In this document: one piece after another, positions 1-64,000 of the stretch | Layout of the letters: each line of letters opens with the position of its first letter | Position numbering within the stretch: position 1 is the first letter of the stretch | Notes under the pieces: model-generated | Seen by the model: the letters and a program-made list of their open reading frames with translations, nothing else | Database searches by the model: none | What the model was told of the DNA's origin: nothing | Translations under genes and position numbers: made by a program | Assembly (NCBI RefSeq): GCF_004118975.1 | Contig: NZ_CP035376.1 | Location: forward strand, 1,178,001-1,242,000 | From: Luteimonas sp. YGD11-2 | GTDB taxonomy: Bacteria > Pseudomonadota > Gammaproteobacteria > Xanthomonadales > Xanthomonadaceae | DNA: 64,000 bases | Reading direction: 5' to 3'

Positions 1-660
1 CTCGGCCAGCACTGGCCGCACATGTTCGCGCTGCCGGACAACGGTGCGCCGGGTGCGGAGCGCACCACGTACTGGTTCGACATGCATGACGCGCGCTTCG
101 TCGTGCTAGACGGCACCTCCGCGCTCGACCTGGGCACCGCGGCCGCGCAGGCGACGTGGCTGGATGGCGTGCTGCGCGACAACCCGCGCGCGTGGTCGAT
201 CGTGGCCATCCACCAGCCGCTGTACTCGCCACGCGAGGGGCGCGACAACGCGCTGCTGCGCGAGCACCTGATGCCGGTGCTGGAGCGGCACCAGGTCGAC
301 CTGGTGCTGCAGGGCCACGACCACACCTACGGCCGGCGCGCGGGCGATGCCGGTGCGGCCACGCCCCAGTACGTGGTGTCGGTGGCCGGTGCCAAGCAGT
401 ACCTGCTCTCGCAGCAGGCGCGCGACACCATGGCGCCGGTGGCCGAGGACACCCAGCTGTTCCAGGTGCTGCGCATCGACGGCGACACCCTGCGTTACGA
501 GGCGCGCACCGCCACCGGCAGGCTTTATGACGCGTTCTCGCTGGTCGGTACTGCGCGTGGCGCGCGCACGCTCGTCGAGCATCCGGAAGGGCGCGTCGCC
601 CAGCGCGAATGCGGCCGCGAGGCCACGCTCAAGGGCCGCACCGACCGCTGCTGGGAATAG
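1..660 (+). CDS. Metallophosphoesterase, C-terminal part (5' end outside window)
   Basis: The frame is open from the first base, so the N-terminus lies upstream. The visible 219 residues hold the C-terminal metal-ligand motifs of calcineurin-like phosphoesterases: an A-I-H-Q-P-L-Y block near residue 70 and a G-H-D-H-T-Y block near residue 107. These fit a purple-acid-phosphatase-like or related secreted phosphohydrolase, but the N-terminal DxH and GNH(D/E) motifs and any signal peptide are not in view, so the substrate cannot be stated. The gene ends with TAG. Pirin follows about 100 bp later in the same direction. Confidence 0.85.
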   Translation, partial: LGQHWPHMFALPDNGAPGAERTTYWFDMHDARFVVLDGTSALDLGTAAAQATWLDGVLRDNPRAWSIVAIHQPLYSPREGRDNALLREHLMPVLERHQVDLVLQGHDHTYGRRAGDAGAATPQYVVSVAGAKQYLLSQQARDTMAPVAEDTQLFQVLRIDGDTLRYEARTATGRLYDAFSLVGTARGARTLVEHPEGRVAQRECGREATLKGRTDRCWE

Positions 661-760
661 CAGCGGGGGCGGCGCGGTAACCCTGCGTTCCACTGCTGGC
701 AGGTGACGCCGGCACCGGGCGTCCCCATCCTTGGGGCATGTCCACCCTGCGGAGCCCGCC

Positions 761-1618
761 ATGAGCGCCATCGACCCGACCCGCTACGCCCGTGTTGCCG
801 GCCGGCTGCGCGGCGCGCCCACCTCCGATGGCGCCGGCGTGCGCCTGACCCGCGTGATCGGCAGCCCGCAGCTGCCGGATCTCGATCCGTTCCTGCTGCT
901 CGACGAATTCGGCACGGAACGTGCCGAGGACTACATCGCAGGCTTTCCCGAGCATCCGCACCGCGGCTTCGAGACCGTCACCTACATGCTCGACGGCCGC
1001 ATGCGCCACCGCGACAACAAGGGCCACGAGGGCCTGCTGGTGCCCGGCGGCGTGCAGTGGATGACCGCCGGCAGCGGCCTGGTGCACTCGGAAATGCCCG
1101 AGCAGGAAGCCGGCCGCATGCGCGGCTTCCAGCTGTGGGTGAACCTGCCGGCGAGGGACAAGATGACCGCCCCGCGCTACCAGGAGTTCGGCCCCGAGCG
1201 CATCCCGGTGGTGCGCCCGGCCGAAGGCGTCGAGGTCAGGGTGATCGCCGGCGAGGTCGACGGTGTCGCGGGCCCGATCGCCCAGCCGGCCACCGACCCG
1301 CTGTATCTCGACCTCGCCCTGGACGCAGGCCGTGACTGGACGCACCTGCTGCCTGAAGGCCACAACGCCTTCGTCTATGTCTACGAAGGCGCGCTGACCG
1401 TGGGCGAGGGCGATGACGCGCGGCCGCTGTCGGCACAGGAATTGGCGGTGCTCGGCGGTGGTGATGTGCTGCGCCTACGGGCGGACGTCGCGACGCGCGC
1501 GATCATCGTCGCCGGTCGCCCGCTGCGCGAGCCTGTGGCCCGCCACGGCCCGTTCGTCATGAACACCCGCGAGGAACTGATGCAGGCCTTCGTCGACTTC
1601 CAGGAAGGCCGCTTCTAG
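761..1618 (+). CDS. Pirin family protein (bicupin)
   Basis: 285 residues, the usual length for bacterial pirins. The N-terminal cupin has the family's metal-binding pattern: H-P-H-R-G-F-E-T-V near residue 55, then H-R-D-N-K-G-H, then G-S-G-L-V-H-S-E near residue 105. A second cupin fills the C-terminal half. Bacterial pirins are iron-binding cupins, and some have quercetinase activity; the role of this one is unknown. The ATG at 761 is preferred over an upstream alternative start at 731 because a GGAG ribosome-binding site precedes it and homology begins just after it. A strong hairpin after the stop separates it from the convergent gene at 1657-2121. Confidence 0.9.
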   Translation: MSAIDPTRYARVAGRLRGAPTSDGAGVRLTRVIGSPQLPDLDPFLLLDEFGTERAEDYIAGFPEHPHRGFETVTYMLDGRMRHRDNKGHEGLLVPGGVQWMTAGSGLVHSEMPEQEAGRMRGFQLWVNLPARDKMTAPRYQEFGPERIPVVRPAEGVEVRVIAGEVDGVAGPIAQPATDPLYLDLALDAGRDWTHLLPEGHNAFVYVYEGALTVGEGDDARPLSAQELAVLGGGDVLRLRADVATRAIIVAGRPLREPVARHGPFVMNTREELMQAFVDFQEGRF

Positions 1619-1619
1619 C

Positions 1620-1656
1620 GGGCTGCAAGGCGACCGTATCGCGGTCGCCGCAGCCC
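1620..1656. terminator. Bidirectional hairpin between convergent genes
   Basis: A long, nearly perfect inverted repeat: a GGGCTGC/GCAGCCC outer stem and a GGCGACCG/CGGTCGCC inner stem around a tatc loop. It fills the whole gap between pirin and the minus-strand gene ending at 1657. There is no clear T-run, so this is inferred as a shared transcription end rather than a classic intrinsic terminator. Confidence 0.6.
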
Positions 1657-2121
1657 TCAGTTCGCCGAGAACCGCGCCTCGTCGAAGCGCAGCGATTCCA
1701 CCAGCCGCTGGTTCTCCTGCAGCTGCTCGCTGGTGCGCGCATGCAGCCACACGTGCATCACCTGCCCGTTGTCGAGTTCCACCAGCGTCTCGCGCACCAG
1801 CGTCGACGGATCCGCCGCCACCTCGCCGCGATACCAGCGGATCTCCTGCCCGGCCACCACGCCGCGCTCCTCGCGGTTGCTGCGTGCCGGCTCGAACGGC
1901 GAACTGCCGGCCAGGTACAGGCCGAATGCCTCGCGGCCGTCGGCATCGGTGGCCCGGCAGATCAGGAATGAATCGCTGCTGCGCTGCGTCCAGGTGAGCG
2001 CCGCATCGCCGGGCAGGCGAGGGCATTCGTCGGCCTGCTGGGCGTATGCCAGCGGCGCGAACAGCGTGGACAGCAGGATGGCGGCAGCGGCGCGCGGCAG
2101 CCGGCGTGTGGTTCTGGTCAT
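1657..2121 (-). CDS. Hypothetical secreted protein
   Basis: 154 residues starting at an ATG with a GGGGGAA ribosome-binding site. The N-terminus is a clear Sec signal peptide: basic R-T-T-R-R-L-P-R, a hydrophobic core, then A-Y-A-Q-Q as a probable cleavage site near residue 27. The mature part has two cysteines (near residues 33 and 55) and no motif I recognise. It is convergent with pirin. Probable periplasmic protein of unknown function; no assignment is justified. Confidence 0.7.
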   Translation of the reverse strand: MTRTTRRLPRAAAAILLSTLFAPLAYAQQADECPRLPGDAALTWTQRSSDSFLICRATDADGREAFGLYLAGSSPFEPARSNREERGVVAGQEIRWYRGEVAADPSTLVRETLVELDNGQVMHVWLHARTSEQLQENQRLVESLRFDEARFSAN

Positions 2122-2281
2122 TCGACATTCCCCCTTGTTGGTCACCGCGCGATCCCCATCGCGCATCGGACCTTCCCGCCCACGACCTTAGACCTGTGCG
2201 GGCGCCATTACAAATTGCGAACTGCGTCGCACTTCCGTGTGCGTGCGATGCATACGTCGATGCACGCGCGCGTGGCCGCGC

Positions 2282-2797
2282 CTACGGGCGCGGCAGGCAA
2301 GGAGCGATCGCGGACCGCCAGGCATCCAGCTTCTCCTCCAGGCGCATCGCGGCATGCGCGGGGCTGGTGGACGGCAGCGCCACGCTCGCGACCTGCCGTG
2401 GCAGCCACGGCGCCACATGCCGGGCGAACAGGCGAGCCGCCGTCCCGCCGTTGAATGCCACCAGCGTGATCCGTGGACGCGCCGCGAAGAAGGCGTCGAA
2501 GTCATTGACCACGATGCTGCCGGGTTCGATCCGTGCATCCAGGCTGCCATCGCGCACGCAGTGCGCCAGCACATCCCACAGCGCGATGCCGACATCAGCG
2601 AGCCGTTGCAGTCGCTGCGGGTACGGGAACTGCGGGCCTGCGTCGGCGATCGTGCCCATGATCGGCCAGAACGCATTGCGCGGATGTGCGTAGTACATCT
2701 GCGCCGTGAGCGATGCGGCACCCGGCATGCTGCCCAGCACCAGCACGCGCGCATCGGCGGTGGCGACCGCAGGCAGGCCGGTGAGCGTCGCCGTCAT
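2282..2797 (-). CDS. DNA glycosylase of the uracil-DNA glycosylase superfamily (hypoxanthine-DNA glycosylase type)
   Basis: 171 residues. The N-terminal motif L-V-L-G-S-M-P-G, followed by Y-Y-A-H-P-R-N-A-F-W-P, is typical of the family 6 (HDG) branch of the UDG superfamily, which removes deaminated bases, mainly hypoxanthine. A C-terminal L-P-S-T-S-P-A-H block matches the superfamily's second conserved motif. The start is the ATG at 2797; upstream reading frame is low-complexity, arginine/cysteine-rich shadow. It is last in a run of small minus-strand genes, about 37 bp from the phosphatase gene before it. The substrate is inferred from the family. Confidence 0.85.
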   Translation of the reverse strand: MTATLTGLPAVATADARVLVLGSMPGAASLTAQMYYAHPRNAFWPIMGTIADAGPQFPYPQRLQRLADVGIALWDVLAHCVRDGSLDARIEPGSIVVNDFDAFFAARPRITLVAFNGGTAARLFARHVAPWLPRQVASVALPSTSPAHAAMRLEEKLDAWRSAIAPCLPRP

Positions 2798-2834
2798 GCG
2801 CGGCAGTGGAGCGAGCGGTGCGACCGCTCCTGTT

Positions 2835-3338
2835 TCAGAACTCGCGCTTCGACAGACGCGCATCGCCATCGGCGCGGATGCGGACCTCGTACACCTCGCC
2901 GTACACGCTCTCGTCGATCGGAGGCACCGGGCACGCGCACAGGGTGGACACCAGCATCGGCACCGTGTTGCTGTGGCCGACCACCAGCACCTGCTGGCCG
3001 ACATGGCGCAGGTGCATCACGGTCACCGTTTCCGTGGGCGGTGCACTGCCGTCGTATTCGCGTACCTCGAGCCCCTTCGCATCGGCCAGCGGACGCGCGG
3101 TCTCGCGCGTGCGTCGGGTGGCGGTCGAGTAGATCGCCGACAGCGGAACATCGGCCAGCAGTGTCGCCAGCGCCTGCGCGCGTGCGCGCCCGGCCGCGGT
3201 CAGCGGTGGATCCTCGGCCGGGGCCTCGGCCTTTTCCGCGTGGCGCACCACGATGAACACGGTGTCCGACCCCGGCTTCGGCAGGCCGGCACAGGCGGAC
3301 AGGAGGATCAGCAGCGGCAACAGCAGCAGGCGGCGCAT
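2835..3338 (-). CDS. Histidine phosphatase family lipoprotein
   Basis: 167 residues. It begins with M-R-R-L, a hydrophobic segment and a lipobox (L-L-S-A-C), so it is probably lipidated and envelope-located. The V-V-R-H-A-E-K motif near residue 34 carries the phospho-accepting histidine of the phosphoglycerate-mutase/SixA superfamily. The second catalytic histidine is in V-V-G-H-S-N-T-V near residue 123. The substrate is unknown; several small envelope-associated members exist in this family. The upstream in-frame starts are disfavoured because the signal sequence begins at the ATG at 3338. Confidence 0.88.
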   Translation of the reverse strand: MRRLLLLPLLILLSACAGLPKPGSDTVFIVVRHAEKAEAPAEDPPLTAAGRARAQALATLLADVPLSAIYSTATRRTRETARPLADAKGLEVREYDGSAPPTETVTVMHLRHVGQQVLVVGHSNTVPMLVSTLCACPVPPIDESVYGEVYEVRIRADGDARLSKREF

Positions 3339-3428
3339 CGGGGTTCCGGATCGGGGCAGCCCGTGCATGATGCCGGCGCCGGCACGCGCTGACAAAGTCG
3401 GCGGTGCCGGGCGGCCCCGCAGCAGGCG

Positions 3429-3806
3429 TCAGCGCAGCACATACGAAGCGAGCACGCTCTGCACTTCGTGGATGTCGAGCTGCTTGTTGAACTGCCTCTG
3501 GATCGGCACCGGATTGCCCGACAGCCAGATCTTCAGCTCCGCATCGAGGTCGAACGAACCGGCGGTTTCCACGCTGAAATGGACCACGCTGCGGTAGGGG
3601 ATCGAGTGGTAGGACACCTTGCTTCCGGTCAGGCCCTGCTTGTCGACCAGCACCAGGCGCTTGTCGGTGAACACGAAGTAGTCGCGGATGAGCTTGTACG
3701 CGTGCTCCACCGTTTCCCCCGGCGCCAGCACCCGGCCGAACTCCTGCTGGATCCGCGCAGGGTCGATCTTCGACGCATTGCCGAGCAGCCCATCAAGAAT
3801 TCCCAT
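3429..3806 (-). CDS. Bacterial PH-domain protein
   Basis: 125 residues matching the bacterial pleckstrin-homology family. It opens with a G-I-L-D-G-L-L-G-N-A-S block and a helical segment, followed by beta-rich sequence with the hallmark F-V-F-T-D-K-R-L-V-L-V-D-K-Q and S-Y-H-S-I-P-Y-R-S. No signal peptide or transmembrane segment is seen, so it is probably cytoplasmic or membrane-associated through the PH fold. The function of these proteins is not established. It starts at an ATG and lies between the PspC-type gene and the phosphatase lipoprotein on the same strand. Confidence 0.85.
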   Translation of the reverse strand: MGILDGLLGNASKIDPARIQQEFGRVLAPGETVEHAYKLIRDYFVFTDKRLVLVDKQGLTGSKVSYHSIPYRSVVHFSVETAGSFDLDAELKIWLSGNPVPIQRQFNKQLDIHEVQSVLASYVLR

Positions 3807-3854
3807 CGTCGAACCTGTGCGGTGGGGTAGTGAAGTGGATGAAAGCCACCGGGC

Positions 3855-4088
3855 CTACTGCACCCGGAAGTCATTGATATCGAATCCCCGCGGCGGCGGT
3901 GGCATGACAGCCGCCAACAACAGATAGACGACGATTCCGCCGGCGCCGGCCGTAAGCAGTGTGCCGAAACACCATGCGATCCGGACGCTTCCGGGCCGCC
4001 AGCCGAAGTGGCTGGCGATTCCACCGCAGACGCCGAACAACCACTTGTCCCGGGACCGGGTCAGTCGAGGCTTCTCTGGCGATGACAT
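3855..4088 (-). CDS. PspC domain-containing small membrane protein
   Basis: 77 residues. Residues 5-60 match the PspC domain: L-T-R-S-R-D-K-W-L-F-G-V-C-G-G-I-A, followed by a hydrophobic membrane segment ending A-A-V-M-P. PspC domains are linked to phage-shock/envelope-stress systems, but stand-alone short versions are common and often unstudied. The ATG at 4088 is chosen because the domain begins directly after it. It is upstream of the PH-domain gene on the same strand, about 48 bp away, so co-transcription is plausible. Confidence 0.85.
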   Translation of the reverse strand: MSSPEKPRLTRSRDKWLFGVCGGIASHFGWRPGSVRIAWCFGTLLTAGAGGIVVYLLLAAVMPPPPRGFDINDFRVQ

Positions 4089-4150
4089 GGAGGCTCCCGG
4101 GTCTGGTCTCTGATCCGCGGCGCCATGCATGGCACCGGTCTGATGGGTGG

Positions 4151-4381
4151 TCACCCGGTCGATACGCCCGACGCAGCCGACCCGTTGTACTGCAGCAGAT
4201 CCCAGAGATTGCCATACGGATCCCGGAAATACGGCCACAGTCCCACCGCCACCCAGCGTTTGCCTTCGTCGGGACGTGGCGAGTCCTCGACCAGACGGAA
4301 CCCGAGGGTGCCGACGTAGAACGCCAGGGCCTCGTCGTAATCACGGACCAGAAGCGAGACGTGGGCAAGTGCCTGTTGCAT
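4151..4381 (-). pseudogene. VOC (glyoxalase/bleomycin-resistance) family protein with internal deletion
   Basis: Only 76 residues, against roughly 120-130 for a normal one-domain VOC protein. Residues 1-45 are a good N-terminal half (H-V-S-L-L-V-R-D-Y-D-E-A, then F-Y-V-G-T-L-G-F). The text then jumps straight to the C-terminal signature Y-F-R-D-P-Y-G-N-L-W-D-L-L-Q. The middle third, with part of the metal/substrate site, is missing although the frame is kept. The simplest reading is an in-frame internal deletion leaving a non-functional relic; a real mini-VOC protein is less likely. It starts 19 bp after the end of the upstream gene at 4401. Confidence 0.65.
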
Positions 4382-4400
4382 GGCGAACCCGGGCCCAGCG

Positions 4401-4679
4401 TTACGTTTTGCCGCCCCGCGGTGCAGCCGGGCGCTGGCGGACAGACCAGCCCAACAGCACCAGCCACGACAGAAGCGCGAGATAGGTCGGCAGACGGAAC
4501 ACACTCGATGTGTCGAGCGAAAAACTCCGCGCCAGGAAGAAAATGCAGGCCCACAGGGCCACGTTCGCGGCCGCAATCAGGAAGCGGGAGCGGTGACGGG
4601 TTGTAAGTGCGATCACGCTGGGCATCAGCGCGACCGGCGCGGTCGCGAAAAAGAAGATGAGAACGAGTGTCTGGTTCAT
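4401..4679 (-). CDS. Small two-TM membrane protein, superinfection-immunity-like
   Basis: 92 residues with an N-terminal hydrophobic helix (about 5-25), the motif M-P-S-V-I-A-L then A-A-A-N-V-A-L-W, and a second pair of hydrophobic stretches (about 38-50 and 65-80). The pattern P-x-x-I-A followed by N-x-x-L-W resembles the T4 Imm-like superinfection-immunity membrane proteins, which are widespread in bacterial genomes, but the match is partial. The start is the ATG at 4679. It is just upstream of the damaged VOC gene. The bases between 4680 and about 4868 hold no gene I can support. Confidence 0.55.
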   Translation of the reverse strand: MNQTLVLIFFFATAPVALMPSVIALTTRHRSRFLIAAANVALWACIFFLARSFSLDTSSVFRLPTYLALLSWLVLLGWSVRQRPAAPRGGKT

Positions 4680-4868
4680 GCGCGAGGCTGGATTGCGGAG
4701 GCGGTCAGTTGGCCCGGCACCCGGGCCGTCGAACACGCCTCAGTCCGGGAGCAGCAGGCCATCCCGAGCAATCCTCGCATTGCGCGCCGGGCACCACCAG
4801 CCTCCGGGCATCGCCTCGCGCAAGCCCGAGGGTTTGCAAAAGCGGGGCGATGCCAACGGCCTGGGAGG

Positions 4869-5210
4869 CTGACCCCCACGCAACACTCCAACGGCGGCAA
4901 GCAGCGTCTCGGCGCGATCAGTCGCCGCGGCGACAGCGACCTGCGCAAGTTGCGGATCCAGGGTGCGAGAAGCAGCTTGCAGCGGGCGAATGCGGTTGCG
5001 CTGGAGACTGCCAGCGCCGAGCAGATCTGGATCCGCGGCCTGGCGCAACGAATGCCCTTCGGCAAGGTGCTGGTGGCCATCGCCAACAAGCACGCGCTAC
5101 AGCTGTGGGCGATGCTGGCGTGCGACGAGGACTACGACGCCGAGCCTTGGCTCAGGCATCCGATGGTGCAGAGACCGGCGAAGCACAAAACACGCGCCAT
5201 AGCCGCCTGA
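4869..5210 (+). pseudogene. IS110-family transposase, C-terminal fragment
   Basis: About 113 codons matching residues 251-362 of the complete transposase at 6015-7103. It starts at L-T-P-T-Q-H-S and ends at the same kind of C-terminus. The catalytic DEDD N-terminal domain is absent. In the serine-rich motif the intact copy has S-S-G-G, while this fragment has S-N-G-G. No start codon or ribosome-binding site belongs to it. It is a relic and cannot transpose by itself. Confidence 0.85.
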
Positions 5211-5560
5211 GGGGTCGGCACGGCGCACGAAGTTCAACGCCAGAGCGAACAGGTAGCAAGCGGTCAGACCGTCCCGGAGAGAGCCTGACTAACAAGGTGG
5301 CGCCATCGAATGACACGGCTGATCCCCGTGCACGGGCGAATCCGATGAACGAAAGAGGCCTTCGGGTGCGGTGTTTACCCTGGTCCGGATCAGCAACACC
5401 GATCCAACAAGACCGATTACGGAAATGCAGTCTGGCAACGCTTTGATCACCCATCACTCTGGCGAGTGTTCCTGCAATACCGACAACAGGAGAACAGCAA
5501 ATGCCTCAACGCTCAGGCGCGGCGCTCATGCACTCGGAGTTGACCGGAAGCTCCTTGCGG
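4869..5560 (+). mobile_element. Truncated right part of an IS110-family (IS1111-attC type) element
   Basis: This stretch aligns base by base with the right half of the complete element at 5919-7452 (its 6765-7452). It covers the last third of the transposase gene and the whole 3' non-coding end, finishing with the same GGAAGCTCCTT subterminal repeat. Its left side is missing and joins unrelated chromosomal sequence near 4868. Its right end directly abuts AATTGTTAG, the end of an attC site, so it too was inserted in an attC. It marks the distal (left) end of the cassette array. Confidence 0.85.
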
Positions 5561-5570
5561 AATTGTTAGA
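5561..5570 (-). other. attC-22 remnant (terminal core only)
   Basis: The bases AATTGTTAGA are the right end of an attC site. The rest of the site is replaced by the truncated IS1111-type element to the left, so this site is probably no longer recombinogenic. Confidence 0.8.
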
Positions 5571-5587
5571 TGTGAGCGGCCGAGAGC

Positions 5588-5803
5588 TCACGAACGCGTC
5601 CCCGAGCGGCTCACCTGGGTACCGCACGCTTTGCACACCCAGCCACCGAAGGCGGCCTGCCTGATGGAAGATGGCAAACGAATACGAGGAAGCGGCTCGG
5701 AGCAATTGGGGCAGCGAGTGCGTGGAGCCAGCAAGCTAAACGCGAGAACGACAGATCCTCCCAATAACCCAGCCCAGAGCCCGGTGACTACATGCTCGTC
5801 CAT
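5588..5803 (-). CDS. Cassette 22: small membrane zinc-ribbon protein
   Basis: 71 residues. One hydrophobic helix (about residues 7-25) is followed by a C-terminal zinc-ribbon-like module with C-P-N-C near residue 30 and C-K-A-C near residue 57. The ATG at 5803 has an AGGAG ribosome-binding site and lies 15 bp inside the cassette boundary, as expected for an integron cassette. It resembles the cassette-14 protein in layout (membrane part plus a CxxC pair) without obvious sequence identity. Function unknown. Confidence 0.65.
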   Translation of the reverse strand: MDEHVVTGLWAGLLGGSVVLAFSLLAPRTRCPNCSEPLPRIRLPSSIRQAAFGGWVCKACGTQVSRSGTRS

Positions 5804-5817
5804 TCTTTCTCCTGCAC

Positions 5818-5918
5818 ACCTAACACCTAAGTTAAGCCGCGCCGCGTAGTGGAGCGAACCACATGGCAAGCTGTACCTGCCATGTGGTTCGCGGAACGAA
5901 GCGGTGTCGGCTTGAACG
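5818..5918 (-). other. attC-21, left part (split by IS insertion)
   Basis: Begins ACCTAAC and runs through the ACCACATGGCAAG...CTTGCCATGT-type arm to CGGCTTGAACG, where the IS1111-type element starts. Together with 7453-7463 it rebuilds exactly 112 bp, the size of the long attC class. Confidence 0.9.
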
Positions 5919-6014
5919 AGTAAAAAGGAGACTTCCCACTTCGGCGGCGAGCCGCTCGGCATCGAGTGCCATGATTGTGTTTCGACGAACAATCAAACGA
6001 AGGGGAAGTCTCCA

Positions 6015-7103
6015 ATGGGCACTATAACCATGGGTGTGGACCTGGCAAAGCAGGTGTTTTCGGTGGCCGAGCTGGACGCTGCCGGGCGGGTTCGACAGCG
6101 CCGCGACCTCAAGCGCGACGCCTTTGCTGCATGGCTGGTCCAGCTGCCGCCCGGCACGGTGGTGGCGATGGAAGCCTGCAGTGGCGCGCATCACTGGGCG
6201 CGGCGCTGCCACGCGCACGGGCTGGTGCCGCGCCTGATGGCGGCGCAGTTCGTCAAACCGTTCCGCAAGTCGCAGGGCAACAAGAACGACCGCAACGATG
6301 CCGAGGCGATCGCCACGGCCGCGCGACAGGGCAACATGCGCTTCGTGGCCGTAAAGACAGTCGACCAGCAGGCGCGGCTGAGTTGGCATCGCGTGCGCGA
6401 AGGCTACAAGGCCGAAGGGCTGGCCATTAGCAACCGTCTGCGCGGTCTGCTGGCCGAGTTCGGCGTGGTGGTGGCGCGCAGTGACCACGCGCTGCGTCGC
6501 GCGCTCGGGGATGAGGTCGTACGCCAGCAGTTGCCGGCGATGCTGCACGGGCTGCTCGATGATCTGCAGCGACACTGGCAACAGGTGCGCGAGCGGGTCG
6601 CGGCCTGCGACGCTGGCATCGCCACGCACGCCAAAGCCGATGTTCGCAGCTTGCGTGCACAGCAGCTGCTCGGCGTGGGACCGCTGACCGCCGATGCGGT
6701 GATCGCCACGATCGGTGATGGGCGCGATTTCATGCATGGCCGCCAGCTATCAGCGTGGCTGGGCCTGACCCCCACGCAACACTCCAGCGGCGGCAAGCAA
6801 CGGCTGGGCGGGATCAGCCGCCGCGGCGACAGCGACCTGCGCACGTTGCTGATCCAGGGCGCGAGAAGCAGCTTGCAGCGGGCGAACGCCGTTGCGCTGG
6901 AGAAGGCCAGCGCCGAGCAGATCTGGATCCGCGCACTGACGCAACGCCTGCCCTTCGGCAAGGTGCTGGTGGCGATCGCCAACAAGCACGCACGGCAACT
7001 GTGGGCGATGCTGGCGCGCGACGAGGACTACGACGCCGAGGCCTGGCTCAGGCACCCGATGGTGCAGAGACCGGCGAAGCGCTCACACGCCATGGCCGCC
7101 TGA
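6015..7103 (+). CDS. IS110-family (IS1111 group) transposase
   Basis: 362 residues, intact. The N-terminal RuvC-like DEDD domain has D9 (in M-G-V-D-L-A-K), E53 (M-E-A-C-S-G) and D92/D95 (N-D-R-N-D-A-E-A). The C-terminal Tnp20 domain follows, with the serine-containing P-T-Q-H-S-S-G-G motif near residues 253-260 that supplies the nucleophile in this family. Enzymes of this family recombine DNA guided by a bridge RNA made from the element's non-coding end. The start is the ATG at 6015. It is transcribed against the cassette ORFs. All expected catalytic residues are present, so the element may be active. Confidence 0.93.
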   Translation: MGTITMGVDLAKQVFSVAELDAAGRVRQRRDLKRDAFAAWLVQLPPGTVVAMEACSGAHHWARRCHAHGLVPRLMAAQFVKPFRKSQGNKNDRNDAEAIATAARQGNMRFVAVKTVDQQARLSWHRVREGYKAEGLAISNRLRGLLAEFGVVVARSDHALRRALGDEVVRQQLPAMLHGLLDDLQRHWQQVRERVAACDAGIATHAKADVRSLRAQQLLGVGPLTADAVIATIGDGRDFMHGRQLSAWLGLTPTQHSSGGKQRLGGISRRGDSDLRTLLIQGARSSLQRANAVALEKASAEQIWIRALTQRLPFGKVLVAIANKHARQLWAMLARDEDYDAEAWLRHPMVQRPAKRSHAMAA

Positions 7104-7452
7104 AGGCGCGCAGGGCAAACGATGTTCAACGCCAGAGCGAACAGGTAGCAAGCGGTCAGACCGCCCCGGAGAGAGCCTGACTAACAAGGTGGCGCCATCG
7201 CATGACACGGCTGATCTCCGTGCATGGGCGAATCCGATGAATGAGAGAGGCCTTCGGGTGCGGTTTTTACCCTGGTCCGGATCAGCAACACCGATCCAAC
7301 AAGACCGATTACGGAAATGCAGTCTGGCAACGCTTCGATCACCCATCACTCTGGCGCGTGTTACTGCAATACCGACAACAGGAGAACAGCAAATGCCTCA
7401 ACGCTCAGGCGCGGCGCTCATGCACTCGGAGTTGACCGGAAGCTCCTTACGG
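7104..7452 (+). ncRNA. Candidate bridge RNA region of the IS1111-type element
   Basis: A 349-nt stretch after the transposase stop with no convincing gene, yet it is well conserved in the truncated copy (5211-5560) apart from the first ~20 nt. In the IS1111 subgroup the bridge RNA comes from the right end, which fits. It contains CTAACAA (7181-7187), complementary to the TTGTTAG of the target attC, and CGCAT (7199-7203), identical to the insertion-point sequence CG/CAT. The exact RNA ends and fold are not determined here. Confidence 0.55.
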
Positions 7453-7463
7453 CATTGTTAGGC
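7453..7463 (-). other. attC-21, right part
   Basis: CATTGTTAGGC, the terminal segment of the attC whose other 101 bp lie at 5818-5918. Cassette 21 begins directly after it. Confidence 0.9.
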
Positions 7464-7470
7464 ACCAATG

Positions 7471-7821
7471 CTAGCCGAAGAAGCAGGCATGCTTGTCCTC
7501 TGCCACCAAGGAAAGAAACCGGTCAACTGTGCCGACCTGAGGCGTGGGTGGATAGGCATGCCACTTCAGGTCCGCTCGCATCCAGAACACCTTCCAAAGG
7601 TTTGTAGTTCTGACAAACGTAGCCTTCGCGACCGGCTGTTCGATGATCTCGCCAGGAGCGCCACGCCACCGCGGACGAACCTCAAAGATCTCAACGCTTT
7701 GCCCATTAATGCGATACGAAAGATCCAATTCATGTCGGATGTGTGGCGGCGGGCGATGCTCCTCGACGAACTTTCCGACAGCCTTTTCCACTCGCTTGGT
7801 CTCTAGCTCACTAAATGCCAT
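7471..7821 (-). CDS. Cassette 21: DUF3024 family protein
   Basis: 116 residues. It has the DUF3024 pattern: an N-terminal helical segment (M-A-F-S-E-L-E-T-K-R-V-E-K), R-P-P-P-H-I-R-H-E-L-D-L-S-Y-R, an F-E-V-R-P-R-W block, and the C-terminal W-H-A-Y-P-P-T-P-Q-V-G-T-V-D-R-F. This family is frequent in integron cassettes and genomic islands, and its function is unknown. The ATG at 7821 is preferred to a GTG two codons upstream. The attC that belongs to this cassette is the one split by the IS element, so the gene may be cut off from cassette excision. Confidence 0.85.
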   Translation of the reverse strand: MAFSELETKRVEKAVGKFVEEHRPPPHIRHELDLSYRINGQSVEIFEVRPRWRGAPGEIIEQPVAKATFVRTTNLWKVFWMRADLKWHAYPPTPQVGTVDRFLSLVAEDKHACFFG

Positions 7822-7846
7822 GGTCACTCGGAATGGTTGGTTTGGT

Positions 7847-7906
7847 GCCTAACACCTGAGTTAAGCCGCGCCGCGAAGCGGCGTCGGCTTGAATGAATTG
7901 TTAGGG
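7847..7906 (-). other. attC-20 (60 bp)
   Basis: Short-class attC: GCCTAAC at the left, imperfect palindromic arms around a GCCGCGAAGCGGC apex, GTTAGGG at the right. The TTA in the right core is the stop codon of the cassette-20 ORF. Confidence 0.93.
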
Positions 7907-8269
7907 CTCATTGCCCAAGTCCTTCTGCTTTTGCCAAAGAGGCTTGAGGGCCAAAACTATGAAATGAGCGACGCTGTAGCCGATCGCAAAATAAGTTAAC
8001 CACACCAGTTTTTGTGTCAACGTCCCGCTTCGGTCAAGGGGTGGTAGCAAGAATGTAGAGAGAACTGCGACCGCCAGAATCACAGCGATCGTGCGGGGGC
8101 GGAAGTCAAAGCTCCAGCCCGTTGTGTAAGAAACAATGAAGTACACCGCTCCAATGATTAAAACGTCAAGTGGATCGCTGCCTGTGTCCGGTGCACCTAT
8201 CGCTGCCCACATGACTAGAAGGCACAAGAAGACAAGTTGGAATCTTATGCTGGGACCGAGAATTGCCAT
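7901..8269 (-). CDS. Cassette 20: multi-pass membrane protein
   Basis: 122 residues with about four hydrophobic segments (roughly 8-25, 35-50, 58-75 and 88-108) and a short charged C-terminus (K-Q-K-D-L-G-N-E-P). The start is an ATG immediately inside the cassette boundary. The stop codon TAA is supplied by the attC core, so coding sequence and recombination site overlap. No family recognised. Probably an inner-membrane protein. Confidence 0.75.
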   Translation of the reverse strand: MAILGPSIRFQLVFLCLLVMWAAIGAPDTGSDPLDVLIIGAVYFIVSYTTGWSFDFRPRTIAVILAVAVLSTFLLPPLDRSGTLTQKLVWLTYFAIGYSVAHFIVLALKPLWQKQKDLGNEP

Positions 8270-8273
8270 TTAG

Positions 8274-8384
8274 GCCTAACACCTGAGTTAAGCCGACTGC
8301 GTAGTGGAGCCAAAGCCATGGCAAGCTTTTCCTGCCATGGCTTTGGTGTAACGAAGCAAGTTCGGCTTGAACGAATTGTTAGGC
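8274..8384 (-). other. attC-19 (111 bp, long class)
   Basis: Cores GCCTAAC and GTTAGGC. The central arm carries an inverted repeat, AAAGCCATGGCAAG against CCTGCCATGGCTTT, that the 60-bp sites lack. Confidence 0.92.
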
Positions 8385-8408
8385 CCCAGCTTACACTGCG
8401 CCAAGCCG

Positions 8409-8768
8409 CTAGCGGACGTGGTTTCCCGGCCGTTCCCACAATACCTCAATGGCCTCTGCGAAGCGCCGCTGGTCTGTGGGGTCGATTAGTTCTGCGGATA
8501 TGACGGTTCCGCCTTGTACAACGACGCGCACAGAAATTGAAGTTCCTGTCCAGCAGTAGACAAGCCGGCCCCAATCCCAGTCGTCATAGTTCGTTGGGCG
8601 GCCGACGGCTTTAAACATGCGATCTGATGGTTGATTAGCATAGTTCGCTGGCTCTCGAAAAAATGAGCTCAGCAAGCTGTCGGACCTAGATGCTGCTGGA
8701 TAGCTGGGGAGTGATGGCGGTATGGCAGGCGTGAAGACTCTACGAATGGCATGCAGCGCTTTCCACAT
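8409..8768 (-). CDS. Cassette 19: hypothetical protein
   Basis: 119 residues from the ATG at 8768 (a GTG four codons upstream lacks a ribosome-binding site). The N-terminal third is basic and proline/serine-rich. The C-terminal half looks like a small alpha/beta domain with D-D-W-D-W-G-R-L-V-Y-C-W, V-V-Q-G-G-T-V-I-S-A and a terminal helix. No signal peptide or transmembrane segment, and no family recognised. Its position and orientation inside one cassette support it being the cassette gene. Confidence 0.65.
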   Translation of the reverse strand: MWKALHAIRRVFTPAIPPSLPSYPAASRSDSLLSSFFREPANYANQPSDRMFKAVGRPTNYDDWDWGRLVYCWTGTSISVRVVVQGGTVISAELIDPTDQRRFAEAIEVLWERPGNHVR

Positions 8769-8811
8769 AACGTGTTTCACCTGTCACAAGCTAGATCAGA
8801 ACGTCTGTGGG

Positions 8812-8871
8812 GCCTAACACCTGAATTAAGCCGCGCCGCGAAGCGGCGTCGGCTTGAATGAATTGTTAGGC
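8812..8871 (-). other. attC-18 (60 bp)
   Basis: Short-class site with GCCTAAC and GTTAGGC cores and the standard CGCGCCGCGAAGCGGCG apex. Confidence 0.93.
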
Positions 8872-8893
8872 GCGTCTCTCTCGATCTGCATGA

Positions 8894-9298
8894 CTACTCC
8901 ATGTTGTACAGCTCGATAAGCTTTTCCATTACCGCCATTTGCTGCTCAATGAACGATGCGCCTTGAGCCTCCATCGATCCAGCTAAGTGCATGAGGGGCT
9001 TCATGACCTCTTGCTTGTTCATAACCATGGCAGAGAACAACTTGGGAACCCCATTGTGCTCCGCTGCGTTTTGTACGCCATAGATAAATTCTTCAATTTT
9101 GTCTCGGTCAGCCATCCATGATGGTAACCGTGTGCTACCGGAAACAACTTCACGATGCGCCCTTAGCTTGTCAGCATGGTGCATCCTAGTCTTGGCCTGA
9201 AGATAGCCACGAATAACGAGAAGAGAGATATACGCAACGATCGAGAGGCCAGCTGTTGGCCAAGCTAGGATCAGAGCAACAAAGAAAAGAATAACCAT
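8894..9298 (-). CDS. Cassette 18: membrane-anchored helical protein
   Basis: 134 residues. A hydrophobic N-terminal region (about 2-30, one or two membrane helices) is followed by a soluble helical part rich in charged residues, methionine and glutamine (D-K-I-E-E-F-I-Y-G-V, K-L-F-S-A-M-V-M-N-K, Q-Q-M-A-V-M-E-K-L). The start is an ATG 21 bp from the cassette boundary. No family recognised. Likely inner-membrane anchored with a cytoplasmic helical domain. Confidence 0.68.
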   Translation of the reverse strand: MVILFFVALILAWPTAGLSIVAYISLLVIRGYLQAKTRMHHADKLRAHREVVSGSTRLPSWMADRDKIEEFIYGVQNAAEHNGVPKLFSAMVMNKQEVMKPLMHLAGSMEAQGASFIEQQMAVMEKLIELYNME

Positions 9299-9318
9299 CA
9301 GATCGGGCGCCCCCTAGC

Positions 9319-9430
9319 GCCTAACACCTAAGCTAAGCCGCGCCGCAGCGGGGCGTGAAGCACATGGAAAGCTGTACCTGCCATGTGGTTTGCGCCCCGA
9401 TGCGGAGTCGGCTTGAGCGCGTTGTTAGGC
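9319..9430 (-). other. attC-17 (112 bp, long class)
   Basis: GCCTAAC and GTTAGGC cores with the long-class central inverted repeat (CACATGGAAAG against CCTGCCATGTG). The right core's TTA is the stop codon of the cassette-17 acetyltransferase. Confidence 0.92.
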
Positions 9431-9940
9431 ACCGTGCCGTTCGAAGTGAAGCACGTCGTGCCACTGGCCAGAGAGCCAGAAGCTCTGGCTTGAATGGCCG
9501 AATTGCACAAAGCCGTTTCGCAGAAGCACTTTGGCCGAGGCTTCGTTCCCTACACGAACTGCGGCCTCGACTCGGTGAAGCCGGAGCCGCACAAAAGCAT
9601 AATCTAGCGCAAGCCGAACTGCCTCAGTCGCGTAGCCTTTGCCGCCATGGTCTTGGGCTACGCGATAGCCCAGTTCCGCGCTATGGAAGTGGTCGCCACG
9701 GACCCGGGTAAGGTTGACACGGGCGACAAGGTGGCCCGACCCGTTTCTCGCGAGGAACTGATACGCGCTGCCCTCTGCTGCTTCGGCCTGAGCAACTGCG
9801 ATCGCCTTTGCGATTCCGCCCGGCTCATAGAAGGATGTCGCCCTCGCATTAATATGTGATTCGAAGAACGCCCGGTTTGTGAACTCAAACTGCCCCAAGT
9901 CCTGTTCGTCCTCGGCCGTGGGTGCAGATAGCGACAGCAT
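9425..9940 (-). CDS. Cassette 17: GNAT family N-acetyltransferase (RimJ/RimL-like)
   Basis: 171 residues. It has the GNAT acetyl-CoA-binding pattern: L-G-Y-R-V-A-Q-D-H-G-G-K-G-Y-A-T-E-A near residue 98, then a helix, R-V-E-A-A-V-R-V-G-N-E-A-S-A-K-V-L-L-R-N-G-F and a final W-H-D-V-L-H-F-E-R. This is the layout of RimJ/RimL-type enzymes that acetylate protein N-termini or small molecules. The substrate is unknown. The ATG at 9940 is preferred over an upstream alternative at 9958. The stop codon lies in attC-17. Confidence 0.87.
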   Translation of the reverse strand: MLSLSAPTAEDEQDLGQFEFTNRAFFESHINARATSFYEPGGIAKAIAVAQAEAAEGSAYQFLARNGSGHLVARVNLTRVRGDHFHSAELGYRVAQDHGGKGYATEAVRLALDYAFVRLRLHRVEAAVRVGNEASAKVLLRNGFVQFGHSSQSFWLSGQWHDVLHFERHGA

Positions 9941-9949
9941 ATGGGAGGG

Positions 9950-10009
9950 GCCTAACACCAGAATTAAGCCGCGCCGCGAAGCGGTGTCGGCTTGAATGAA
10001 TTGTTAGGC
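9950..10009 (-). other. attC-16 (60 bp)
   Basis: Short-class site with GCCTAAC and GTTAGGC cores. The cassette-16 ORF reads through most of it and stops at 9964-9966. Confidence 0.93.
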
Positions 10010-10422
10010 GGCACGCGACGCCATGCAACGAGCCACGCAGCGACCGGTAGAGGGACAACCTGCATGACGAGGGCCCATGACGTGTACCAAGACAGCGGAG
10101 TCTGGCCCAGCAAGTGAGCTGCGGGGAGGTATGCCCAGGCGAGGAACGCAAGCAGGGCAATCAGCACATACCAAGCGTAATGCCAGGGCTTGAGCAGGCG
10201 AAGCACAAGGACGGCTGGCATAGACAAGACGACATGTAACGCGAAATCAATGGGGAAAAGCATCGCGTTTGAGGCAACGGTACCTATTCTCAGCGAATGT
10301 ACCCAAGTTGCCACGGAAAAGTGCACGGCAAGGTACGCGAACACAACCGATACAAGCACGCCGTGCGCAACGCCAATTGCAACCGCGCCGCCAACCGACA
10401 CAAGCTCTCTCAAGCGCACCAT
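9964..10422 (-). CDS. Cassette 16: multi-pass membrane protein with attC-encoded tail
   Basis: 152 residues. The ATG at 10422 has a perfect AGGAGG ribosome-binding site. About four membrane helices (roughly 10-35, 48-75, 82-102 and 115-137). The frame continues into the attC, which encodes the final P-N-N-S-F-K-P-T-P-L-R-G-A-A before a stop inside the site. The same kind of tail ends the proteins of cassettes 2, 6 and 13. Function unknown; likely inner membrane. Confidence 0.75.
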   Translation of the reverse strand: MVRLRELVSVGGAVAIGVAHGVLVSVVFAYLAVHFSVATWVHSLRIGTVASNAMLFPIDFALHVVLSMPAVLVLRLLKPWHYAWYVLIALLAFLAWAYLPAAHLLGQTPLSWYTSWALVMQVVPLPVAAWLVAWRRVPPNNSFKPTPLRGAA

Positions 10423-10436
10423 ATCTTCCTCCTGCC

Positions 10437-10496
10437 GCCTAACACCAGAGTTAAGCCGTGCCGCGAAGCGGCATCGGCTTGAACGACTCGTTAGGC
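10437..10496 (-). other. attC-15 (60 bp)
   Basis: Short-class site with GCCTAAC and GTTAGGC cores and a GCCGCGAAGCGGC apex. It belongs to a cassette without a convincing gene. Confidence 0.93.
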
Positions 10497-10796
10497 CGCC
10501 GTTCCCTGGCACCTGCGCCCGACGTGCGACCGCCCAACCCCTGAGGCGAACAGTACAACAAGCGCCGTGTTTGGTGCTGCCGAAGCGCACCACGCGCGCG
10601 GCCAAGAACTCTCACCGCGCACTGACCGAGGCCGATTCGGAAGGTCGAATCTTGCGAAGGGTCGCGCCTGTCCGAAGCCGAGGTGCTGCAGGGCTGACTG
10701 CCGATGCCTGCACCGCGCGTGCAAGGTGCAAAAGCTGCGGGCAAGCGAGGCGTTACCGATTGCCTAGAACCAAGCAACAACAGTGCGGGAAACAAG
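10497..10796. repeat. Cassette 15: copy of a repeated cassette family with no convincing gene
   Basis: 300 bp without an ATG-started gene in the usual orientation. The sequence is related to cassettes 1 and 11. A block of about 215 bp next to the right boundary aligns without gaps in all three, a middle part varies in length and sequence, and about 45 bp before the attC are conserved again. A minus-strand frame beginning TTG at 10795 stays open and has similar N-terminal codons in the three copies, but it lacks a ribosome-binding site. It could be a non-coding RNA, a promoter cassette or an unusual coding cassette. Confidence 0.7.
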
Positions 10797-10908
10797 GCCT
10801 AACACCTAAGTTAAGCCGCGCCGCAGCGGGGCGTGAAGCACATGGCAAGCTTTTCCTGCCATGTGGTTTGCGCCCCGATGCGGTGTCGGCTTGAACGCAT
10901 TGTTAGGC
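10797..10908 (-). other. attC-14 (112 bp, long class)
   Basis: GCCTAAC and GTTAGGC cores with the long-class CACATGGCAAG/CCTGCCATGTG central inverted repeat. Its right core provides the stop of the cassette-14 ORF. Confidence 0.92.
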
Positions 10909-11208
10909 CGCAGCACGTTCACTGACCGAGACCCCGCAGGATGGGCAGTGACTGAGCCTTGGCCTGAACGGACCAAGTGGAACAAGCTTGTGTAGAGATA
11001 ACCACAGCCTAGCGTGACAACGGGGACAGCGCGATGCCCGGTGCAAATAGCCGAACGCAGCGAGCATGACGGCAATGACGCCGAAGCTAACTAAAACTGT
11101 AAGTTGCGGCGGCACTGTGACCATAGCGATGAGTCCCATCAACCAAACGGCAAGGACAGCGACAATGAAGTTCCGCTGTGCTTTTGCCAATGTGTCGAGG
11201 ATAGTCAT
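10903..11208 (-). CDS. Cassette 14: membrane protein with C-terminal zinc ribbon
   Basis: 101 residues. Two membrane helices (about 14-32 and 35-54) are followed by C-P-R-C near residue 61 and C-P-S-C near residue 88, a likely zinc-ribbon pair. The ATG lies 6 bp inside the cassette boundary and the TAA stop is inside attC-14. The plan (membrane segment plus CxxC pair) parallels cassette 22. Function unknown. Confidence 0.7.
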   Translation of the reverse strand: MTILDTLAKAQRNFIVAVLAVWLMGLIAMVTVPPQLTVLVSFGVIAVMLAAFGYLHRASRCPRCHARLWLSLHKLVPLGPFRPRLSHCPSCGVSVSERAAA

Positions 11209-11213
11209 CTGCG

Positions 11214-11273
11214 GCCTAACACCAGAATTAAGCCGACCCGCGAAGCAGGTTCGGCTTGAATGAATTGTTAGAG
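11214..11273 (-). other. attC-13 (60 bp)
   Basis: Short-class site, GCCTAAC to GTTAGAG, with a CCCGCGAAGCAGGTT apex variant. The cassette-13 ORF ends inside it. Confidence 0.92.
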
Positions 11274-11662
11274 CGCACCCGCTGCAGTAGGTGAGTGATT
11301 AGTGCAATGGGGACGCCGTACAAGCCAACGAGGTATGCAACGGCCGGCTCTATGGCCACGGAGCATACGGTAGCAACGACAAGAACAATAAGTAGCGTTG
11401 AGATAATGGAGGCGCGACCTCGTTGCAGCAGTGCCGCGTACAAAGGGCACCCGATGAGGAGCGTGGCCGGCGCGGCAAAGAGCAGCGCGATGGCGAGAAG
11501 AGGAAATGCCGCTAGCGGCACAGAGAGCCAATCATGAAGTTGCGGCGCGGGATTGGAGAAAGCGATTCCGACTCCCAAGAGCACGGATGCGAGGTAGCCA
11601 CCAGCGAACAATCCGATGATCCCGCAGGGAATCGTTCTTCCAATGGCCGAGGAGTACTTCAT
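11228..11662 (-). CDS. Cassette 13: multi-pass membrane protein with attC-encoded tail
   Basis: 144 residues starting at the ATG at 11662, 6 bp inside the cassette. About four hydrophobic segments (12-32, 46-72, 84-103 and 105-122). The last residues, S-N-N-S-F-K-P-N-L-L-R-G-S-A, are encoded by attC-13. No family recognised. Probable inner-membrane protein. Confidence 0.73.
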   Translation of the reverse strand: MKYSSAIGRTIPCGIIGLFAGGYLASVLLGVGIAFSNPAPQLHDWLSVPLAAFPLLAIALLFAAPATLLIGCPLYAALLQRGRASIISTLLIVLVVATVCSVAIEPAVAYLVGLYGVPIALITHLLQRVRSNNSFKPNLLRGSA

Positions 11663-11667
11663 GTGCG

Positions 11668-11779
11668 CGCTAACACCTAAGTCAAGCCGCGCCGCGTAGT
11701 GGAGCCAAGCACATGGCAAGCTGTACCTGCCATGTGCTTGGTGTAACGAAGCGGTGTCGGCTTGAACGCATTGTTAGGC
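11668..11779 (-). other. attC-12 (112 bp, long class)
   Basis: Right core GTTAGGC. The left core is degenerate (CGCTAAC), deviating from RYYYAAC. It carries the long-class CACATGGCAAG/CCTGCCATGTG central inverted repeat. Confidence 0.88.
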
Positions 11780-12220
11780 CCTAGGCTGCGCTATTGCACC
11801 ACTGACCCATACTGCGAGAACCATGGGAGTCACGTGCAGCACGGACAGGCTGTAGAGCCTGCCAAGCGAGAAATCTAGCTGGGTAGCGGTACCTTCTTTG
11901 TTTGGGTCCGATGCTCGCACACCGGTGATGGGTTGCGGAAGCCCGATCAACTCGAACTCTACAGGGCTATCCCGCCGGACTGGTTCGGTGCGCTGCTGGG
12001 GTGAACAGGTCGAAACCTCAAGCCCCAATGCGGGATGCGCTTCCTGGATCAGATCGACCTCGCAGGGAGCAATCTGCACGCTCTCTCCAGTCGCGAGTTG
12101 GAGCCAGATTTTCGACGCCGTAGCGGCACTTGGCAATCCACGTAGTGCAGGGTGCTCTAGCCGAAAAGGCAAGAGTTGAACCGATTGCACTACCTGTCCA
12201 ATCAGTAGAGAACTGTCCAT
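11774..12220 (-). CDS. Cassette 12: hypothetical protein
   Basis: 148 residues from the ATG at 12220. No signal peptide. Mixed alpha/beta sequence with a hydrophobic C-terminal segment (L-H-V-T-P-M-V-L-A-V-W-V-S-G). Two cysteines are in the middle part. The TAA stop is in the attC core. No family recognised; placement and orientation are those of a normal cassette gene. Confidence 0.65.
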   Translation of the reverse strand: MDSSLLIGQVVQSVQLLPFRLEHPALRGLPSAATASKIWLQLATGESVQIAPCEVDLIQEAHPALGLEVSTCSPQQRTEPVRRDSPVEFELIGLPQPITGVRASDPNKEGTATQLDFSLGRLYSLSVLHVTPMVLAVWVSGAIAQPRA

Positions 12221-12223
12221 AGG

Positions 12224-12335
12224 GCCTAACACCAGAGTTAAGCCGAGACGCGTAGTGGAGCGGGCCAGGTGGCAAGCTTTATCTGCCGCCTGGCCCGCGT
12301 AACGAAGCGGCTTCGGCTTGAACGACTCGTTAGGC
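12224..12335 (-). other. attC-11 (112 bp, long class)
   Basis: GCCTAAC and GTTAGGC cores. The central arm has GCCAGGTGGCAAG against CTGCCGCCTGGC. The outer arms (AGACGCGTAGTGGAGCG, CGTAACGAAGCGGCTTCGG) closely match attC-1. Confidence 0.9.
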
Positions 12336-12658
12336 CGCCGCTGCCCAGCACTTGTGCCCGACCCGCGACAGCCCAACCCTTGAGCCGAACACTACAACAG
12401 CCCTTGCCAGAACGCTTGGGTTGGCGTTTGGCACGACCGGAGCTGGATGGCCGGTGCGCGCGGCCAAGAACTCTCACCGCGCTCTGTGCGAAGCCGACTC
12501 GGCAGGTTGAATCTTGCGGAGAGTCGCGGCTGTCCGAAGCCGAGTTGCTGCAGGGCTGACTGCCGATGCCTACACCGCGCGTGCGAGGTGCGAACGCTGC
12601 GGATAAGCGAGGCGCCGCAGATTTCCTGGAGCCCGGCAACAACAGTGCGGGAAACAAG
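12336..12658. repeat. Cassette 11: second copy of the repeated cassette family
   Basis: 323 bp related to cassettes 1 and 15, most similar to cassette 1. The conserved right-hand block of about 215 bp has no gaps relative to the other copies; the middle (about 12405-12455) differs completely. The TTG-started minus-strand frame (12657) stays open as in the other copies. No ATG-started ORF with a ribosome-binding site was found in the cassette direction. Confidence 0.7.
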
Positions 12659-12718
12659 GCCTAACGCCTGAATTAAGCCGACCCGCGAAGCGGGTTCGGC
12701 TTGAATGAATTGTTAGGC
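12659..12718 (-). other. attC-10 (60 bp)
   Basis: Short-class site, GCCTAAC to GTTAGGC, with a CCCGCGAAGCGGGTT apex. Confidence 0.93.
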
Positions 12719-12728
12719 CGCACGCCGG

Positions 12729-12944
12729 TCATGATTGGCGACCTTTTGCGATCTCCTGGACGGCCTTGCGAGTGTCTTGCACGTCGTAGTGAACCGAAAG
12801 GATTGCAGCCGTAACAACAAAGTAGCCGATACCGACGGAAAAACCGAAATCCATGCCCAGCAGCACCGCCGGCACCAGAGAGAACAGGATGGTCCAGAAG
12901 AGCTTGATGGCAACGCCAAGCAGGTCGTTGGATGTGTGTGTCAC
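12729..12944 (-). CDS. Cassette 10: small membrane protein
   Basis: 71 residues from a GTG start with a GGGGAG ribosome-binding site 6 bp upstream. Two hydrophobic helices (about 11-30 and 34-50) and a charged C-terminus (V-Q-D-T-R-K-A-V-Q-E-I-A-K-G). No family recognised. Likely inner membrane with a cytoplasmic tail. Confidence 0.68.
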   Translation of the reverse strand: MTHTSNDLLGVAIKLFWTILFSLVPAVLLGMDFGFSVGIGYFVVTAAILSVHYDVQDTRKAVQEIAKGRQS

Positions 12945-12985
12945 GAGTTGCTCCCCTTGGTACTCGCCGCAGATCAGCCTGTGCG

Positions 12986-13045
12986 GCCTAACGCCTGAAT
13001 TAAGCCGACCCGCGAAGCGGGTTCGGCTTGAATGAATTGTTAGAG
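12986..13045 (-). other. attC-9 (60 bp)
   Basis: Short-class site, GCCTAAC to GTTAGAG, almost identical to attC-10. Confidence 0.93.
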
Positions 13046-13049
13046 GGCG

Positions 13050-13538
13050 TCACGTGGAATACGCCTGCTCTACATTGCTATTGAGAGTGACCAAGCCGCC
13101 TAGGACGACCAGTGAACAAGTGAACAACTTGAAATCTCGGTCAGACGATCCGACTGGTTGAGCCAAGAACTTGCCACCATGGAATAGGTTGTTTCTGACG
13201 CAACGAACGTAAGCGATGAGGCGTTCTGCTTGAGAGACGCCGGCGGCAACAGGTACGGCCGACCAAGAAAGGCCTGCCGCGGCAGAGTACGACTGACGCA
13301 AAGGCGGATTTGCCACCAAATAGGCGACAGATGCATCTAGTTCTGGTGTTGCAGCCGAGTTGAAGTTTGCGGCGATTGACTGGCCGAAGGTTGTCCAGTC
13401 TGGTTCCGCATAGCCGCGCTGGCTGGACTTGGCAAAGCCGCCCGCTTTTAGCGCGTACTCAAAGCGCGAAAATATGCCAAGGAACTCACATGCGAGTTCT
13501 CTGGGCATGTGGAGCTTTTGCCAAGGAGCCTTGAGCAT
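13050..13538 (-). CDS. Cassette 9: HEPN-like protein, possible RNase
   Basis: 162 residues, soluble, largely helical. Near residue 115 it has the signature R-N-N-L-F-H-G, which fits the R-x4-H catalytic motif of HEPN domains (R115, H120), preceded by a long helix (A-E-R-L-I-A-Y-V-R-C-V). A similar R-N-N-x-F-H-G pattern occurs in pEK499_p136-type HEPN proteins. HEPN proteins are commonly RNases in toxin-antitoxin, abortive-infection and other defence systems. No partner antitoxin is visible in the same cassette. RNase activity and a defence role are inferred from the motif only. Confidence 0.65.
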   Translation of the reverse strand: MLKAPWQKLHMPRELACEFLGIFSRFEYALKAGGFAKSSQRGYAEPDWTTFGQSIAANFNSAATPELDASVAYLVANPPLRQSYSAAAGLSWSAVPVAAGVSQAERLIAYVRCVRNNLFHGGKFLAQPVGSSDRDFKLFTCSLVVLGGLVTLNSNVEQAYST

Positions 13539-13546
13539 TCAGAGCC

Positions 13547-13606
13547 CTCTAACACCAGAATTAAGCCGTGCCGCGAAGCGGCATCGGCTTGAATGACTTG
13601 TTAGGG
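13547..13606 (-). other. attC-8 (60 bp)
   Basis: Short-class site with a left core variant CTCTAAC and right core GTTAGGG. Its right core supplies the cassette-8 stop codon. Confidence 0.9.
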
Positions 13607-13996
13607 CGCAACCGCATGAGCCGCACCCTTTCCGTTCTTGACTAAGTAGATGATACGGCCGGATGGCACCTCTTGATTCAGGGTGAACCGGATCTTCGCG
13701 GAACACCGGCACGCTGCCACCGGCTCACCGCCGCTGTCCGTGTCAATTGCTAAGGTGAGCGAACCCCAATCGGGCAAGAGTTGAGGTCGCGTGACGCGCT
13801 CGCCGCAACTCAGTCCGACAAGTCCAGATACTAGCAAGCGAGCATCGGCGCGCTCGACGGTAAGTCGATCTTGGCCATATGGATCGTGAGTTTCATCGCA
13901 GGAAGCGAGCTCTTCAAAGCTGAAGGACTCGGCAGAGGACGCGGTGCCTGGGGATGCAGCAACCAAGAAAGCTATGAGTAACGTGAGCCTATCCAT
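13601..13996 (-). CDS. Cassette 8: hypothetical secreted protein
   Basis: 131 residues. A Sec signal peptide is visible (M-D-R-L-T-L-L-I-A-F-L-V-A-A, cleavage likely after the serine/alanine-rich stretch near residue 22). The mature part has four cysteines, including a C-R-C pair near residue 97, so disulfides are likely in the periplasm. The ATG is just inside the cassette; the stop TAA is in attC-8. No family recognised. Confidence 0.7.
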   Translation of the reverse strand: MDRLTLLIAFLVAASPGTASSAESFSFEELASCDETHDPYGQDRLTVERADARLLVSGLVGLSCGERVTRPQLLPDWGSLTLAIDTDSGGEPVAACRCSAKIRFTLNQEVPSGRIIYLVKNGKGAAHAVAP

Positions 13997-14000
13997 TGCG

Positions 14001-14060
14001 CCCTAACACCTGAATTAAGCCGCGCCGCGAAGCGGCGTCGGCTTGAATGAATTGTTAGGC
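14001..14060 (-). other. attC-7 (60 bp)
   Basis: Short-class site, CCCTAAC to GTTAGGC. An IS30-family element begins about 8 bp to its right, separating it from its own cassette gene. Confidence 0.92.
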
Positions 14061-14068
14061 CTCGCAGG

Positions 14069-15144
14069 TTAACAAAGTAAGTGCAACACCCACGCCACCC
14101 GGAAAGGAAAAGGTGAGCTGGCAGACTGGGGAGGACTTCTCCGGCAAGAGACGATCCTTCATGTACAGCCAGCTCACCCAGGGTGAAAGATACACGCTGG
14201 GCGTCCTCAATCGACACGGCCTCACCGGCCGCGCCATCGCCCGAATCATGGGCCGCGACCCGAGCACGATCAGTCGTGAGCTACGGCGCAACGCCTGCCA
14301 CGCCACCGACGGCGCCTACCGACCCAGCAAGGCCCAGGAGCGAACCAACGGTCGACGGCGGCGCTCCCGGCGCGTGAAGCAGCATGAGCCCGGTATTCTC
14401 GAGGCCATCGAGGAGCTTCTGCGAAGCGAGCAGTGGAGCCCCGAGCAGATCGCGAACTGGCTGGCCGACAACAACGTCGCCAGGATCAGCCACATGACCA
14501 TCTACCGCCACGTGCACAGCGACGCCAGGCGCGGTGGCACGCTCCGCAGCTGCCTGCGCCAAGGCGGCAAGCGCCGACGAAAACGCACGTTCGGCCCAGA
14601 GAAACGCGGCCGCCTGCAGGGCAAGCCCATGATCGACACCCGACCCGAAGCCGTCGAGACCCGCGACGAAGTGGGCCATTGGGAAGGAGATACCGTCATG
14701 GGCTCGGTCACCGAGCGCGACTGCCTCCTGACCCTGGTCGAACGCAGCACCGGCCTCGCTCTGGTCGCCAAGCTGCCGCATCGCACTACGACTGCAGTGA
14801 ACCGGGCCGCGCTGAAGCTGATCCGCGAAAGCGGCCTGCCGTTCAAGACCATTACCTGGGACAACGGCACGGAGTTCCATGGCTACAAGGAGCTCGAGCA
14901 GGCCGCCCACATCCGTTGCTACTTCGCCTACCCGCACCGCCCATGGCAACGCGGCAGCAACGAAAATTTCAACGGGCTGCTACGGCAGTACTTTCCCAAA
15001 CGAAGAAGCCTTGCAAAAGTACGGCAAGGCCACTGCGACACCATCGCCCACAAGCTCAACCACAGGCCCAGGAAACGACATGGCTACAAGTCCCCGATCG
15101 AGCGACTCGAAGAACTACTCGGGGTGTTGCACTTCGCGTGTTAA
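14069..15144 (+). mobile_element. IS30-family insertion sequence
   Basis: About 1076 bp bounded by imperfect 23-bp inverted repeats (14069-14091 and 15122-15144). The inner 13 bases, AAGTGCAACACCC, match perfectly, and the outer TTAACA is shared. The single transposase gene ends inside the right repeat. I could not find a convincing target duplication. The element lies inside cassette 7, between attC-7 and the cassette ORF, and is transcribed against the cassettes. Confidence 0.85.
14161..15144 (+). CDS. IS30-family transposase
   Basis: 327 residues. The N-terminal helix-turn-helix (Y-S-Q-L-T-Q-G-E-R-Y, G-R-D-P-S-T-I-S-R-E-L-R-R-N) is diagnostic for IS30. The catalytic DDE residues sit in W-E-G-D-T-V, W-D-N-G-T-E-F and G-S-N-E-N-F-N-G. 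The ATG at 14161 is chosen because the conserved N-terminus starts there; an in-frame upstream start exists at 14113. The TAA stop lies within the right inverted repeat. The gene appears intact. Confidence 0.92.
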   Translation: MYSQLTQGERYTLGVLNRHGLTGRAIARIMGRDPSTISRELRRNACHATDGAYRPSKAQERTNGRRRRSRRVKQHEPGILEAIEELLRSEQWSPEQIANWLADNNVARISHMTIYRHVHSDARRGGTLRSCLRQGGKRRRKRTFGPEKRGRLQGKPMIDTRPEAVETRDEVGHWEGDTVMGSVTERDCLLTLVERSTGLALVAKLPHRTTTAVNRAALKLIRESGLPFKTITWDNGTEFHGYKELEQAAHIRCYFAYPHRPWQRGSNENFNGLLRQYFPKRRSLAKVRQGHCDTIAHKLNHRPRKRHGYKSPIERLEELLGVLHFAC

Positions 15145-15145
15145 T

Positions 15146-15547
15146 TCACCCCTGTGTATTAGGCGTCTTGTCGCGAGCCCAAAACTCCACCAGGATCGTC
15201 ATAAGCGCCCACGTAAGAAGTGTGGGGCGAATTTTCCCGGGCACAAGATTATTTCCGTTCAGCAGTAGGTCAATTATCTCTGGAAGAAATGCGGAATAAG
15301 CTAGGGCTAGAGCAGAGTAGACAATGCGATTTCGGCTCGATGAGATGAAAAGAATAGCGATCACGCTGCCGGCGAGGACGAGCAAGACCTGCCCGAACTG
15401 GAGATCACTCAGGTTTTCAGTTCCAGCAAAGACAAAGCCTAGGACTGCCCCAAAGAACATATTCAAGCCATTGAGATTAGCTCGATACTCGCTGGCGGAC
15501 ATTCGTCCGAGTCCGATCTTGGCTAGTAATGCAGTGAGCTTTTCCAA
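15146..15547 (-). CDS. Cassette 7: multi-pass membrane protein, 3' end next to IS30
   Basis: 133 residues from a TTG start at 15547 with an AGAGGAG ribosome-binding site; an internal ATG 15 codons later is an alternative. About four membrane helices (28-45, 52-70, 74-92 and 107-124). The stop codon lies one base outside the IS30 element, so the natural C-terminus may or may not have been altered by the insertion. The cassette is now separated from its attC by the IS. Function unknown. Confidence 0.6.
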   Translation of the reverse strand: MEKLTALLAKIGLGRMSASEYRANLNGLNMFFGAVLGFVFAGTENLSDLQFGQVLLVLAGSVIAILFISSSRNRIVYSALALAYSAFLPEIIDLLLNGNNLVPGKIRPTLLTWALMTILVEFWARDKTPNTQG

Positions 15548-15570
15548 ATTACTGACTCCTCTAATCCCAG

Positions 15571-15630
15571 GCCTAACGCTTGAGTTAAGGCGTGCCGCGA
15601 AGCGGCATCGCCTTGAACGAATTGTTAGCC
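15571..15630 (-). other. attC-6 (60 bp)
   Basis: Short-class site, GCCTAAC to GTTAGCC, with slightly diverged arms (AAGGCGTGCC, GGCATCGCC). The cassette-6 ORF ends inside it. Confidence 0.92.
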
Positions 15631-15962
15631 GGCCGGCCGTTGATGCATTGATAGCCAACAAGCCGCTCTTCCAAGTGTGCTGCAGTCAGAAGCTCAGGAT
15701 AGACACGGCCACGCAAGCTATGAATGAGCGCGCGGTCGCACGGATAACTACGTGATGACTCCAGCACTTTGATGCCAACCACCGAGCCATCCTCCACCAC
15801 GGTGAAGGAGAGTTTGGCTTGGCAGGTATAAGTTCGCCCGAAACAGTCATCCGGTGGCACCGGAACCTCCGGAACCTCAAGCGGCTCCGGAGTTGATGGA
15901 TTAGCCATAGCCAACCCGCTCGTGAAGATGGCAATCAGCATGAGAGCGCCAAGAGATTTCAT
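15585..15962 (-). CDS. Cassette 6: secreted protein with TonB-C-like domain and attC-encoded tail
   Basis: 125 residues. Signal peptide at residues 1-20 (cleavage near G-L-A-M-A-N). A proline/glutamate-rich linker (about 22-38) leads to a segment reading C-Q-A-K-L-S-F-T-V-V-E-D-G-S-V-V-G-I-K-V, which resembles the beta-rich start of TonB C-terminal domains. Three cysteines suggest a disulfide. The last residues, A-N-N-S-F-K-A-M-P-L-R-G-T-P, come from attC-6. The TonB-like reading is tentative, as the full domain is not present. Confidence 0.6.
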   Translation of the reverse strand: MKSLGALMLIAIFTSGLAMANPSTPEPLEVPEVPVPPDDCFGRTYTCQAKLSFTVVEDGSVVGIKVLESSRSYPCDRALIHSLRGRVYPELLTAAHLEERLVGYQCINGRPANNSFKAMPLRGTP

Positions 15963-15966
15963 AGCC

Positions 15967-16026
15967 GGCTAACACCTGAGTTAAGCCGCGCCGCGAAGCG
16001 GCGTCGGCTTGGACGAATTGTTAGGC
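15967..16026 (-). other. attC-5 (60 bp)
   Basis: Short-class site with a left core variant GGCTAAC and right core GTTAGGC. Confidence 0.91.
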
Positions 16027-16032
16027 AACATG

Positions 16033-16566
16033 CTAGTACACCTTGGTCGTTCTGATTTCGTAGACAAATTCGGGTGCGTTTGCGTACTGGAGTGCTGTAT
16101 CCCACAGCGGATGCGTGCGGTCAGAGAGGTTTGCGGCCAAGGCCTTTATTTCTGACGGAGCGTCTTCGCGGAAGAAACTGGTGTTGCCCCGATTCCTGTC
16201 ATAGCTGACGCCACGCACCTCGAACTTGAGCGGCCTAGTCTTGGCGGCCTTTTGCTGCTCGACGTCGGTGTGCGCAGTTTCCCAAGTGATTGCGCGCACC
16301 ATGAGGTAGTACGCCTTCTCATCGACTTTGCCATTCACCGCAAAGGCAGCCTTCGGCGGGTACTTCGGTTGGAGCCTTCGGGGGTAAAGGCCGCCGACGA
16401 CGAACCTAAAGTGCATGTTGTTCGGCGACATTTCATAGCGCTCGAAGTCCACCGGGTCTACCCAGTGACCTTTCGCCTCTACGAGGTGTTCCTTAACGAA
16501 CAGGACGGCGAGAGCTTCCTCAGACCCTGCGTACTCCCGGTAGCGTGCGAGTAGCTTCTGATCCAT
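16033..16566 (-). CDS. Cassette 5: hypothetical soluble protein
   Basis: 177 residues, no signal or membrane segment. An N-terminal helix (M-D-Q-K-L-L-A-R-Y-R-E-Y) is followed by a mixed beta-rich region (H-F-R-F-V-V-G-G-L-Y-P-R-R-L-Q) with many aromatic and basic residues, and a C-terminal Y-A-N-A-P-E-F-V-Y-E-I-R-T. Starts at an ATG and ends 7 bp from the attC. No family recognised; a single well-formed cassette gene. Confidence 0.68.
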   Translation of the reverse strand: MDQKLLARYREYAGSEEALAVLFVKEHLVEAKGHWVDPVDFERYEMSPNNMHFRFVVGGLYPRRLQPKYPPKAAFAVNGKVDEKAYYLMVRAITWETAHTDVEQQKAAKTRPLKFEVRGVSYDRNRGNTSFFREDAPSEIKALAANLSDRTHPLWDTALQYANAPEFVYEIRTTKVY

Positions 16567-16596
16567 GTGTCACCTCGCCGGAAAGCTGCCCATGTT

Positions 16597-16656
16597 GCCT
16601 AACGCCAGAATTAAGCCGTGCCGCGAAGCGGCATCGGCTTGAATGAATTGTTAGGT
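16597..16656 (-). other. attC-4 (60 bp)
   Basis: Short-class site, GCCTAAC to GTTAGGT. The right core's TTA is the stop codon of the cassette-4 ORF. Confidence 0.93.
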
Positions 16657-17544
16657 GCTGGGCAACGATGCCACGAACACCGAGAAGAGCTTCCGGTCAG
16701 CAGGGGACTCCAAAATTGCCGCGAGCTGAGCGATGTTATCGCGAGTAGCAAATGCTCTAAGCGTAGCCACGACCTGTTCCATTTGGTCTAGCCGGGCATC
16801 CAAGCCGCCGGTAACTTTGTCCAGATGCCTCGCTTCCTTGTCAGAAAGGCTGCTTACATCAACTCCTTCAAGACGGTGAAGTGCTGGCTCCAGCTCAAGG
16901 AGGTCATTGCGGACGGTGTCATAGGACTGCAGCGCAGCGATGTGAGATAGGCGCCCCACGGTCTCAGTGACGTAGTACGGCATGTCTGGCCGAGCGATAC
17001 CGGACTCCAGGGCGATTTCGCGCTCGCGCTTGGTGCCTCTTCTGTTCGTGGTGATTGCCCCATCACCACTGCGCATCATCCGCTTAACGCTATCGGCGAC
17101 TGGTTGGGGCACACCGGTCCCGCGTAGGGAGGTGACGGCTTTGTACGCGGGGCGAGCGCTGTCCCTGAGGTTGTCGAAGCGGGCGAGGAGCGCGGGCAGC
17201 CGGCTCTGAACAGCTTCCAACCTTTCGCGACGCTCCTTGGCGCGCAGATCCCTGTCGAAGATCTTTTGTAGGCTCGTGAAGACAACGGAGAATGCGCTCT
17301 TCCCGCATACGCTCCCGAGATTCGTAACCTGCCCGTCAGTGGTGGTTACGAGGTAGCCGTTGCCATGAGGCTGTTTGCAGCTTTTCAACCCGCAGGGCTG
17401 CCTGCTACTAAACGAGTAAACGCCAATGATCTCCTTCAGGGCTGCCGACTTTGGATCAAGTGCCCTGACGAAACCAGGGGTCTCGTACACCTCATCCCAA
17501 GAGGTGAGGCGAACGACACCTCTTTCAACGCTGATAGTGATCAT
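16651..17544 (-). CDS. Cassette 4: large hypothetical protein with Cys/His cluster
   Basis: 297 residues, the largest cassette product here. The N-terminal part contains C-G-L-K-S-C-K-Q-P-H (about 51-60) and a later cysteine in L-G-S-V-C-G-K (about 80), which could bind a metal. The rest is helical and charged (K-E-R-R-E-R-L-E-A-V, then K-R-E-R-E-I-A), with coiled-coil character towards the C-terminus. No signal or membrane segment. The ATG at 17544 is 9 bp inside the cassette; the stop is in attC-4. No family recognised. Confidence 0.68.
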   Translation of the reverse strand: MITISVERGVVRLTSWDEVYETPGFVRALDPKSAALKEIIGVYSFSSRQPCGLKSCKQPHGNGYLVTTTDGQVTNLGSVCGKSAFSVVFTSLQKIFDRDLRAKERRERLEAVQSRLPALLARFDNLRDSARPAYKAVTSLRGTGVPQPVADSVKRMMRSGDGAITTNRRGTKREREIALESGIARPDMPYYVTETVGRLSHIAALQSYDTVRNDLLELEPALHRLEGVDVSSLSDKEARHLDKVTGGLDARLDQMEQVVATLRAFATRDNIAQLAAILESPADRKLFSVFVASLPST

Positions 17545-17552
17545 CAACCAGC

Positions 17553-17664
17553 GCCTAACACCTAAGTTAAGCCGAGACGCGCAGTGGAGCGAAGCACATG
17601 GCAAGCTGTATCTGCCATGTGTTTTGCGGAACGAAGCGGCTTCGGCTTGAACGCATTGTTAGAG
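17553..17664 (-). other. attC-3 (112 bp, long class)
   Basis: GCCTAAC to GTTAGAG with the long-class CACATGGCAAG/CTGCCATGTG central inverted repeat. It gives the stop codon of cassette 3. Confidence 0.92.
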
Positions 17665-18060
17665 GGCGGGCGGCGGAATCTCTTCGTGCGTCCGCAAGGG
17701 CCCAATAACCTCATTGATATTGGGCCACACCTGATACGCCGTCCAGTCTCCGAGCCCATCAGGCGAGCAGTACACCAAGAACTCACTGGAAGATTTGACA
17801 CTCTGCTTATACACGTAAACGCCGCACCCGCGAGCCCTGTTTCCGGCCAAGGTGCGCGTGATGTCTCCTCGGATGTCGGTTTGCCACGATCCAGGATACA
17901 TCTCTGAGATAGTCGGCTCTCTCGCAGCGACTTGGTCCTGGTACGTCCTATCCGAGAAAAGGAAGTACCAGCAGGCGATAGCAACGACGATGATGACGGG
18001 CAACGCGAAAAGTGCTGATCGAAGCTCTTGGCGAGCTGCTTCTTCTTGATCCGCCGACAT
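17659..18060 (-). CDS. Cassette 3: single-TM hypothetical protein
   Basis: 133 residues from the ATG at 18060 (GGAGAG ribosome-binding site). A charged N-terminus (D-Q-E-E-A-A-R-Q-E-L), one membrane helix (about 20-42), then a C-terminal domain with two cysteines (R-G-C-G-V-Y-V-Y, F-L-V-Y-C-S-P), likely outside the cytoplasm. The stop is in attC-3. No family recognised. Confidence 0.67.
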   Translation of the reverse strand: MSADQEEAARQELRSALFALPVIIVVAIACWYFLFSDRTYQDQVAAREPTISEMYPGSWQTDIRGDITRTLAGNRARGCGVYVYKQSVKSSSEFLVYCSPDGLGDWTAYQVWPNINEVIGPLRTHEEIPPPAL

Positions 18061-18075
18061 ATGTCTCTCCAAGCC

Positions 18076-18135
18076 CTCTAACACCAGAATTAAGCCGCGC
18101 CGCGAAGCGGCGTCGGCTTGAATGAACTGTTAGAC
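18076..18135 (-). other. attC-2 (60 bp), aadA-like cassette
   Basis: Short-class site with CTCTAAC left core variant and GTTAGAC right core. The aadA-like reading frame runs into it and stops at 18090-18092. Confidence 0.92.
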
Positions 18136-18935
18136 ATCATTGGCGTGGAGCCGAGCAGACTGGCGGCTTCGTGCTTCACAAAGTAAATGAACGGAGTCAA
18201 CTGATCAGCGCGTGAGGCCAAGCAATCCATCCCTTGTCCAAGGTAAGCCTGCTGGGCTTCAAGCAGCACGGGCTGATGTTGGACGGGCAGGCGTTCCATT
18301 ACCCAGTTGGCAGCTACATCCTTCGGCGCGATCTTGCCGGTTGCTGCGCTGTACCAAATGCGAGACAAAGTAAGCACTACATTCCGCTCGTCGCCTGCCC
18401 AATCCGGTTGTGAGTTCCATAGTTTCAAGGTGTCGGCCAGTGCTTTGAATAGATCGCTTTCCGGGACTGGGTTGAAGAAATCTTCCGCGGCCGAACCTGC
18501 CAAGGCAAGGCTGTGTTGCCTTGCTTTAGTTAGCAGAATAGCCAGATCAACATCGGTTGTCGCGGGCTCGAAGATGCCCGCAAGAATGTCCTTGCGCTGC
18601 CACTCCCCGAATTGCAGTTCCCGTCTGGCTGGATAACGCCAAGGAACAACATCGCCGTACACGACGATGGTAACTTCCAAGGCACGGAGAGCTTCACTTT
18701 GGCCGGGAGAAGCGGAAACTTCCAGGAAATCTACGAACAGAGCCTGCCGCACAGTCTCATCGAGCTGTGCAGTCACAGTAACCAGCAAATCAATATCACT
18801 GCATGGCTTCAGGCCACCGTCGAGTGCAGAGCCGTACAAATGCACGGCCAGCAACGTCGATCCCAGATGATGCTCGATGACGTTGAGTGCCTGTGATAGC
18901 TGTACCGAAATCTCGGCGGGCACTGCGTTGCTCAT
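18090..18935 (-). CDS. aadA: Cassette 2: aminoglycoside nucleotidyltransferase ANT(3'')-type (aadA-like)
   Basis: 281 residues. The sequence follows AadA closely along its whole length: L-L-A-V-H-L-Y-G-S-A near residue 28, the nucleotidyltransferase motif K-P-C-S-D-I-D-L-L-V with D47 and D49, the catalytic-base motif L-E-V-T-I-V-V with E87, then W-R-Y-P-A-R-R-E-L-Q-F-G-E-W, D-W-A-G-D-E-R-N-V-V-L-T and T-G-K-I-A-P-K-D-V-A. AadA adenylylates streptomycin and spectinomycin. The C-terminus is longer than the usual ~260 residues because the frame reads into attC (S-N-S-S-F-K-P-T-P-L-R-G-A-A). The ATG at 18935 is just inside the cassette. It is second from attI, so expression from an integron promoter is plausible. 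Confidence 0.92.
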   Translation of the reverse strand: MSNAVPAEISVQLSQALNVIEHHLGSTLLAVHLYGSALDGGLKPCSDIDLLVTVTAQLDETVRQALFVDFLEVSASPGQSEALRALEVTIVVYGDVVPWRYPARRELQFGEWQRKDILAGIFEPATTDVDLAILLTKARQHSLALAGSAAEDFFNPVPESDLFKALADTLKLWNSQPDWAGDERNVVLTLSRIWYSAATGKIAPKDVAANWVMERLPVQHQPVLLEAQQAYLGQGMDCLASRADQLTPFIYFVKHEAASLLGSTPMMSNSSFKPTPLRGAA

Positions 18936-18938
18936 GAT

Positions 18939-19050
18939 GTCTAACGCCAGAGTTAAGCCGAGACGCGTAGTGGAGCGAAACACATGGCAAGCTTTACCTG
19001 CCATGTGTTTTGCGTAACGAAGCGGCTTCGGCTTGAACGACTTGTTAGGC
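18939..19050 (-). other. attC-1 (112 bp, long class)
   Basis: GTCTAAC to GTTAGGC with the CACATGGCAAG/CTGCCATGTG central inverted repeat. It belongs to the cassette nearest attI. Confidence 0.92.
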
Positions 19051-19375
19051 CGCCGCAAGCCGAGCTTGCGCCCGACCTTGCGACAGCCCAACCCCTGAGC
19101 CGAACACTACAACAAGTCTGGCCGAACGGCCTGAGGCTGGCACTTGCCGGGGACGGAGCCAAAACCAGCGACTCGCGCGGCCAAGAACTCTCTCAGCGCC
19201 CTGTCCGAAGCCGACTCGGCCGGTCGAATCTTGCGGAGAGTCGCGCCAGTCCGAAGCCGAGGCCCTGCAGGGCTGACTGCCGATGTCTGCACCGCGCGTG
19301 AGAGGTGCAAACGCTGCGGATACGCGATGCGCTACAGATCGCCTGGAACCCAGCAACAACAGTGCGGGAAACAAG
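19051..19375. repeat. Cassette 1: third copy of the repeated cassette family, adjacent to attI
   Basis: 325 bp related to cassettes 11 and 15. The right-hand ~215 bp (about 19161-19375) align without gaps to both. The middle part differs; about 45 bp before the attC are conserved again. The minus-strand frame opening with TTG at 19374 is free of stops over the conserved block, but no ATG or ribosome-binding site supports it. As first cassette it lies between attI and the aadA-like gene, so it would be the 5' leader of any transcript from an integron promoter. Confidence 0.7.
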
Positions 19376-19440
19376 GCCTAACACCTATTCGAAGACAAAT
19401 CGGGCTGTAACGTCGCCCCCGTAACCCGTTGTTTTCCCCG
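19376..19440 (-). other. attI recombination region (approximate)
   Basis: GCCTAAC at 19376-19382 is the cassette junction core, but the bases to its right (ACCTATTCGAAGACAAATCGG...) do not follow the attC pattern, so this is the integrase-proximal attI site. A weak GC stem (TCCCG/CGGGA, 19441-19454) followed by TTTT lies just after it. The exact attI limits cannot be set from sequence, and no clear cassette or intI promoter could be assigned. Confidence 0.75.
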
Positions 19441-19462
19441 TCCCGCATCCGGGATTTTCCTA

Positions 19463-19493
19463 CACCCACAACGGCTTGCGTCGGATGTGGGTG
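19463..19493. promoter_or_regulatory. 8-bp inverted repeat upstream of intI
   Basis: CACCCACA (19463-19470) and TGTGGGTG (19486-19493) are perfect inverted repeats 15 bp apart, 52 bp before the intI start codon. It could be an operator for control of intI or a hairpin in the intI leader. No SOS box of the CTGT-N8-ACAG type was seen. Confidence 0.45.
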
Positions 19494-19545
19494 CCTAATC
19501 CTGGTGCGTAATCTTGGTGCTGGATGCCGCTGACCAGGAAGGTCG

Positions 19546-20574
19546 ATGGGACGCTACCACCCCACGGATCGGGGAACAACGAGTGATGGAGTCAGCGCCG
19601 GTGAGAGCCGTCCGGGCGGGCTGCTGGAGCGGATGCGGGGGCGGATCCGACGGCTCGGGCTTGCCCGCAGGACGGAGGATGCCTATGTGGGGTGGGCCGT
19701 GCGGTTCATTCGCGCCAACGGCAGGCGGCATCCGCGCGAACTTGGCGGGCGCGAGGTGGAAGCGTTTCTGACCTCGCTTGCGGTATGTGGAAATGTCGCG
19801 CCTTCCACCCAGAACCAGGCCCTTGCGGCACTGCTGTTCCTTTACCGCGAAGTGCTCGGGCAGGACCTGCCGTGGATGGAGGACATCCGTCGCGCGAAGA
19901 AACCGCGCCGGCTGCCGGTGGTGCTGTCGCGCGAGGAGTGCGCGGCCGTGCTCGGAGAAATGTCGGGCGTGCACTGGCTGATGGCTTCGCTGCTGTATGG
20001 CAGCGGCCTGCGGCTGATGGAGTGTGTGCGGCTGCGGGTGAAGGACGTCGACTTTTCCCGCGGCGAGATCACCGTGCGGGGTGGCAAGGGCGGGCGGGAT
20101 CGCCGCACGATGCTGCCCGGGGCGTTGTTCGCGCCGTTGCAGGCGCAACTGGAGGAGGTGCGGCGGATCCATCGCCGTGATCTCGACGCGGGATATGGTG
20201 CGGTCTGGCTGCCTTCCGCGCTCGCCGTGAAGTTTCCGACCGCGGCCCGTGAACCCGGTTGGCAGTATGTATTCCCGTCGGGCGCGCGCAGTATCGATCC
20301 GCGCAGCGGCATCACCAGGCGCCATCACCGCGATGAAAAAGGGCTGCAGCGTGCCTTCAGGCTGGCGGTATGCAATGCCGGGCTGGTGAAGCCGGCCACC
20401 TGTCACACACTGCGGCATTCCTTCGCGACCCATCTGCTGGAAGCGGGCTATGACCTGCGCACCATCCAGGAGCTGCTGGGGCACAAGGATGTATCGACCA
20501 CACAGATCTATACGCATGTGCTCAACCGCGGTGGTCGCGGCGTGCGCAGTCCGCTCGACACGGTGCCCGCGTGA
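19546..20574 (+). CDS. intI: Integron integrase (tyrosine recombinase)
   Basis: 342 residues, intact. Tyrosine-recombinase residues are all present: R156 (G-S-G-L-R-L), K181 region (G-G-K-G-G-R-D), H287 and R290 ([11 protein letters not shown]), H313 (L-L-G-H-K-D-V) and nucleophile Y322 (Q-I-Y-T-H-V). Between boxes I and II it has the extra IntI-specific segment ([17 protein letters not shown], about 255-271) that separates integron integrases from other XerC/D-like enzymes. The ATG at 19546 has an AGGAAGG ribosome-binding site. It is divergent from the cassettes and its stop overlaps the start of comEC. Function: attI x attC and attC x attC recombination. Confidence 0.96.
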
Positions 20575-22916
20575 GCACTGCGCACGTGCATCCGTTGGGG
20601 GCCGCGGTGGCCACGGCGCTGGTCGCAGGCGCCCTTGGCACATTGCTGCTGCCAGCCTTGCCGGCATGGCCCTGGTGGTGTGTGGTGGCGGTCGTCGGGC
20701 TCTACGGCTGGTGGCGCGGCGGTACATGGCGCGTCGGCGGTGCGTTTGCCTGCGGTGCGTCCCTGGCCGGCCTGCACGCGGTGTTCGCCCTCGCGCTGCA
20801 GTTGCCGGCGGAGCTCGAGCGTGCCGACGTGCCACTCTCCGGGCGGGTGGTGGGACTTCCCGAGCACGATGTCGACCGCACCCGCTTCCTGTTTCGCGTC
20901 GATCGCGGCGACGCGATGTCCGATGCGCTGCAGGGGCGCCTGTTGCGGCTGGCCTGGTATGACGACCGCGATGGCGCTTCGACCGGGCGGCATGCGCTGG
21001 AAGCCGGCAGCCGGTGGGCCTTCACGGCGCGCGTACGTGCGCCGCGTGGACTGCGCAATCCCGGCTGGTACGACAGCGAGAAGCACGCCTTTGCACGCCG
21101 CATCGCCGCGGTGGGATACGTCCGTGACCGCGAGCCGCCGGTGCCGCTGCGCGCCGGGCAGGGCATCGACCGCTGGCGCGAACAGGTGGCGCAGCGGATC
21201 GAGGCCGCGGTGCCCAGTGCGTCGTCGCGCTACGTGCGTGCGCTGGCGCTGGGCGATACGCGCGGGCTCGACGAGATCGACTGGGAAACGCTGCGCGCCA
21301 CCGGCCTGACCCACCTGATCGCCATTTCCGGCTTCCATGTCGGTCTGGTCGCGGGTTTCTTCGCGCTGCTGGCCGGCGGGTTGTGGAGGTTGTGGCCGCC
21401 GCTGGGCCGGCTGCTGCCGCGGCCGCATGCGGCGGTGCTGGCAGCGTTTTCCGCGGCGCTGTTCTATGCGGCGGTCGCCGGCTGGGCGCTGCCCACGGTG
21501 CGCACGGTGCTGATGATCGGCGTCGCGATGGCCGCGCGCCTGTGGCGCCGCCCGCTGGGCGTGGCCGATGCGCTCGCACTGGCCGGCATCGCGGTGGTGG
21601 CGGTCGATCCGCTGTCGCTGCTCACTGCCGGGTTCTGGCTCAGCTTCGCCGGCGTGGCCTGGCTGGTCTGGTGTCTGCCGGATGCGCAGGGCAAGCCGGT
21701 GCTGGCCAGCTTCCTGCGCGCGCAATGGGTGGCCACGCTCGGCCTGCTGCCGCTGACGGTGATCCTGTTCGGGCAGGCATCGCTGGCCGGTCCGCTCGCC
21801 AACCTGGTCGCCATTCCATCGTGGAGCCTGGTGGTGGTGCCGCTGTCGCTGCTCGGCACGGCACTCGATGCCGTGCACGCGGGCTGGGGCGCCGGCACCT
21901 GGCGGCTGGCCGCGTGGTGCTTCGATCTGGGCTGGCCGCTGTTCGAGCGGCTGGCGGCCAGCGGCGCCTCGCTGTGGTGGCTGCCGGAGGCGCGATGGTT
22001 CGCGTTGCCGCTGGCGGTGCTGGCGGCGTTCTGGCTGCTGCTACCGCGTGGTGTGCCCGGCAAGCCGCTGGCGGCGCTGTTGTGGCTGCCGCTGCTGTGG
22101 CCCGATCGACAGCTGCCCGAGCATGGGGCCGCCGACATCACCGTGCTCGATGTCGGGCAGGGCCTGTCGGTGCTGGTGCGCACGCGCCACCACGCGCTGC
22201 TGTACGACATGGGGCCCGCGGTTCCCGATGGCTACGACGCCGGCGAACGCGTGGTGCTGCCTGCCCTGCACGCGCTGGGCGTACGCCGCGTGCACACGAC
22301 GGTGGCCAGCCATGCCGATCTCGACCATGCCGGCGGGTTGGCGGCGGTGCGGCGCAGGTTTCCGGCAGCGCCATTGTTCGCGCCCGAACACGCCGGTCTC
22401 GAGGGCGCGGCGCCGTGCCTCGCAGGAAGCAGCTGGGCGGTGGATGGCGTTGGCTTCCGCTTCCTGCATCCGCCGCTGCATTTTCCCGATTTCCGCAACG
22501 AGGCCAGCTGCGTGCTGCGGATCGACACCGCGCACGGGGCGGTGCTGCTGGCCGGCGATATCGGTGCGGTCGTCGAACGCGAGCTGGCGCGCGCGGATCC
22601 GGCCGGGGTGCGTGCAGAGGTGGTGCTGGCCGCGCACCATGGCAGCGGGAAATCGTCCGATCCGCTGTTCGTTGCCGCCACCGGCGCCCGGCATGCGCTG
22701 GTGTCGACCGGCCACGGCAACCGCTTCGGCCATCCGCAGGCCGAGGCCGTCGGCCGCTGGGAAGCTGCCGGCGCGCGCGTGCACGACACCGCGGCTGCCG
22801 GCGCGCTGCGGGTCCGGCTGGATGCGCGGGGCGTCTCGGTCGCAGAACGCCGCGCCAGCCATCCACGGCTGTGGGATGCCGCCCGGCGCCAGTCGCGGCT
22901 CGCCGATAGCCAGTAG
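20571..22916 (+). CDS. comEC: ComEC/Rec2-type DNA uptake channel
   Basis: 781 residues, normal for proteobacterial ComEC. An N-terminal membrane region leads to the competence domain ([17 protein letters not shown] near residue 245 is the family hallmark) and a C-terminal metallo-beta-lactamase-like domain with [10 protein letters not shown] near residue 580. It moves single-stranded DNA across the inner membrane in natural transformation. The GTG start overlaps the intI stop (GTGA, 4 bp), with only weak ribosome-binding sequence, suggesting translational coupling; a later start cannot be excluded. Confidence 0.94.
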
Positions 22917-23030
22917 CGCCAGCCGGCACGTCGATGGGTGCCGTCGCCTGCCGCCGCTGCGCCCCACGGTGGCTACGCTATCCTAGCGCCCGGTTTTCGT
23001 GGACGGCCGCTGCGGCCCGGGGAATACGAC

Positions 23031-23708
23031 GTGCTTGAACTGGTCAAGGCCGGCGGCTGGCCGATGATTCCGCTGTTGCTGCTGTCGGCGGTGGCGCTGG
23101 CGATCGTGGTCGAGCGGTGCTGGGCGCTGCGTCGCAAGGCGGTGCTTCCGCCGGGCCTGGGCGACGAGGTCCGCGCCTGGGCTGCGCGCGGGCGGCTGGA
23201 TGCGACCCATATCGAATCACTGCGCCAGACCTCGCCGCTGGGCGCGCTGCTGGCCGCCGCGCTCGACGTGCGCAACCGCAGCCGCGAGGAGATCCGCGAG
23301 CGCATCGAGGACACCGGTCGCCACCTCGTGCACCGCATGGAGCGCTATCTGAATGCGCTTGGCACGATTGCCGCCGCGGGTCCGCTGCTGGGCCTGTTCG
23401 GCACCGTGGTGGGCATGATCCAGATGTTCATGGGGGTGATGGACCACGGCGTCGGCGATGTGAACCAGCTGGCCGGCGGTATCGGCAAGGCGCTGGTGTG
23501 CGCGGCGGCCGGCATGATCGTGGCGATCCCGGCGCTGATGTTCCACCGCCATTTCCGCGCCCGCATCGACGGCTACATCGTCGAGATGGAGAGCGAGGCG
23601 ATCCGCCTGATGGACGCGATCGACCCGCGCAGCCGCCGCCCCGTAGCAACCGCCGGTGCGCCGGTGGCGCCCGCGGTGGGCGACCCGGCACTGGCCGTGC
23701 AGGGCTGA
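23031..23708 (+). CDS. exbB: MotA/TolQ/ExbB proton channel family protein
   Basis: 225 residues from a GTG start preceded by GGGGAA. Three membrane helices are visible (about 12-30, 107-130 and 150-170), with the conserved A-A-A-G-P-L-L-G-L-F-G-T-V-V-G-M-I and L-A-G-G-I-G-K-A-L-V-C-A-A-A-G-M-I-V-A-I-P-A blocks. With ExbD it forms the inner-membrane motor that uses proton-motive force to energise TonB or a similar partner. It is followed by exbD after 3 bp, so they form an operon continuing into msbA. Upstream in-frame starts add a sequence unlike the family. Confidence 0.92.
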   Translation: MLELVKAGGWPMIPLLLLSAVALAIVVERCWALRRKAVLPPGLGDEVRAWAARGRLDATHIESLRQTSPLGALLAAALDVRNRSREEIRERIEDTGRHLVHRMERYLNALGTIAAAGPLLGLFGTVVGMIQMFMGVMDHGVGDVNQLAGGIGKALVCAAAGMIVAIPALMFHRHFRARIDGYIVEMESEAIRLMDAIDPRSRRPVATAGAPVAPAVGDPALAVQG

Positions 23709-23711
23709 GCC

Positions 23712-24137
23712 ATGCGCATCCGCGACCGTCGCGCCCGCGACGAGCCCGAGCTCAACCTGGTGCCGTTGATCGACGTGATCCTGGTGCTGATCATCTTCTT
23801 CGTGATCACCACCACCTTCGACGCGCGTTCGGTGATGAAGCTGGAGCTGCCGCGCGCCAATGCCGAGGACACCCAGGCGCAGACGCAATCGCTGAGCGTG
23901 CTGGTCAATGCCGACGGCCGCTATTTCGTCGACGACCGCGAGGCCCTGCGCACCGACGTCGAATCGCTCAAGCGCACCATCGCGGAAGTCGCCGGCGACG
24001 ACCGCCAGCGGCCGGTGCTGCTACGTGCCGATGCACGCACCCCGCACCAGGCCGTGGTGACCGCGATGGACGCGCTGGGCCAGCTTGGTTTCCGACAGAT
24101 TTCGATCGCCACCGCGCCCGACGCGGCGACGCGTTGA
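23712..24137 (+). CDS. exbD: Biopolymer transport protein ExbD
   Basis: 141 residues. A short cytoplasmic N-terminus is followed by a single membrane helix beginning L-N-L-V-P-L-I-D-V-I-L-V-L-I-I-F-F, which includes the conserved aspartate needed for proton flow (near residue 23). A periplasmic domain ends with Q-L-G-F-R-Q-I-S-I-A-T. The partner of the preceding ExbB-type protein, with start 3 bp after its stop. Next gene msbA begins 10 bp later. Confidence 0.93.
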   Translation: MRIRDRRARDEPELNLVPLIDVILVLIIFFVITTTFDARSVMKLELPRANAEDTQAQTQSLSVLVNADGRYFVDDREALRTDVESLKRTIAEVAGDDRQRPVLLRADARTPHQAVVTAMDALGQLGFRQISIATAPDAATR

Positions 24138-24147
24138 GCAATACCCG

Positions 24148-25908
24148 ATGACCCAGCAGCAACCCAAGCCGCCGGCCGCCTGGCCGATCTACCGCCGCCT
24201 GCTCGGCCACGCCGGCCGCTACTGGCCGCTGCTGGTGATGGCGATGATCGGCATGGTCATCGAGGCGGTTGCCGGTGGGGCCTTCGTCTACCTGATGGGC
24301 CCGCTGACCGACGACGGCTTCGTCAATCCGCAACCCTGGGCCGCGATCTGGCTGCCGCTGGCGATCGTCGGCCTGTTCCTGATGCGTGGCGTGGCCACCT
24401 TCGCCTCCGATTACGGCATGGCGCGCACCGGCCGCAGCGTGGTGCGCGACATGCGCGAGCAGGTGCTGGGCAAGTACCTGCGCCTGCCGAGCGCGCGCTT
24501 CGACGACGAGGCGGTGCCGGCGATGGTCAGCCGCCTCAATTTCGACACCGAACAGGTCGCCCAGGCCAGCACCGACGCGCTCAAGGTGCTGGTGGCCGAT
24601 GGCCTCACCATCATCTTCCTGCTCGGCCTGATGCTGTGGACCAGCGTCAAGGTGACGATGGCGATGATCGTGGTGGTGCCGCTGATCGGCGTGCTGGTGT
24701 GGGTGGTCGGCCGCCGCTACCGGCGCATCAGTTCCGGCATCCAGACCGGCATGGGCGATCTTGCGCAGAGTGCCGAGCAGTCGCTGGCCGCGCAGCAGGA
24801 CGTCAAGGTGTATGGCGCGCAGCGGTTCGAGCAGGACCGCTATTCCACGCTGACCAACCGCGTGCTGCGGCTCAACATGAAGGTGGAGACCACCCGCGCC
24901 ATCGCATCGGGGCTGGTGCAGATCTTCGCCGCATGCGCGCTGGCGGCGATCATCTGGGTGGCCACCCGCGAAGCGCTGGAACAGGCGCTGTCGCCGGGCG
25001 AATTCGTGCAGCTGATGACCGCGATGATGGGCATCATCCCGTCGCTGCGGCGCATCACCAACGTGCAGAGCGTGATCGGCCGCGGCGTGGCGGCTGCCGA
25101 GCGCATTTTCGCCATCCTCGACGCCGACGAGGAGCGCGATGTCGGCGGCCGCCCGCTGGAACGCGCGCGCGGCGAGCTGCGCTTCGAGGGCGTCGGCCTG
25201 CGCTACGAGCGCGACGCCGGGCATGTCGCGCTGGAGGACATCAGCTTCACGGCTCGACCGGGCACGGTGACCGCCATCGTCGGCCGATCCGGCAGCGGCA
25301 AGACCAGCCTGGTGCGCCTGGTGCCGCGTTTCTACGAGCCCACCAGCGGCCGCATCACCCTCGATGGCGTACCGCTCGACGAGTACCGGCTGGCCGACCT
25401 GCGCCGGCAGATCGCCCTGGTCGGGCAGCGGGTGATGCTGTTCGACGATTCGGTCGCGGCCAATATCGCCTACGCCGCCGATGCCTCGCCCGAGGCCCTG
25501 CGCGCCGCGGCGGAAAGCGCCAACGCCTGGGAGTTCATCGAACGCCTGCCACAGAAGATGGATACCGCGATCGGCGAGAACGGTTCGCGGCTGTCGGGCG
25601 GCCAGCGCCAGCGCCTGGCGATCGCGCGCGCGATCCTGCGCGATGCACCGATCCTGATCCTCGACGAGGCCACCGCCGCGCTCGATACCGAATCGGAGCG
25701 GCTGGTCCAGGTCGCGCTCGATCGCCTGATGCCCGACCGCACCACGCTGGTCATCGCGCACCGGCTGTCCACCATCGAACACGCCGACCAGGTGCTGGTG
25801 CTCGACCACGGCCGGCTGGTGGAGCAGGGCACGCATGCCGAGCTGCTCGCGCAGGGCGGCCTGTATGCGCACCTGCACCGGATGCAGTTCCGCGACGGCG
25901 ACGCATGA
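24148..25908 (+). CDS. msbA: Lipid A export ATP-binding/permease MsbA
   Basis: 586 residues. N-terminal six-helix ABC exporter domain (about 20-320) and C-terminal ATPase domain with Walker [10 protein letters not shown] (near 380), signature L-S-G-G-Q-R-Q-R (near 485) and Walker B I-L-I-L-D-E-A-T (near 505). It flips lipid A-core across the inner membrane. Its stop overlaps the lpxK start by 4 bp (ATGA), the classic msbA-lpxK operon, supporting the assignment over other ABC exporters. ATG at 24148. Confidence 0.94.
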
Positions 25909-26933
25909 GCGGTCGCACCCGCACCCCGCCGCGCTGGTGGTTCGACGGCGCCGCCCCGCCGCTGTGGTCGCGCCTGCTTGCGGGCGTCTACGGTGGTGCC
26001 GTGGCGGTGCGCCGCGGGCTGTATGCGCGTGGCCTGCGCCGACGCCTGGGTGCGGATGCGCCGGTCATCGTCATCGGCAACCTGATTGCCGGTGGCAGCG
26101 GCAAGACGCCGCTGGCGATTGCCCTGGTCGAGCGCCTGCGCGATGCCGGCTGGACGCCCGGCGTGGCCAGCCGCGGCTACGGGCGCGACCGTGCCGAGGA
26201 CGCGCTGTGGGTCACCCCGGACACGCCGGTGGCGCTGGCCGGTGACGAACCGTTGCTGGTCGCCCGACGCACCGGCGTGCGTGTCCGGGTCGACCGCGAC
26301 CGCGCCGCCGCTGCGCGCGCGCTGGTGGCCGCCGGCTGTGACGTGGTGGTCTGCGACGACGGCCTGCAGCACTACCGGCTGCGCCGCGACCTCGAGATCG
26401 AGGTGATCGATGGCCGCCGCCGCTACGGCAATGGCCTGCTGATTCCTGCCGGCCCGCTGCGCGAGCCGGCGGAACGCGCGGGTGGCGTCGCGTTCCGCGT
26501 GGTCAATCGCGGGACCGCGGTGCCGGGCGAAACCGGATCCGAAAGCACCGGCTTCGGCGAATGGCCGATGCGCCTGCAGTCCACGCGCGCGTTGCCGCTG
26601 CTGGGCGGCCGGCCGCTGTCGCTGGATGCCTTCGTCGGCAAGCGCGTGCACGCGGTGGCCGGCATCGGCGATCCCGAGCGTTTCTTCGCCGGGCTGCGTG
26701 CGCGCGGGATCGGCGTGGTGCCGCATGCGTTTCCTGACCATCACCGCTACCGCGCCGGGGACCTGCAGTTCGGCAGCGACCTGCCGGTGCTGATGACCGA
26801 GAAGGACGCGGTGAAGTGCGCAGCGCTCGCCGGCGAACGCCACTACAGCGTGCCGGTCGATGCCGGGCTCCCCGAGGCGTTCTGGGTGGCGCTGCTCGAT
26901 CGCCTGCGGGCGTTGCGCACCGCTCCGGGCTGA
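25905..26933 (+). CDS. lpxK: Tetraacyldisaccharide 4'-kinase LpxK
   Basis: 342 residues. Phosphorylates the lipid A disaccharide at the 4' position at the inner membrane. A hydrophobic N-terminal helix (about 20-42) is followed by a P-loop of the LpxK type ([13 protein letters not shown]) near residues 52-64, then S-R-G-Y-G-R near 88 and the conserved D-D-G-L-Q-H-Y near 150. Starts inside the msbA stop (ATGA). Confidence 0.95.
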
Positions 26934-26964
26934 GCCGCAGCCGCGCGCGTGGCATCATCGCGCG

Positions 26965-27738
26965 ATGATTCCAGACTTTGTCGTGGCCATTCCGGCCCGT
27001 CACGCATCCACCCGTCTGCCAGGCAAGCCGCTGCAACCGCTGGGCGGCGAACCACTGGTGCTGCACGTGGCCCGGCGCGCGCTGGCCGCCGGCGCACGTG
27101 ACGTCTGGGTCGCCACCGACGACCCGCGCATCGCCGCGGCCCTCGCGTCCACCCCGGTGCACGTGGCGATGACCCGCAGCGACCATGCCTCCGGCACCGA
27201 CCGTCTCGCCGAGTGCGCGGAGATCGCGGGGTGGAGCGACGACACCATCGTGGTCAACCTGCAGGGCGACGAGCCGTTCGCGCCCGCCGATGGGATCCGC
27301 GCGGTGGCTGCGCTGGTGGCATCGAGCGGCGCGCCGATGAGCACGCTGGCGGCACCGGTCGAGGATGTGGAGACGCTGTTCGATCCCAACGCCGTCAAGC
27401 TGGTGCGCGCCGCGAATGGTGATGCGCTGTATTTCAGCCGCGCACCCGTGCCGTGGCCACGCGATGCCTTTGCGCAGGCGCGCGACCGTCTGCCTGCCGG
27501 CCACACCTGGCTGCGCCACATCGGCATCTACGGCTATCGCGCCGGCTTCCTGCGCGCCTTCGCGGCGATGCCGCCGGCGGTGCTGGAGCAGGTGGAGGCG
27601 CTCGAGCAGCTGCGCGTGCTCGAAAGTGGGCACCGCATCGCGGTCGGCCTGGCGCCGTCGCCGTTCCCGCCCGGGATCGACACCCCCGAAGACCTCGCGC
27701 GTGCCGAAGCGCGCCTGCAGGAGCACCGCAATGTCTGA
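26965..27738 (+). CDS. kdsB: 3-deoxy-manno-octulosonate cytidylyltransferase
   Basis: 257 residues. The N-terminus [16 protein letters not shown] is the nucleotide-binding signature of KdsB, and [12 protein letters not shown] and N-L-Q-G-D-E-P are further family blocks. It activates Kdo as CMP-Kdo for LPS inner-core synthesis, matching its neighbours msbA and lpxK. The ATG at 26965 is the start of homology. Its end overlaps the start of the next gene by 8 bp. Confidence 0.95.
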
Positions 27739-28225
27739 GCCCACGCGTCTGCTGGTCGTCTGCCTGGGCAATATCTGCCGTTCGCCGATGGCCGAGGGCG
27801 CGCTGCGCCGGCAGCTGGCCGAGGCCGGCCTGGACCACGTGGAGGTGGACTCCGCCGGCACCGGCGACTGGCACGTCGGCAATCCGCCCGATCCCCGCGC
27901 GGTCGCGACTGCCGCGCGCCATGGCGTGGACCTCTCGGGCCTGCGCGGGCGCCAGCTGACCACCGCCGATTACACCCGTTTCGACTGGCTGCTGTGCGCC
28001 GACCTGCAGAACCTCGCCGACGTGCGTGCCCGCCGGCCGGCGGAGGCGACGGCAGGCATCGCGCTGCTCACCGACTGGGCCGGGGTGATGACCGGCGACG
28101 GCGCCATTCCCGACCCCTACACCGGCGGCGACGACCACTTCGAGGATGTGTGGCAGGTGGTCGAGGCCGCCGCCCGCGGTGCGGTGCGCCGGCTGCAGGC
28201 CCCGCATCGCGGCGATGACGCATAA
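27731..28225 (+). CDS. Low-molecular-weight protein tyrosine phosphatase
   Basis: 164 residues. The active-site P-loop C-L-G-N-I-C-R-S-P (near residues 11-19) holds the catalytic cysteine and arginine, and the general acid lies in D-P-Y (near 137-139), the standard LMW-PTP layout. Such enzymes in bacteria often regulate exopolysaccharide kinases or stress responses; its target here is unknown. Overlaps kdsB by 8 bp, so it is co-translated or coupled with the LPS operon. Confidence 0.93.
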
Positions 28226-28253
28226 TCCCGCGATTGCGGCTTCCGGACGGCCC

Positions 28254-29678
28254 ATGGAACACACGCTCGCCCCCGAGTTTCCGGCCAGCCTCGACTGGCT
28301 CAACACCACCGAGCCGGTGCGCATGGCGCAGCTGCGCGGCAAGGTCTGTGCGCTGGCCTTCATCAACGCGGGCTCGGCGTGGTCCACCCAGCGCCTGAAC
28401 GACCTCGCGCACCTGCATGCGCGCCACGGCGAGCGCCTCAACGTGGTGGCGATCCACGTGCCGAAGTTCGAGCACGAGCGCGATGCACGCCGCGCCGGGC
28501 GGCGCCTGCGCCGGCAGAAGTTCGAGTTCCCGCTGGCCCACGACGCCGACTGGGTCGCGTGGCAGCAGTTCGGCATCGAGGCGTGGCCGACGGTGGTGCT
28601 CATCGACGGCGACGGGCGCATCCGCGACCGCGTGGTCGGCGAAGGGCCGATCCGTGAACTGGACATGCGCGTGAGCCAGCTCATCGCCGGGCTGGTGCCG
28701 CGTTCGCGCAGCACCCGGCCGATCGAACTGCGTCGCGGCGGCGAGCCGGGACTGCCGCTGCGCTTCCCGGTGGGCATCGCGCTGTCGGGCGGTTATCTCT
28801 ACGTGGCCGACAGCAACCACCACCGCGTGCTCGAGTGCGACCAGGGCGGGCGCGTGTTGCGCCAGTTCGGCAGCGGCGGCCCGGGCTTCATCGATGGCCC
28901 GATGGAACTGGCGGCGTTCAACCGCCCGCACGGCATCGCCATCGAGCGTGACACCCTGTACATCGCCGACAGCGGCAACCACGCGGTGCGGCGCATCCAG
29001 CTGCGCACCGGCGATGTCGATACCGTGCTCGGGGCCGGGCGCCCGGGCACCGCGGAGCCGGGAATCGTCAGCGATCCGCGCGCGGTGATCCTCGACCAGC
29101 CGCGCGCGGTGGCGCTGGCCGGCGGGCACCTGTACGTGGCCTGCGCCGGCGACAACCGTATCTGGGATCTCGACCTCGGCCAGCGGGAACTGTCGCTGCT
29201 CGCAGGGTCGGGGGCGCTCGACGTCGTCGACGGCACCGGCGAGATGGCCGCCTTCGCCGAACCGGTCGGCCTGGCCGCCGTGCAGCAGGCGGTGTACGTC
29301 ACCGATGCCGCCGGGTCCGCGATCCGCAGCGTGAACGTGCGCACCCGCCAGGTGCAGACGCTGGTGGGGCAGGGCGCGTGGGAGTTCGGCCGCGCCGACG
29401 GGCAGCGCGTGGATGCGCGCCTGCAGCAGCCGCAGGCGCTTGCACTCGACCCCGACTCGCCGCGCCTGTGGATCGCCGACAGCGGCAACGACGTGCTGCG
29501 CACGCTGCGCCTGGGCGGTGGCGAGCTGGGAACGTTCGAACTGCCGCGGCCCCTGCACGGCCCGTCCGGGCTGGCGGTGGCCGATGGCGTGGTGTGGATC
29601 GCCGATACCGATGCGCATGCCGTACTGCGGCTGGACACGCGCGACGGCACGATGAGCCACGTGCCCATTGGCGAATGA
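28254..29678 (+). CDS. Thioredoxin-like/NHL-repeat protein without CxxC
   Basis: 474 residues. The first ~150 resemble a thioredoxin/peroxiredoxin fold (C-A-L-A-F-I-N-A-G-S-A-W-S then W-P-T-V-V-L-I-D-G-D-G-R), followed by NHL-type beta-propeller repeats (P-H-G-I-A, L-Y-I-A-D-S-G-N-H, repeated V-D-G-type loops) to the C-terminus. This is the NHLRC2-like architecture. The place of the redox C-x-x-C reads S-A-W-S, so it probably has no thiol-disulfide activity. No signal peptide seen. ATG at 28254 preferred; an earlier in-frame ATG is at 28215. Confidence 0.82.
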   Translation: MEHTLAPEFPASLDWLNTTEPVRMAQLRGKVCALAFINAGSAWSTQRLNDLAHLHARHGERLNVVAIHVPKFEHERDARRAGRRLRRQKFEFPLAHDADWVAWQQFGIEAWPTVVLIDGDGRIRDRVVGEGPIRELDMRVSQLIAGLVPRSRSTRPIELRRGGEPGLPLRFPVGIALSGGYLYVADSNHHRVLECDQGGRVLRQFGSGGPGFIDGPMELAAFNRPHGIAIERDTLYIADSGNHAVRRIQLRTGDVDTVLGAGRPGTAEPGIVSDPRAVILDQPRAVALAGGHLYVACAGDNRIWDLDLGQRELSLLAGSGALDVVDGTGEMAAFAEPVGLAAVQQAVYVTDAAGSAIRSVNVRTRQVQTLVGQGAWEFGRADGQRVDARLQQPQALALDPDSPRLWIADSGNDVLRTLRLGGGELGTFELPRPLHGPSGLAVADGVVWIADTDAHAVLRLDTRDGTMSHVPIGE

Positions 29679-29694
29679 TGCCCGTGGGCGGCCC

Positions 29695-31620
29695 ATGAGC
29701 CCGGGCAGGAACCGCGGCGATGGCGGCGGGAGCTTCGACGGCAAGGCGTTCGTCAGCACGCTGAGCACCGCGCCCGGGGTCTACCGCATGCTCGCCGCCG
29801 ACGGCGCGGTGCTGTACGTGGGCAAGGCCGCGTCGCTGCGCAAGCGCGTGGCCAACTACTTCAGCGCGACGCCGAAGCCGACGCGGATCATGTCGATGGT
29901 GTCGCAGATCGCGGCCATCGAGGTCACCGCCACGCGTACCGAGGCGGAAGCGCTGTTGCTGGAAAACCAGCTGATCAAGTCGCTCAAGCCGCGTTACAAC
30001 GTGATGCTGCGCGACGACAAGAGCTACCCCTATGTGCTGCTCACCGGCGACGAGTGGCCGCGGCTGGCGTTCCACCGCGGCCCGCGCTCGATGCCCGGCC
30101 GCTACTTCGGGCCATACCCGAGCGCCAGCAGCGTGCGCGAGACGCTCAACGTCATGCACAAGCTGTTCCGCCTGCGCAGTTGCGAGGACAACGTGTTCCG
30201 CAACCGTTCGCGGCCGTGCCTGCAGTACCAGATCGGCCGCTGCAGCGCGCCCTGCGTGGATCTCGTGGATCCCCGGGACTACGCCCAGGCCGTGCATCGC
30301 GCCAGCCTGTTCCTCGACGGCCGCAGCAGCGAACTCAACGAGGAACTCGCACAGGCCATGGAGCAGGCGTCGGAAGCGCTGGAGTTCGAACGCGCCGCGG
30401 CGTTGCGCGACCTCATCGCCACGATCCGCGGACTGCAGGCGCGCCAGTATGTGGATGGCAGCATCGCCGACCTCGACGTGCTGGCCTGCACGATGCAGGG
30501 CAGCCAAGCCTGCGTGATGCTGCTGGCGTTCCGCGATGGCCGCAATCTCGGTACCCGCGCGTTCTTCCCGCGCACTGCCGGCAGCGAGGATCCCGCCGAG
30601 GTGCTGGCCGCGTTCGTCTCGCAGTACTACGCCGAGCAGCCACCGCCGCGCGAGATCGTGCTCGACCGCGCGATCGAGGATGTCGCGCTGTTGCAGGAGG
30701 CGTTCTCGATCAATGCCGGCCGGCGCGTGCAGATCAAGACCAGCGTGCGCAGCGAGCGCGCCGGTTACGTGGAACTGGTGCGGCGCAATGCGGCGCTGTC
30801 GCTGGCCGCGCGCATCGACAGCCAATCGGCGCAACAGGCGCGGCTGGAGGCCCTGCGCGAACTGCTGGGTCTGGACGCGGCACCACGGCGCATCGAGTGC
30901 TTCGACATCAGCCACACCATGGGCGAGGCCACCGTGGCGTCGTGCGTGGTGTTCGACGGCGAGGGTCCGGTGCGTTCGCAGTACCGCCGCTACAACATCA
31001 CCGGCGTGGTGCCCGGCGACGACTACGCCGCCATGCACCAGGCGCTGACCCGGCGCTTCCGACGCGCAGCCGCCGCGCTCGCCACGCCGGAAGCTGCAGC
31101 GGACGGTGAGCCGGCCAGGGAAGCCCGCGAAGCGGTGCTCCCGGACGTGCTGCTGATCGATGGCGGCGCCGGCCAGGTGGCGCAGGCACGCGACGTACTG
31201 CAATCGCTCGGCATCCCCACGCGAAGCGCTGGCAATCCGGACGGCGTGCTGCTGGTCGGCGTGGCCAAGGGCGAGGCGCGCAAGGCCGGCCACGAGACCC
31301 TGCTGCTCCCCGACGGCCGCGAACTGAAGCCCGGGCCGGAATCCGCGGGCCTGCAGCTGGTCCAGCAGGTGCGCGACGAAGCGCACCGTTTCGCGATCAC
31401 CGGGCACCGCGGGCGCCGGCAGAAGGCACGCAGCGTGAGCCGCCTGGAGGACATTCCCGGCATCGGACCACGCAGACGCGCTAACCTGTTGCGGCATTTC
31501 GGCGGACTCGCCGGCCTCAGGGCCGCCGGTGCCGAGGAGATCGCGCAAGTCGAGGGCGTCAACGCCGCGCTGGCGCGACGCATCTACGACAGCCTGCACG
31601 GCACCGATTCCGCGACCTGA
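29695..31620 (+). CDS. uvrC: UvrABC system protein C
   Basis: 641 residues. N-terminal GIY-YIG nuclease domain (P-G-V-Y-R-M...L-Y-V-G-K-A near residues 22-45), central UvrB-binding region, C-terminal RNase H-like endonuclease (C-F-D-I-S-H-T near 400) and a helix-hairpin-helix end (I-P-G-I-G-P-R-R-R). It makes both incisions in nucleotide excision repair. Start ATG 29695. Followed after 4 bp by pgsA, the conserved uvrC-pgsA pair. Confidence 0.97.
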   Translation: MSPGRNRGDGGGSFDGKAFVSTLSTAPGVYRMLAADGAVLYVGKAASLRKRVANYFSATPKPTRIMSMVSQIAAIEVTATRTEAEALLLENQLIKSLKPRYNVMLRDDKSYPYVLLTGDEWPRLAFHRGPRSMPGRYFGPYPSASSVRETLNVMHKLFRLRSCEDNVFRNRSRPCLQYQIGRCSAPCVDLVDPRDYAQAVHRASLFLDGRSSELNEELAQAMEQASEALEFERAAALRDLIATIRGLQARQYVDGSIADLDVLACTMQGSQACVMLLAFRDGRNLGTRAFFPRTAGSEDPAEVLAAFVSQYYAEQPPPREIVLDRAIEDVALLQEAFSINAGRRVQIKTSVRSERAGYVELVRRNAALSLAARIDSQSAQQARLEALRELLGLDAAPRRIECFDISHTMGEATVASCVVFDGEGPVRSQYRRYNITGVVPGDDYAAMHQALTRRFRRAAAALATPEAAADGEPAREAREAVLPDVLLIDGGAGQVAQARDVLQSLGIPTRSAGNPDGVLLVGVAKGEARKAGHETLLLPDGRELKPGPESAGLQLVQQVRDEAHRFAITGHRGRRQKARSVSRLEDIPGIGPRRRANLLRHFGGLAGLRAAGAEEIAQVEGVNAALARRIYDSLHGTDSAT

Positions 31621-31624
31621 CCGA

Positions 31625-32281
31625 ATGAAGCTCACCATCCCCACCTGGCTCACCCTGCTGCGGATCCTGATGATCCCGCTGCTGGTGGTGGTCTTCTATC
31701 TGCCGTTCAAATGGACCAACTTCGCGTCCGCGGCGATCTTCGGGGTGGCGGCGATCACCGACTGGCTGGATGGCTGGATCGCGCGGCGCTACCACCAGTC
31801 GTCGGCGTTCGGCGCCTTCCTCGACCCGGTGGCCGACAAGCTGATGGTGGCCGTGGCGCTGTTCCTGATCGTGCAGGGCCACCCCACGCCGTGGATGGCG
31901 TTCTGGGCGGCGGTGATCGTCGGCCGCGAGATCGCGGTTTCCGCGCTGCGCGAGTGGATGGCCGAACTCGGCCAGCGCGCCACCGTACGCGTCGCCGCGA
32001 TCGGCAAGTTCAAGACCGTGGTGCAGATGGTGGCGCTGCTGTGCCTGCTGTATTCCGTCACCCCGGATCGCCCCGCGCGGGCCACGCCGTGGATGGGCGA
32101 GCTGGTCTTCCACATCGGCGACTGGCTGCTCGCCGCGGCTGCGCTGTTGACGCTGTGGTCGGGCATGCTGTATCTGCGCGCAGCGTGGCCGGTGCTGATG
32201 GAAAGCGAACAGAAAGGTGTTCAAAAAGGTGTTGACACCTCCCGAAGTCAGGTTAGAATTTCGTCTCCACCGCGGGAATAG
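31625..32281 (+). CDS. pgsA: CDP-diacylglycerol-glycerol-3-phosphate 3-phosphatidyltransferase
   Basis: 218 residues, multi-pass membrane enzyme of phosphatidylglycerol synthesis. The CDP-alcohol phosphotransferase motif is present in full: D-W-L-D-G-W-I-A-R-R, then G-A-F-L-D-P-V-A-D-K (near residues 39-67). The last ~25 residues are hydrophilic and unlike the family, because the reading frame runs through the promoter and into the first 10 bp of the downstream tRNA-Gly gene before reaching a stop. Confidence 0.94.
   Translation: MKLTIPTWLTLLRILMIPLLVVVFYLPFKWTNFASAAIFGVAAITDWLDGWIARRYHQSSAFGAFLDPVADKLMVAVALFLIVQGHPTPWMAFWAAVIVGREIAVSALREWMAELGQRATVRVAAIGKFKTVVQMVALLCLLYSVTPDRPARATPWMGELVFHIGDWLLAAAALLTLWSGMLYLRAAWPVLMESEQKGVQKGVDTSRSQVRISSPPRE
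32232..32259 (+). promoter_or_regulatory. Sigma70-type promoter for the tRNA-Gly gene
   Basis: TTGACA at 32232-32237 and TAGAAT at 32254-32259, 16 bp apart, ending 12 bp before the mature tRNA 5' end. It lies inside the pgsA reading frame. Confidence 0.7.
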
Positions 32282-32347
32282 CTCAGTTGGTAGAGCGCAA
32301 CCTTGCCAAGGTTGAGGTCGAGGGTTCGAGCCCCTTTTCCCGCTCCA
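32272..32347 (+). tRNA. tRNA-Gly (anticodon GCC)
   Basis: 76 nt including an encoded CCA. Acceptor GCGGGAA pairs with TTCCCGC, the D-arm is GCTC...GAGC, the anticodon loop is TTGCCAA and the T-loop TTCGAGC. First of the pgsA-linked Gly-Cys-Leu set, the same order as glyW-cysT-leuZ in E. coli. Confidence 0.96.
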
Positions 32348-32357
32348 GTTTCCACAG

Positions 32358-32383
32358 GACCCCGCTTGCGGGGTCTTGTTTTA
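32358..32383 (+). terminator. Rho-independent terminator after tRNA-Gly
   Basis: GACCCCGC/GCGGGGTC perfect stem with a tight TT loop, followed by TTGTTTTA. Confidence 0.75.
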
Positions 32384-32428
32384 TCCGCGAAGTGAACGGC
32401 TTTCCGCTAGACTTCGCACCGCGTCACC

Positions 32429-32502
32429 GGCCTGGTGGCAGAGTGGTTATGCAGCGGACTGCAAATCCGCGTACGCCGGTTCAATTCCGACCCAGGCCTC
32501 CA
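32429..32502 (+). tRNA. tRNA-Cys (anticodon GCA)
   Basis: 74 nt including CCA. Acceptor GGCCTGG pairs with CCAGGCC, discriminator T, anticodon loop CTGCAAA giving GCA, T-loop TTCAATT. Confidence 0.96.
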
Positions 32503-32572
32503 GAACAACAGGCAACGGCCAAGGCCGTCAGCCCCGCGTCCAACCGCTGCGGACACGCACGCGGAGGTCGCC

Positions 32573-32601
32573 GCAGAGACCCGCGCAAGCGGGTCTTCTG
32601 C
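32573..32601 (+). terminator. Hairpin between tRNA-Cys and tRNA-Leu
   Basis: GCAGAGACCCGC and GCGGGTCTTCTGC form a long stem around a GCAA-type loop, with one bulge. It has no strong T-run, but its place after the tRNA-Cys gene suggests a transcript end or processing element. Confidence 0.5.
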
Positions 32602-32668
32602 GTTGTGGGGTTCGCGCATGGGCGAGACGTCCTGCACCGCTGCGGATGGTCGTCATCGGGCGGATGCC

Positions 32669-32704
32669 GCGGATGAAGCGGATGTAGCGGATGTAGCGGA
32701 CGCG
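32669..32704 (+). repeat. Short tandem 9-mer repeat
   Basis: Four units of GCGGATGNN (GCGGATGAA, GCGGATGTA twice, GCGGACGCG) in the spacer between tRNA-Cys and tRNA-Leu. The rest of that 286-bp spacer holds no gene I can support. Confidence 0.7.
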
Positions 32705-32788
32705 CGGGACCCTTCGCATCGAAGCGGTATCGAGTCCTGCATCGCGTGCTTCCGCTGCCGGTCGCGCTCAGGCACCCTATGCGCGCCT

Positions 32789-32875
32789 GCCCGGATGGCG
32801 AAACTGGTAAACGCAGCGGACTTAAAATCCGCCGGCCGCGAGGCTTTCCGGGTTCGATTCCCGGTCCGGGCACCA
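32789..32875 (+). tRNA. tRNA-Leu (anticodon TAA)
   Basis: 87 nt including CCA, with the long variable arm typical of class II tRNAs. Acceptor GCCCGGA pairs with TCCGGGC, anticodon loop CTTAAAA giving TAA, T-loop TTCGATT. Confidence 0.96.
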
Positions 32876-32895
32876 TCCTCGAAGAAGGCGATCCC

Positions 32896-34182
32896 TTGAC
32901 CGCACCGCCAGATCCCACCCAGGCCCGCATCGGCGTCATCGGACTCGGGTACGTGGGCCTGCCGCTGGCAGCGGCGTTCGGACGCAGCCACGACACCGTC
33001 GGCTTCGACATCGATGCGCAGCGCGTCGACGAACTGCGCGTGGGCATCGACCGCACGCGCGAAACGCAGGCCGACGAACTCGCCGCCGCGGTGCACCTGC
33101 GCTATACCGCGAACGCCGACGACCTTGGCGACCGCAACGTCTATATCGTTACCGTGCCGACGCCGATCGATGCACTGCAACGCCCGGACCTGCGTCCGCT
33201 GCAGGATGCGAGCGCGCTGCTGTCGAAGCTGATCGCGCCCGGTGACCTGGTGATCTACGAGTCGACCGTGTATCCGGGCACCACCGAGGAGATCTGCGTG
33301 CCGATCCTTGAGGCGGGCTCCGGGCTGCGCTTCAACGTGGACTTCTACTGCGGCTACAGCCCGGAGCGCATCAACCCGGGCGACCGCACGCGGCGGCTGG
33401 CGGACATCCCCAAGGTGACCTCGGGCTCGACGCCGGAAGTCGCCGCGGTGGTGGATGCGCTGTATGCCGGCATCGTCACCGCGGGCACCCACCGTGCGCC
33501 GTCGCTGCGGGTGGCCGAGGCCGCCAAGGTGGTCGAGAACATCCAGCGCGATGTCAACATCGGGCTGATCAACGAACTGGCGATGATGTTCGATCGCCTC
33601 GGCATCGACACCCTCGACGTGCTCGAAGCCGCCGGCACCAAGTGGAATTTCCTGCCGTTCCGTCCCGGCCTCGTGGGCGGCCACTGCATCGGCGTCGATC
33701 CGTACTACCTCACCCACAAGTCGGAATCGGTGGGTTACCACCCGGAACTCATCCTCGCCGCGCGCGGCATCAACAACCGCGTCGGTGCGCACGTGGCGCT
33801 GCGAGTGGTCGGGCTGCTGGGTCAGCGCGGCGTGCCCGCAGCCGGCGCGCGGGTGCTGGTGCTGGGGCTGACCTTCAAGGAGGACTGCCCGGACCTGCGC
33901 AACAGCCGCGTCATGGACGTGGTCGACGGCCTGCGCACGGCCGGCGCCGACGTCGACGTGCACGACCCCTGGGCCGATCCGGACGAGGCACGGCGCATGC
34001 ATGGCATCGAACCGGTCGCCACGCCGGAGCCCTGCGGCTACGACGCCATCGTGCTCGCGGTCGCGCATGCGTTGTTCCGCGACTGGTCGCCCGACGCCGT
34101 GCGCGCGCTGGGCAAGCCCGGTGCGGTGGTCTTCGACGTCAAGTCGGCGTGGCCGCGCGACCTGGTGGACGGGCGGCTCTAG
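32896..34182 (+). CDS. Nucleotide-sugar dehydrogenase (TviB/WbpA-type UDP-hexosamine 6-dehydrogenase)
   Basis: 428 residues from a TTG start with an AGAAGG ribosome-binding site. N-terminal Rossmann fold (I-G-V-I-G-L-G-Y-V-G-L-P-L-A), central domain, and the catalytic cysteine in V-G-G-H-C-I-G-V-D-P-Y-Y near residue 260; C-terminal UDP-binding domain with G-L-T-F-K-E-D-C-P-D-L-R-N-S. Sequence flavour is the Vi-polysaccharide TviB group that makes UDP-GalNAcA or UDP-GlcNAcA for surface polysaccharide. No polysaccharide cluster is adjacent, so the product is inferred. Confidence 0.9.
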   Translation: MTAPPDPTQARIGVIGLGYVGLPLAAAFGRSHDTVGFDIDAQRVDELRVGIDRTRETQADELAAAVHLRYTANADDLGDRNVYIVTVPTPIDALQRPDLRPLQDASALLSKLIAPGDLVIYESTVYPGTTEEICVPILEAGSGLRFNVDFYCGYSPERINPGDRTRRLADIPKVTSGSTPEVAAVVDALYAGIVTAGTHRAPSLRVAEAAKVVENIQRDVNIGLINELAMMFDRLGIDTLDVLEAAGTKWNFLPFRPGLVGGHCIGVDPYYLTHKSESVGYHPELILAARGINNRVGAHVALRVVGLLGQRGVPAAGARVLVLGLTFKEDCPDLRNSRVMDVVDGLRTAGADVDVHDPWADPDEARRMHGIEPVATPEPCGYDAIVLAVAHALFRDWSPDAVRALGKPGAVVFDVKSAWPRDLVDGRL

Positions 34183-34263
34183 CGCCAGCCGTCGTACGCT
34201 GCTGCGGCGCCGACGACAGTCGCGGCTGCAGGGCGATGACATCGACGCCGTTAGACTGCGCCC

Positions 34264-35898
34264 ATGGCTATCTCGATCTCTTCCGGCATCGGCCGCTATC
34301 TCCTGTGGTGGTTGACGATCGCGTTGACCATTGCAGGCGTCGGCCTGGGCATGGTGTGGCCGCAGTGGTGGTGGGGTGCGGCCATCGGCGCGGTGCTTGC
34401 GACCATCGGCACCGTGGATGTGCTGCAGAAGCGCAGCACCCTGCGCCGCAACTACCCGTTGCTTGCGCATTTCCGTTACGGGCTGGAATCGATCGGCCCG
34501 GAGATGCGGCAGTACTTCATCGAGGGCGACACCGCCGAGGTGCCGTTCTCGCGCCAGCAGCGCGCGCTGGTCTACCAGCGCTCGAAGTCGGTCAGCGACG
34601 TACGTCCGTTCGGTTCGCAACACAGCGTGTACGCGGTGGACTTCGAGTGGATCAACCATTCGCTGCGACCGCTGCACCTGGAGGAGCACGACTTCCGGGT
34701 GGAAGTGGGGCCCGACTGCGCGCAACCGTATTCGGCCAGCGTGTTCAACATTTCGGGGATGAGTTTCGGTGCGTTGTCGGCCAATGCGATCCTCGCGCTC
34801 AACGCCGGGGCGAAGGCGGGCGGCTTCTGCCACGACACCGGCGAGGGCTCGATCTCGCGCCATCACCGCGTGCACGGTGGCGACCTGGTCTGGCAGATCG
34901 GCTCCGGCTACTTCGGCTGCCGCAATGCATCGGGGTTGTTCGATCCGAAGCGGTTCGCGGCAAACGCGCAGGACCCCCAGGTCAGGATGATCGAGCTCAA
35001 GCTGTCGCAGGGCGCCAAGCCCGGCAAGGGCGGGCTGCTGCCGGGCACCAAGGTGACGCGCGAGATCGCCGAGGCGCGCGGCGTGCTGGAGGGCGTGGAC
35101 TGCATATCGCCCTCGCATCATTCCGCGTTCGATACGCCGGTGGGGCTGCTGGAGTTCATTGCCCGGCTGCGCGAACTGTCGGGCGGCAAGCCCACCGGCT
35201 TCAAGCTTGCGATCGGGCATCCATGGGAATGGTTCGGCATCGCCAAGGCGATGCTCGAGACCGGGATCGTGCCGGATTTCATCGTCGTCGACGGCGCCGA
35301 GGGCGGGACCGGCGCCGCGCCGGCGGAGTTCATCGACCACGTCGGCGTGCCGATGCACGAGGGGCTGATGCTGGTGCACAACACCCTGGTCGGCATCGGC
35401 CTGCGCAACCGCGTGCGGATCGCCGCCGCGGGGCGGGTGGTCAGCGCTTTCGACATCGCACGCACGCTGGCCATGGGTGCGGACTGGTGCAACTCCGGGC
35501 GCGGTTTCATGTTCTCGCTGGGCTGCATCCAGGCGCTGAGCTGTCACAACGACCAGTGCCCGACCGGCGTGGCCACCCAGGACCCGGCACGCTGGAAGCA
35601 GCTCGACGTCGCCGACAAGGCGCTGCGCGTGCAGCGCTACCACGAGAACACCCTGCGCGCGCTGCGCGACCTGGTGTCGGCCGCTGGCCTGTCGCATCCG
35701 GCCGAGATCTGCCCGGAACACATCCTGCGGCGGGTGTCGCCGACGCAGATCAGCTCGCTGTCGGCGCTCTACCGCTTCCTCCAGCCCGGCGAACTGCTGG
35801 ACGGCGAACCGGAGCACGCGGTGTTCCGCACGTTCTGGGCAACGGCACGCAGCGATTCCTTTGCGCCACCGGGGCGGGTCGGGGTGCGGTGGCGCTGA
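34264..35898 (+). CDS. FMN-binding glutamate synthase-like protein
   Basis: 544 residues. Two N-terminal membrane helices (about 10-30 and 33-52) precede a GltB-type FMN domain. Visible blocks: N-I-S-G-M-S-F-G-A-L-S, H-D-T-G-E-G-S-I-S, the FMN-site V-V-D-G-A-E-G-G-T-G-A-A and a cysteine cluster C-I-Q-A-L-S-C-H-N-D-Q-C-P-T-G for an Fe-S centre. It lacks the amidotransferase half of real glutamate synthase, so its reaction is uncertain. Members of this stand-alone family are common in proteobacteria. Convergent with the PhoH-family gene. Confidence 0.88.
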   Translation: MAISISSGIGRYLLWWLTIALTIAGVGLGMVWPQWWWGAAIGAVLATIGTVDVLQKRSTLRRNYPLLAHFRYGLESIGPEMRQYFIEGDTAEVPFSRQQRALVYQRSKSVSDVRPFGSQHSVYAVDFEWINHSLRPLHLEEHDFRVEVGPDCAQPYSASVFNISGMSFGALSANAILALNAGAKAGGFCHDTGEGSISRHHRVHGGDLVWQIGSGYFGCRNASGLFDPKRFAANAQDPQVRMIELKLSQGAKPGKGGLLPGTKVTREIAEARGVLEGVDCISPSHHSAFDTPVGLLEFIARLRELSGGKPTGFKLAIGHPWEWFGIAKAMLETGIVPDFIVVDGAEGGTGAAPAEFIDHVGVPMHEGLMLVHNTLVGIGLRNRVRIAAAGRVVSAFDIARTLAMGADWCNSGRGFMFSLGCIQALSCHNDQCPTGVATQDPARWKQLDVADKALRVQRYHENTLRALRDLVSAAGLSHPAEICPEHILRRVSPTQISSLSALYRFLQPGELLDGEPEHAVFRTFWATARSDSFAPPGRVGVRWR

Positions 35899-35920
35899 GG
35901 GCGCTTCGGCCCTTCGACCG

Positions 35921-37327
35921 CTACAGCACCTCCGACGCGTAGTCCGCCAGACGCGATCGCTCGCCGCGGCGCAGGGTGATGTGCGCGCTGTGCGCCCAGG
36001 CCTTGAAGCGGTCGACCGCGTAGGTGAGGCCCGACGTGGTCTCGGTGAGGTAGGGCGTGTCGATCTGTTCGACGTTGCCCAGGCACACGATCTTGGTGCC
36101 GGGGCCTGCGCGGGTGATCAGCGTCTTCATCTGCTTGGGCGTCAGGTTCTGCGCCTCGTCGAGGATCAGCCAGCGCGACAGGAAGGTGCGCCCGCGCATG
36201 AAGTTCATCGAACGGATCTTGATGCGGCTGGCGAGCAGGTCATTGGTGGCCTGGCGGCCCCAGCTGCCGCCTTCCTGGTTGTGGGTGAGCACTTCGAGGT
36301 TGTCGGTGAGCGCGCCCATCCACGGCGTCATCTTTTCCTCCTCGGTGCCGGGCAGGAAGCCGATGTCCTCGCCGACCGAGACCGTCGCGCGGGTCATGAT
36401 GATCTCGCGGTAGCGCTGCTGGTCCATCACCTGCGCGAGGCCCGCGGCCAGTGCCAGCAGGGTCTTGCCGGTGCCGGCGGTGCCGAGCAGGGTGACGAAG
36501 TCGATCTCGGGGTCCATCAGCGCGTTGAGCGCGAAGTTCTGCTCGCGGTTGCGCGCGGTGATGCCCCACACGCCGTGCTGGCTGGTGCGGAAGTCGTCGA
36601 CGATCTGCAGCACCGCACGGTCGCCTTCCACGCGGGTGACGCGGAATTCGGCGTCCTCGTCGCCGGGCAGGTAGAGGAACTGGTTCGGATGCCAGTCGTC
36701 GTCCTCGTCCATGCGCACCTCGTACCAGGTGCGGCCGCGGTCGGTCCACGACTTCAGGTCCTTGCCGTGGCGCTGCCAGAAGTCCTCGGGCAACGCGGTG
36801 GCGCCGGTGTAGAGCAGGCTGAAATCGTCGAGCGCGCGGTCGTTCTCGTAGTCCTCGCTGGGGATGCCGGCGATCGCCGCCTTGATCCGCAGGTTGATGT
36901 CCTTGGAAATGAACACCACCGGGACTTCCGGCGTGTCGCGGCGCAGCTGCAGGATGGCGCCGAGGATGCGGTTGTCGGGCGCGACCGCACCGAACGAGGC
37001 CCTGTCCTCGCTGGGCACCGTGGTCTGGAAGCGCAGGCAGCCGCTGCTGGCGATGCCGCGCAGCTGCACCGCGCCCGGGCGGTTGAGGGTGAGCCCGGAT
37101 GCGATGCGGTCGGCGCCCTGTTCCTCGATCAGCTCGTTGATGAAGCGGCTGACCTGGCGCGCGTTGCGGCTCGCCTCGGAGGTGCCCTTCTTGCCGTTGT
37201 CGAGCTCCTCGATGACCTGCATCGGCAGGTAGACGTCGTGCTCCTCGAAGCGGAACAGGGCGGTCGGGTCGTGCATCAGCACGTTGGTGTCGAGCACGTA
37301 GATCCGCTTGCCCTTGGTCATCATCAT
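35921..37327 (-). CDS. PhoH family protein with N-terminal PIN domain
   Basis: 468 residues. Residues 1-140 form a PIN nuclease-like domain (V-L-D-T-N-V-L-M-H-D-P near 8-18). The C-terminal half is a PhoH ATPase with Walker A G-T-A-G-T-G-K-T near 275 and Walker B L-I-L-D-E-A-Q-N near 375. PIN-PhoH proteins are ATP-driven RNA helicase/RNases in the cases studied. Three ATG codons in a row open the frame; the first (37327) is taken. Single gene, convergent with the FMN protein. Confidence 0.9.
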   Translation of the reverse strand: MMMTKGKRIYVLDTNVLMHDPTALFRFEEHDVYLPMQVIEELDNGKKGTSEASRNARQVSRFINELIEEQGADRIASGLTLNRPGAVQLRGIASSGCLRFQTTVPSEDRASFGAVAPDNRILGAILQLRRDTPEVPVVFISKDINLRIKAAIAGIPSEDYENDRALDDFSLLYTGATALPEDFWQRHGKDLKSWTDRGRTWYEVRMDEDDDWHPNQFLYLPGDEDAEFRVTRVEGDRAVLQIVDDFRTSQHGVWGITARNREQNFALNALMDPEIDFVTLLGTAGTGKTLLALAAGLAQVMDQQRYREIIMTRATVSVGEDIGFLPGTEEEKMTPWMGALTDNLEVLTHNQEGGSWGRQATNDLLASRIKIRSMNFMRGRTFLSRWLILDEAQNLTPKQMKTLITRAGPGTKIVCLGNVEQIDTPYLTETTSGLTYAVDRFKAWAHSAHITLRRGERSRLADYASEVL

Positions 37328-37427
37328 CGACGGTGTCCGTATGGAGGGAGGGGTGTGGAACGCGCACGGCCGCAGGCCACCGCGGCCCGCGTAGCGGGGC
37401 GGTGGCACGTGGCCGATGCGTGGGGAA

Positions 37428-37931
37428 TCACTGGGAGCGGGCCGCCTGCAGGGCGTCGAGCACCGCCTGCGCATGACCTGGCACGCGTACCTTGCGCCAG
37501 GCCGTGTGGAGGCGGCCACCGGGATCGACCAGGAAGGTGCTGCGCTCGATGCCGAGCACCTTGCGCCCGTACATGTTCTTTTCGCGGATCACGTCGAACG
37601 CGCGGCACAACGCTTCGTCCGTATCGCTGACAAGCGCGAAGCGGAAGCCCTGTTTCGCGCAGAAGTTGTCGTGCGACTTCACCGAGTCGCGCGAGACGCC
37701 GAGGATGGTCGCGTCCAGCGCCTCGAACCGCGGCAGCAGCGCATTGAAGTCGAGGCCCTCGGTGGTGCAGCCGGGCGTCGAATCCTTCGGGTAGAAATAG
37801 ATCACCAGCCAGCGGCCGGCGTAATCGGCGAGCGTCGCCTGCGAACCACCGGACAACGCCAGCGGTAGGTCGAGGGTGGCGCGGTCGAGCGTGTCGCCAG
37901 GCTTCATCCGGTATCCGTCGAGCGTGTCCAT
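37428..37931 (-). CDS. bcp: Peroxiredoxin, Bcp/PrxQ type
   Basis: 167 residues with the peroxidatic cysteine in D-S-T-P-G-C-T-T-E-G near residue 55 and the Bcp blocks F-Y-P-K-D, G-V-S-R-D-S-V-K-S-H and R-S-T-F-L-V-D-P. The second cysteine found five residues later in many Bcp enzymes is absent (C-T-T-E-G-L), so it would work as an atypical or one-cysteine enzyme. It reduces hydroperoxides. The ATG lies 8 bp after the gcvR-like gene's stop, so the two are likely co-transcribed, as gcvR-bcp pairs are in other proteobacteria. Confidence 0.92.
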   Translation of the reverse strand: MDTLDGYRMKPGDTLDRATLDLPLALSGGSQATLADYAGRWLVIYFYPKDSTPGCTTEGLDFNALLPRFEALDATILGVSRDSVKSHDNFCAKQGFRFALVSDTDEALCRAFDVIREKNMYGRKVLGIERSTFLVDPGGRLHTAWRKVRVPGHAQAVLDALQAARSQ

Positions 37932-37939
37932 GCCGTCGG

Positions 37940-38506
37940 TCAGAACTTCATCGGGTCCATGATCGCGTCCAGGTTCAGGTGGTCGCAGAACTCGAGGAAG
38001 TCGTCGCGCAGCGCCGCGATGTGCATGTCCGCCGGCACCCCGATGGTGACCTGCGCGGAGAACATGTCCGCGCCGGTCTGCATCGCACGGTAGCGCGAGG
38101 AGTGCAGGCTTTCGATGGTGATGCCCTGGCGGTCGAAGAAGTCCGCCAGCTGGAACAGGATGCCGGGCTTGTCGGCGGCGATGACCTCCACCACGTACGG
38201 CAGCAGGTTGGACTGCATCGGCTTCGGGCCGGTGCGATACCAGACCAGCTTCAGGCCCTCGTCGCGGTCCAGCCGCGACAGCATCGCCTCGAGCTTGGCC
38301 ACGGCATCCCAGGAACCGGTGGCCAGTGCCGTCACCGAGACGTCGCGGCCCACCGTGGACAGTCGCGCGTCGACCATGTTGCAGCCGCTGTCGGCGATCC
38401 GCCGGCTCACCGCAAGCAGCGGCGAGTTGGGATGCGTCGTATAGGCGTTGATCAGCAGGTGGTTCTCGTTCGGCGCAGGCCGGGAGGCGGGATCTGGATC
38501 GGTCAA
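37940..38506 (-). CDS. gcvR: GcvR-like ACT-domain regulator
   Basis: 188 residues with two ACT domains: N-H-L-L-I-N-A-Y-T-T-H...A-D-S-G-C-N-M-V-D-A-R at the N-terminus and V-V-E-V-I-A-A-D-K-P-G-I-L-F-Q-L at the C-terminus. GcvR represses glycine-cleavage genes through GcvA in enterics; in Xanthomonadaceae the role is less clear. A TTG start at 38506 is chosen, being closest to the conserved N-terminus; the ribosome-binding site is weak. It precedes bcp and is divergent from dapA. Confidence 0.85.
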   Translation of the reverse strand: MTDPDPASRPAPNENHLLINAYTTHPNSPLLAVSRRIADSGCNMVDARLSTVGRDVSVTALATGSWDAVAKLEAMLSRLDRDEGLKLVWYRTGPKPMQSNLLPYVVEVIAADKPGILFQLADFFDRQGITIESLHSSRYRAMQTGADMFSAQVTIGVPADMHIAALRDDFLEFCDHLNLDAIMDPMKF

Positions 38507-38669
38507 GGCGGCATCCGCGGCAGTCGGGTGGGGCGGTCCGGAAAGGCTCCGGACGCCGCGGCCAGCATACTTGCCGCTGCTTCCGGGCCGCAAGTAACAT
38601 CGTCGATCTTCGCGGCGCGATGCCGTGCTTTTCCGCGGGTTTTACCCGCATCAACCGGATCACGACACC

Positions 38670-39575
38670 TTGCGACTGACTGGAAGCATCACCGCGCTGG
38701 CGACCCCGTTCACGGCCACCGGCGAACTCGATCTGGACGCCTGGAAGCGGCTGCTCGCGCAGCAGCTCGACGGTGGCACCCAGGGCGTCGTGGTCGCGGG
38801 CTCCACCGGCGAGGCCGCCGCGCTCTACCACCCCGAATTCGACCTGCTGGTGCGCACCGCGGTGCAGGTGGTGGCCGGCCGCGTGCCGGTGATCGTCGGC
38901 ACCGGCAACTCCGCCACTGCACGCACGATCGAGCAGACCCGGCGCGCGGCCGATCTGGGCGCCGACGCCGCGCTGGTGGTGACCCCCGCCTATGTACGTC
39001 CCACCCAGGCCGGTTTGCTGGCCCATTTCCGCGCGGTCGCCGACGATGGCGCACTGCCGGTGCTGCTCTACAACGTGCCGCCGCGCACCGGCTGCGACAT
39101 GCTGCCGGAAACGGTTGCCGAACTCGCCGGGCATCCGGCGATCGTCGGAATCAAGGAGGCGGTGTCCACCCACGAGCGCATGCAGGCGCTGCTGGCACTG
39201 CGTGACGACGGGTTCGTGGTGCTGAGCGGTGATGACCCGACGGCGGCACGGGCCATGCTGGCCGGGGCCGACGGCGTGATCTCGGTGGTGTCGAACATGG
39301 TGCCAGCGGCGTTCCGGCGCCTGTGCGATCTGGCCACCGGCGGCGACCGGACACAGGCGGACGCACTCGACGCGCAGCTGCAGACGCTCTACGCCTTTGC
39401 AGGCGTCGAGCCCAACCCGATTCCGGTCAAGGCGGTGCTGGCGCGGATGGGCATCGGCCATGGCCTGCGCCTGCCGCTGACCACGCTGTCGCCCGCGCAC
39501 GCCGCCGCGGCCGATCGCGCGCTCGAGCTCGCGCAGGCGCTGGAACGCTCCAGCCGCGATACACTCGCGTCCTGA
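38670..39575 (+). CDS. dapA: 4-hydroxy-tetrahydrodipicolinate synthase
   Basis: 301 residues from a TTG start (38670) where homology begins; an upstream GTG at 38625 is possible. It condenses pyruvate with aspartate semialdehyde in lysine and peptidoglycan precursor synthesis. The active-site tyrosine (Y134 in [10 protein letters not shown]) and Schiff-base lysine (K162 in V-G-I-K-E-A) are present, as is the T-G-E-A motif. The following lipoprotein matches the dapA-bamC gene order of enterics. Confidence 0.93.
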
Positions 39576-39591
39576 CCTGCAGGAGACCCCG

Positions 39592-40110
39592 ATGTCCCGT
39601 TCCGATACCCGCCTTCGTACCGCCGTTCTTGCCGGCCTGGCCATCGCGGTACTGGGCACTTCCGGTTGCAGCTGGTTCCGCAAGGAAAACGCGATGTATG
39701 CGCAGGCCCCGGAAACCCGCCCGCTGGAAGTGCCGCCGGAACTCGACCGCCCGCGCACCGACGGCGCGATGCTGGTGCCGGAAGCGACGCAGTCGGTCAG
39801 CCGCTCCGAGATCGGCACCCAGCGCGCACCGGTGGCCAGCGCCACCGGCTTCAGCGTGACCGGTGAACGCGACCAGATCTTCACCCGCGTGGGCGAAGTG
39901 CTCAACACCATCGATGGCGTCACCATCGCCAGCAGCGCTCAGCTGCTCGGCACCTACGACATCAGCTACCAGGGCACCAGCTTCCTGGTTCGCGTGGCGA
40001 TGACCGGCGACGGTGCATACATCTCCGCAGTGGACCCGCGTGGCGTGCCGGCTTCGGGCGATGCGCCGAGCCAGCTGATCACGCAGCTGCGCGCCGGCAT
40101 GGGCCAGTGA
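39592..40110 (+). CDS. BamC/NlpB-like lipoprotein
   Basis: 172 residues with a lipoprotein signal (V-L-G-T-S-G-C, cysteine near residue 26) and an AGGAG ribosome-binding site. The mature protein has a proline-rich segment (L-E-V-P-P-E-L-D-R-P-R) like the unstructured N-terminus of BamC, followed by one small alpha/beta domain. The position after dapA matches bamC (nlpB) of E. coli, but the protein is half the usual BamC length, with only one helix-grip-like domain. Role in outer-membrane protein assembly is inferred from context. Confidence 0.72.
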   Translation: MSRSDTRLRTAVLAGLAIAVLGTSGCSWFRKENAMYAQAPETRPLEVPPELDRPRTDGAMLVPEATQSVSRSEIGTQRAPVASATGFSVTGERDQIFTRVGEVLNTIDGVTIASSAQLLGTYDISYQGTSFLVRVAMTGDGAYISAVDPRGVPASGDAPSQLITQLRAGMGQ

Positions 40111-40143
40111 TGCAGGGGTAACGCCCCGGTGTGATCAACCTGC

Positions 40144-40166
40144 AACGGGCGCTTCGGCGCCCGTTT
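40144..40166. terminator. Bidirectional terminator
   Basis: Perfect 9-bp stem AACGGGCGC/GCGCCCGTT around TTCG, with TTT on the plus strand. It lies between the convergent BamC-like and DUF502 genes. Confidence 0.75.
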
Positions 40167-40193
40167 GCATTGGCACCGCGTGGCCTGCCACGT

Positions 40194-40889
40194 TCAGTGG
40201 GCGTCGGTGGCGGGCGTTGGCGTGGGTGTCGCCGGTGCCGAGAACGGGATCGTGTCCGGCGCCGTCGCGCCGCCTGAGATGATGAAGCTCATCGCCTGGT
40301 CGACCGTCCAGTCGGTCGGGGTGAGCTTTTCGACCGGTACCACCTCCAGGTAGCCGGACGTCGGGTTCGGCGTGGTCGGCACGTACACCGCAGCGAGCTC
40401 GCGGCCGGTGCCGGCTTCGCGCATCACCCGGGTCACCAGGCCGATGGATTTCATCTGGTCGTGCGGGAAGTCGATCAGCACCACCCGCTGGGTGGTGCCC
40501 GGCTTGGTCTGCAGGATGTCGAGCAGCTTGCGCGAACTGCCGTAGATGATGCCGGCCAGGGGCACCCGGGCCACGAACCGTTCGAACACGCGCAGCAGGC
40601 TCTGGCCCACCACGCGGCGGGTCAGCCAGCCCACCACCAGGATCGCCAGCAGCGTCGCCATCGACGCGATGGCGTTCTGTACCCACAGCGCGCTGGCCCA
40701 ACCGGCCTCGTCGGGAAACCACGCCGCGATGCGCATCGACACCGGCGCCACCCACGGCAGGCTGATGTCGCTCAACAGCACGAAGACGAACTTCACCACC
40801 ACCCAGGTCAGCCAGATCGGCAGCAGGGTGAGCAGGCCGGCAATGAACCACCGCTGCAGGCGGCGGTGGAACGGGATGGATTCGGACAT
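40194..40889 (-). CDS. DUF502 family membrane protein
   Basis: 231 residues. Two membrane helices (about 14-38 and 70-92) with the family blocks L-L-T-L-L-P-I-W-L-T and G-I-I-Y-G-S-S-R-K-L-L. A beta-rich C-terminal part (V-L-I-D-F-P, A-V-Y-V-P-T-T-P-N-P-T-S-G) ends in a threonine/proline tail. DUF502 proteins occur widely in bacteria and plants, with no established function in bacteria. ATG 40889. Confidence 0.88.
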   Translation of the reverse strand: MSESIPFHRRLQRWFIAGLLTLLPIWLTWVVVKFVFVLLSDISLPWVAPVSMRIAAWFPDEAGWASALWVQNAIASMATLLAILVVGWLTRRVVGQSLLRVFERFVARVPLAGIIYGSSRKLLDILQTKPGTTQRVVLIDFPHDQMKSIGLVTRVMREAGTGRELAAVYVPTTPNPTSGYLEVVPVEKLTPTDWTVDQAMSFIISGGATAPDTIPFSAPATPTPTPATDAH

Positions 40890-40938
40890 GCGCGAAGTCT
40901 AGCGGCTGCGCGCACGCTTACCGGGTTGGCGACCGCGC

Positions 40939-42972
40939 TCAGGGCTCGCGGACGAGGCGGAAGCCGACGTCGTCGTAGCCGCGCCCACCGTCGCGCGCGC
41001 GGCTGTCCTCGTCGCGTCGCCAGCTGCTGCCACGCACCTTGCGCCGTACGCAGTCGCCCTCGCAGTCGAGCAGCCATTCCGCCACCGCGCGCGAACCCAC
41101 TGCGGCTGCACTGCCGGACGCTTCCACGGTGGTGGGGAGGCGGTAACGGTGGCCGTTGCGCGCGCCCAGCCACTGCGCGAACGCCTGTGCGTCGTCCCAC
41201 GAGACGCAGACGACGGGATCGGCGTTGTTCTGTTCGAAGCCGGGGTCGGTCCAGTCGCGGCGTGCGATCACCCGCAGCACCGAGGCACGCTCGCGGCACA
41301 GCGTGGCCGGGCGGCCGGTGGCTTCGGCGAAGCGCGCGTACTCGCTGCGGCTGATGTGGCGGCGGGTGAGCGCGTAGGCGCCGTCGCCGCTGCGCACCAC
41401 CGTCATGCGTGCCGGATCGCCCGGCAGCACCGCGCCCACCGCAGGGATCGCCTCGGCCTGGCGGCGCAGGCGTCCGAGCGCGTCCGCGTCGAGGTTGGCG
41501 ACCCCGGCCAGTGCAGCCGCCTTGCGCGCGGCCTCGCGATCGAAGCGCCTGGCGGCCGCGTCGATGCGCACGGCGAGCGCGGCAGTGGTGTCCCGCCGCA
41601 GCTCCCGGGCGAGATCGTCATCGGCGAGACCGGTCGCCTGTACCAGCGTGGCGATGCGCTCGAAACGGGCACGCGCGTCGGCATCGTCGCCGTTCTTCGT
41701 GGCGCGCACCGCGTCGGTGGCCAGCGCGCGCGCGAGCTGTGCGGACAGCTGCGGCAGTTCGAGGTGATCGGGTGCGATGCGCGCGACGGCGACGAGGCTG
41801 TCGTAGGCGTTGTCGTCGGACGGCGACACCAGCCGGCGCTGCTCGAGCTGGCGTCGTGCGTCCTCGACCAGCGTGCTGGCTTCCGATTCCGGTGCCGCGC
41901 GCAGCAGGGCGTCGTCGGGGTTGTCGATCACTGCGGCGCCACCCACAGCCATGCTGTCGGCCGCCGGTTGCGGTTGCGATGCACGGAAGAAACCGCGCGC
42001 GGTGTCGTCGCCATGGCGCAGGCCGAAGCCGAGGCCGGCGGCCAGGATCAGCCCGAGCACGATCCACGCCCCGCGCGGCAGGTCGCGCATGCGCGCCACG
42101 CCGGCCGCCGCGGCATCGCGCGGCGAGAAACTGCGCTGCGGCCCGTACGGGATGCGTTCCAGCGCCTGCAGCATGTCGGCGGCATCGTGGTGGCGCTTGA
42201 GCGGATACTTTGCCATCGAACGGTCGATGAACTTCTGCCAGTGACGCAGGTGCGGTGGCAGCCGCGGGATCGGATCCTGCGCATGCATCACCGCCATCGA
42301 CAGCGCGTCCTGCGCCTCGAACGGCAGCCTGCCGGTGAGCATCTCCCAGGTCAGTACGCCCATGGCGTAGAGGTCGGCGCGATGGTCGACCTCCTCGCCG
42401 CGCGCCTGCTCCGGTGCCATGTAGGCGGTACTGCCCAGCGCGAGCCCGGCACTGGTGACGCGGCTGCCATAGCCGCGGCGCAGGGCGATGCCGAAATCGG
42501 CGAGCAGCGGGCGGTCGGCGTCGTCGAACAGCACGTTCTCGGCCTTGACGTCGCGGTGGATCACCCCGCGCGCATGCGCATAGGCCAGCGCCGACAGCAG
42601 CGCGCGCAGGATCTCGCGGATACGTGCCTCGTCCCCGGCCAGGTCGCGCTGGCCGAGGTGGCCGCGGGTCATGTGCGGCATCACGAAGAATGGGCGGTCG
42701 TCGGCGGTGCGGCCGATCTGGTGGATGCCGACGATGTGCGGATGGTCGAGGCGGCCGATCGTTCGCGCCTCGTTCTCGAAGCGGCGGCGGCTGACCTCGT
42801 CGCCGAGGGCTTCCGGGCGCATCACCTTGATGGCGACGTCGCGGCCCAGCGATTCCTGCCGTGCCAGATACACGGTCGACATGCCGCCGTCCGCAATCCT
42901 GCGCAGCACCCGGTAGCCGGCAACCTCCGGCAACGGCGTTGCCGCGTCGTGGAATGTGGACCGGTCCTGCAT
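40939..42972 (-). CDS. Ser/Thr protein kinase with C-terminal FGE-sulfatase-like domain
   Basis: 677 residues. Residues 20-275 are a Hanks-type kinase: glycine loop R-I-A-D-G-G-M-S-T-V-Y, K49 in V-A-I-K-V-M-R, catalytic H-R-D-V-K-A-E-N (139-146), D-F-G (159-161) and M-A-P-E. One membrane helix at about 301-318 puts the rest outside the cytoplasm. The linker (about 350-520) is alanine-rich and helical. The C-terminal ~150 residues resemble formylglycine-generating-enzyme (SUMF1-like) domains: R-S-E-Y-A-R-F, P-V-V-C-V-S-W-D-D-A, Y-R-L-P-T, V-R-G-S-S-W, V-G-F-R-L-V-R. ATG 42972 has AGGGGG upstream. Confidence 0.88.
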   Translation of the reverse strand: MQDRSTFHDAATPLPEVAGYRVLRRIADGGMSTVYLARQESLGRDVAIKVMRPEALGDEVSRRRFENEARTIGRLDHPHIVGIHQIGRTADDRPFFVMPHMTRGHLGQRDLAGDEARIREILRALLSALAYAHARGVIHRDVKAENVLFDDADRPLLADFGIALRRGYGSRVTSAGLALGSTAYMAPEQARGEEVDHRADLYAMGVLTWEMLTGRLPFEAQDALSMAVMHAQDPIPRLPPHLRHWQKFIDRSMAKYPLKRHHDAADMLQALERIPYGPQRSFSPRDAAAAGVARMRDLPRGAWIVLGLILAAGLGFGLRHGDDTARGFFRASQPQPAADSMAVGGAAVIDNPDDALLRAAPESEASTLVEDARRQLEQRRLVSPSDDNAYDSLVAVARIAPDHLELPQLSAQLARALATDAVRATKNGDDADARARFERIATLVQATGLADDDLARELRRDTTAALAVRIDAAARRFDREAARKAAALAGVANLDADALGRLRRQAEAIPAVGAVLPGDPARMTVVRSGDGAYALTRRHISRSEYARFAEATGRPATLCRERASVLRVIARRDWTDPGFEQNNADPVVCVSWDDAQAFAQWLGARNGHRYRLPTTVEASGSAAAVGSRAVAEWLLDCEGDCVRRKVRGSSWRRDEDSRARDGGRGYDDVGFRLVREP

Positions 42973-43099
42973 GCCGCCCCCTGTCAGGCCCGCAGCATAG
43001 CCACGCCGGCCATGGTTGTGGTGAATCGCGTGGCGTGCGGTCGCCGCCACCAGCGGTTGCAGCGGAGATCCGGCGCAGGCGCATGCCGCATCGTGCGGG

Positions 43100-43594
43100 T
43101 CACGCCTGGCGGCGGTCCTTCTTGCGGCGTACGTAGATCTGCTTGCGCACGCGTGCGACCACGTCGCCGTCCGCATCCACGACGTCGGTCGAGAACCAGT
43201 GCAGGTACTTGTCGCCGCCGGCGGTCTGCGCGTGCATGGTGGCGAGCGTGGCCTCGTCGAGCACGAACTGCGCGCGTACGGTGCCGCGGCCGGGCTTGAG
43301 GAATTCGATCCCGCCGGCGCGGTCCCAGACGTAGTGATCGCGGCCGATCGCTTCCTTGACCAGAAGCATCCAGAACGGATCGGTCATTGCGAACAGGCTT
43401 CCGCCGAAATGGGTGCCCACGTAGTTGCGGTTCCACGGCCGCATGCGCAGCGCCACCCGGGCGCTGCGCCAGTCGCGTGCGATGTGTTCGACGCGGATCC
43501 CCGTGCACAGGAACGGCGGCCACAGGTTCATCAGCAGGCGCAGTCGATCGGCCGTCATCTCGTCACGGAAGGGCAGGGCGCGACATTCTGCCAT
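43100..43594 (-). CDS. DUF4442/hotdog-fold thioesterase-like protein
   Basis: 164 residues from ATG 43594; an internal ATG at 43558 is equally possible, as neither has a clear ribosome-binding site. It contains W-P-P-F-L-C-T-G-I-R-V, N-R-N-Y-V-G-T-H-F-G-G-S-L-F-A-M-T-D (the helix of the hotdog fold) and a closing basic segment K-Q-I-Y-V-R-R-K-K. This is the DUF4442/YiiD-C type of hotdog protein, probably a thioesterase or acyl-binding protein. The substrate is unknown. Confidence 0.85.
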   Translation of the reverse strand: MAECRALPFRDEMTADRLRLLMNLWPPFLCTGIRVEHIARDWRSARVALRMRPWNRNYVGTHFGGSLFAMTDPFWMLLVKEAIGRDHYVWDRAGGIEFLKPGRGTVRAQFVLDEATLATMHAQTAGGDKYLHWFSTDVVDADGDVVARVRKQIYVRRKKDRRQA

Positions 43595-43636
43595 ACGCGC
43601 AAGTACGGTTGCGGCCCGTCACCGGCGCCGCGTCGG

Positions 43637-44494
43637 TCAGAACAGCAGCGAGGCCATGCGGCGGCGGTAGCGGCCCACCAGTTCGGCGTCCTCGACCACG
43701 CGGAAGGCGTCGATCAGGCTGCGGCGCGGCAGGCCGTTGTCGTAGTCGCGGTCCAGGCGCAGCATCTCGATGAAGTGCTGCAGGCCGGCCTCCGGATTGC
43801 CTTCGACGATCTCGCGCACGCCGAGCAGGTGACGGGCGCGCAGGTCGGCGGGATTGCCGGTGAGGGCCTGCTCGAGTTCGGCCCGCGACGGCGCGCCCTT
43901 CAGCAGCGCGGCGAAGCCCAGGCGTGCGCGCGCCTGCACGCTGCGGTCGTCGGTGGCCAGCGCGGCCGGCAGCCCGTCGAGCAGGCCCTGGGCCTCGTCG
44001 GTCTCGCCGGTACGCAGCAGCGCCACTGCCAGATCAAGCCGCAGCTCGTCCTTGCCGGGCTCGGCGGAGACGGCATCGCGCAGGCGTGCGACCTCCGCCA
44101 CGGGGTCGAGCGGCGCATCCGCGACCGGCTCCTCGGCCGCTGCCGCCGGCTGGATGCCGTGGCGGGCAAGGAGTTCGCGCAGCTGGCCTTCCGGCACCGC
44201 ACCGGGAAAGCCGTCGACCGGCTGCCCGCCGACCAGCAGGAACACGGTCGGCACCGAGCGGATCTGGAATGCCGCGGCGATCTGCTGTTCGCGGTCCACA
44301 TCCACCTTGGCCAGCAGGAATGCGCCGTTGTATTCGGCCGCGAGTTTTTCCAGCACCGGGCCGAGCGTCTTGCACGGACCGCACCATTCCGCCCAGAAAT
44401 CGAGCAGGACCGGGACCTCCATCGACTTCTGCAGCACATCGGTTTCGAAGTTGGCGACGGTGGCGTCGAAGACGTGGGCGGGCTGTGCGGTCAT
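43637..44494 (-). CDS. cnoX: Thioredoxin-TPR chaperedoxin (CnoX/YbbN)
   Basis: 285 residues. Thioredoxin domain first (D-F-W-A-E-W-C-G-P-C-K-T-L near 30-42, with a full C-G-P-C), then a tetratricopeptide-type helical region (A-D-L-R-A-R-H-L-L-G-V-R-E, L-D-R-D-Y-D-N-G-L-P-R). This is the YbbN/CnoX architecture. CnoX holds unfolded proteins under oxidative stress and hands them to DnaK or GroEL. The intact C-G-P-C suggests that, unlike E. coli CnoX, it may be redox-active. ATG 44494. Confidence 0.92.
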   Translation of the reverse strand: MTAQPAHVFDATVANFETDVLQKSMEVPVLLDFWAEWCGPCKTLGPVLEKLAAEYNGAFLLAKVDVDREQQIAAAFQIRSVPTVFLLVGGQPVDGFPGAVPEGQLRELLARHGIQPAAAAEEPVADAPLDPVAEVARLRDAVSAEPGKDELRLDLAVALLRTGETDEAQGLLDGLPAALATDDRSVQARARLGFAALLKGAPSRAELEQALTGNPADLRARHLLGVREIVEGNPEAGLQHFIEMLRLDRDYDNGLPRRSLIDAFRVVEDAELVGRYRRRMASLLF

Positions 44495-44593
44495 GCGGCT
44501 GTTCCTGGCGATCCGGGCCAAGGACAATGGTGCCGTTGCCGGCGGAATCCAAGTGTGGCCGGCATTTCCCCACAGAACCCCGGTGTTTTTCGC

Positions 44594-45208
44594 ATGCCTG
44601 CCGACCGCGTATCCATGTCCCCCCGACGGTTCGCGCCGGCCTGCGCCGCGCTGGCCTTTCTACTGGTGATCGTGGCGATCGCGTCCGGCGCACTGTGGTG
44701 GCCGGGGCTTTCGCATACCGGGCATCCCATGGCCCTGCCGGGCGCTGGCGGCGTGCCCCACGCGGCCGGCTACAACGCGCTGGCCTTCGTGCTGCCGGGC
44801 GTGCTGGCATGCCTGCTGGCGCTCTGGCGCTACAACGCGTTGGCGCCGGCCGCAGGCTGGGTCGCCCGGATCGGCGCACGGCTGTTGCTGGTGGCCGGTA
44901 CCGCCTGGGCCGCGCAGGGCGTATTCGCGCTCGACCTGCGCGAACTCGACGGGCCCGCGGGATACCTGCACGCCGCGGCATGGACGTGCTGGTGGCTGGC
45001 CGCCGCGAGCGGGCTGGCGCTGCTCGGGTCCGGCGATCGTCGAGGGCGCCGGCTGGACTGGACCATCGCGACCCTGCTGGTGCTGCTGGCGTTGCTGCCG
45101 CACTGGCCGTGGCCTGCGGCATTGAGCCAGCGGCTGGCCGCGCTTGCCTGGTTCGGCGGCTGGCTGGCGTGGTCGCTCCGCGGGCGGCGCGTTTCAGGCC
45201 TGCGCTGA
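44594..45208 (+). CDS. Multi-pass membrane protein, DUF998-like
   Basis: 204 residues from ATG 44594 (ATG 44615 is an alternative). About six hydrophobic helices (roughly 14-32, 55-77, 90-107, 121-143, 153-170 and 176-195). It has the look of DUF998 membrane proteins, but there is no clear signature. Its 3' end overlaps the 3' end of the convergent diguanylate cyclase gene by 15 bp. Function unknown. Confidence 0.7.
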   Translation: MPADRVSMSPRRFAPACAALAFLLVIVAIASGALWWPGLSHTGHPMALPGAGGVPHAAGYNALAFVLPGVLACLLALWRYNALAPAAGWVARIGARLLLVAGTAWAAQGVFALDLRELDGPAGYLHAAAWTCWWLAAASGLALLGSGDRRGRRLDWTIATLLVLLALLPHWPWPAALSQRLAALAWFGGWLAWSLRGRRVSGLR

Positions 45209-46909
45209 GGCGTGCAGCACCCGGTCGCGGCCTTGGGCCTTGGCGCGGTACAGCGCGGCATCGGCGATTTCCAGCAGCAGGCCGGCGTCGGCGCTGTCGT
45301 GGGGCGCGGTGGCGATACCGATGGACATGGTGACCGGCCCCAGCGGCCTGTCCATGTGGCGGATGGTCAACGATGACATCGCCCGGCAGATCTCCTTGCC
45401 GCGCAGGATCGCGGACGCGGCATCGGTTTCCGGCAGCACGATGGTGAATTCCTCGCCGCCATAGCGGCATGCGAGGTCCTCGGCGCGCACCAGCGACTGC
45501 AGGATGCGTCCGACATGCGCGAGCACCGCGTCGCCCGCGGCGTGGCCGTGCTCGTCGTTGAAGCGCTTGAAGTGGTCGATGTCGATCATCATCAGCGACA
45601 GCGGCAGGCGCCGGCGTTCGCAGCGCAGCATCTCGCGGACCAGGTTCTCCTCCAGATAGCGGCGGTTGAACAGTCCGGTGAGGGGGTCGCGGATCGACTG
45701 CAGGCGCAGTGTTTCGCGCAGCTGCAGGTTGGCGATCGCCATGCCCATCTGCTCGGCGATCGCGATGATGATGGGGGCGTCGTTGTCCTCGACACCGTCG
45801 CTGGTGCGGCCACTGACGTGCAGCAGGCCGAGCGACGCGCCCTGGGCGACCAGCGGCACGCACAGGCTGGAGACGCCCTCGACCGGCGTATCGGGGTCGA
45901 TATGTTCGCAGCGCAGGCCGCCGCTGCGGCCGCGGGTGTAGTGCGGCTGGCCGCGGCGCAACGCCCAGCACTGCTCGTGCATGATCACGTCGCCGCTGCT
46001 GATCACCTGGTTGCCGAAGCTGGCCGCGCTCTCGAGGAAGTTCTGCGAGGTCCTGGACAGGTAGCAGCGGCCGCTGGAGCCGGGTACCAGGTCCTGCACC
46101 GTGCGCATGGTCAGTGACATCAGTTCATCGCGGCTCTGGCAGCTCTGCAGCAGGCCGGCGTAGACGCTCTGCGTGCGCCGCTGCTCGGCGAGGGTGTCGC
46201 GCAGCACCAGCGCCTGCTGCAGTTCGGACACCGCATGCCGCGCTTCGCGCTCGAGCTGGCGGCTGCGCCTGTTCTCGCGCGCGAGGCCGACCAGCAGCAT
46301 GCCCAGCAGGATCAGGGCGATGGTCATCGCCAGCACGATGAAGAGCACCAGGGTCGTCGCCTCGCGTTCGCTGCGCTCGCGCCGCTGCTGCAGCAGCATC
46401 TGTTCGACGGCGTGCATTTCCTGGCTGAGCGCGGTGAGTTCCGCGACGCGGCGCAGGTTCACCCCGGCATCGCGTCGGCGCACGTCGGCGTCGGTGGCGT
46501 CGAGCGACTCGACGTCGAGCAGCACCTGCATCGCCGCCATGTGGCTGGCGATCGCTCCGGCCAGCGTGCGCGCGCGCGCCTGCTGCTGCGGGTTGTCGGC
46601 GGTCAGTTCCACGAGCTGGTCACCGAGCCGGTCGGCCCGTGCCATTGCCGCGAAGGCCTGCGGGCGGTACTCGGCCACGCTGGTGTTGCGGAATCCGCGC
46701 GCGTTCGCCTCTGCCGCGCGCACGGCCGCATCGGTGGCCTCGATCAGGTTGATCACCCGATAGCTGTGTTCGAGCGAGTTGCTGGCGGCCTGGAAGCTGC
46801 GCACACCCATCACCGCGGCGATGCCCGCGCCCAGCAGCAGCACCAATGCGATCGCCACCGCGGGGATGCGCAGGCGTCGGGTGCGGGAGGGGGGTACGGA
46901 CATCGGCAT
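45194..46909 (-). CDS. GAF-GGDEF diguanylate cyclase
   Basis: 571 residues. N-terminal membrane helix (about 15-37), a periplasmic helical sensor region (about 40-190, CHASE3/4HB-like), a second membrane helix (about 188-210), a coiled-coil linker, a GAF-like domain (about 245-395) and a C-terminal GGDEF domain with intact R-Y-G-G-E-E-F. The inhibitory RxxD motif (R-A-E-D) lies five residues before it, so product inhibition by c-di-GMP is expected. ATG 46909 (or 46903). Divergent from leuS. Confidence 0.92.
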   Translation of the reverse strand: MPMSVPPSRTRRLRIPAVAIALVLLLGAGIAAVMGVRSFQAASNSLEHSYRVINLIEATDAAVRAAEANARGFRNTSVAEYRPQAFAAMARADRLGDQLVELTADNPQQQARARTLAGAIASHMAAMQVLLDVESLDATDADVRRRDAGVNLRRVAELTALSQEMHAVEQMLLQQRRERSEREATTLVLFIVLAMTIALILLGMLLVGLARENRRSRQLEREARHAVSELQQALVLRDTLAEQRRTQSVYAGLLQSCQSRDELMSLTMRTVQDLVPGSSGRCYLSRTSQNFLESAASFGNQVISSGDVIMHEQCWALRRGQPHYTRGRSGGLRCEHIDPDTPVEGVSSLCVPLVAQGASLGLLHVSGRTSDGVEDNDAPIIIAIAEQMGMAIANLQLRETLRLQSIRDPLTGLFNRRYLEENLVREMLRCERRRLPLSLMMIDIDHFKRFNDEHGHAAGDAVLAHVGRILQSLVRAEDLACRYGGEEFTIVLPETDAASAILRGKEICRAMSSLTIRHMDRPLGPVTMSIGIATAPHDSADAGLLLEIADAALYRAKAQGRDRVLHASAQA

Positions 46910-46985
46910 AGTCTAGCCAGATGGACGATCCGCCCCGGCCCGGGCCGCCGCGCGCTTCGTGGCGGTGCCGGGGGGCGTAGGGTAG

Positions 46986-49751
<2,766 letters not shown>

Positions 49752-49810
49752 CCGCCGGCCTGCTCACGCTGCTCCCCGATTCCCGCTCCCGCCCCACACA
49801 GACTCCGGCC

Positions 49811-50308
49811 ATGCGCAGATTCCTCCCGCTCGTCCTGCTTTCGACCCTGCTGCTCGGCGCCTGTGGTTTCCACCTGCGCAGTGCGCTGAGCCTGCCGCCG
49901 GACCTCGGCGCGGTCCGGGTGGTGACCCAGGATCCGTACAGCCCGCTGCGTGATGGCCTCGAGCTGGCGTTGCGCCAGGCCGGTGCCGACATCGTGCCGC
50001 CGGCCACCGCCGACGTGGCGACGCTCGGCGTGCTGTCCGAGCGCTGGGCGGAGACCCCGCTGTCGGTCGACCAGTTCGGGCGCGCGCAGGAGTACTCGCT
50101 GCGCTACGCGGTGGTGTTCCGCCTGCGCGGTGCCGACGGTGCCGACCTGGTGCCGCAGCAGGCGATCGAACTCGCGCGCGACTACACCTCGAGCCCGACC
50201 GAGCTGATCGGCACCGAGAGCGAGCGCGAACTCCTCGGCCGCGAGATGCGCCGCGAGATGGTTGCCTCGATCGTGCGCCGCATCGACGGGGCCTCGCGGC
50301 AGCCGTAG
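49811..50308 (+). CDS. lptE: LPS assembly lipoprotein LptE
   Basis: 165 residues. Lipoprotein signal with L-L-L-G-A-C (cysteine near 18), then G-F-H-L-R, the conserved LptE start. The rest fits the short LptE fold. It plugs the LptD barrel in the outer membrane for LPS export. The gene follows leuS and precedes holA, the conserved leuS-lptE-holA order of gammaproteobacteria, which supports the call more than sequence does. Confidence 0.93.
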   Translation: MRRFLPLVLLSTLLLGACGFHLRSALSLPPDLGAVRVVTQDPYSPLRDGLELALRQAGADIVPPATADVATLGVLSERWAETPLSVDQFGRAQEYSLRYAVVFRLRGADGADLVPQQAIELARDYTSSPTELIGTESERELLGREMRREMVASIVRRIDGASRQP

Positions 50309-50321
50309 GGCCGGGCGGGCG

Positions 50322-51350
50322 ATGGAGCTGACCCCGGAACGTCTCGTCGCCCAGCTCGGGCAGGGGCCGCTGCGTCCGGTCTACCTGATCGCGGGTCCGG
50401 AAACGCTGCGCGTGCTCGAAGCCGCCGACGCGGTGCGCATCCGCGCGCGCGAGCAGGGCTACGCCGAACGCGAGGTCTTCGAGCCCGAAGGCCGCGACAT
50501 CGACTGGAACGCGCTCGAGGCCACCCTGCGCGCGCCCAGCCTGTTCGCCGCACGCCGGGTGATCGAGATCCGGCTGCCGACCACCAAGCCCGGCAAGGAC
50601 GGCGCGAAGGTGATCAGCGAATTCTGTGAGGCCCCGCCCGACGACATCCTGCTGCTGGTGACCGGCGGCGAATGGAGCCGCCAGCACGGCGGCAAGTGGA
50701 GCGAGGCAATCGGCCGGGTCGGGCAGATCGCGGTGGCGTGGGGCGTCAAGCCGCACGAGATGCCGGACTGGATCGAACGCCGCCTGCGCCGCCGCGGGGT
50801 CAGCGCCGACCGCGATGCCGTGCAGCGGCTGGCGGACCGGGTCGAGGGCAACCTGCTGGCGGCCGCGCAGGAGATCGACAAGCTGGTCCTGCTGGCCGAG
50901 GGCGCGACGCTCGACAGCGCACGGATGGACGACCTGGTCGCCGATGCGGCGCGCTTCGACGTGTTCCGGCTGGTGGATGCGGCGCTGTCCGGCCAGGCCG
51001 CGCAGGCGGTGCGCATGCTCGCCGGGCTGCGTGCCGAAGGCGAGGCGGTGCCGGCGCTGATGGGCATGGTGGTGATGGAACTGCAGCGCGCGGCGGCACT
51101 TGCGCGCGTGCAGGCGCGCGGCGGCAACCTCAATGCGGAGTTCCGCGCGCAGCGGGTGTGGGACTCGAAGCAGGCGGTCTACACCCGCGCCCTGCAGCGG
51201 CATCCCGCACCGCGCTGGGACCAGTTCCTGGCCGCGGCCGGGCGCATCGACCGCATCGCCAAGGGGCGAGCGCCCGGCGATGCCTGGCAGGCGCTGGAGC
51301 GCCTGCTGGTGGCGGTGGCCGAACCCCGCGCCGCGTCCCTGCTCGCATGA
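50322..51350 (+). CDS. holA: DNA polymerase III subunit delta
   Basis: 342 residues, typical HolA length. Opens M-E-L-T-P-E-R-L-V-A-Q-L, then L-I-A-G-P-E-T-L-R-V-L-E-A-A-D, the N-terminal AAA-like region; C-terminal collar helices at the end. It is the clamp-loader subunit that opens the beta clamp. ATG 50322, 13 bp after lptE. Confidence 0.95.
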   Translation: MELTPERLVAQLGQGPLRPVYLIAGPETLRVLEAADAVRIRAREQGYAEREVFEPEGRDIDWNALEATLRAPSLFAARRVIEIRLPTTKPGKDGAKVISEFCEAPPDDILLLVTGGEWSRQHGGKWSEAIGRVGQIAVAWGVKPHEMPDWIERRLRRRGVSADRDAVQRLADRVEGNLLAAAQEIDKLVLLAEGATLDSARMDDLVADAARFDVFRLVDAALSGQAAQAVRMLAGLRAEGEAVPALMGMVVMELQRAAALARVQARGGNLNAEFRAQRVWDSKQAVYTRALQRHPAPRWDQFLAAAGRIDRIAKGRAPGDAWQALERLLVAVAEPRAASLLA

Positions 51351-51518
51351 CCCGCGCACTGCCCGATGTGGCTGCGGCCCGGCGCCGATGAGCACGTATC
51401 CGGGAGCCGGAGCGTTGGCGGGACGCCTGCGTCGGCGGGTAACCGGCGCCCTGGCCCCGACATGTCGGCCGCCCGTGCCGATCCGCGTCGATCCGCGGCG
51501 AAAGTGCCTGCCGGGTCG

Positions 51519-52223
51519 ATGACCGTCGCGGACGTCACCAAGGGCGTACAGGAGGAGCCCGCGTCCCTGCTGGTGCTCTACGGCGGCACCTTCGACCCGG
51601 TCCACAACGGACATCTCGCCGTGGCGCGAGCCGCGCGCGACCTCCTCGGCGTGCCCGTCCACCTGATGCCGGCTGCCGATCCGCCACACCGCGCCGCACC
51701 CGGTGCCGATGCCGCGACCCGCGCCGCGATGCTGGACCTGGCGCTGGCCGGGGAATCGGGGTTGCAGGTGGACCGCCGTGAACTGCAGCGCCCCGGACGC
51801 AGCTGGACCGTCGACACCCTCCGCGCGCTGCGGGAGACCGCGCCGCTGAGGCCGGTCGCGTTGCTGCTGGGGGCCGATGGCTTCCGTGGCCTGCCGCAGT
51901 GGAAGGAGTGGCAGGCGCTGTTCGCGCTCGCGCATCTCGTGGTCGCCGAGCGCGCGTGCGATCCGCTCGACCGGGATCTGCCGGCTGCGCTGGCCGACGC
52001 CGTCGCGGACCGCTGGACCGCGGACCCCGGCGACCTCCGGGCCACGCCCGCGGGGCGGGTGCTGCGGCTGCGCCAGCCGCTGAGTCCGGAATCGGCGACC
52101 GAGGTGCGCCGCCGGATCGCCCGTGGCGAGTCCTGGCAGGCGATGGTGCCGCCGGCGGTGGCTGCACGGATCACGACCGACGGCCTGTATGCACACGGTG
52201 GCGACGGCGGTGCGCCGTTATAA
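51519..52223 (+). CDS. nadD: Nicotinate-nucleotide adenylyltransferase
   Basis: 234 residues. The nucleotidyltransferase motif [11 protein letters not shown] lies near residue 25, and G-A-D-G-F and T-E-V-R-R-R-I are further family blocks. It makes nicotinate adenine dinucleotide in NAD synthesis. ATG 51519 is nearest the conserved start; the frame is open further upstream without homology. Follows holA by 168 bp. Confidence 0.94.
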
Positions 52224-52251
52224 TCCGGCGCAAATCCCAGAGTCCATCGCT

Positions 52252-52656
52252 TTGACCAGCCCTGCCCAAGTCATCAAGACCCGTCTTCCCACCCCGCCGC
52301 CGTCCGTCGATGTCCTGCTCGAGCAGGTACGCGCGGCCACCGAAGAACTGAAGGCGCGCGACGTCGTCGAGCTCGACGTCCGCGGCAAGTCGAGCGTCTG
52401 CGACTACATGGTGGTGGCTTCGGGCACCTCCAGTCGCCACGTGAAATCCATCGCCGACGAGGTCGTCCGCTTCGCCAAGAAGCTCGACGTCCAGCCGCTG
52501 GGCGTGGAAGGCGAGCGCGAAGCCGAATGGGTGCTGGTGGACCTCGGCGACGTCGTCGTGCACGTCATGCTGCCGCGGGTGCGCGAGTTCTACGCCATCG
52601 AGCGTCTGTGGACGGTCGGCGACCAGCCACCCGACACGGGCGCCGCCGCGCGCTGA
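52252..52656 (+). CDS. rsfS: Ribosomal silencing factor RsfS
   Basis: 134 residues from a TTG start. Family signature near 35-55: [10 protein letters not shown] then [17 protein letters not shown]. It binds L14 of the large subunit to block 70S formation in poor nutrition. Sits between nadD and rlmH in the conserved nadD-rsfS-rlmH order. Confidence 0.95.
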
Positions 52657-52663
52657 TTGCGCG

Positions 52664-53134
52664 GTGAAGGCGCGCCTGGTCGCCGTGGGCGAGCGCGCGC
52701 CGGGCTGGGTCGCGGACGGGTTCGCCGAATACCGCAAGCGGCTGTCGTACTGGCTGCCGCTGGATCTCGTGGAGATCGAGCCCGGCCTGCGCGGCAAGGG
52801 CCGCGACGCCGTGCGTGCGCGGCAGGACGAGGGCGCGCGCGTGCTGGCGGCACTGCCGCGGCAGGCGCAAGTGGTGGCGCTGGATGTCGAGGGTCGGGCG
52901 CACTCGTCCGAAGACCTGGCCCGTCGCCTGGAGCACTGGCGCGGGCAGGGCCGCGACCTCGCGGTACTGATTGGTGGCCCGGAAGGGCACGCGCCGGAAG
53001 TGCTGGCGCGTGCCGACGAGCGCTGGTCGTTGGGGCCACTGACCCTGCCGCACATGCTGGTGCGGCTGGTCGCGGCCGAGCAGCTCTACCGCGCGGCGGC
53101 GATGCTGGCCAACCACCCCTACCACCGCGCGTAG
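52664..53134 (+). CDS. rlmH: 23S rRNA (pseudouridine1915-N3)-methyltransferase
   Basis: 156 residues, GTG start 7 bp after rsfS. SPOUT methyltransferase with G-G-P-E-G-H near residue 105 (SAM-binding knot) and the C-terminal R-L-V-A-A-E-Q-L-Y-R-A...N-H-P-Y-H-R. It modifies helix 69 of 23S rRNA. Confidence 0.96.
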   Translation: MKARLVAVGERAPGWVADGFAEYRKRLSYWLPLDLVEIEPGLRGKGRDAVRARQDEGARVLAALPRQAQVVALDVEGRAHSSEDLARRLEHWRGQGRDLAVLIGGPEGHAPEVLARADERWSLGPLTLPHMLVRLVAAEQLYRAAAMLANHPYHRA

Positions 53135-53140
53135 CGCTGC

Positions 53141-53347
53141 TCAGCCCTCGTCGGCGGCGGTGTCCGGCGCGTCTTCCGGCTTGCGGCCGAGGCCGCCGTG
53201 GTCGGGGTCCTGGCCGCGTGGCTTGCCGACGTTTCGTGCGTCGTCACCGTCACGCGGGGTGCGCTCGGCATAGCCGGACTTGTCGGCGTCGTTACCCGCC
53301 GGGGTATCCTTGCGGGGGCTGCTGTCGTGCGGATGGTCCGGGCTCAT
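53141..53347 (-). CDS. Small hydrophilic hypothetical protein
   Basis: 68 residues from an ATG with a GAGGAGG ribosome-binding site. Very rich in D, P, K, G and E with no hydrophobic segment (M-S-P-D-H-P-H-D-S-S start, A-D-E-G end), so probably disordered. It ends 6 bp from the convergent rlmH stop. Function unknown. Confidence 0.65.
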   Translation of the reverse strand: MSPDHPHDSSPRKDTPAGNDADKSGYAERTPRDGDDARNVGKPRGQDPDHGGLGRKPEDAPDTAADEG

Positions 53348-53357
53348 GGGTGCCTCC

Positions 53358-54104
53358 TCAACGGCCGAGTTCGAAGACCACGTCGAGCGACGCGGACAGG
53401 GTGGTTTCACCGGGCGAGACCGGGCTGCTTTCCGCACGCGCGTCCATCGCTGCCATGCGCATCATCGGCATCGGCTGCATGAAGCCGCCGCCCTCGCTGA
53501 TGCTGACGATCCGCCGCACGCGCAGGCCGAGCGTGTCGGCATACATCGAGGCGCGGGTGCGCGCCAGCTCCAGGGCCTTGCGGCGCGCCTCGTCGTAGAC
53601 CGCCTCGGGCTGGTCGATCTCGAAGCTGGGGCCGTTGACCTGGTTGGCGCCGTTGGCCACCAGCGCATCCAGCACATCGCCGATGCGCGCGACATCGCGC
53701 AGCTTCAGGTTGACGGTGTTGCTGGCCTGGTAACCGGTGATGACCGGGGATTCGTTGTCGACATGCCGGTACTGCGGATGGATGTTGAGCCCGGAGGTCT
53801 GCACGTCGCGCTCCTGGATGCCGGCGGCGCGGATCGCGCGCATGACCCGGTTCATCTGTTCGGCGTTGGCGCGCAGCGCGGCATTGGCGTCGGCGGCGCT
53901 GGTCACCACGCCGGCGGACAGGGTGGCGACGTCGGGGGTACGGCTGGCCTCGGCGCGGGCGCTGACCGACAGCAGGGTGCTGTCGCTGGCCGCCTGCGGT
54001 GTGGCCGGGGCCGACGGGGTCTGGGCACGGGTGGGCATGCTGGTCGCCAAGGTTGCGAGGGCGAGGGCTGCCACCAGGGCGGTGGCGAGCGGGCGAAGTG
54101 TCAT
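53358..54104 (-). CDS. SIMPL (DUF541) domain periplasmic protein
   Basis: 248 residues. Signal peptide (residues 1-28, cleavage after S-M-P-T-R-A), then a SIMPL domain: L-S-V-S-A-R-A-E-A-S-R-T-P-D-V-A, Q-T-S-G-L-N-I-H-P-Q-Y and a long Y-D-E-A-R-R-K-A-L-E-L-A-R helix. Such proteins are periplasmic and some relate to oxidative stress or outer-membrane assembly. ATG 54104. Confidence 0.88.
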   Translation of the reverse strand: MTLRPLATALVAALALATLATSMPTRAQTPSAPATPQAASDSTLLSVSARAEASRTPDVATLSAGVVTSAADANAALRANAEQMNRVMRAIRAAGIQERDVQTSGLNIHPQYRHVDNESPVITGYQASNTVNLKLRDVARIGDVLDALVANGANQVNGPSFEIDQPEAVYDEARRKALELARTRASMYADTLGLRVRRIVSISEGGGFMQPMPMMRMAAMDARAESSPVSPGETTLSASLDVVFELGR

Positions 54105-54223
54105 TGGGGTCTCCGGATGTGCCCGAAAGGGTCGAGCCGCTCCAGTGAACGGGCCGTGAGCCTGAATGGGGTTGACGGCGGCGTGCCAGCGGTGCGCCGG
54201 GGTCGCGCGGGTATCCTGTGCGC

Positions 54224-54790
54224 ATGCTGCTGCTTGCCTCGAAATCGCCCCGGCGCCGTGAGCTGCTGGGGCGCCTGGGTGTCCCGTTCGCGGTCCTGGA
54301 TATCGACATTCCCGAAGTGCGCGCCCCGGGCGAGACGCCGGAGGCCTACGTGCGCCGGGTCGCCCGTGACAAGGCCGGGGCCGGCTGGGCGGCAGCGCCG
54401 GCGGGGACCTCCGCGGTGCTCGCCTCCGACACCGAAGTCGTGCTCGACGACCGCGTCTACGGCAAGCCGGTCGACGACCACGATGCCGCATCGATGCTGC
54501 GCAGCCTCGCCGGGCGCAGCCATGAGGTGCTGACCGCGGTGGCACTGCGCTCCGCGGCGGACATCGACGAGGTGCTGGTCAGCACCACGGTGACCTTCGA
54601 CGCTCTCGACGAGCACGCGATCGCCGCCTACGTGGCCACCGGCGAGCCGATGGGCAAGGCTGGCGCCTATGCGATCCAGGGCGGCGCCGAGCGTTTCGTC
54701 ACCCATCTGGCGGGCAGCTATTCGGCGGTGATGGGCCTGCCGCTGCACGCGACGGCCGGGTTGCTGCGTGCGGCGGGGTTGATGCGATGA
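54224..54790 (+). CDS. Maf-type nucleotide pyrophosphatase
   Basis: 188 residues. N-terminal [10 protein letters not shown] is the Maf signature; S-D-T-E-V-V-L-D-D and K-P-V-D-D-H-D-A are further family blocks. These are house-cleaning enzymes for non-canonical or excess dTTP/UTP-type nucleotides. A GTG two codons upstream is an alternative start. Paired with rng, as in many proteobacteria. Confidence 0.93.
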
Positions 54791-54855
54791 AGGCCGGCGG
54801 AACTGCGATGATCGTCGGCTTGCGCGCACGCGCGTCTGCCAAGGGATAGGTCGGT

Positions 54856-56370
54856 ATGTCGGAGGAAATCCTGGTCAACGTCACCCCCCGCGAGACCCGC
54901 GTGGCGGTGGTCGAGAACGGCATGCTGCAGGAGCTGCACATCGAACGCGGTGCCAGCCGCGGCGTGGTCGGCAATATCTACAAGGGTCGCGTGCAGCGGG
55001 TGATGCCGGGCATGCAGGCGGCGTTCGTCGACATCGGCCTGGAGCGCGCCGCGTTCCTGCACGCCAGCGACGTGATGCGCTCGCTGCCGGCGCCGGAGAT
55101 GGACGCCGAGGCCGGCGCGCTGCCGGTGCCCGCCACGGTGCCGCCGATCGCCGAGCTGCTGCGCGACGGCCAGGACGTGGTGGTGCAGGTGGTCAAGGAG
55201 CCGATCGGCACCAAGGGTGCGCGGGTCACCACCCAGATCAGCATTCCCTCGCGGTATCTCGTGCTGCTGCCGCAGTCGAGCGTGGTCGGCATTTCCGCGC
55301 GCATCGAGGACGATGGCGAGCGGCGCCGGCTGAAGACGCTGGTGTCGGACCTCGCCCAGAGCAGCGGGCCGTACGGCTACATCGTGCGCACCAATGCCGA
55401 GGGCCAGGCGGAGGAAGCGCTCGCCGACGACATCGCCTACCTCGCCCGCGCCTGGGCACTGGTCGGCGAGGCCGCGGCGTCGGCACGCGTGGGCACCTGC
55501 GTCTACGAGGACCTCACCCTGCCGATGCGTGCCGTGCGCGACCTGATGCGGCGCGACGTCGACAAGGTGCGGGTGGATTCGCGCGAGACCTACGAGCGCG
55601 TGCGCGCCTTCGCCGCGCAGTACATGCCGGCGCTGGCTGACGGTGACGGCGGCCCGCTGGCCGAGCGCATCGAGCACTACGCCGGCGCGCGGCCGATCTT
55701 CGACCTGTACGGCGTCGAGGACGAGATCCAGCGCGCGCTCGACAAGCAGGTGCCACTGAAGTCGGGCGGTTACCTGGTCATCGACCAGACCGAGGCGATG
55801 ACCACCGTCGACGTCAACACCGGCTCGTTCCTGGGCCAGCGCAACCTCGAGGAAACCGTCTACCGGACGAACCTGGAAGCGGCGCAGGCCGTTGCGCGGC
55901 AGCTGCGGCTGCGCAACCTCGGCGGGATCATCATCATCGACTTCATCGACATGGTGGATCCCGAGCACCGGCGGCAGGTGCTGCGCACACTGGAGAAATC
56001 GCTGCTGCGCGACCACGCCAAGACCACCGTGTACGACTTCTCGCCGCTGGGGCTGGTGGAGATGACCCGCAAGCGCACCGTCGACAGCCTCGAGCGGCAG
56101 CTGTCGGAGACCTGCCAGACCTGCGGCGGGCGCGGCATGCTCAAGACCACCGAGACGGTGACCTACGAGGTCTTCCGCGAGATCGTGCGTGCGGTGCGCC
56201 AGTTCGAATCCGCACGCCTGCTGGTGATCGCGTCGCCGAAGGTGGTCGCGCGCATCACCGACGAGGAATCCACCGCGGTGGCCGAACTGGAGGAGTTCCT
56301 CGGCAAGTCGATCCGCTTCCAGGCCGACGAGCAGTACCTGCAGGAACAGTTCGATGTCGTGCTGCTCTGA
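54856..56370 (+). CDS. rng: Ribonuclease G
   Basis: 504 residues. N-terminal S1 domain (I-Y-K-G-R-V-Q-R-V-M-P-G-M-Q-A-A-F-V near 37-55), then the RNase E/G catalytic core with metal aspartates in T-T-V-D-V-N-T-G and I-I-I-D-F-I-D-M, and the Zn-link C-Q-T-C-G-G-R-G near 420. It matures 16S rRNA 5' ends and turns over some mRNAs. No RNase E-type C-terminal scaffold, so it is RNase G. ATG 54856. Confidence 0.96.
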   Translation: MSEEILVNVTPRETRVAVVENGMLQELHIERGASRGVVGNIYKGRVQRVMPGMQAAFVDIGLERAAFLHASDVMRSLPAPEMDAEAGALPVPATVPPIAELLRDGQDVVVQVVKEPIGTKGARVTTQISIPSRYLVLLPQSSVVGISARIEDDGERRRLKTLVSDLAQSSGPYGYIVRTNAEGQAEEALADDIAYLARAWALVGEAAASARVGTCVYEDLTLPMRAVRDLMRRDVDKVRVDSRETYERVRAFAAQYMPALADGDGGPLAERIEHYAGARPIFDLYGVEDEIQRALDKQVPLKSGGYLVIDQTEAMTTVDVNTGSFLGQRNLEETVYRTNLEAAQAVARQLRLRNLGGIIIIDFIDMVDPEHRRQVLRTLEKSLLRDHAKTTVYDFSPLGLVEMTRKRTVDSLERQLSETCQTCGGRGMLKTTETVTYEVFREIVRAVRQFESARLLVIASPKVVARITDEESTAVAELEEFLGKSIRFQADEQYLQEQFDVVLL

Positions 56371-56529
56371 CCCCGCCACGGTCGTGCCCCTGCGGCGTCG
56401 CGGCGCCGCGCGTGCGGGCGCTGGCCGGCCATGGCGCAGGTCCATCGAGTGGTGCGCGGCGTCCGTCCGCGCCTGCATGCAGGCACCCGCGTCGCCAGCC
56501 CTGTGCGAGCCTGACAGGTGGCGGCCGGC

Positions 56530-59500
56530 GTGAGCCCGGTGCGCCGCCATGCGCGCCGTGCCGGCCGCTGGACCTGGTACCTGCTTGCGCTGGTGCTGGT
56601 GGTCGTCGCGCTCGCCGGCGGCATCGCCTCGCAGCTGCTGCTGCCGCTGGCCGAGCGCCACCCGGATCGCGTCGCCGCATGGCTGGGTGAGCGTGCGGGA
56701 CGACCGGTCGGCTTCGATTCGCTCGACACCACCTGGACCCGACGCGGGCCGCTGCTGCAGGTCACCGGGCTGCGCATCGGCGAGGTGGACGCGCCGGTTG
56801 CGATCGGCACGGCGGAGATCCTGGTCATGCCGTACACCGGCTGGCTGCCGGGGCGCTCGCTGACCGAACTCCGCCTGCGCGACCTGCACCTGCAGCTCGA
56901 GCGGCACGATGACGGCAGCTGGCATGTCCAGGGCCTGCCCGGGCAGGCCGCCGGTGACAGCGACCCCTTCGCCGGACTCGAGCGCATCGGCGAGGTGGTG
57001 CTGCGCGATGGCAGCCTCGATATCGTCGCGCCGGGGCTCGGCATCCACACCCATGTGCCACGGATCGACCTGCGGCTGCGGGTCTCGGGCGACCGCGTGC
57101 GCGCTGCGGCCAATGCCTGGCGGGTGGAGGCCGATGCCCCGGTCCGGGCGGTGCTGGACCTAGCGCGCGGGAGCGGCGACGGCCGCGCCTGGCTGGGCAT
57201 CGCCCGGGCGGATCTCGACGGCTGGTCGCCGCTGCTGCGCTACGCCGGGGTGGCGGTGGTCGATGGCCATGGCGATGCCGATGCCTGGGCGACCCTGTCC
57301 GGGCGCAGGGTGGTGGCGATGCGCGCCCGCGCGGAGCTCGAGGATGTCGCCCTGCAGGCGGTCAGCGGTGAGAGCGACGAGGCGCGCTTCGAACGGCTCG
57401 ATGCCGACGTGCAGTGGCAGGCCGGCGATGCCGGCTGGCGGCTGGACGCCGGTCGCCTGCGGCTGACCGCCCATGGCGCCACCCAGTCGCTCGACGGGGC
57501 GGTGCTGGGGTCGGGCGCTGTGCTGGCGTTTGCCGCCGACCGCATCGATGCCGGGCCGCTGCTCGCACTGCTGCCGCTGTCGGACCGGCTGTCGCCTTCG
57601 CTGCGCAGCTGGCTGCGCGAGGCGTCGCCGCGTGCGGTGCTGCACGACGTGGCGCTGGTGCGCGACGCCGACGGCCGCATGCGCGTGCAGGCGCGCATCG
57701 AGGACGCGGGCTTCGTCCCGGTCGGCGAGCGCCCGGGCCTGCTGCGTGCGGGCGGGCGCCTGCGTGGCGACGCCGGGGGGCTGGTGTTCGAGCCCGACCC
57801 CGCCACGCGCTGGCGGCTGGACTGGCCGCTCGGCTTCGGCGAGCCGCATGACTTCAGCCTCGACGGCACCATCGCCGCCTGGCGCGACGGGGCCGGCTGG
57901 CAGGTGCAGACGCCCGGCCTGCGGATCGCCGGCGACGGCTATGGCGCCCATGTGCGCGGGGGGCTCGGCTTCGCGGCGGGCAGCGGGCGGCCGACGATCG
58001 ATATCGCCGCCGCCGTCGACGAGGCGGAGATCCCGGTGGCGCGGCGTTTCTGGGTGCGCCATGTGATGTCGGAGGCCACCATCGGCTGGCTGGATGCAGC
58101 GCTCGTCGGCGGACGGGTACGCAACGGCCGCGCGGTGGTTTCGGGTGACCTGGATGACTGGCCGTTCCGCGCCACGGCAGGCCGCCCCGCGCCGGGGCTG
58201 TTCCACGCCGAGGCGGAGCTGGTGGATGCGCAGGTGCGCTTCCAGCCGGAGTGGCCCGCCGTCGAACGGCTCGACGGCCGGGTGCGTTTCATCGCCAATG
58301 GCTTCGACCTGCGCGGACGCGGCGCACTGGCGGGCGTGGACGTGGCGCAGCTGGAGGCGGGCATCGCCGATTTCAGCCAGGCGCCACTGCGCGTCAGCGC
58401 GGAGTCGGGCGGTGATATCGCCGCGATGTTCGCGATGCTGCGGCGGACCCCGCTGTACGCCGGCCTGTCGCCGACCCTGGACGGGCTGCGCGCGGCGGGG
58501 CCGGCCAACGCGCGCTTCGCGATGGAGCTCGACTTCGGCGAGGCGCCGCTGATCGACGGTGCGGTGCAGTTCGACGGCGTGCGCGTGGCCGAGCAGGCGT
58601 GGGGCCTGCAGCTCGACCAGCTGCGCGGACGCCTGCGCTACGACCAGCACGGCTTTGCCGCCCCCGCGCTGCAGGCGCAGATGGACGGCCGTACCGCGCA
58701 CCTGCGCCTCGCCGCCGGCGAGGGACATGCACGCGATCCGCGGCTGGCTTTCGAGGGCGAACTCGGGGCGGTGGTCGGCATCGGCACGCTGATCGATCGT
58801 GTCCAGGCGCTGGAGTGGCTGCACCCGCGCGCCCGCGGACGGTCGGCATGGACGGTGGGGGTCGAGGTACCGCGCGATACCGGTGGCGACGATGCCCCGC
58901 CCAGCCTGGTGCTGCGCTCCGACCTGCGTGGCACCACCCTCGACCTGCCGGCGCCGCTTGCGAAGCCTGCCGGGGCGGCCCTGCCTGCCGAAGTGCGCGT
59001 CGAACTGCCGCTCGACGGCGGCAACGAACTGGCGGTGCGCCTGGGCCAGCGCATGGCCCTGCGCGCACGCGTGGATGGCGATGCCACCGGCCTTGCGATC
59101 GCCCTGGGCGGCGCTGCGGCCACCGCGCCTCCGGCTTCGGGGGTGGTGCTTGGTGGCCGCACCGCCGAATTCGCGGTGATGGACTGGCTGGGGCTGCTCG
59201 GGGGCGCAGGCGGGGAGGGCGATGGCGATGGCGAGGGTGGCAGCATGCCGCTGCGGCGCATCGACCTCGCGGTCGACCGCCTGAGCCTGATGGGCGGGAG
59301 CTTCCCGGATACCCGCATCCGCGCGGCACCGGCCGCGGGCGGCACCGCGCTCGGTTTCGAGGGGCCGGCGCTGGCCGGATCGCTGCAGTTGCCGGATGGC
59401 CGGGGCCCGGTGGTCGGTCGCTTCGAGCGCGTCCACTGGCAGCGCACGCCGCCGGTCGCGGGCGCCGCCGCGCGCGCGCGCGGAGCCGCTCCGGCCGACG

Positions 59501-60381
59501 ACAGCAGCGATCCCGCGCGCCTGCCGGCACTGCAGATCGACGTCGCCGACCTGCGCCTGGGCGACGCCCGCCTGGGCGAGGCCAGCCTGCGCACCCGCCC
59601 GGTGGCCGATGGGCTGCAGCTCGAGCGCCTGCAGGTGCGCGCGCCGGGGCAGGCGATCGACGCCACCGGCGAATGGCGCGGCCGCGGCAGCGCCCAGCGC
59701 ACCCGCGTGCAGCTCGATATCGACAGCCAGGATTACGGCGCCCTGCTGGCCGGCCTCGGCCAGGGCGAACGGCTGCGTGGCGGTAATGGCCGCATCGGCT
59801 TCGCGGCCGCCTGGCCCGGCAGCCCGACCGGTTTCCGCGTCGAGGCGCTGGAAGGCCGGCTGTCGCTGCTGGTCAAGGACGGGCAACTGGCCGATGTCGA
59901 ACCCGGCGCCGGGCGGGTGCTGGGCCTGCTCAGCGTGGCGGAACTGCCGCGTCGCCTGACCCTGGACTTCCGCGATTTCTTCGAGCGTGGCTTCGCCTTC
60001 AACCGCATCGGCGGAGAAGTGCATTTTGCCGACGGCCGTGCGCGTGCCCAGGGACTGGCGCTCGACGGGCCGGCGGCGGAGATCCGCATCGGCGGCAGCG
60101 CCGACCTGCGCGCGCAGACCTACGACCAGACCATCGACGTGCACCCGCGTTCGGGCAACCTGCTGACCGCGGTCGGTGCCCTGGCGGGCGGGCCGATCGG
60201 CGCGGCGGTCGGCGCCGCGGCGGGTTCGGTGCTGCGCCGGCCGTTGGGCGAGATCGGCGCCTCCACCTACCGGGTCACCGGGCCGTGGAGCGATCCGCAG
60301 GTCGAGGTGATCCGACGCGAGCCACATCGCGCGGAAACCGATGCGCAACCACCGCCGGACCCGGGCGCGCCCGCGGAGTGA
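56530..60381 (+). CDS. yhdP: YhdP-family AsmA-like envelope protein
   Basis: 1283 residues from a GTG with AGGTGG ahead (another GTG four codons upstream). One N-terminal membrane helix (about 15-40) is followed by a very long beta-rich periplasmic part of the DUF3971/AsmA type, with [13 protein letters not shown] after the helix and a conserved C-terminal block ([17 protein letters not shown]...F-A-F-N-R-I-G-G). YhdP is a bridge for phospholipid transport to the outer membrane. It lies between rng and tldD, as yhdP does in E. coli. Confidence 0.93.
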
Positions 60382-60442
60382 CGGCACGGTCCATGCCACC
60401 ACCGCGGTTGCCCCTGCGCATCCGCGCCCCCATCCTTTGCCG

Positions 60443-61894
60443 ATGACCGATTCCCCGATTGCGCTTGCCCAGTCCCGCCTGCTCGCTCCCGCAGGCCTCG
60501 ATACCCACCAGCTCGACCAGGCGTTCTCGGCCCTCCTGGGCCCCGGCGTCGATTTCGGCGACCTCTATTTCCAGCACTCGCGGCGCGAGAGCTGGAGCAT
60601 GGAAGACGGCATCGTCAAGGACGGTGCCCACTCGATCGAACAGGGCGTGGGCGTGCGCGCGATTTCCGGCGAGAAGACCGGCTTCGCCTATTCCGACGAC
60701 ATCGATGCGCAGGCGTTGCTGGTGGCCGCCGGCTCGGCGCGCGCGATCTCGCGCGACGGCCGTGCGGTCGCGCCGCAACGCGTGACGCTGCCGGCCGGCA
60801 GTCGCGCACCGCTGTATCCGGCGCTCGATCCGGTCGACAGCCTCGACAACGCCGCCAAGGTGGAAGCGCTGCGTCGCATCGACCGCCTGCTGCGCGCCGC
60901 CGACCCGCGCGTGCGCCAGGTGATGGTGAGCCTGTCGGGCACCGTCGACACCATGCTGGTGGCGCGCTCGGACGGCGTGATCGCCGGCGACGTGCGCCCG
61001 CTGGTGCGGCTCAACGTGCAGGTGCTGGTGGAACAGGATGGCCGCCGCGAATCCGGCTATGCCGGCTACGGCGGGCGTTACGGTTACGAGGAACTGCTGG
61101 CAGATGGCCGCCCCGAGCACTTCGCCCGCGAGGCCTTGCGCCAGGCGCTGGTGAACCTCGACGCGGTGGATGCGCCGGCCGGGATCATGCCGGTGGTGCT
61201 GGGCAACGGCTGGCCGGGCGTGCTGCTGCACGAAGCGGTGGGCCATGGTCTCGAAGGCGACTTCAACCGCAAGGGCACCAGCACCTACGCCGGGCGCATC
61301 GGCCAGCGGGTGGCGGCACCGGGCGTGACCATCGTCGACGACGGCACCCTGGATGGCCGCCGCGGCTCGCTCAATGTCGACGACGAGGGCACGCCGACGC
61401 GCTGCACCACGCTGATCGAGGACGGCGTGCTCGCCGGTTACATGCAGGACACCCACAACGCGCGGCTGATGGGCGTGGCGCCGACGGGCAACGGGCGTCG
61501 CGAGTCGTTCGCGCATCTGGTGATGCCGCGCATGACCAACACCTACATGCTCGCCGGCAACGACGACCCGGAAGACATGATCCGCTCGGTGAAGAAGGGC
61601 CTGTACGCGGTCAACTTCGGCGGCGGCCAGGTCGACATCACCAGCGGCAAGTACGTGTTCTCGGCCACCGAGGCCTATCTGATCGAGGACGGGCGCATCA
61701 CCGCGCCGGTCAAGGGCGCGACGCTCATCGGCAACGGCCCGGAGACCATGCGCAAGGTCAGCCGCATCGGCCACGACCTCGCGCTCGACGACGGCGTGGG
61801 CGTGTGCGGCAAGGACGGACAGAGCGTGCCGGTCGGCGTGGGCCAGCCGTCGCTGCTGATCGACGGCCTGACGGTGGGTGGCACGCAGGCGTGA
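60443..61894 (+). CDS. tldD: Metalloprotease TldD
   Basis: 483 residues. The zinc motif H-E-A-V-G-H (in [14 protein letters not shown]) near 262 gives the catalytic H-E-x3-H. Other family blocks: [13 protein letters not shown]. With PmbA (TldE) it forms a heterodimeric peptidase that trims peptides such as microcins and CcdA. PmbA is encoded 740 bp on, split off by darP on the other strand. Confidence 0.95.
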
Positions 61895-61986
61895 CTGCGG
61901 TGTGCTGCCACGGATCAGCGCGGGTCAACACGGATCGGGGCGATAAAGGCGAGCGCCGTCCTGCGCCCGATCCGCGCACACCCGCG

Positions 61987-62544
61987 TCAATCCGCGGCTG
62001 GAAGCTCCGCCCCGTCCTGCGTCGTGTCTGCAGCCAGCACATCGCGCAGCAGCCGGAACAGTTCGCGATAGGCGTGCGGCGGCCTGTTCTTCGCCCGTTC
62101 CTGCGCGGCGTTGCGGATCAGCGTGCGCAGCTGCTGACGGTCGGCATCGGGATGCTCGGCCAGCAGGTCGGCGAGCGCGGTGTCGCCGCCCTCCAGCAGC
62201 CGGTCGCGCCAGGTTTCTGCACGGTGCAGCAGCGCGGTTTCCTGTCGCGCGGCCTCGCCGCCGGCATCCATCGCATCGCGGATGGCGTCCAGCGTGTCGT
62301 CGTCCTCGCGGCGCATCTGCTTGGCCAGGAACGCCAGCTGGCGCTTGCGCGCGATGTGCGAGGTGATGCGCTGCGCGTCGCGGATATGCGGCAGCAGGTG
62401 GTCGGGCAGCGGAAGTTTTTCCAGCTGCGCCGGAGTCATGCCCACCAGTCGTTCGCCCAGTTCCAGCACTTCCAGTGCATCGCGCCGTTGCTGGCTGCGG
62501 CTGGGCGAGAGGAATTCGCCGGTTTCGTCGTCGCGTCCGCGCAT
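61987..62544 (-). CDS. darP: Ribosome biogenesis factor DarP (YjgA family)
   Basis: 185 residues, helical and charged: [18 protein letters not shown] near 18-35, L-P-L-P-D-H-L at 44-50, and [15 protein letters not shown]. This is the YjgA/DarP family, a 50S-assembly factor. The gene is divergent from pmbA, the conserved yjgA-pmbA arrangement. ATG 62544. Confidence 0.94.
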
Positions 62545-62635
62545 CGTCGGTCCTGTGTGCAGGGCGGGGTGGATCCCCGGGTCGCCCGCGCGGGCGCGGC
62601 GGCGCGGCGGACGTCAATCATCAAAGGATAATCCA

Positions 62636-64000
62636 TTGGACGTAGTGACTTCCCCGAAACACACCGCCGACGACAGCCTCGCGCGGATTGCCGCGCTCGA
62701 GGAGGTGGCGCGGCGCGCACTCGACCTGTGCCGCGCACGCGGAGCCAGCCAGGCCGAGGTGTCGTGCTCGGAAGAGCAGGGCCTCAACGTCGGCGTGCGC
62801 CTGGGCGAGGTGGAAACGGTCGAGGCCACCCGCGACCGCGGGGTCGCGCTGACCGTCTACTTCGGCCAGCGCAAGGGCAGCGCCAGCACCGCCGACCTGC
62901 GCGACGACAGCCTGGTCGCCACCGTCGAGCAGGCCTGTGCGATCGCGCGCTACACCGAGGAGGACCCGGCCGCCGGGCTCGCCGACCCGGCGCTGATGGC
63001 GACCTTCCTGCGCGAGTTCGACAGCTGGCACCCCTGGGCGCTGGACGCGGACGAAGCCGTTGAACTGGCACTGGCCTGCGAGCAGGCCGGGCGCGATGCC
63101 GATCCCCGGATCGGCAATTCCGACGGTGCCTCGGTGGGCAGTGGCGCGGCGGTCTCGGTGTATGCCAACTCGCACGGGTTCGTCGGCAGCAGCCGCGAGA
63201 CCCACCACAGCCTCGGCTGTGCGCTGATCGCCGGCCAAGGCGAAGCCATGCAGCGCGATGGCTGGTACACGTTCGCGCTCGCACGCGACGACCTGCAGGC
63301 ACCTGCAGCAGTGGGGCGCGAGGCCGCGCGGCGCGCGCTGTCGCGGCTGGATCCACGGCCCATTCCGACCGGCGCGATGCCGGTGCTGTTCTCGACCGAG
63401 ATGGCGCGTTCGCTCGTCGGCCACCTGCTGGGTGCGGTGTCGGGCGGCGCGCTGTACCGGCGTGCGAGCTTCCTGCTCGACAGCCTTGGTGAGCAGTTGT
63501 TCCCCGACTGGTTCGCAATCCACGAGCGCCCGTTCCTGCCCCGCGGCCTGCGCTCGACGTCATTCGACGACGAGGGCGTGGCGACGCGCGAGTCGGCGCT
63601 GGTCGAGGCCGGCGTGCTGCAGCGCTACGTCCTCGGCAGCTATTCCGCGCGCAAGCTCGGCCTCGTGACCACCGGCAATGCCGGCGGCGTGCACAACCTC
63701 GAGGTGGCCGCCAATGCCGGCAACCTGGCCTCGATGCTGCGCGACATGGGACGTGGCCTGCTGGTCACCGAGCTGATGGGCCAGGGCGTCAACAACGTGA
63801 CCGGCGACTATTCGCGCGGTGCGGCAGGCTTCTGGGTGGAGAACGGCGTGATCGTGCACGCGGTCGACGGCATCACCATCGCCGGCAACCTGCGCGACAT
63901 GTTCCGCGACATCCGCGCGGTCGGCAGCGACCGTGATCCGCGCTCGCATATCGGCACCGGGCCGATCCTGCTGGACCGGATGACCGTCGCCGGCGGCGAA
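62636..64000 (+). CDS. pmbA: Metalloprotease-partner PmbA (TldE), 3' end outside window
   Basis: At least 455 codons, open to the last base. It starts at a TTG with AAAGGAT upstream, next to darP. Family blocks: C-S-E-E-Q-G-L-N-V-G-V-R near 40, V-S-V-Y-A-N-S-H-G-F near 175, L-G-S-Y-S-A-R-K-L-G and the late Q-G-V-N-N-V-T-G-D-Y-S-R-G-A-A-G-F-W. PmbA lacks the zinc motif and pairs with TldD. Nearly the full protein is in view. Confidence 0.93.
   Translation, partial: MDVVTSPKHTADDSLARIAALEEVARRALDLCRARGASQAEVSCSEEQGLNVGVRLGEVETVEATRDRGVALTVYFGQRKGSASTADLRDDSLVATVEQACAIARYTEEDPAAGLADPALMATFLREFDSWHPWALDADEAVELALACEQAGRDADPRIGNSDGASVGSGAAVSVYANSHGFVGSSRETHHSLGCALIAGQGEAMQRDGWYTFALARDDLQAPAAVGREAARRALSRLDPRPIPTGAMPVLFSTEMARSLVGHLLGAVSGGALYRRASFLLDSLGEQLFPDWFAIHERPFLPRGLRSTSFDDEGVATRESALVEAGVLQRYVLGSYSARKLGLVTTGNAGGVHNLEVAANAGNLASMLRDMGRGLLVTELMGQGVNNVTGDYSRGAAGFWVENGVIVHAVDGITIAGNLRDMFRDIRAVGSDRDPRSHIGTGPILLDRMTVAGGE

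What the first reader, a model, noticed from the sequence alone, without database searches (positions are those of the whole stretch)
18090..18935. aadA-like streptomycin/spectinomycin resistance cassette in a chromosomal integron
The protein keeps the AadA active-site residues (D47, D49, E87) and follows AadA from end to end, yet carries this host's own attC type. It could represent the environmental reservoir from which mobile aadA cassettes came, or a return from a mobile integron. Its position second from attI favours expression.
Basis: partly seen in the sequence, partly recalled or inferred. Interest (0 to 1): 0.85.

Follow-up and report, generated by a model that had tools for sequence, protein, structure and literature searches.

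The report
Clinical aadA16 cassette in chromosomal integron
A bacterium of the Luteimonas kind carries, in its own chromosomal gene-collecting element, nearly the same streptomycin/spectinomycin resistance gene (aadA16) that hospital plasmids carry, with the tag typical of its own family, which points to this family as a likely natural source of that gene.

Summary
The ORF at 18090-18935 (-) is AadA16, a named clinical ANT(3'')-Ia allele: 99.2% aa, 863/868 nt to the common plasmid copy, 865/868 to the nearest. It is the second of 20 cassettes beside a full-length integron integrase (54% to IntI1) on a 3.2-Mb chromosome. No class 1 integrase or 3'-conserved segment was found there.

Its attC is indistinguishable from the array's other 60-bp attCs (mean 91% against 90% among themselves). 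A model of those attCs marks 145 of 198 genomes of the family but 11 of 398 drawn from the phylum. It scores plasmid attCs of aadA16, A7, A1 and A2 at 75-88 bits (A22 66.5, A5 28.6).

Rooted on 88-89% relatives, two copies outside class 1 integrons branch before the window-plus-plasmid group. None of 440 plasmid records with this gene piece has the window's variant. This favours a Lysobacteraceae cassette pool as source, as Ghaly et al. 2021 predicted from attC for other aadA alleles. Only two sites carry the rooting, and some family copies are identical to plasmid alleles, so a past return is not excluded. Expression and resistance are untested; no promoter was found.

The parts
18093..18935 (-). 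aadA16 coding region, 281 codons (stop 18090-18092); ANT(3'')-Ia
18082..18944 (-). cassette 2 (aadA16 cassette, 863 bp) between the two recombination points; homology to other copies stops within a few bases of these points in L002, L095, L016 and L017
18076..18135 (-). attC of the aadA16 cassette, 60 bp, folds as single-strand DNA hairpin
   Evidence: (86.3 bits)
18945..19381 (-). cassette 1, 437 bp, no recognised gene; homologous cassettes at 12230-12664 and 10443-10802
18939..19050 (-). 112-bp attC of cassette 1
   Evidence: 60.8 bits
19376..19388 (-). core of the putative attI (GTTAGGC, recombination point at 19382)
   Evidence: boundary inferred
19546..20574 (+). integron integrase, 342 aa, TIGR02249 459 bits; residues aligned to IntI1 R146, K171, H277, R280, H303, Y312 kept
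7853..19381 (-). array of 20 cassettes; 13 attCs of 60 bp and 7 of 111-112 bp (of the 7 long ones 5 match model R1 at 55-63 bits, one only in weak halves, one not at E<=1)
14113..15144 (+). IS30-family transposase inside cassette 7
   Evidence: NF033563, 289 bits

Best explanation
The locus is an aadA16 gene cassette held by a sedentary chromosomal integron of a Luteimonas-group bacterium (Lysobacteraceae). The enzyme moves AMP from ATP to the 3''-OH of streptomycin and the 9-OH of spectinomycin (inferred from the conserved residues). The cassette moves by integrase recombination between its attC, folded as a single-strand hairpin, and attI (anatomy shown, activity inferred). Its attC is the native type of this bacterial family, so the cassette most likely belongs to a family-wide cassette pool from which class 1 integrons took aadA16 (and probably aadA7). 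It is more likely a sister of the plasmid copies than a recent spill-back of the alleles now circulating in clinics (inferred).
For: Identity and residues. Cassette boundaries. Integrase full length, and the only one of 5 TIGR02249 matches in the genome over cut-off. attC native: mean 91% identity to 12 other 60-bp attCs of the array, which are 90% among themselves. Model R1, built without it, gives it 86.3 bits. R1 hits 145 of 198 family genomes at E<=1e-12; at that threshold it hits 11 of 398 phylum genomes, 6 of them in the same order, the own genome included. R1 scores plasmid attCs of aadA16 86.1 and 79.5, aadA7 87.8, aadA1 85.8, aadA2 75.0, aadA22 66.5, but aadA5 28.6. Rooting: at 2 sites L015 or L015+L016 keep the outgroup base, while window and class 1 copies share the derived one. 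All 440 plasmid records that match the 69-bp piece around 18194 fall at 95-99% identity, none at 99% or more. NML93-0793, the same genus as the window, holds an aadA7 variant 24 of 867 nt from plasmid aadA7.
Against: Only 2 informative synonymous transitions root the haplotypes; homoplasy or recombination could mimic this. The nearest plasmid copy equals the inferred ancestor of the window-plus-plasmid group, so the window copy could descend from a mobile copy. Position near attI suggests recent arrival: window second; L056, L025, L018 and L035 have aadA 179-328 bp from the integrase start, though L032, L036, L051 and L062 have it 0.8-3.2 kb away. Some Lysobacteraceae copies equal plasmid alleles over the cassette (aadA7 in L024, 0 of 867; aadA1 in G087, 0 of 861), and the L. 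wenzhouensis protein is identical to one found in E. coli (P0023), so exchange with mobile integrons does occur. No promoter found; no phenotype.
Confidence: 0.68

Rival explanations
1. Return: the cassette came into this chromosome in recent decades from a class 1 (or other mobile) integron carrying aadA16, and has changed at three sites since, two of them close together in the attC.
For: Near identity (865/868) to a plasmid copy. Second position from attI. Whole-cassette identity to plasmid alleles in two other Lysobacteraceae genomes. The two attC changes are 3 bp apart and match other attCs of the array, so they could be one gene-conversion event.
Against: 0 of 440 plasmid records with the 69-bp piece share the window's base at 18194; best E. 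coli match over 184 bp is 97.8%. Three changes on one branch in 85 years have probability 6e-5 at 1e-6 per site per year, though 0.07 if only one counts (the rate is recalled, not from a call). L015 and L016 are basal. No class 1 relic found in the genome (the latter without a positive control).
Confidence: 0.25
2. Silent or differently used gene: the enzyme is intact but not transcribed in this host, so the host is not resistant and the cassette is stored cargo.
For: No sigma-70-like promoter in 18930-20100. Cassette 1 with its 112-bp attC lies between attI and aadA16.
Against: The scan covers only one promoter type. A recurring 'empty' cassette in Xanthomonas arrays is suspected of promoter activity (PMC12444791, passages read); whether cassette 1 is of that kind was not tested.
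Confidence: 0.35
3. A non-resistance nucleotidyltransferase that only resembles AadA.
For: None beyond the lack of an assay here.
Against: 99.2% identity to AadA16, equivalog score 105 bits over cut-off, all checked substrate residues kept.
Confidence: 0.02
4. Assembly or sample contamination by a clinical aadA16 cassette.
For: Near identity to a common clinical gene.
Against: Single 3.2-Mb contig, contamination 0.07. Cassette precisely between native attCs, with a variant seen in none of the 440 plasmid records.
Confidence: 0.02

Closest known systems
aadA16 cassette of class 1 integrons (e.g. Raoultella planticola pS25-68: intI1-aac(6')-Ib-cr-arr-3-dfrA27-aadA16-qacEdelta1-sul1, L002)
   Same: Same 281-aa gene, cassette boundaries and attC type; 863/868 nt
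   Different: There in a plasmid class 1 integron; here in a chromosomal integron with another integrase and mostly unrecognised neighbours
Sedentary chromosomal integrons of Xanthomonadales with clinical cassettes: catB3 and qacI in Lysobacter oculi CP029556 (Ghaly 2021, PMC8352920); gar in the same record as Luteimonas sp. 83-4 (Boehm 2020, PMC7085159)
   Same: Same order of hosts, Xanthomonadales-like attC (Ghaly), clinical resistance cassettes in a chromosome (passages read)
   Different: Other genes; the passages I read report no aadA in such an array, though Ghaly et al. predicted this origin for aadA1a, A2, A6, A7, A24
Lysobacter tolerans UM1 aadA16 (L015) and Luteimonas wenzhouensis aadA2-type cassette (L056)
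   Same: AadA cassettes in attC arrays of the same family; L056 is of the window's genus
   Different: L015 aadA16 differs at 6/868 nt and keeps two ancestral bases; L056 carries another allele directly at attI
ANT(3'')(9) of solved structure 7uy4, and Salmonella AadA (4cs6, 5g4a)
   Same: End-to-end alignment to 7uy4 and the same active-site and substrate residues (residue roles from PMC6065190)
   Different: Salmonella AadA has H185 (N185 here) and, as I recall, is not a cassette gene

Membership tests
ANT(3'')-Ia (AadA) | NCBIfam equivalog ANT_3pp_I above curated cut-off | tested here: met
   480.4 vs 375 bits
ANT(3'')-Ia (AadA) | ATP/Mg residues S36, S46, D47, D49, E87, R192, K205, Y231 | tested here: met
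   roles
ANT(3'')-Ia (AadA) | Determinants for spectinomycin (E87, W112, D182, H/N185) and streptomycin (W173 and insertion 177-178) | tested here: met
ANT(3'')-Ia (AadA) | Adenylylation of streptomycin and spectinomycin; raised MIC | not testable with these tools
   needs assay
AadA16 allele | Near identity to plasmid AadA16 over full length, including the attC-encoded tail | tested here: met
   99.2% aa over 266 residues, 281 aa, 863/868 nt
Integron gene cassette | Single ORF followed by its own attC, bounded by recombination points where homology stops | tested here: met
Sedentary chromosomal integron | Full-length intI divergent from an array of many similar attCs, on the chromosome | tested here: met
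   20 cassettes; intI 459 bits; one contig of 3.2 Mb
Sedentary chromosomal integron | No class 1 platform (IntI1, qacEdelta1-sul1) in the genome | tested here: met
   the latter is an empty search without a positive control in the same call
Sedentary chromosomal integron | Conserved chromosomal site in related species | tested here: inconclusive
   ComEC flank not seen in any fetched locus besides the window, but the flanks held are short
Xanthomonadales-like attC clade | attC homologous to the type of this family and rare elsewhere | tested here: met
   145 of 198 family vs 11 of 398 phylum genomes at E<=1e-12 (candidates per genome capped); own model, not Ghaly's
Source population of mobile aadA16 | Plasmid copies nested inside chromosomal variation | tested here: inconclusive
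   2 informative sites favour it

The most novel reading that the evidence does not exclude
Chromosomal integrons of the Luteimonas group (Lysobacteraceae) are the immediate natural source of the mobile aadA16 and aadA7 cassettes. The attC native to these arrays is the plasmid cassettes' attC, copies outside class 1 integrons branch below the plasmid copies, the window copy is the sister of the plasmid clade, and decayed aadA relics in the same genus show long residence.
Probability: 0.42. Interest if true: 0.75.

Novelty: new member of a known kind. Interest (0 to 1): 0.52.

Why it matters
Where mobile resistance cassettes came from is a long-standing question. Ghaly et al. 2021 predicted from attC shape that several aadA cassettes come from Xanthomonadales. 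In the passages I read they found catB3, qacI and qnrVC1 at home, but no aadA. Here an aadA allele, with its attC, sits in such an array. Related copies allow a rooted comparison, and one genus carries a graded series: near-clinical aadA16, aadA7 at 97%, a near-identical aadA2-type gene, and relics. That makes the direction of transfer testable by sequencing a few dozen old or pristine Lysobacteraceae.

Tried and rejected
Rejected: 'only aadA-like' (it is AadA16); a non-resistance nucleotidyltransferase; a whole class 1 integron captured in the chromosome.

Corrected: from L015 alone I first read aadA16 as foreign to Lysobacter tolerans, because most of that contig's attCs score low with R1. 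The whole genome has 9 R1 sites at E<=1e-12, so I dropped that. The contrast still holds for L024 (aadA7 attC 88.5 against 27-48 for its other matched attCs). In L019 the aadA attC (88.4) and one neighbour (88.3) stand apart from 24-47 for the rest. A first statement that no plasmid shares the window haplotype rested, where 4 of 3048 records matched some part at 99% or more; with a 69-bp piece settled it for site 18194.

Led nowhere: promoter and terminator scan (0 of each); Rfam over 4000-21000 (0 matches); the ComEC flank in relatives; base composition, which only shows that aadA16 (55.3% GC) resembles the array (57.5%) and not the chromosome (70.9%). Not tried: structure prediction, viral contigs.

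Papers: for PMC8352920 outline, abstract and found passages; for PMC7085159, PMC12444791, PMC7148499, PMC11089894, PMC6065190 and PMC5454043 found passages only; all others as search listings. No supplements were read. That an aadA cassette in a Lysobacteraceae chromosomal integron is not in print rests on searches of an open-access library only.

Full report
What is there. On the minus strand an ORF runs from 18935 to 18090 (281 codons and a stop). NCBIfam calls it ANT_3pp_I at 480.4 bits against a cut-off of 375. The DNA comparison gives 5 differences in 868 to the common class 1 copy (L002, L017) and 3 to a Pseudomonas paraeruginosa plasmid copy (L095). Megablast with the surrounding 1021 bp lists 436 plasmid records whose best place is at 99% or more, whatever its length; 440 records match a 69-bp aadA16 piece.

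Cassette anatomy. Recombination points (G^TTRRRY) place 20 cassettes between 19381 and 7853. The first is 437 bp without a recognised gene; the second, 863 bp, is aadA16. Homology to L002, L095, L016 and L017 stops within a few bases of the cassette's ends; L015 continues into an alignable neighbouring attC. That is what integrase-made insertion leaves. The attC folds as single-strand DNA (z -6.7; -5.8). The last ~14 codons of aadA16 are read out of the attC. Of the 20 attCs, 13 are 60 bp and 7 are 111-112 bp; model R1 (below) finds the 13 and 5 of the 7 as whole sites, one of the 7 in two weak halves and one not at E<=1.

Platform. The integrase at 19546-20574 (+) scores 459 bits with TIGR02249, is 54% identical to IntI1 and keeps the residues aligned to IntI1 R146, K171, H277, R280, H303 and Y312 (that these are the catalytic ones is recalled). 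It is the only one of five TIGR02249 matches in the genome that passes the cut-off. A search for the class 1 3'-conserved segment in this genome found nothing (no positive control in that call). The genome is one contig of 3,216,429 bases.

Host. Locus L007, rated 'same genus' by the genome search, lies in L056, Luteimonas wenzhouensis YD-1. G711, also same genus, is Lysobacteraceae bacterium NML93-0793: a 3-kb core of L025 is found in L127. Luteimonas cucumeris falls in another genus of that scheme (G072). I call the host 'Luteimonas group'; its species name was not available.

attC evidence. A covariance model R1 was built from 12 of the 13 60-bp attCs, leaving out that of aadA16. It gives the aadA16 attC 86.3 bits, within the 82-93 of the 12, which match by construction. 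Mean identity of the aadA16 attC to the 12 is 91%; they average 90% among themselves. In class 1 or plasmid settings R1 gives aadA16 86.1 and 79.5, aadA7 87.8, aadA1 85.8, qacL 85.4, aadA2 75.0, aadA22 66.5, the cassette before aadA2 47.3 and aadA5 28.6. The same loci also hold aac(6')-Ib-cr, arr-3, dfrA27, aac(6')-Ib4, estX, dfrA12, dfrA17 and lnu(F), and no match at E<=1 was listed for them (I did not locate their attCs otherwise). R1 matches at E<=1e-12 in 145 of 198 genomes of the family, in 46 of 54 genera. In 398 genomes from the phylum it matches at that level in 11, of which 6, own genome included, are in the same order (candidates per genome were capped, more tightly than). So 'this host's own attC type' is right, and it is also the type of several mobile aadA cassettes. 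In two other hosts the aadA attC is an outlier: L024 (88.5 against 27-48) and L019 (88.4 with one neighbour at 88.3, against 24-47 for the rest).

Haplotypes. Six copies of the aadA16 cassette (five distinct) were compared and polarised with four relatives at 88-89% nt. At 18486 L015 keeps the outgroup base, and at 18440 L015 and L016 do; the window and the three class 1 copies (L002, L095, L017) share the derived base. The order is then L. tolerans, MAG SZAS-58, then window plus class 1 copies. Both sites are synonymous transitions, so this is a lean and no more. L015 and L016 are short contigs without class 1 markers; that they are chromosomal is inferred. The window has three private states among the six: 18194 (changes residue 248), and 18086 and 18083 in the attC. 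The base at 18083 recurs in two of the four outgroup rows. Over 18077-18260 the best full-length plasmid match is 98.4%, though 4 of 3048 records match some part at 99% or more. With a 69-bp piece around 18194 all 440 matching records fall at 95-99%, so none has the window's base there. The best E. coli match over the 184 bp is 97.8%. With a recalled rate of 1e-6 per site per year, three changes on one branch in 85 years have probability 6e-5; one change has 0.07. The AadA tree places the window in a 6-row clade (SH-aLRT 97) with two plasmid AadA16 rows, L. tolerans, MAG SZAS-58 and P0003.

Family picture. 22 of 395 family genomes have an AadA relative at E<=0.001, including distant ones near 40% (an earlier draw gave 12 of 198). 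Copies without a class 1 marker in the stretch held include aadA7 identical over 867 nt (L024), aadA7 with 24 of 867 differences (NML93-0793, same genus as the window), aadA2-type with 5 of 861 (L. wenzhouensis), 4 of 862 (Arenimonas maotaiensis) and 2 of 862 (Pseudoxanthomonas kaohsiungensis), aadA1 identical over 861 nt (G087), and an 80% relative in L. cucumeris. Stenotrophomonas daejeonensis has aadA2 in a class 1 setting. Of the 80 loci, 41 carry an IntI1, qacEdelta1 or sul1 match of 95% or more. The L. wenzhouensis and Arenimonas proteins are identical to one from E. coli (P0023). Two same-genus genomes hold decayed aadA pieces: G635 (75% and 58% pieces) and G717 (72% over 61 residues). 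The identical copies show recent traffic with mobile integrons. The 24-difference copy and the relics show older, local variation. Distance to the integrase: in nine loci with another integron integrase, window included, aadA starts 179-328 bp away in four, 686 bp in the window (second cassette), and 0.8-3.2 kb in four (L007 and L056 counted once, L090 left out because its match is only 27%).

Function. All residues that PMC6065190 (passages) ties to ATP, to spectinomycin and to streptomycin and that I checked are present, so activity on both drugs is expected; I know of no assay of this copy. No sigma-70-like promoter was found between 18930 and 20100 (0 found, 0.2 expected). Cassette 1 belongs to a repeated cassette type with two more copies in the array, one at 80% in the genome's second cluster and one at 95% in another genus. 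The Xanthomonas survey mentions a recurring 'empty' cassette that might carry a promoter (PMC12444791, passages). That cassette 1 drives aadA16 is only a guess.

Against what is known. Ghaly et al. 2021 (PMC8352920; abstract, outline and passages) assigned aadA1a, A2, A6, A7 and A24 to Xanthomonadales by attC, and found catB3 and qacI, but in those passages no aadA, in Lysobacter oculi. Boehm et al. 2020 (PMC7085159, passages) reported gar in the same record. The attC of aadA16 has been discussed for class 1 integrons (PMC5454043, passages). The present locus is a further instance of that known kind, with the added value of the rooted comparison.

Verdict. The reservoir reading is favoured at the level of the family and its cassette pool. 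For this copy a return from a mobile integron remains possible.

Noticed in passing
18945-19381, 12230-12664, 10443-10802 (-): Three homologous cassettes (mean column identity 84%) without a recognised gene in one array; also 95% in another genus (G133) and 80% in the genome's second cluster. Possible promoter or RNA cassette.
   Followed up: partly
L135 (G000:C1:2806000-2820000): Second attC cluster in the same genome without an integron integrase over cut-off, holding a small multidrug transporter 89% identical to QacL, another cassette type with this attC.
   Followed up: partly
6015-7103 (+), with repeated stretches 4869-5517 and 6765-7409: IS110/IS1111-type transposase at the far end of the array, next to an attC-like site at 5818-5929 (44.5 bits); would fit the IS1111-attC group known to target attC sites.
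   Followed up: no
14113-15144 (+): IS30-family transposase inside cassette 7; a further copy seems to lie in the second attC cluster (L135, same antisense frame).
   Followed up: no
L128 (1023-1545) and L129 (about 4205-4381): Decayed aadA relatives (pieces of 58-75% identity) in two genomes of the window's genus.
   Followed up: partly
P0020 / L022 (Rothia nasimurium): AadA protein that looks like a chimera of an AadA16-type N-terminal part and an AadA2-type C-terminal part.
   Followed up: no
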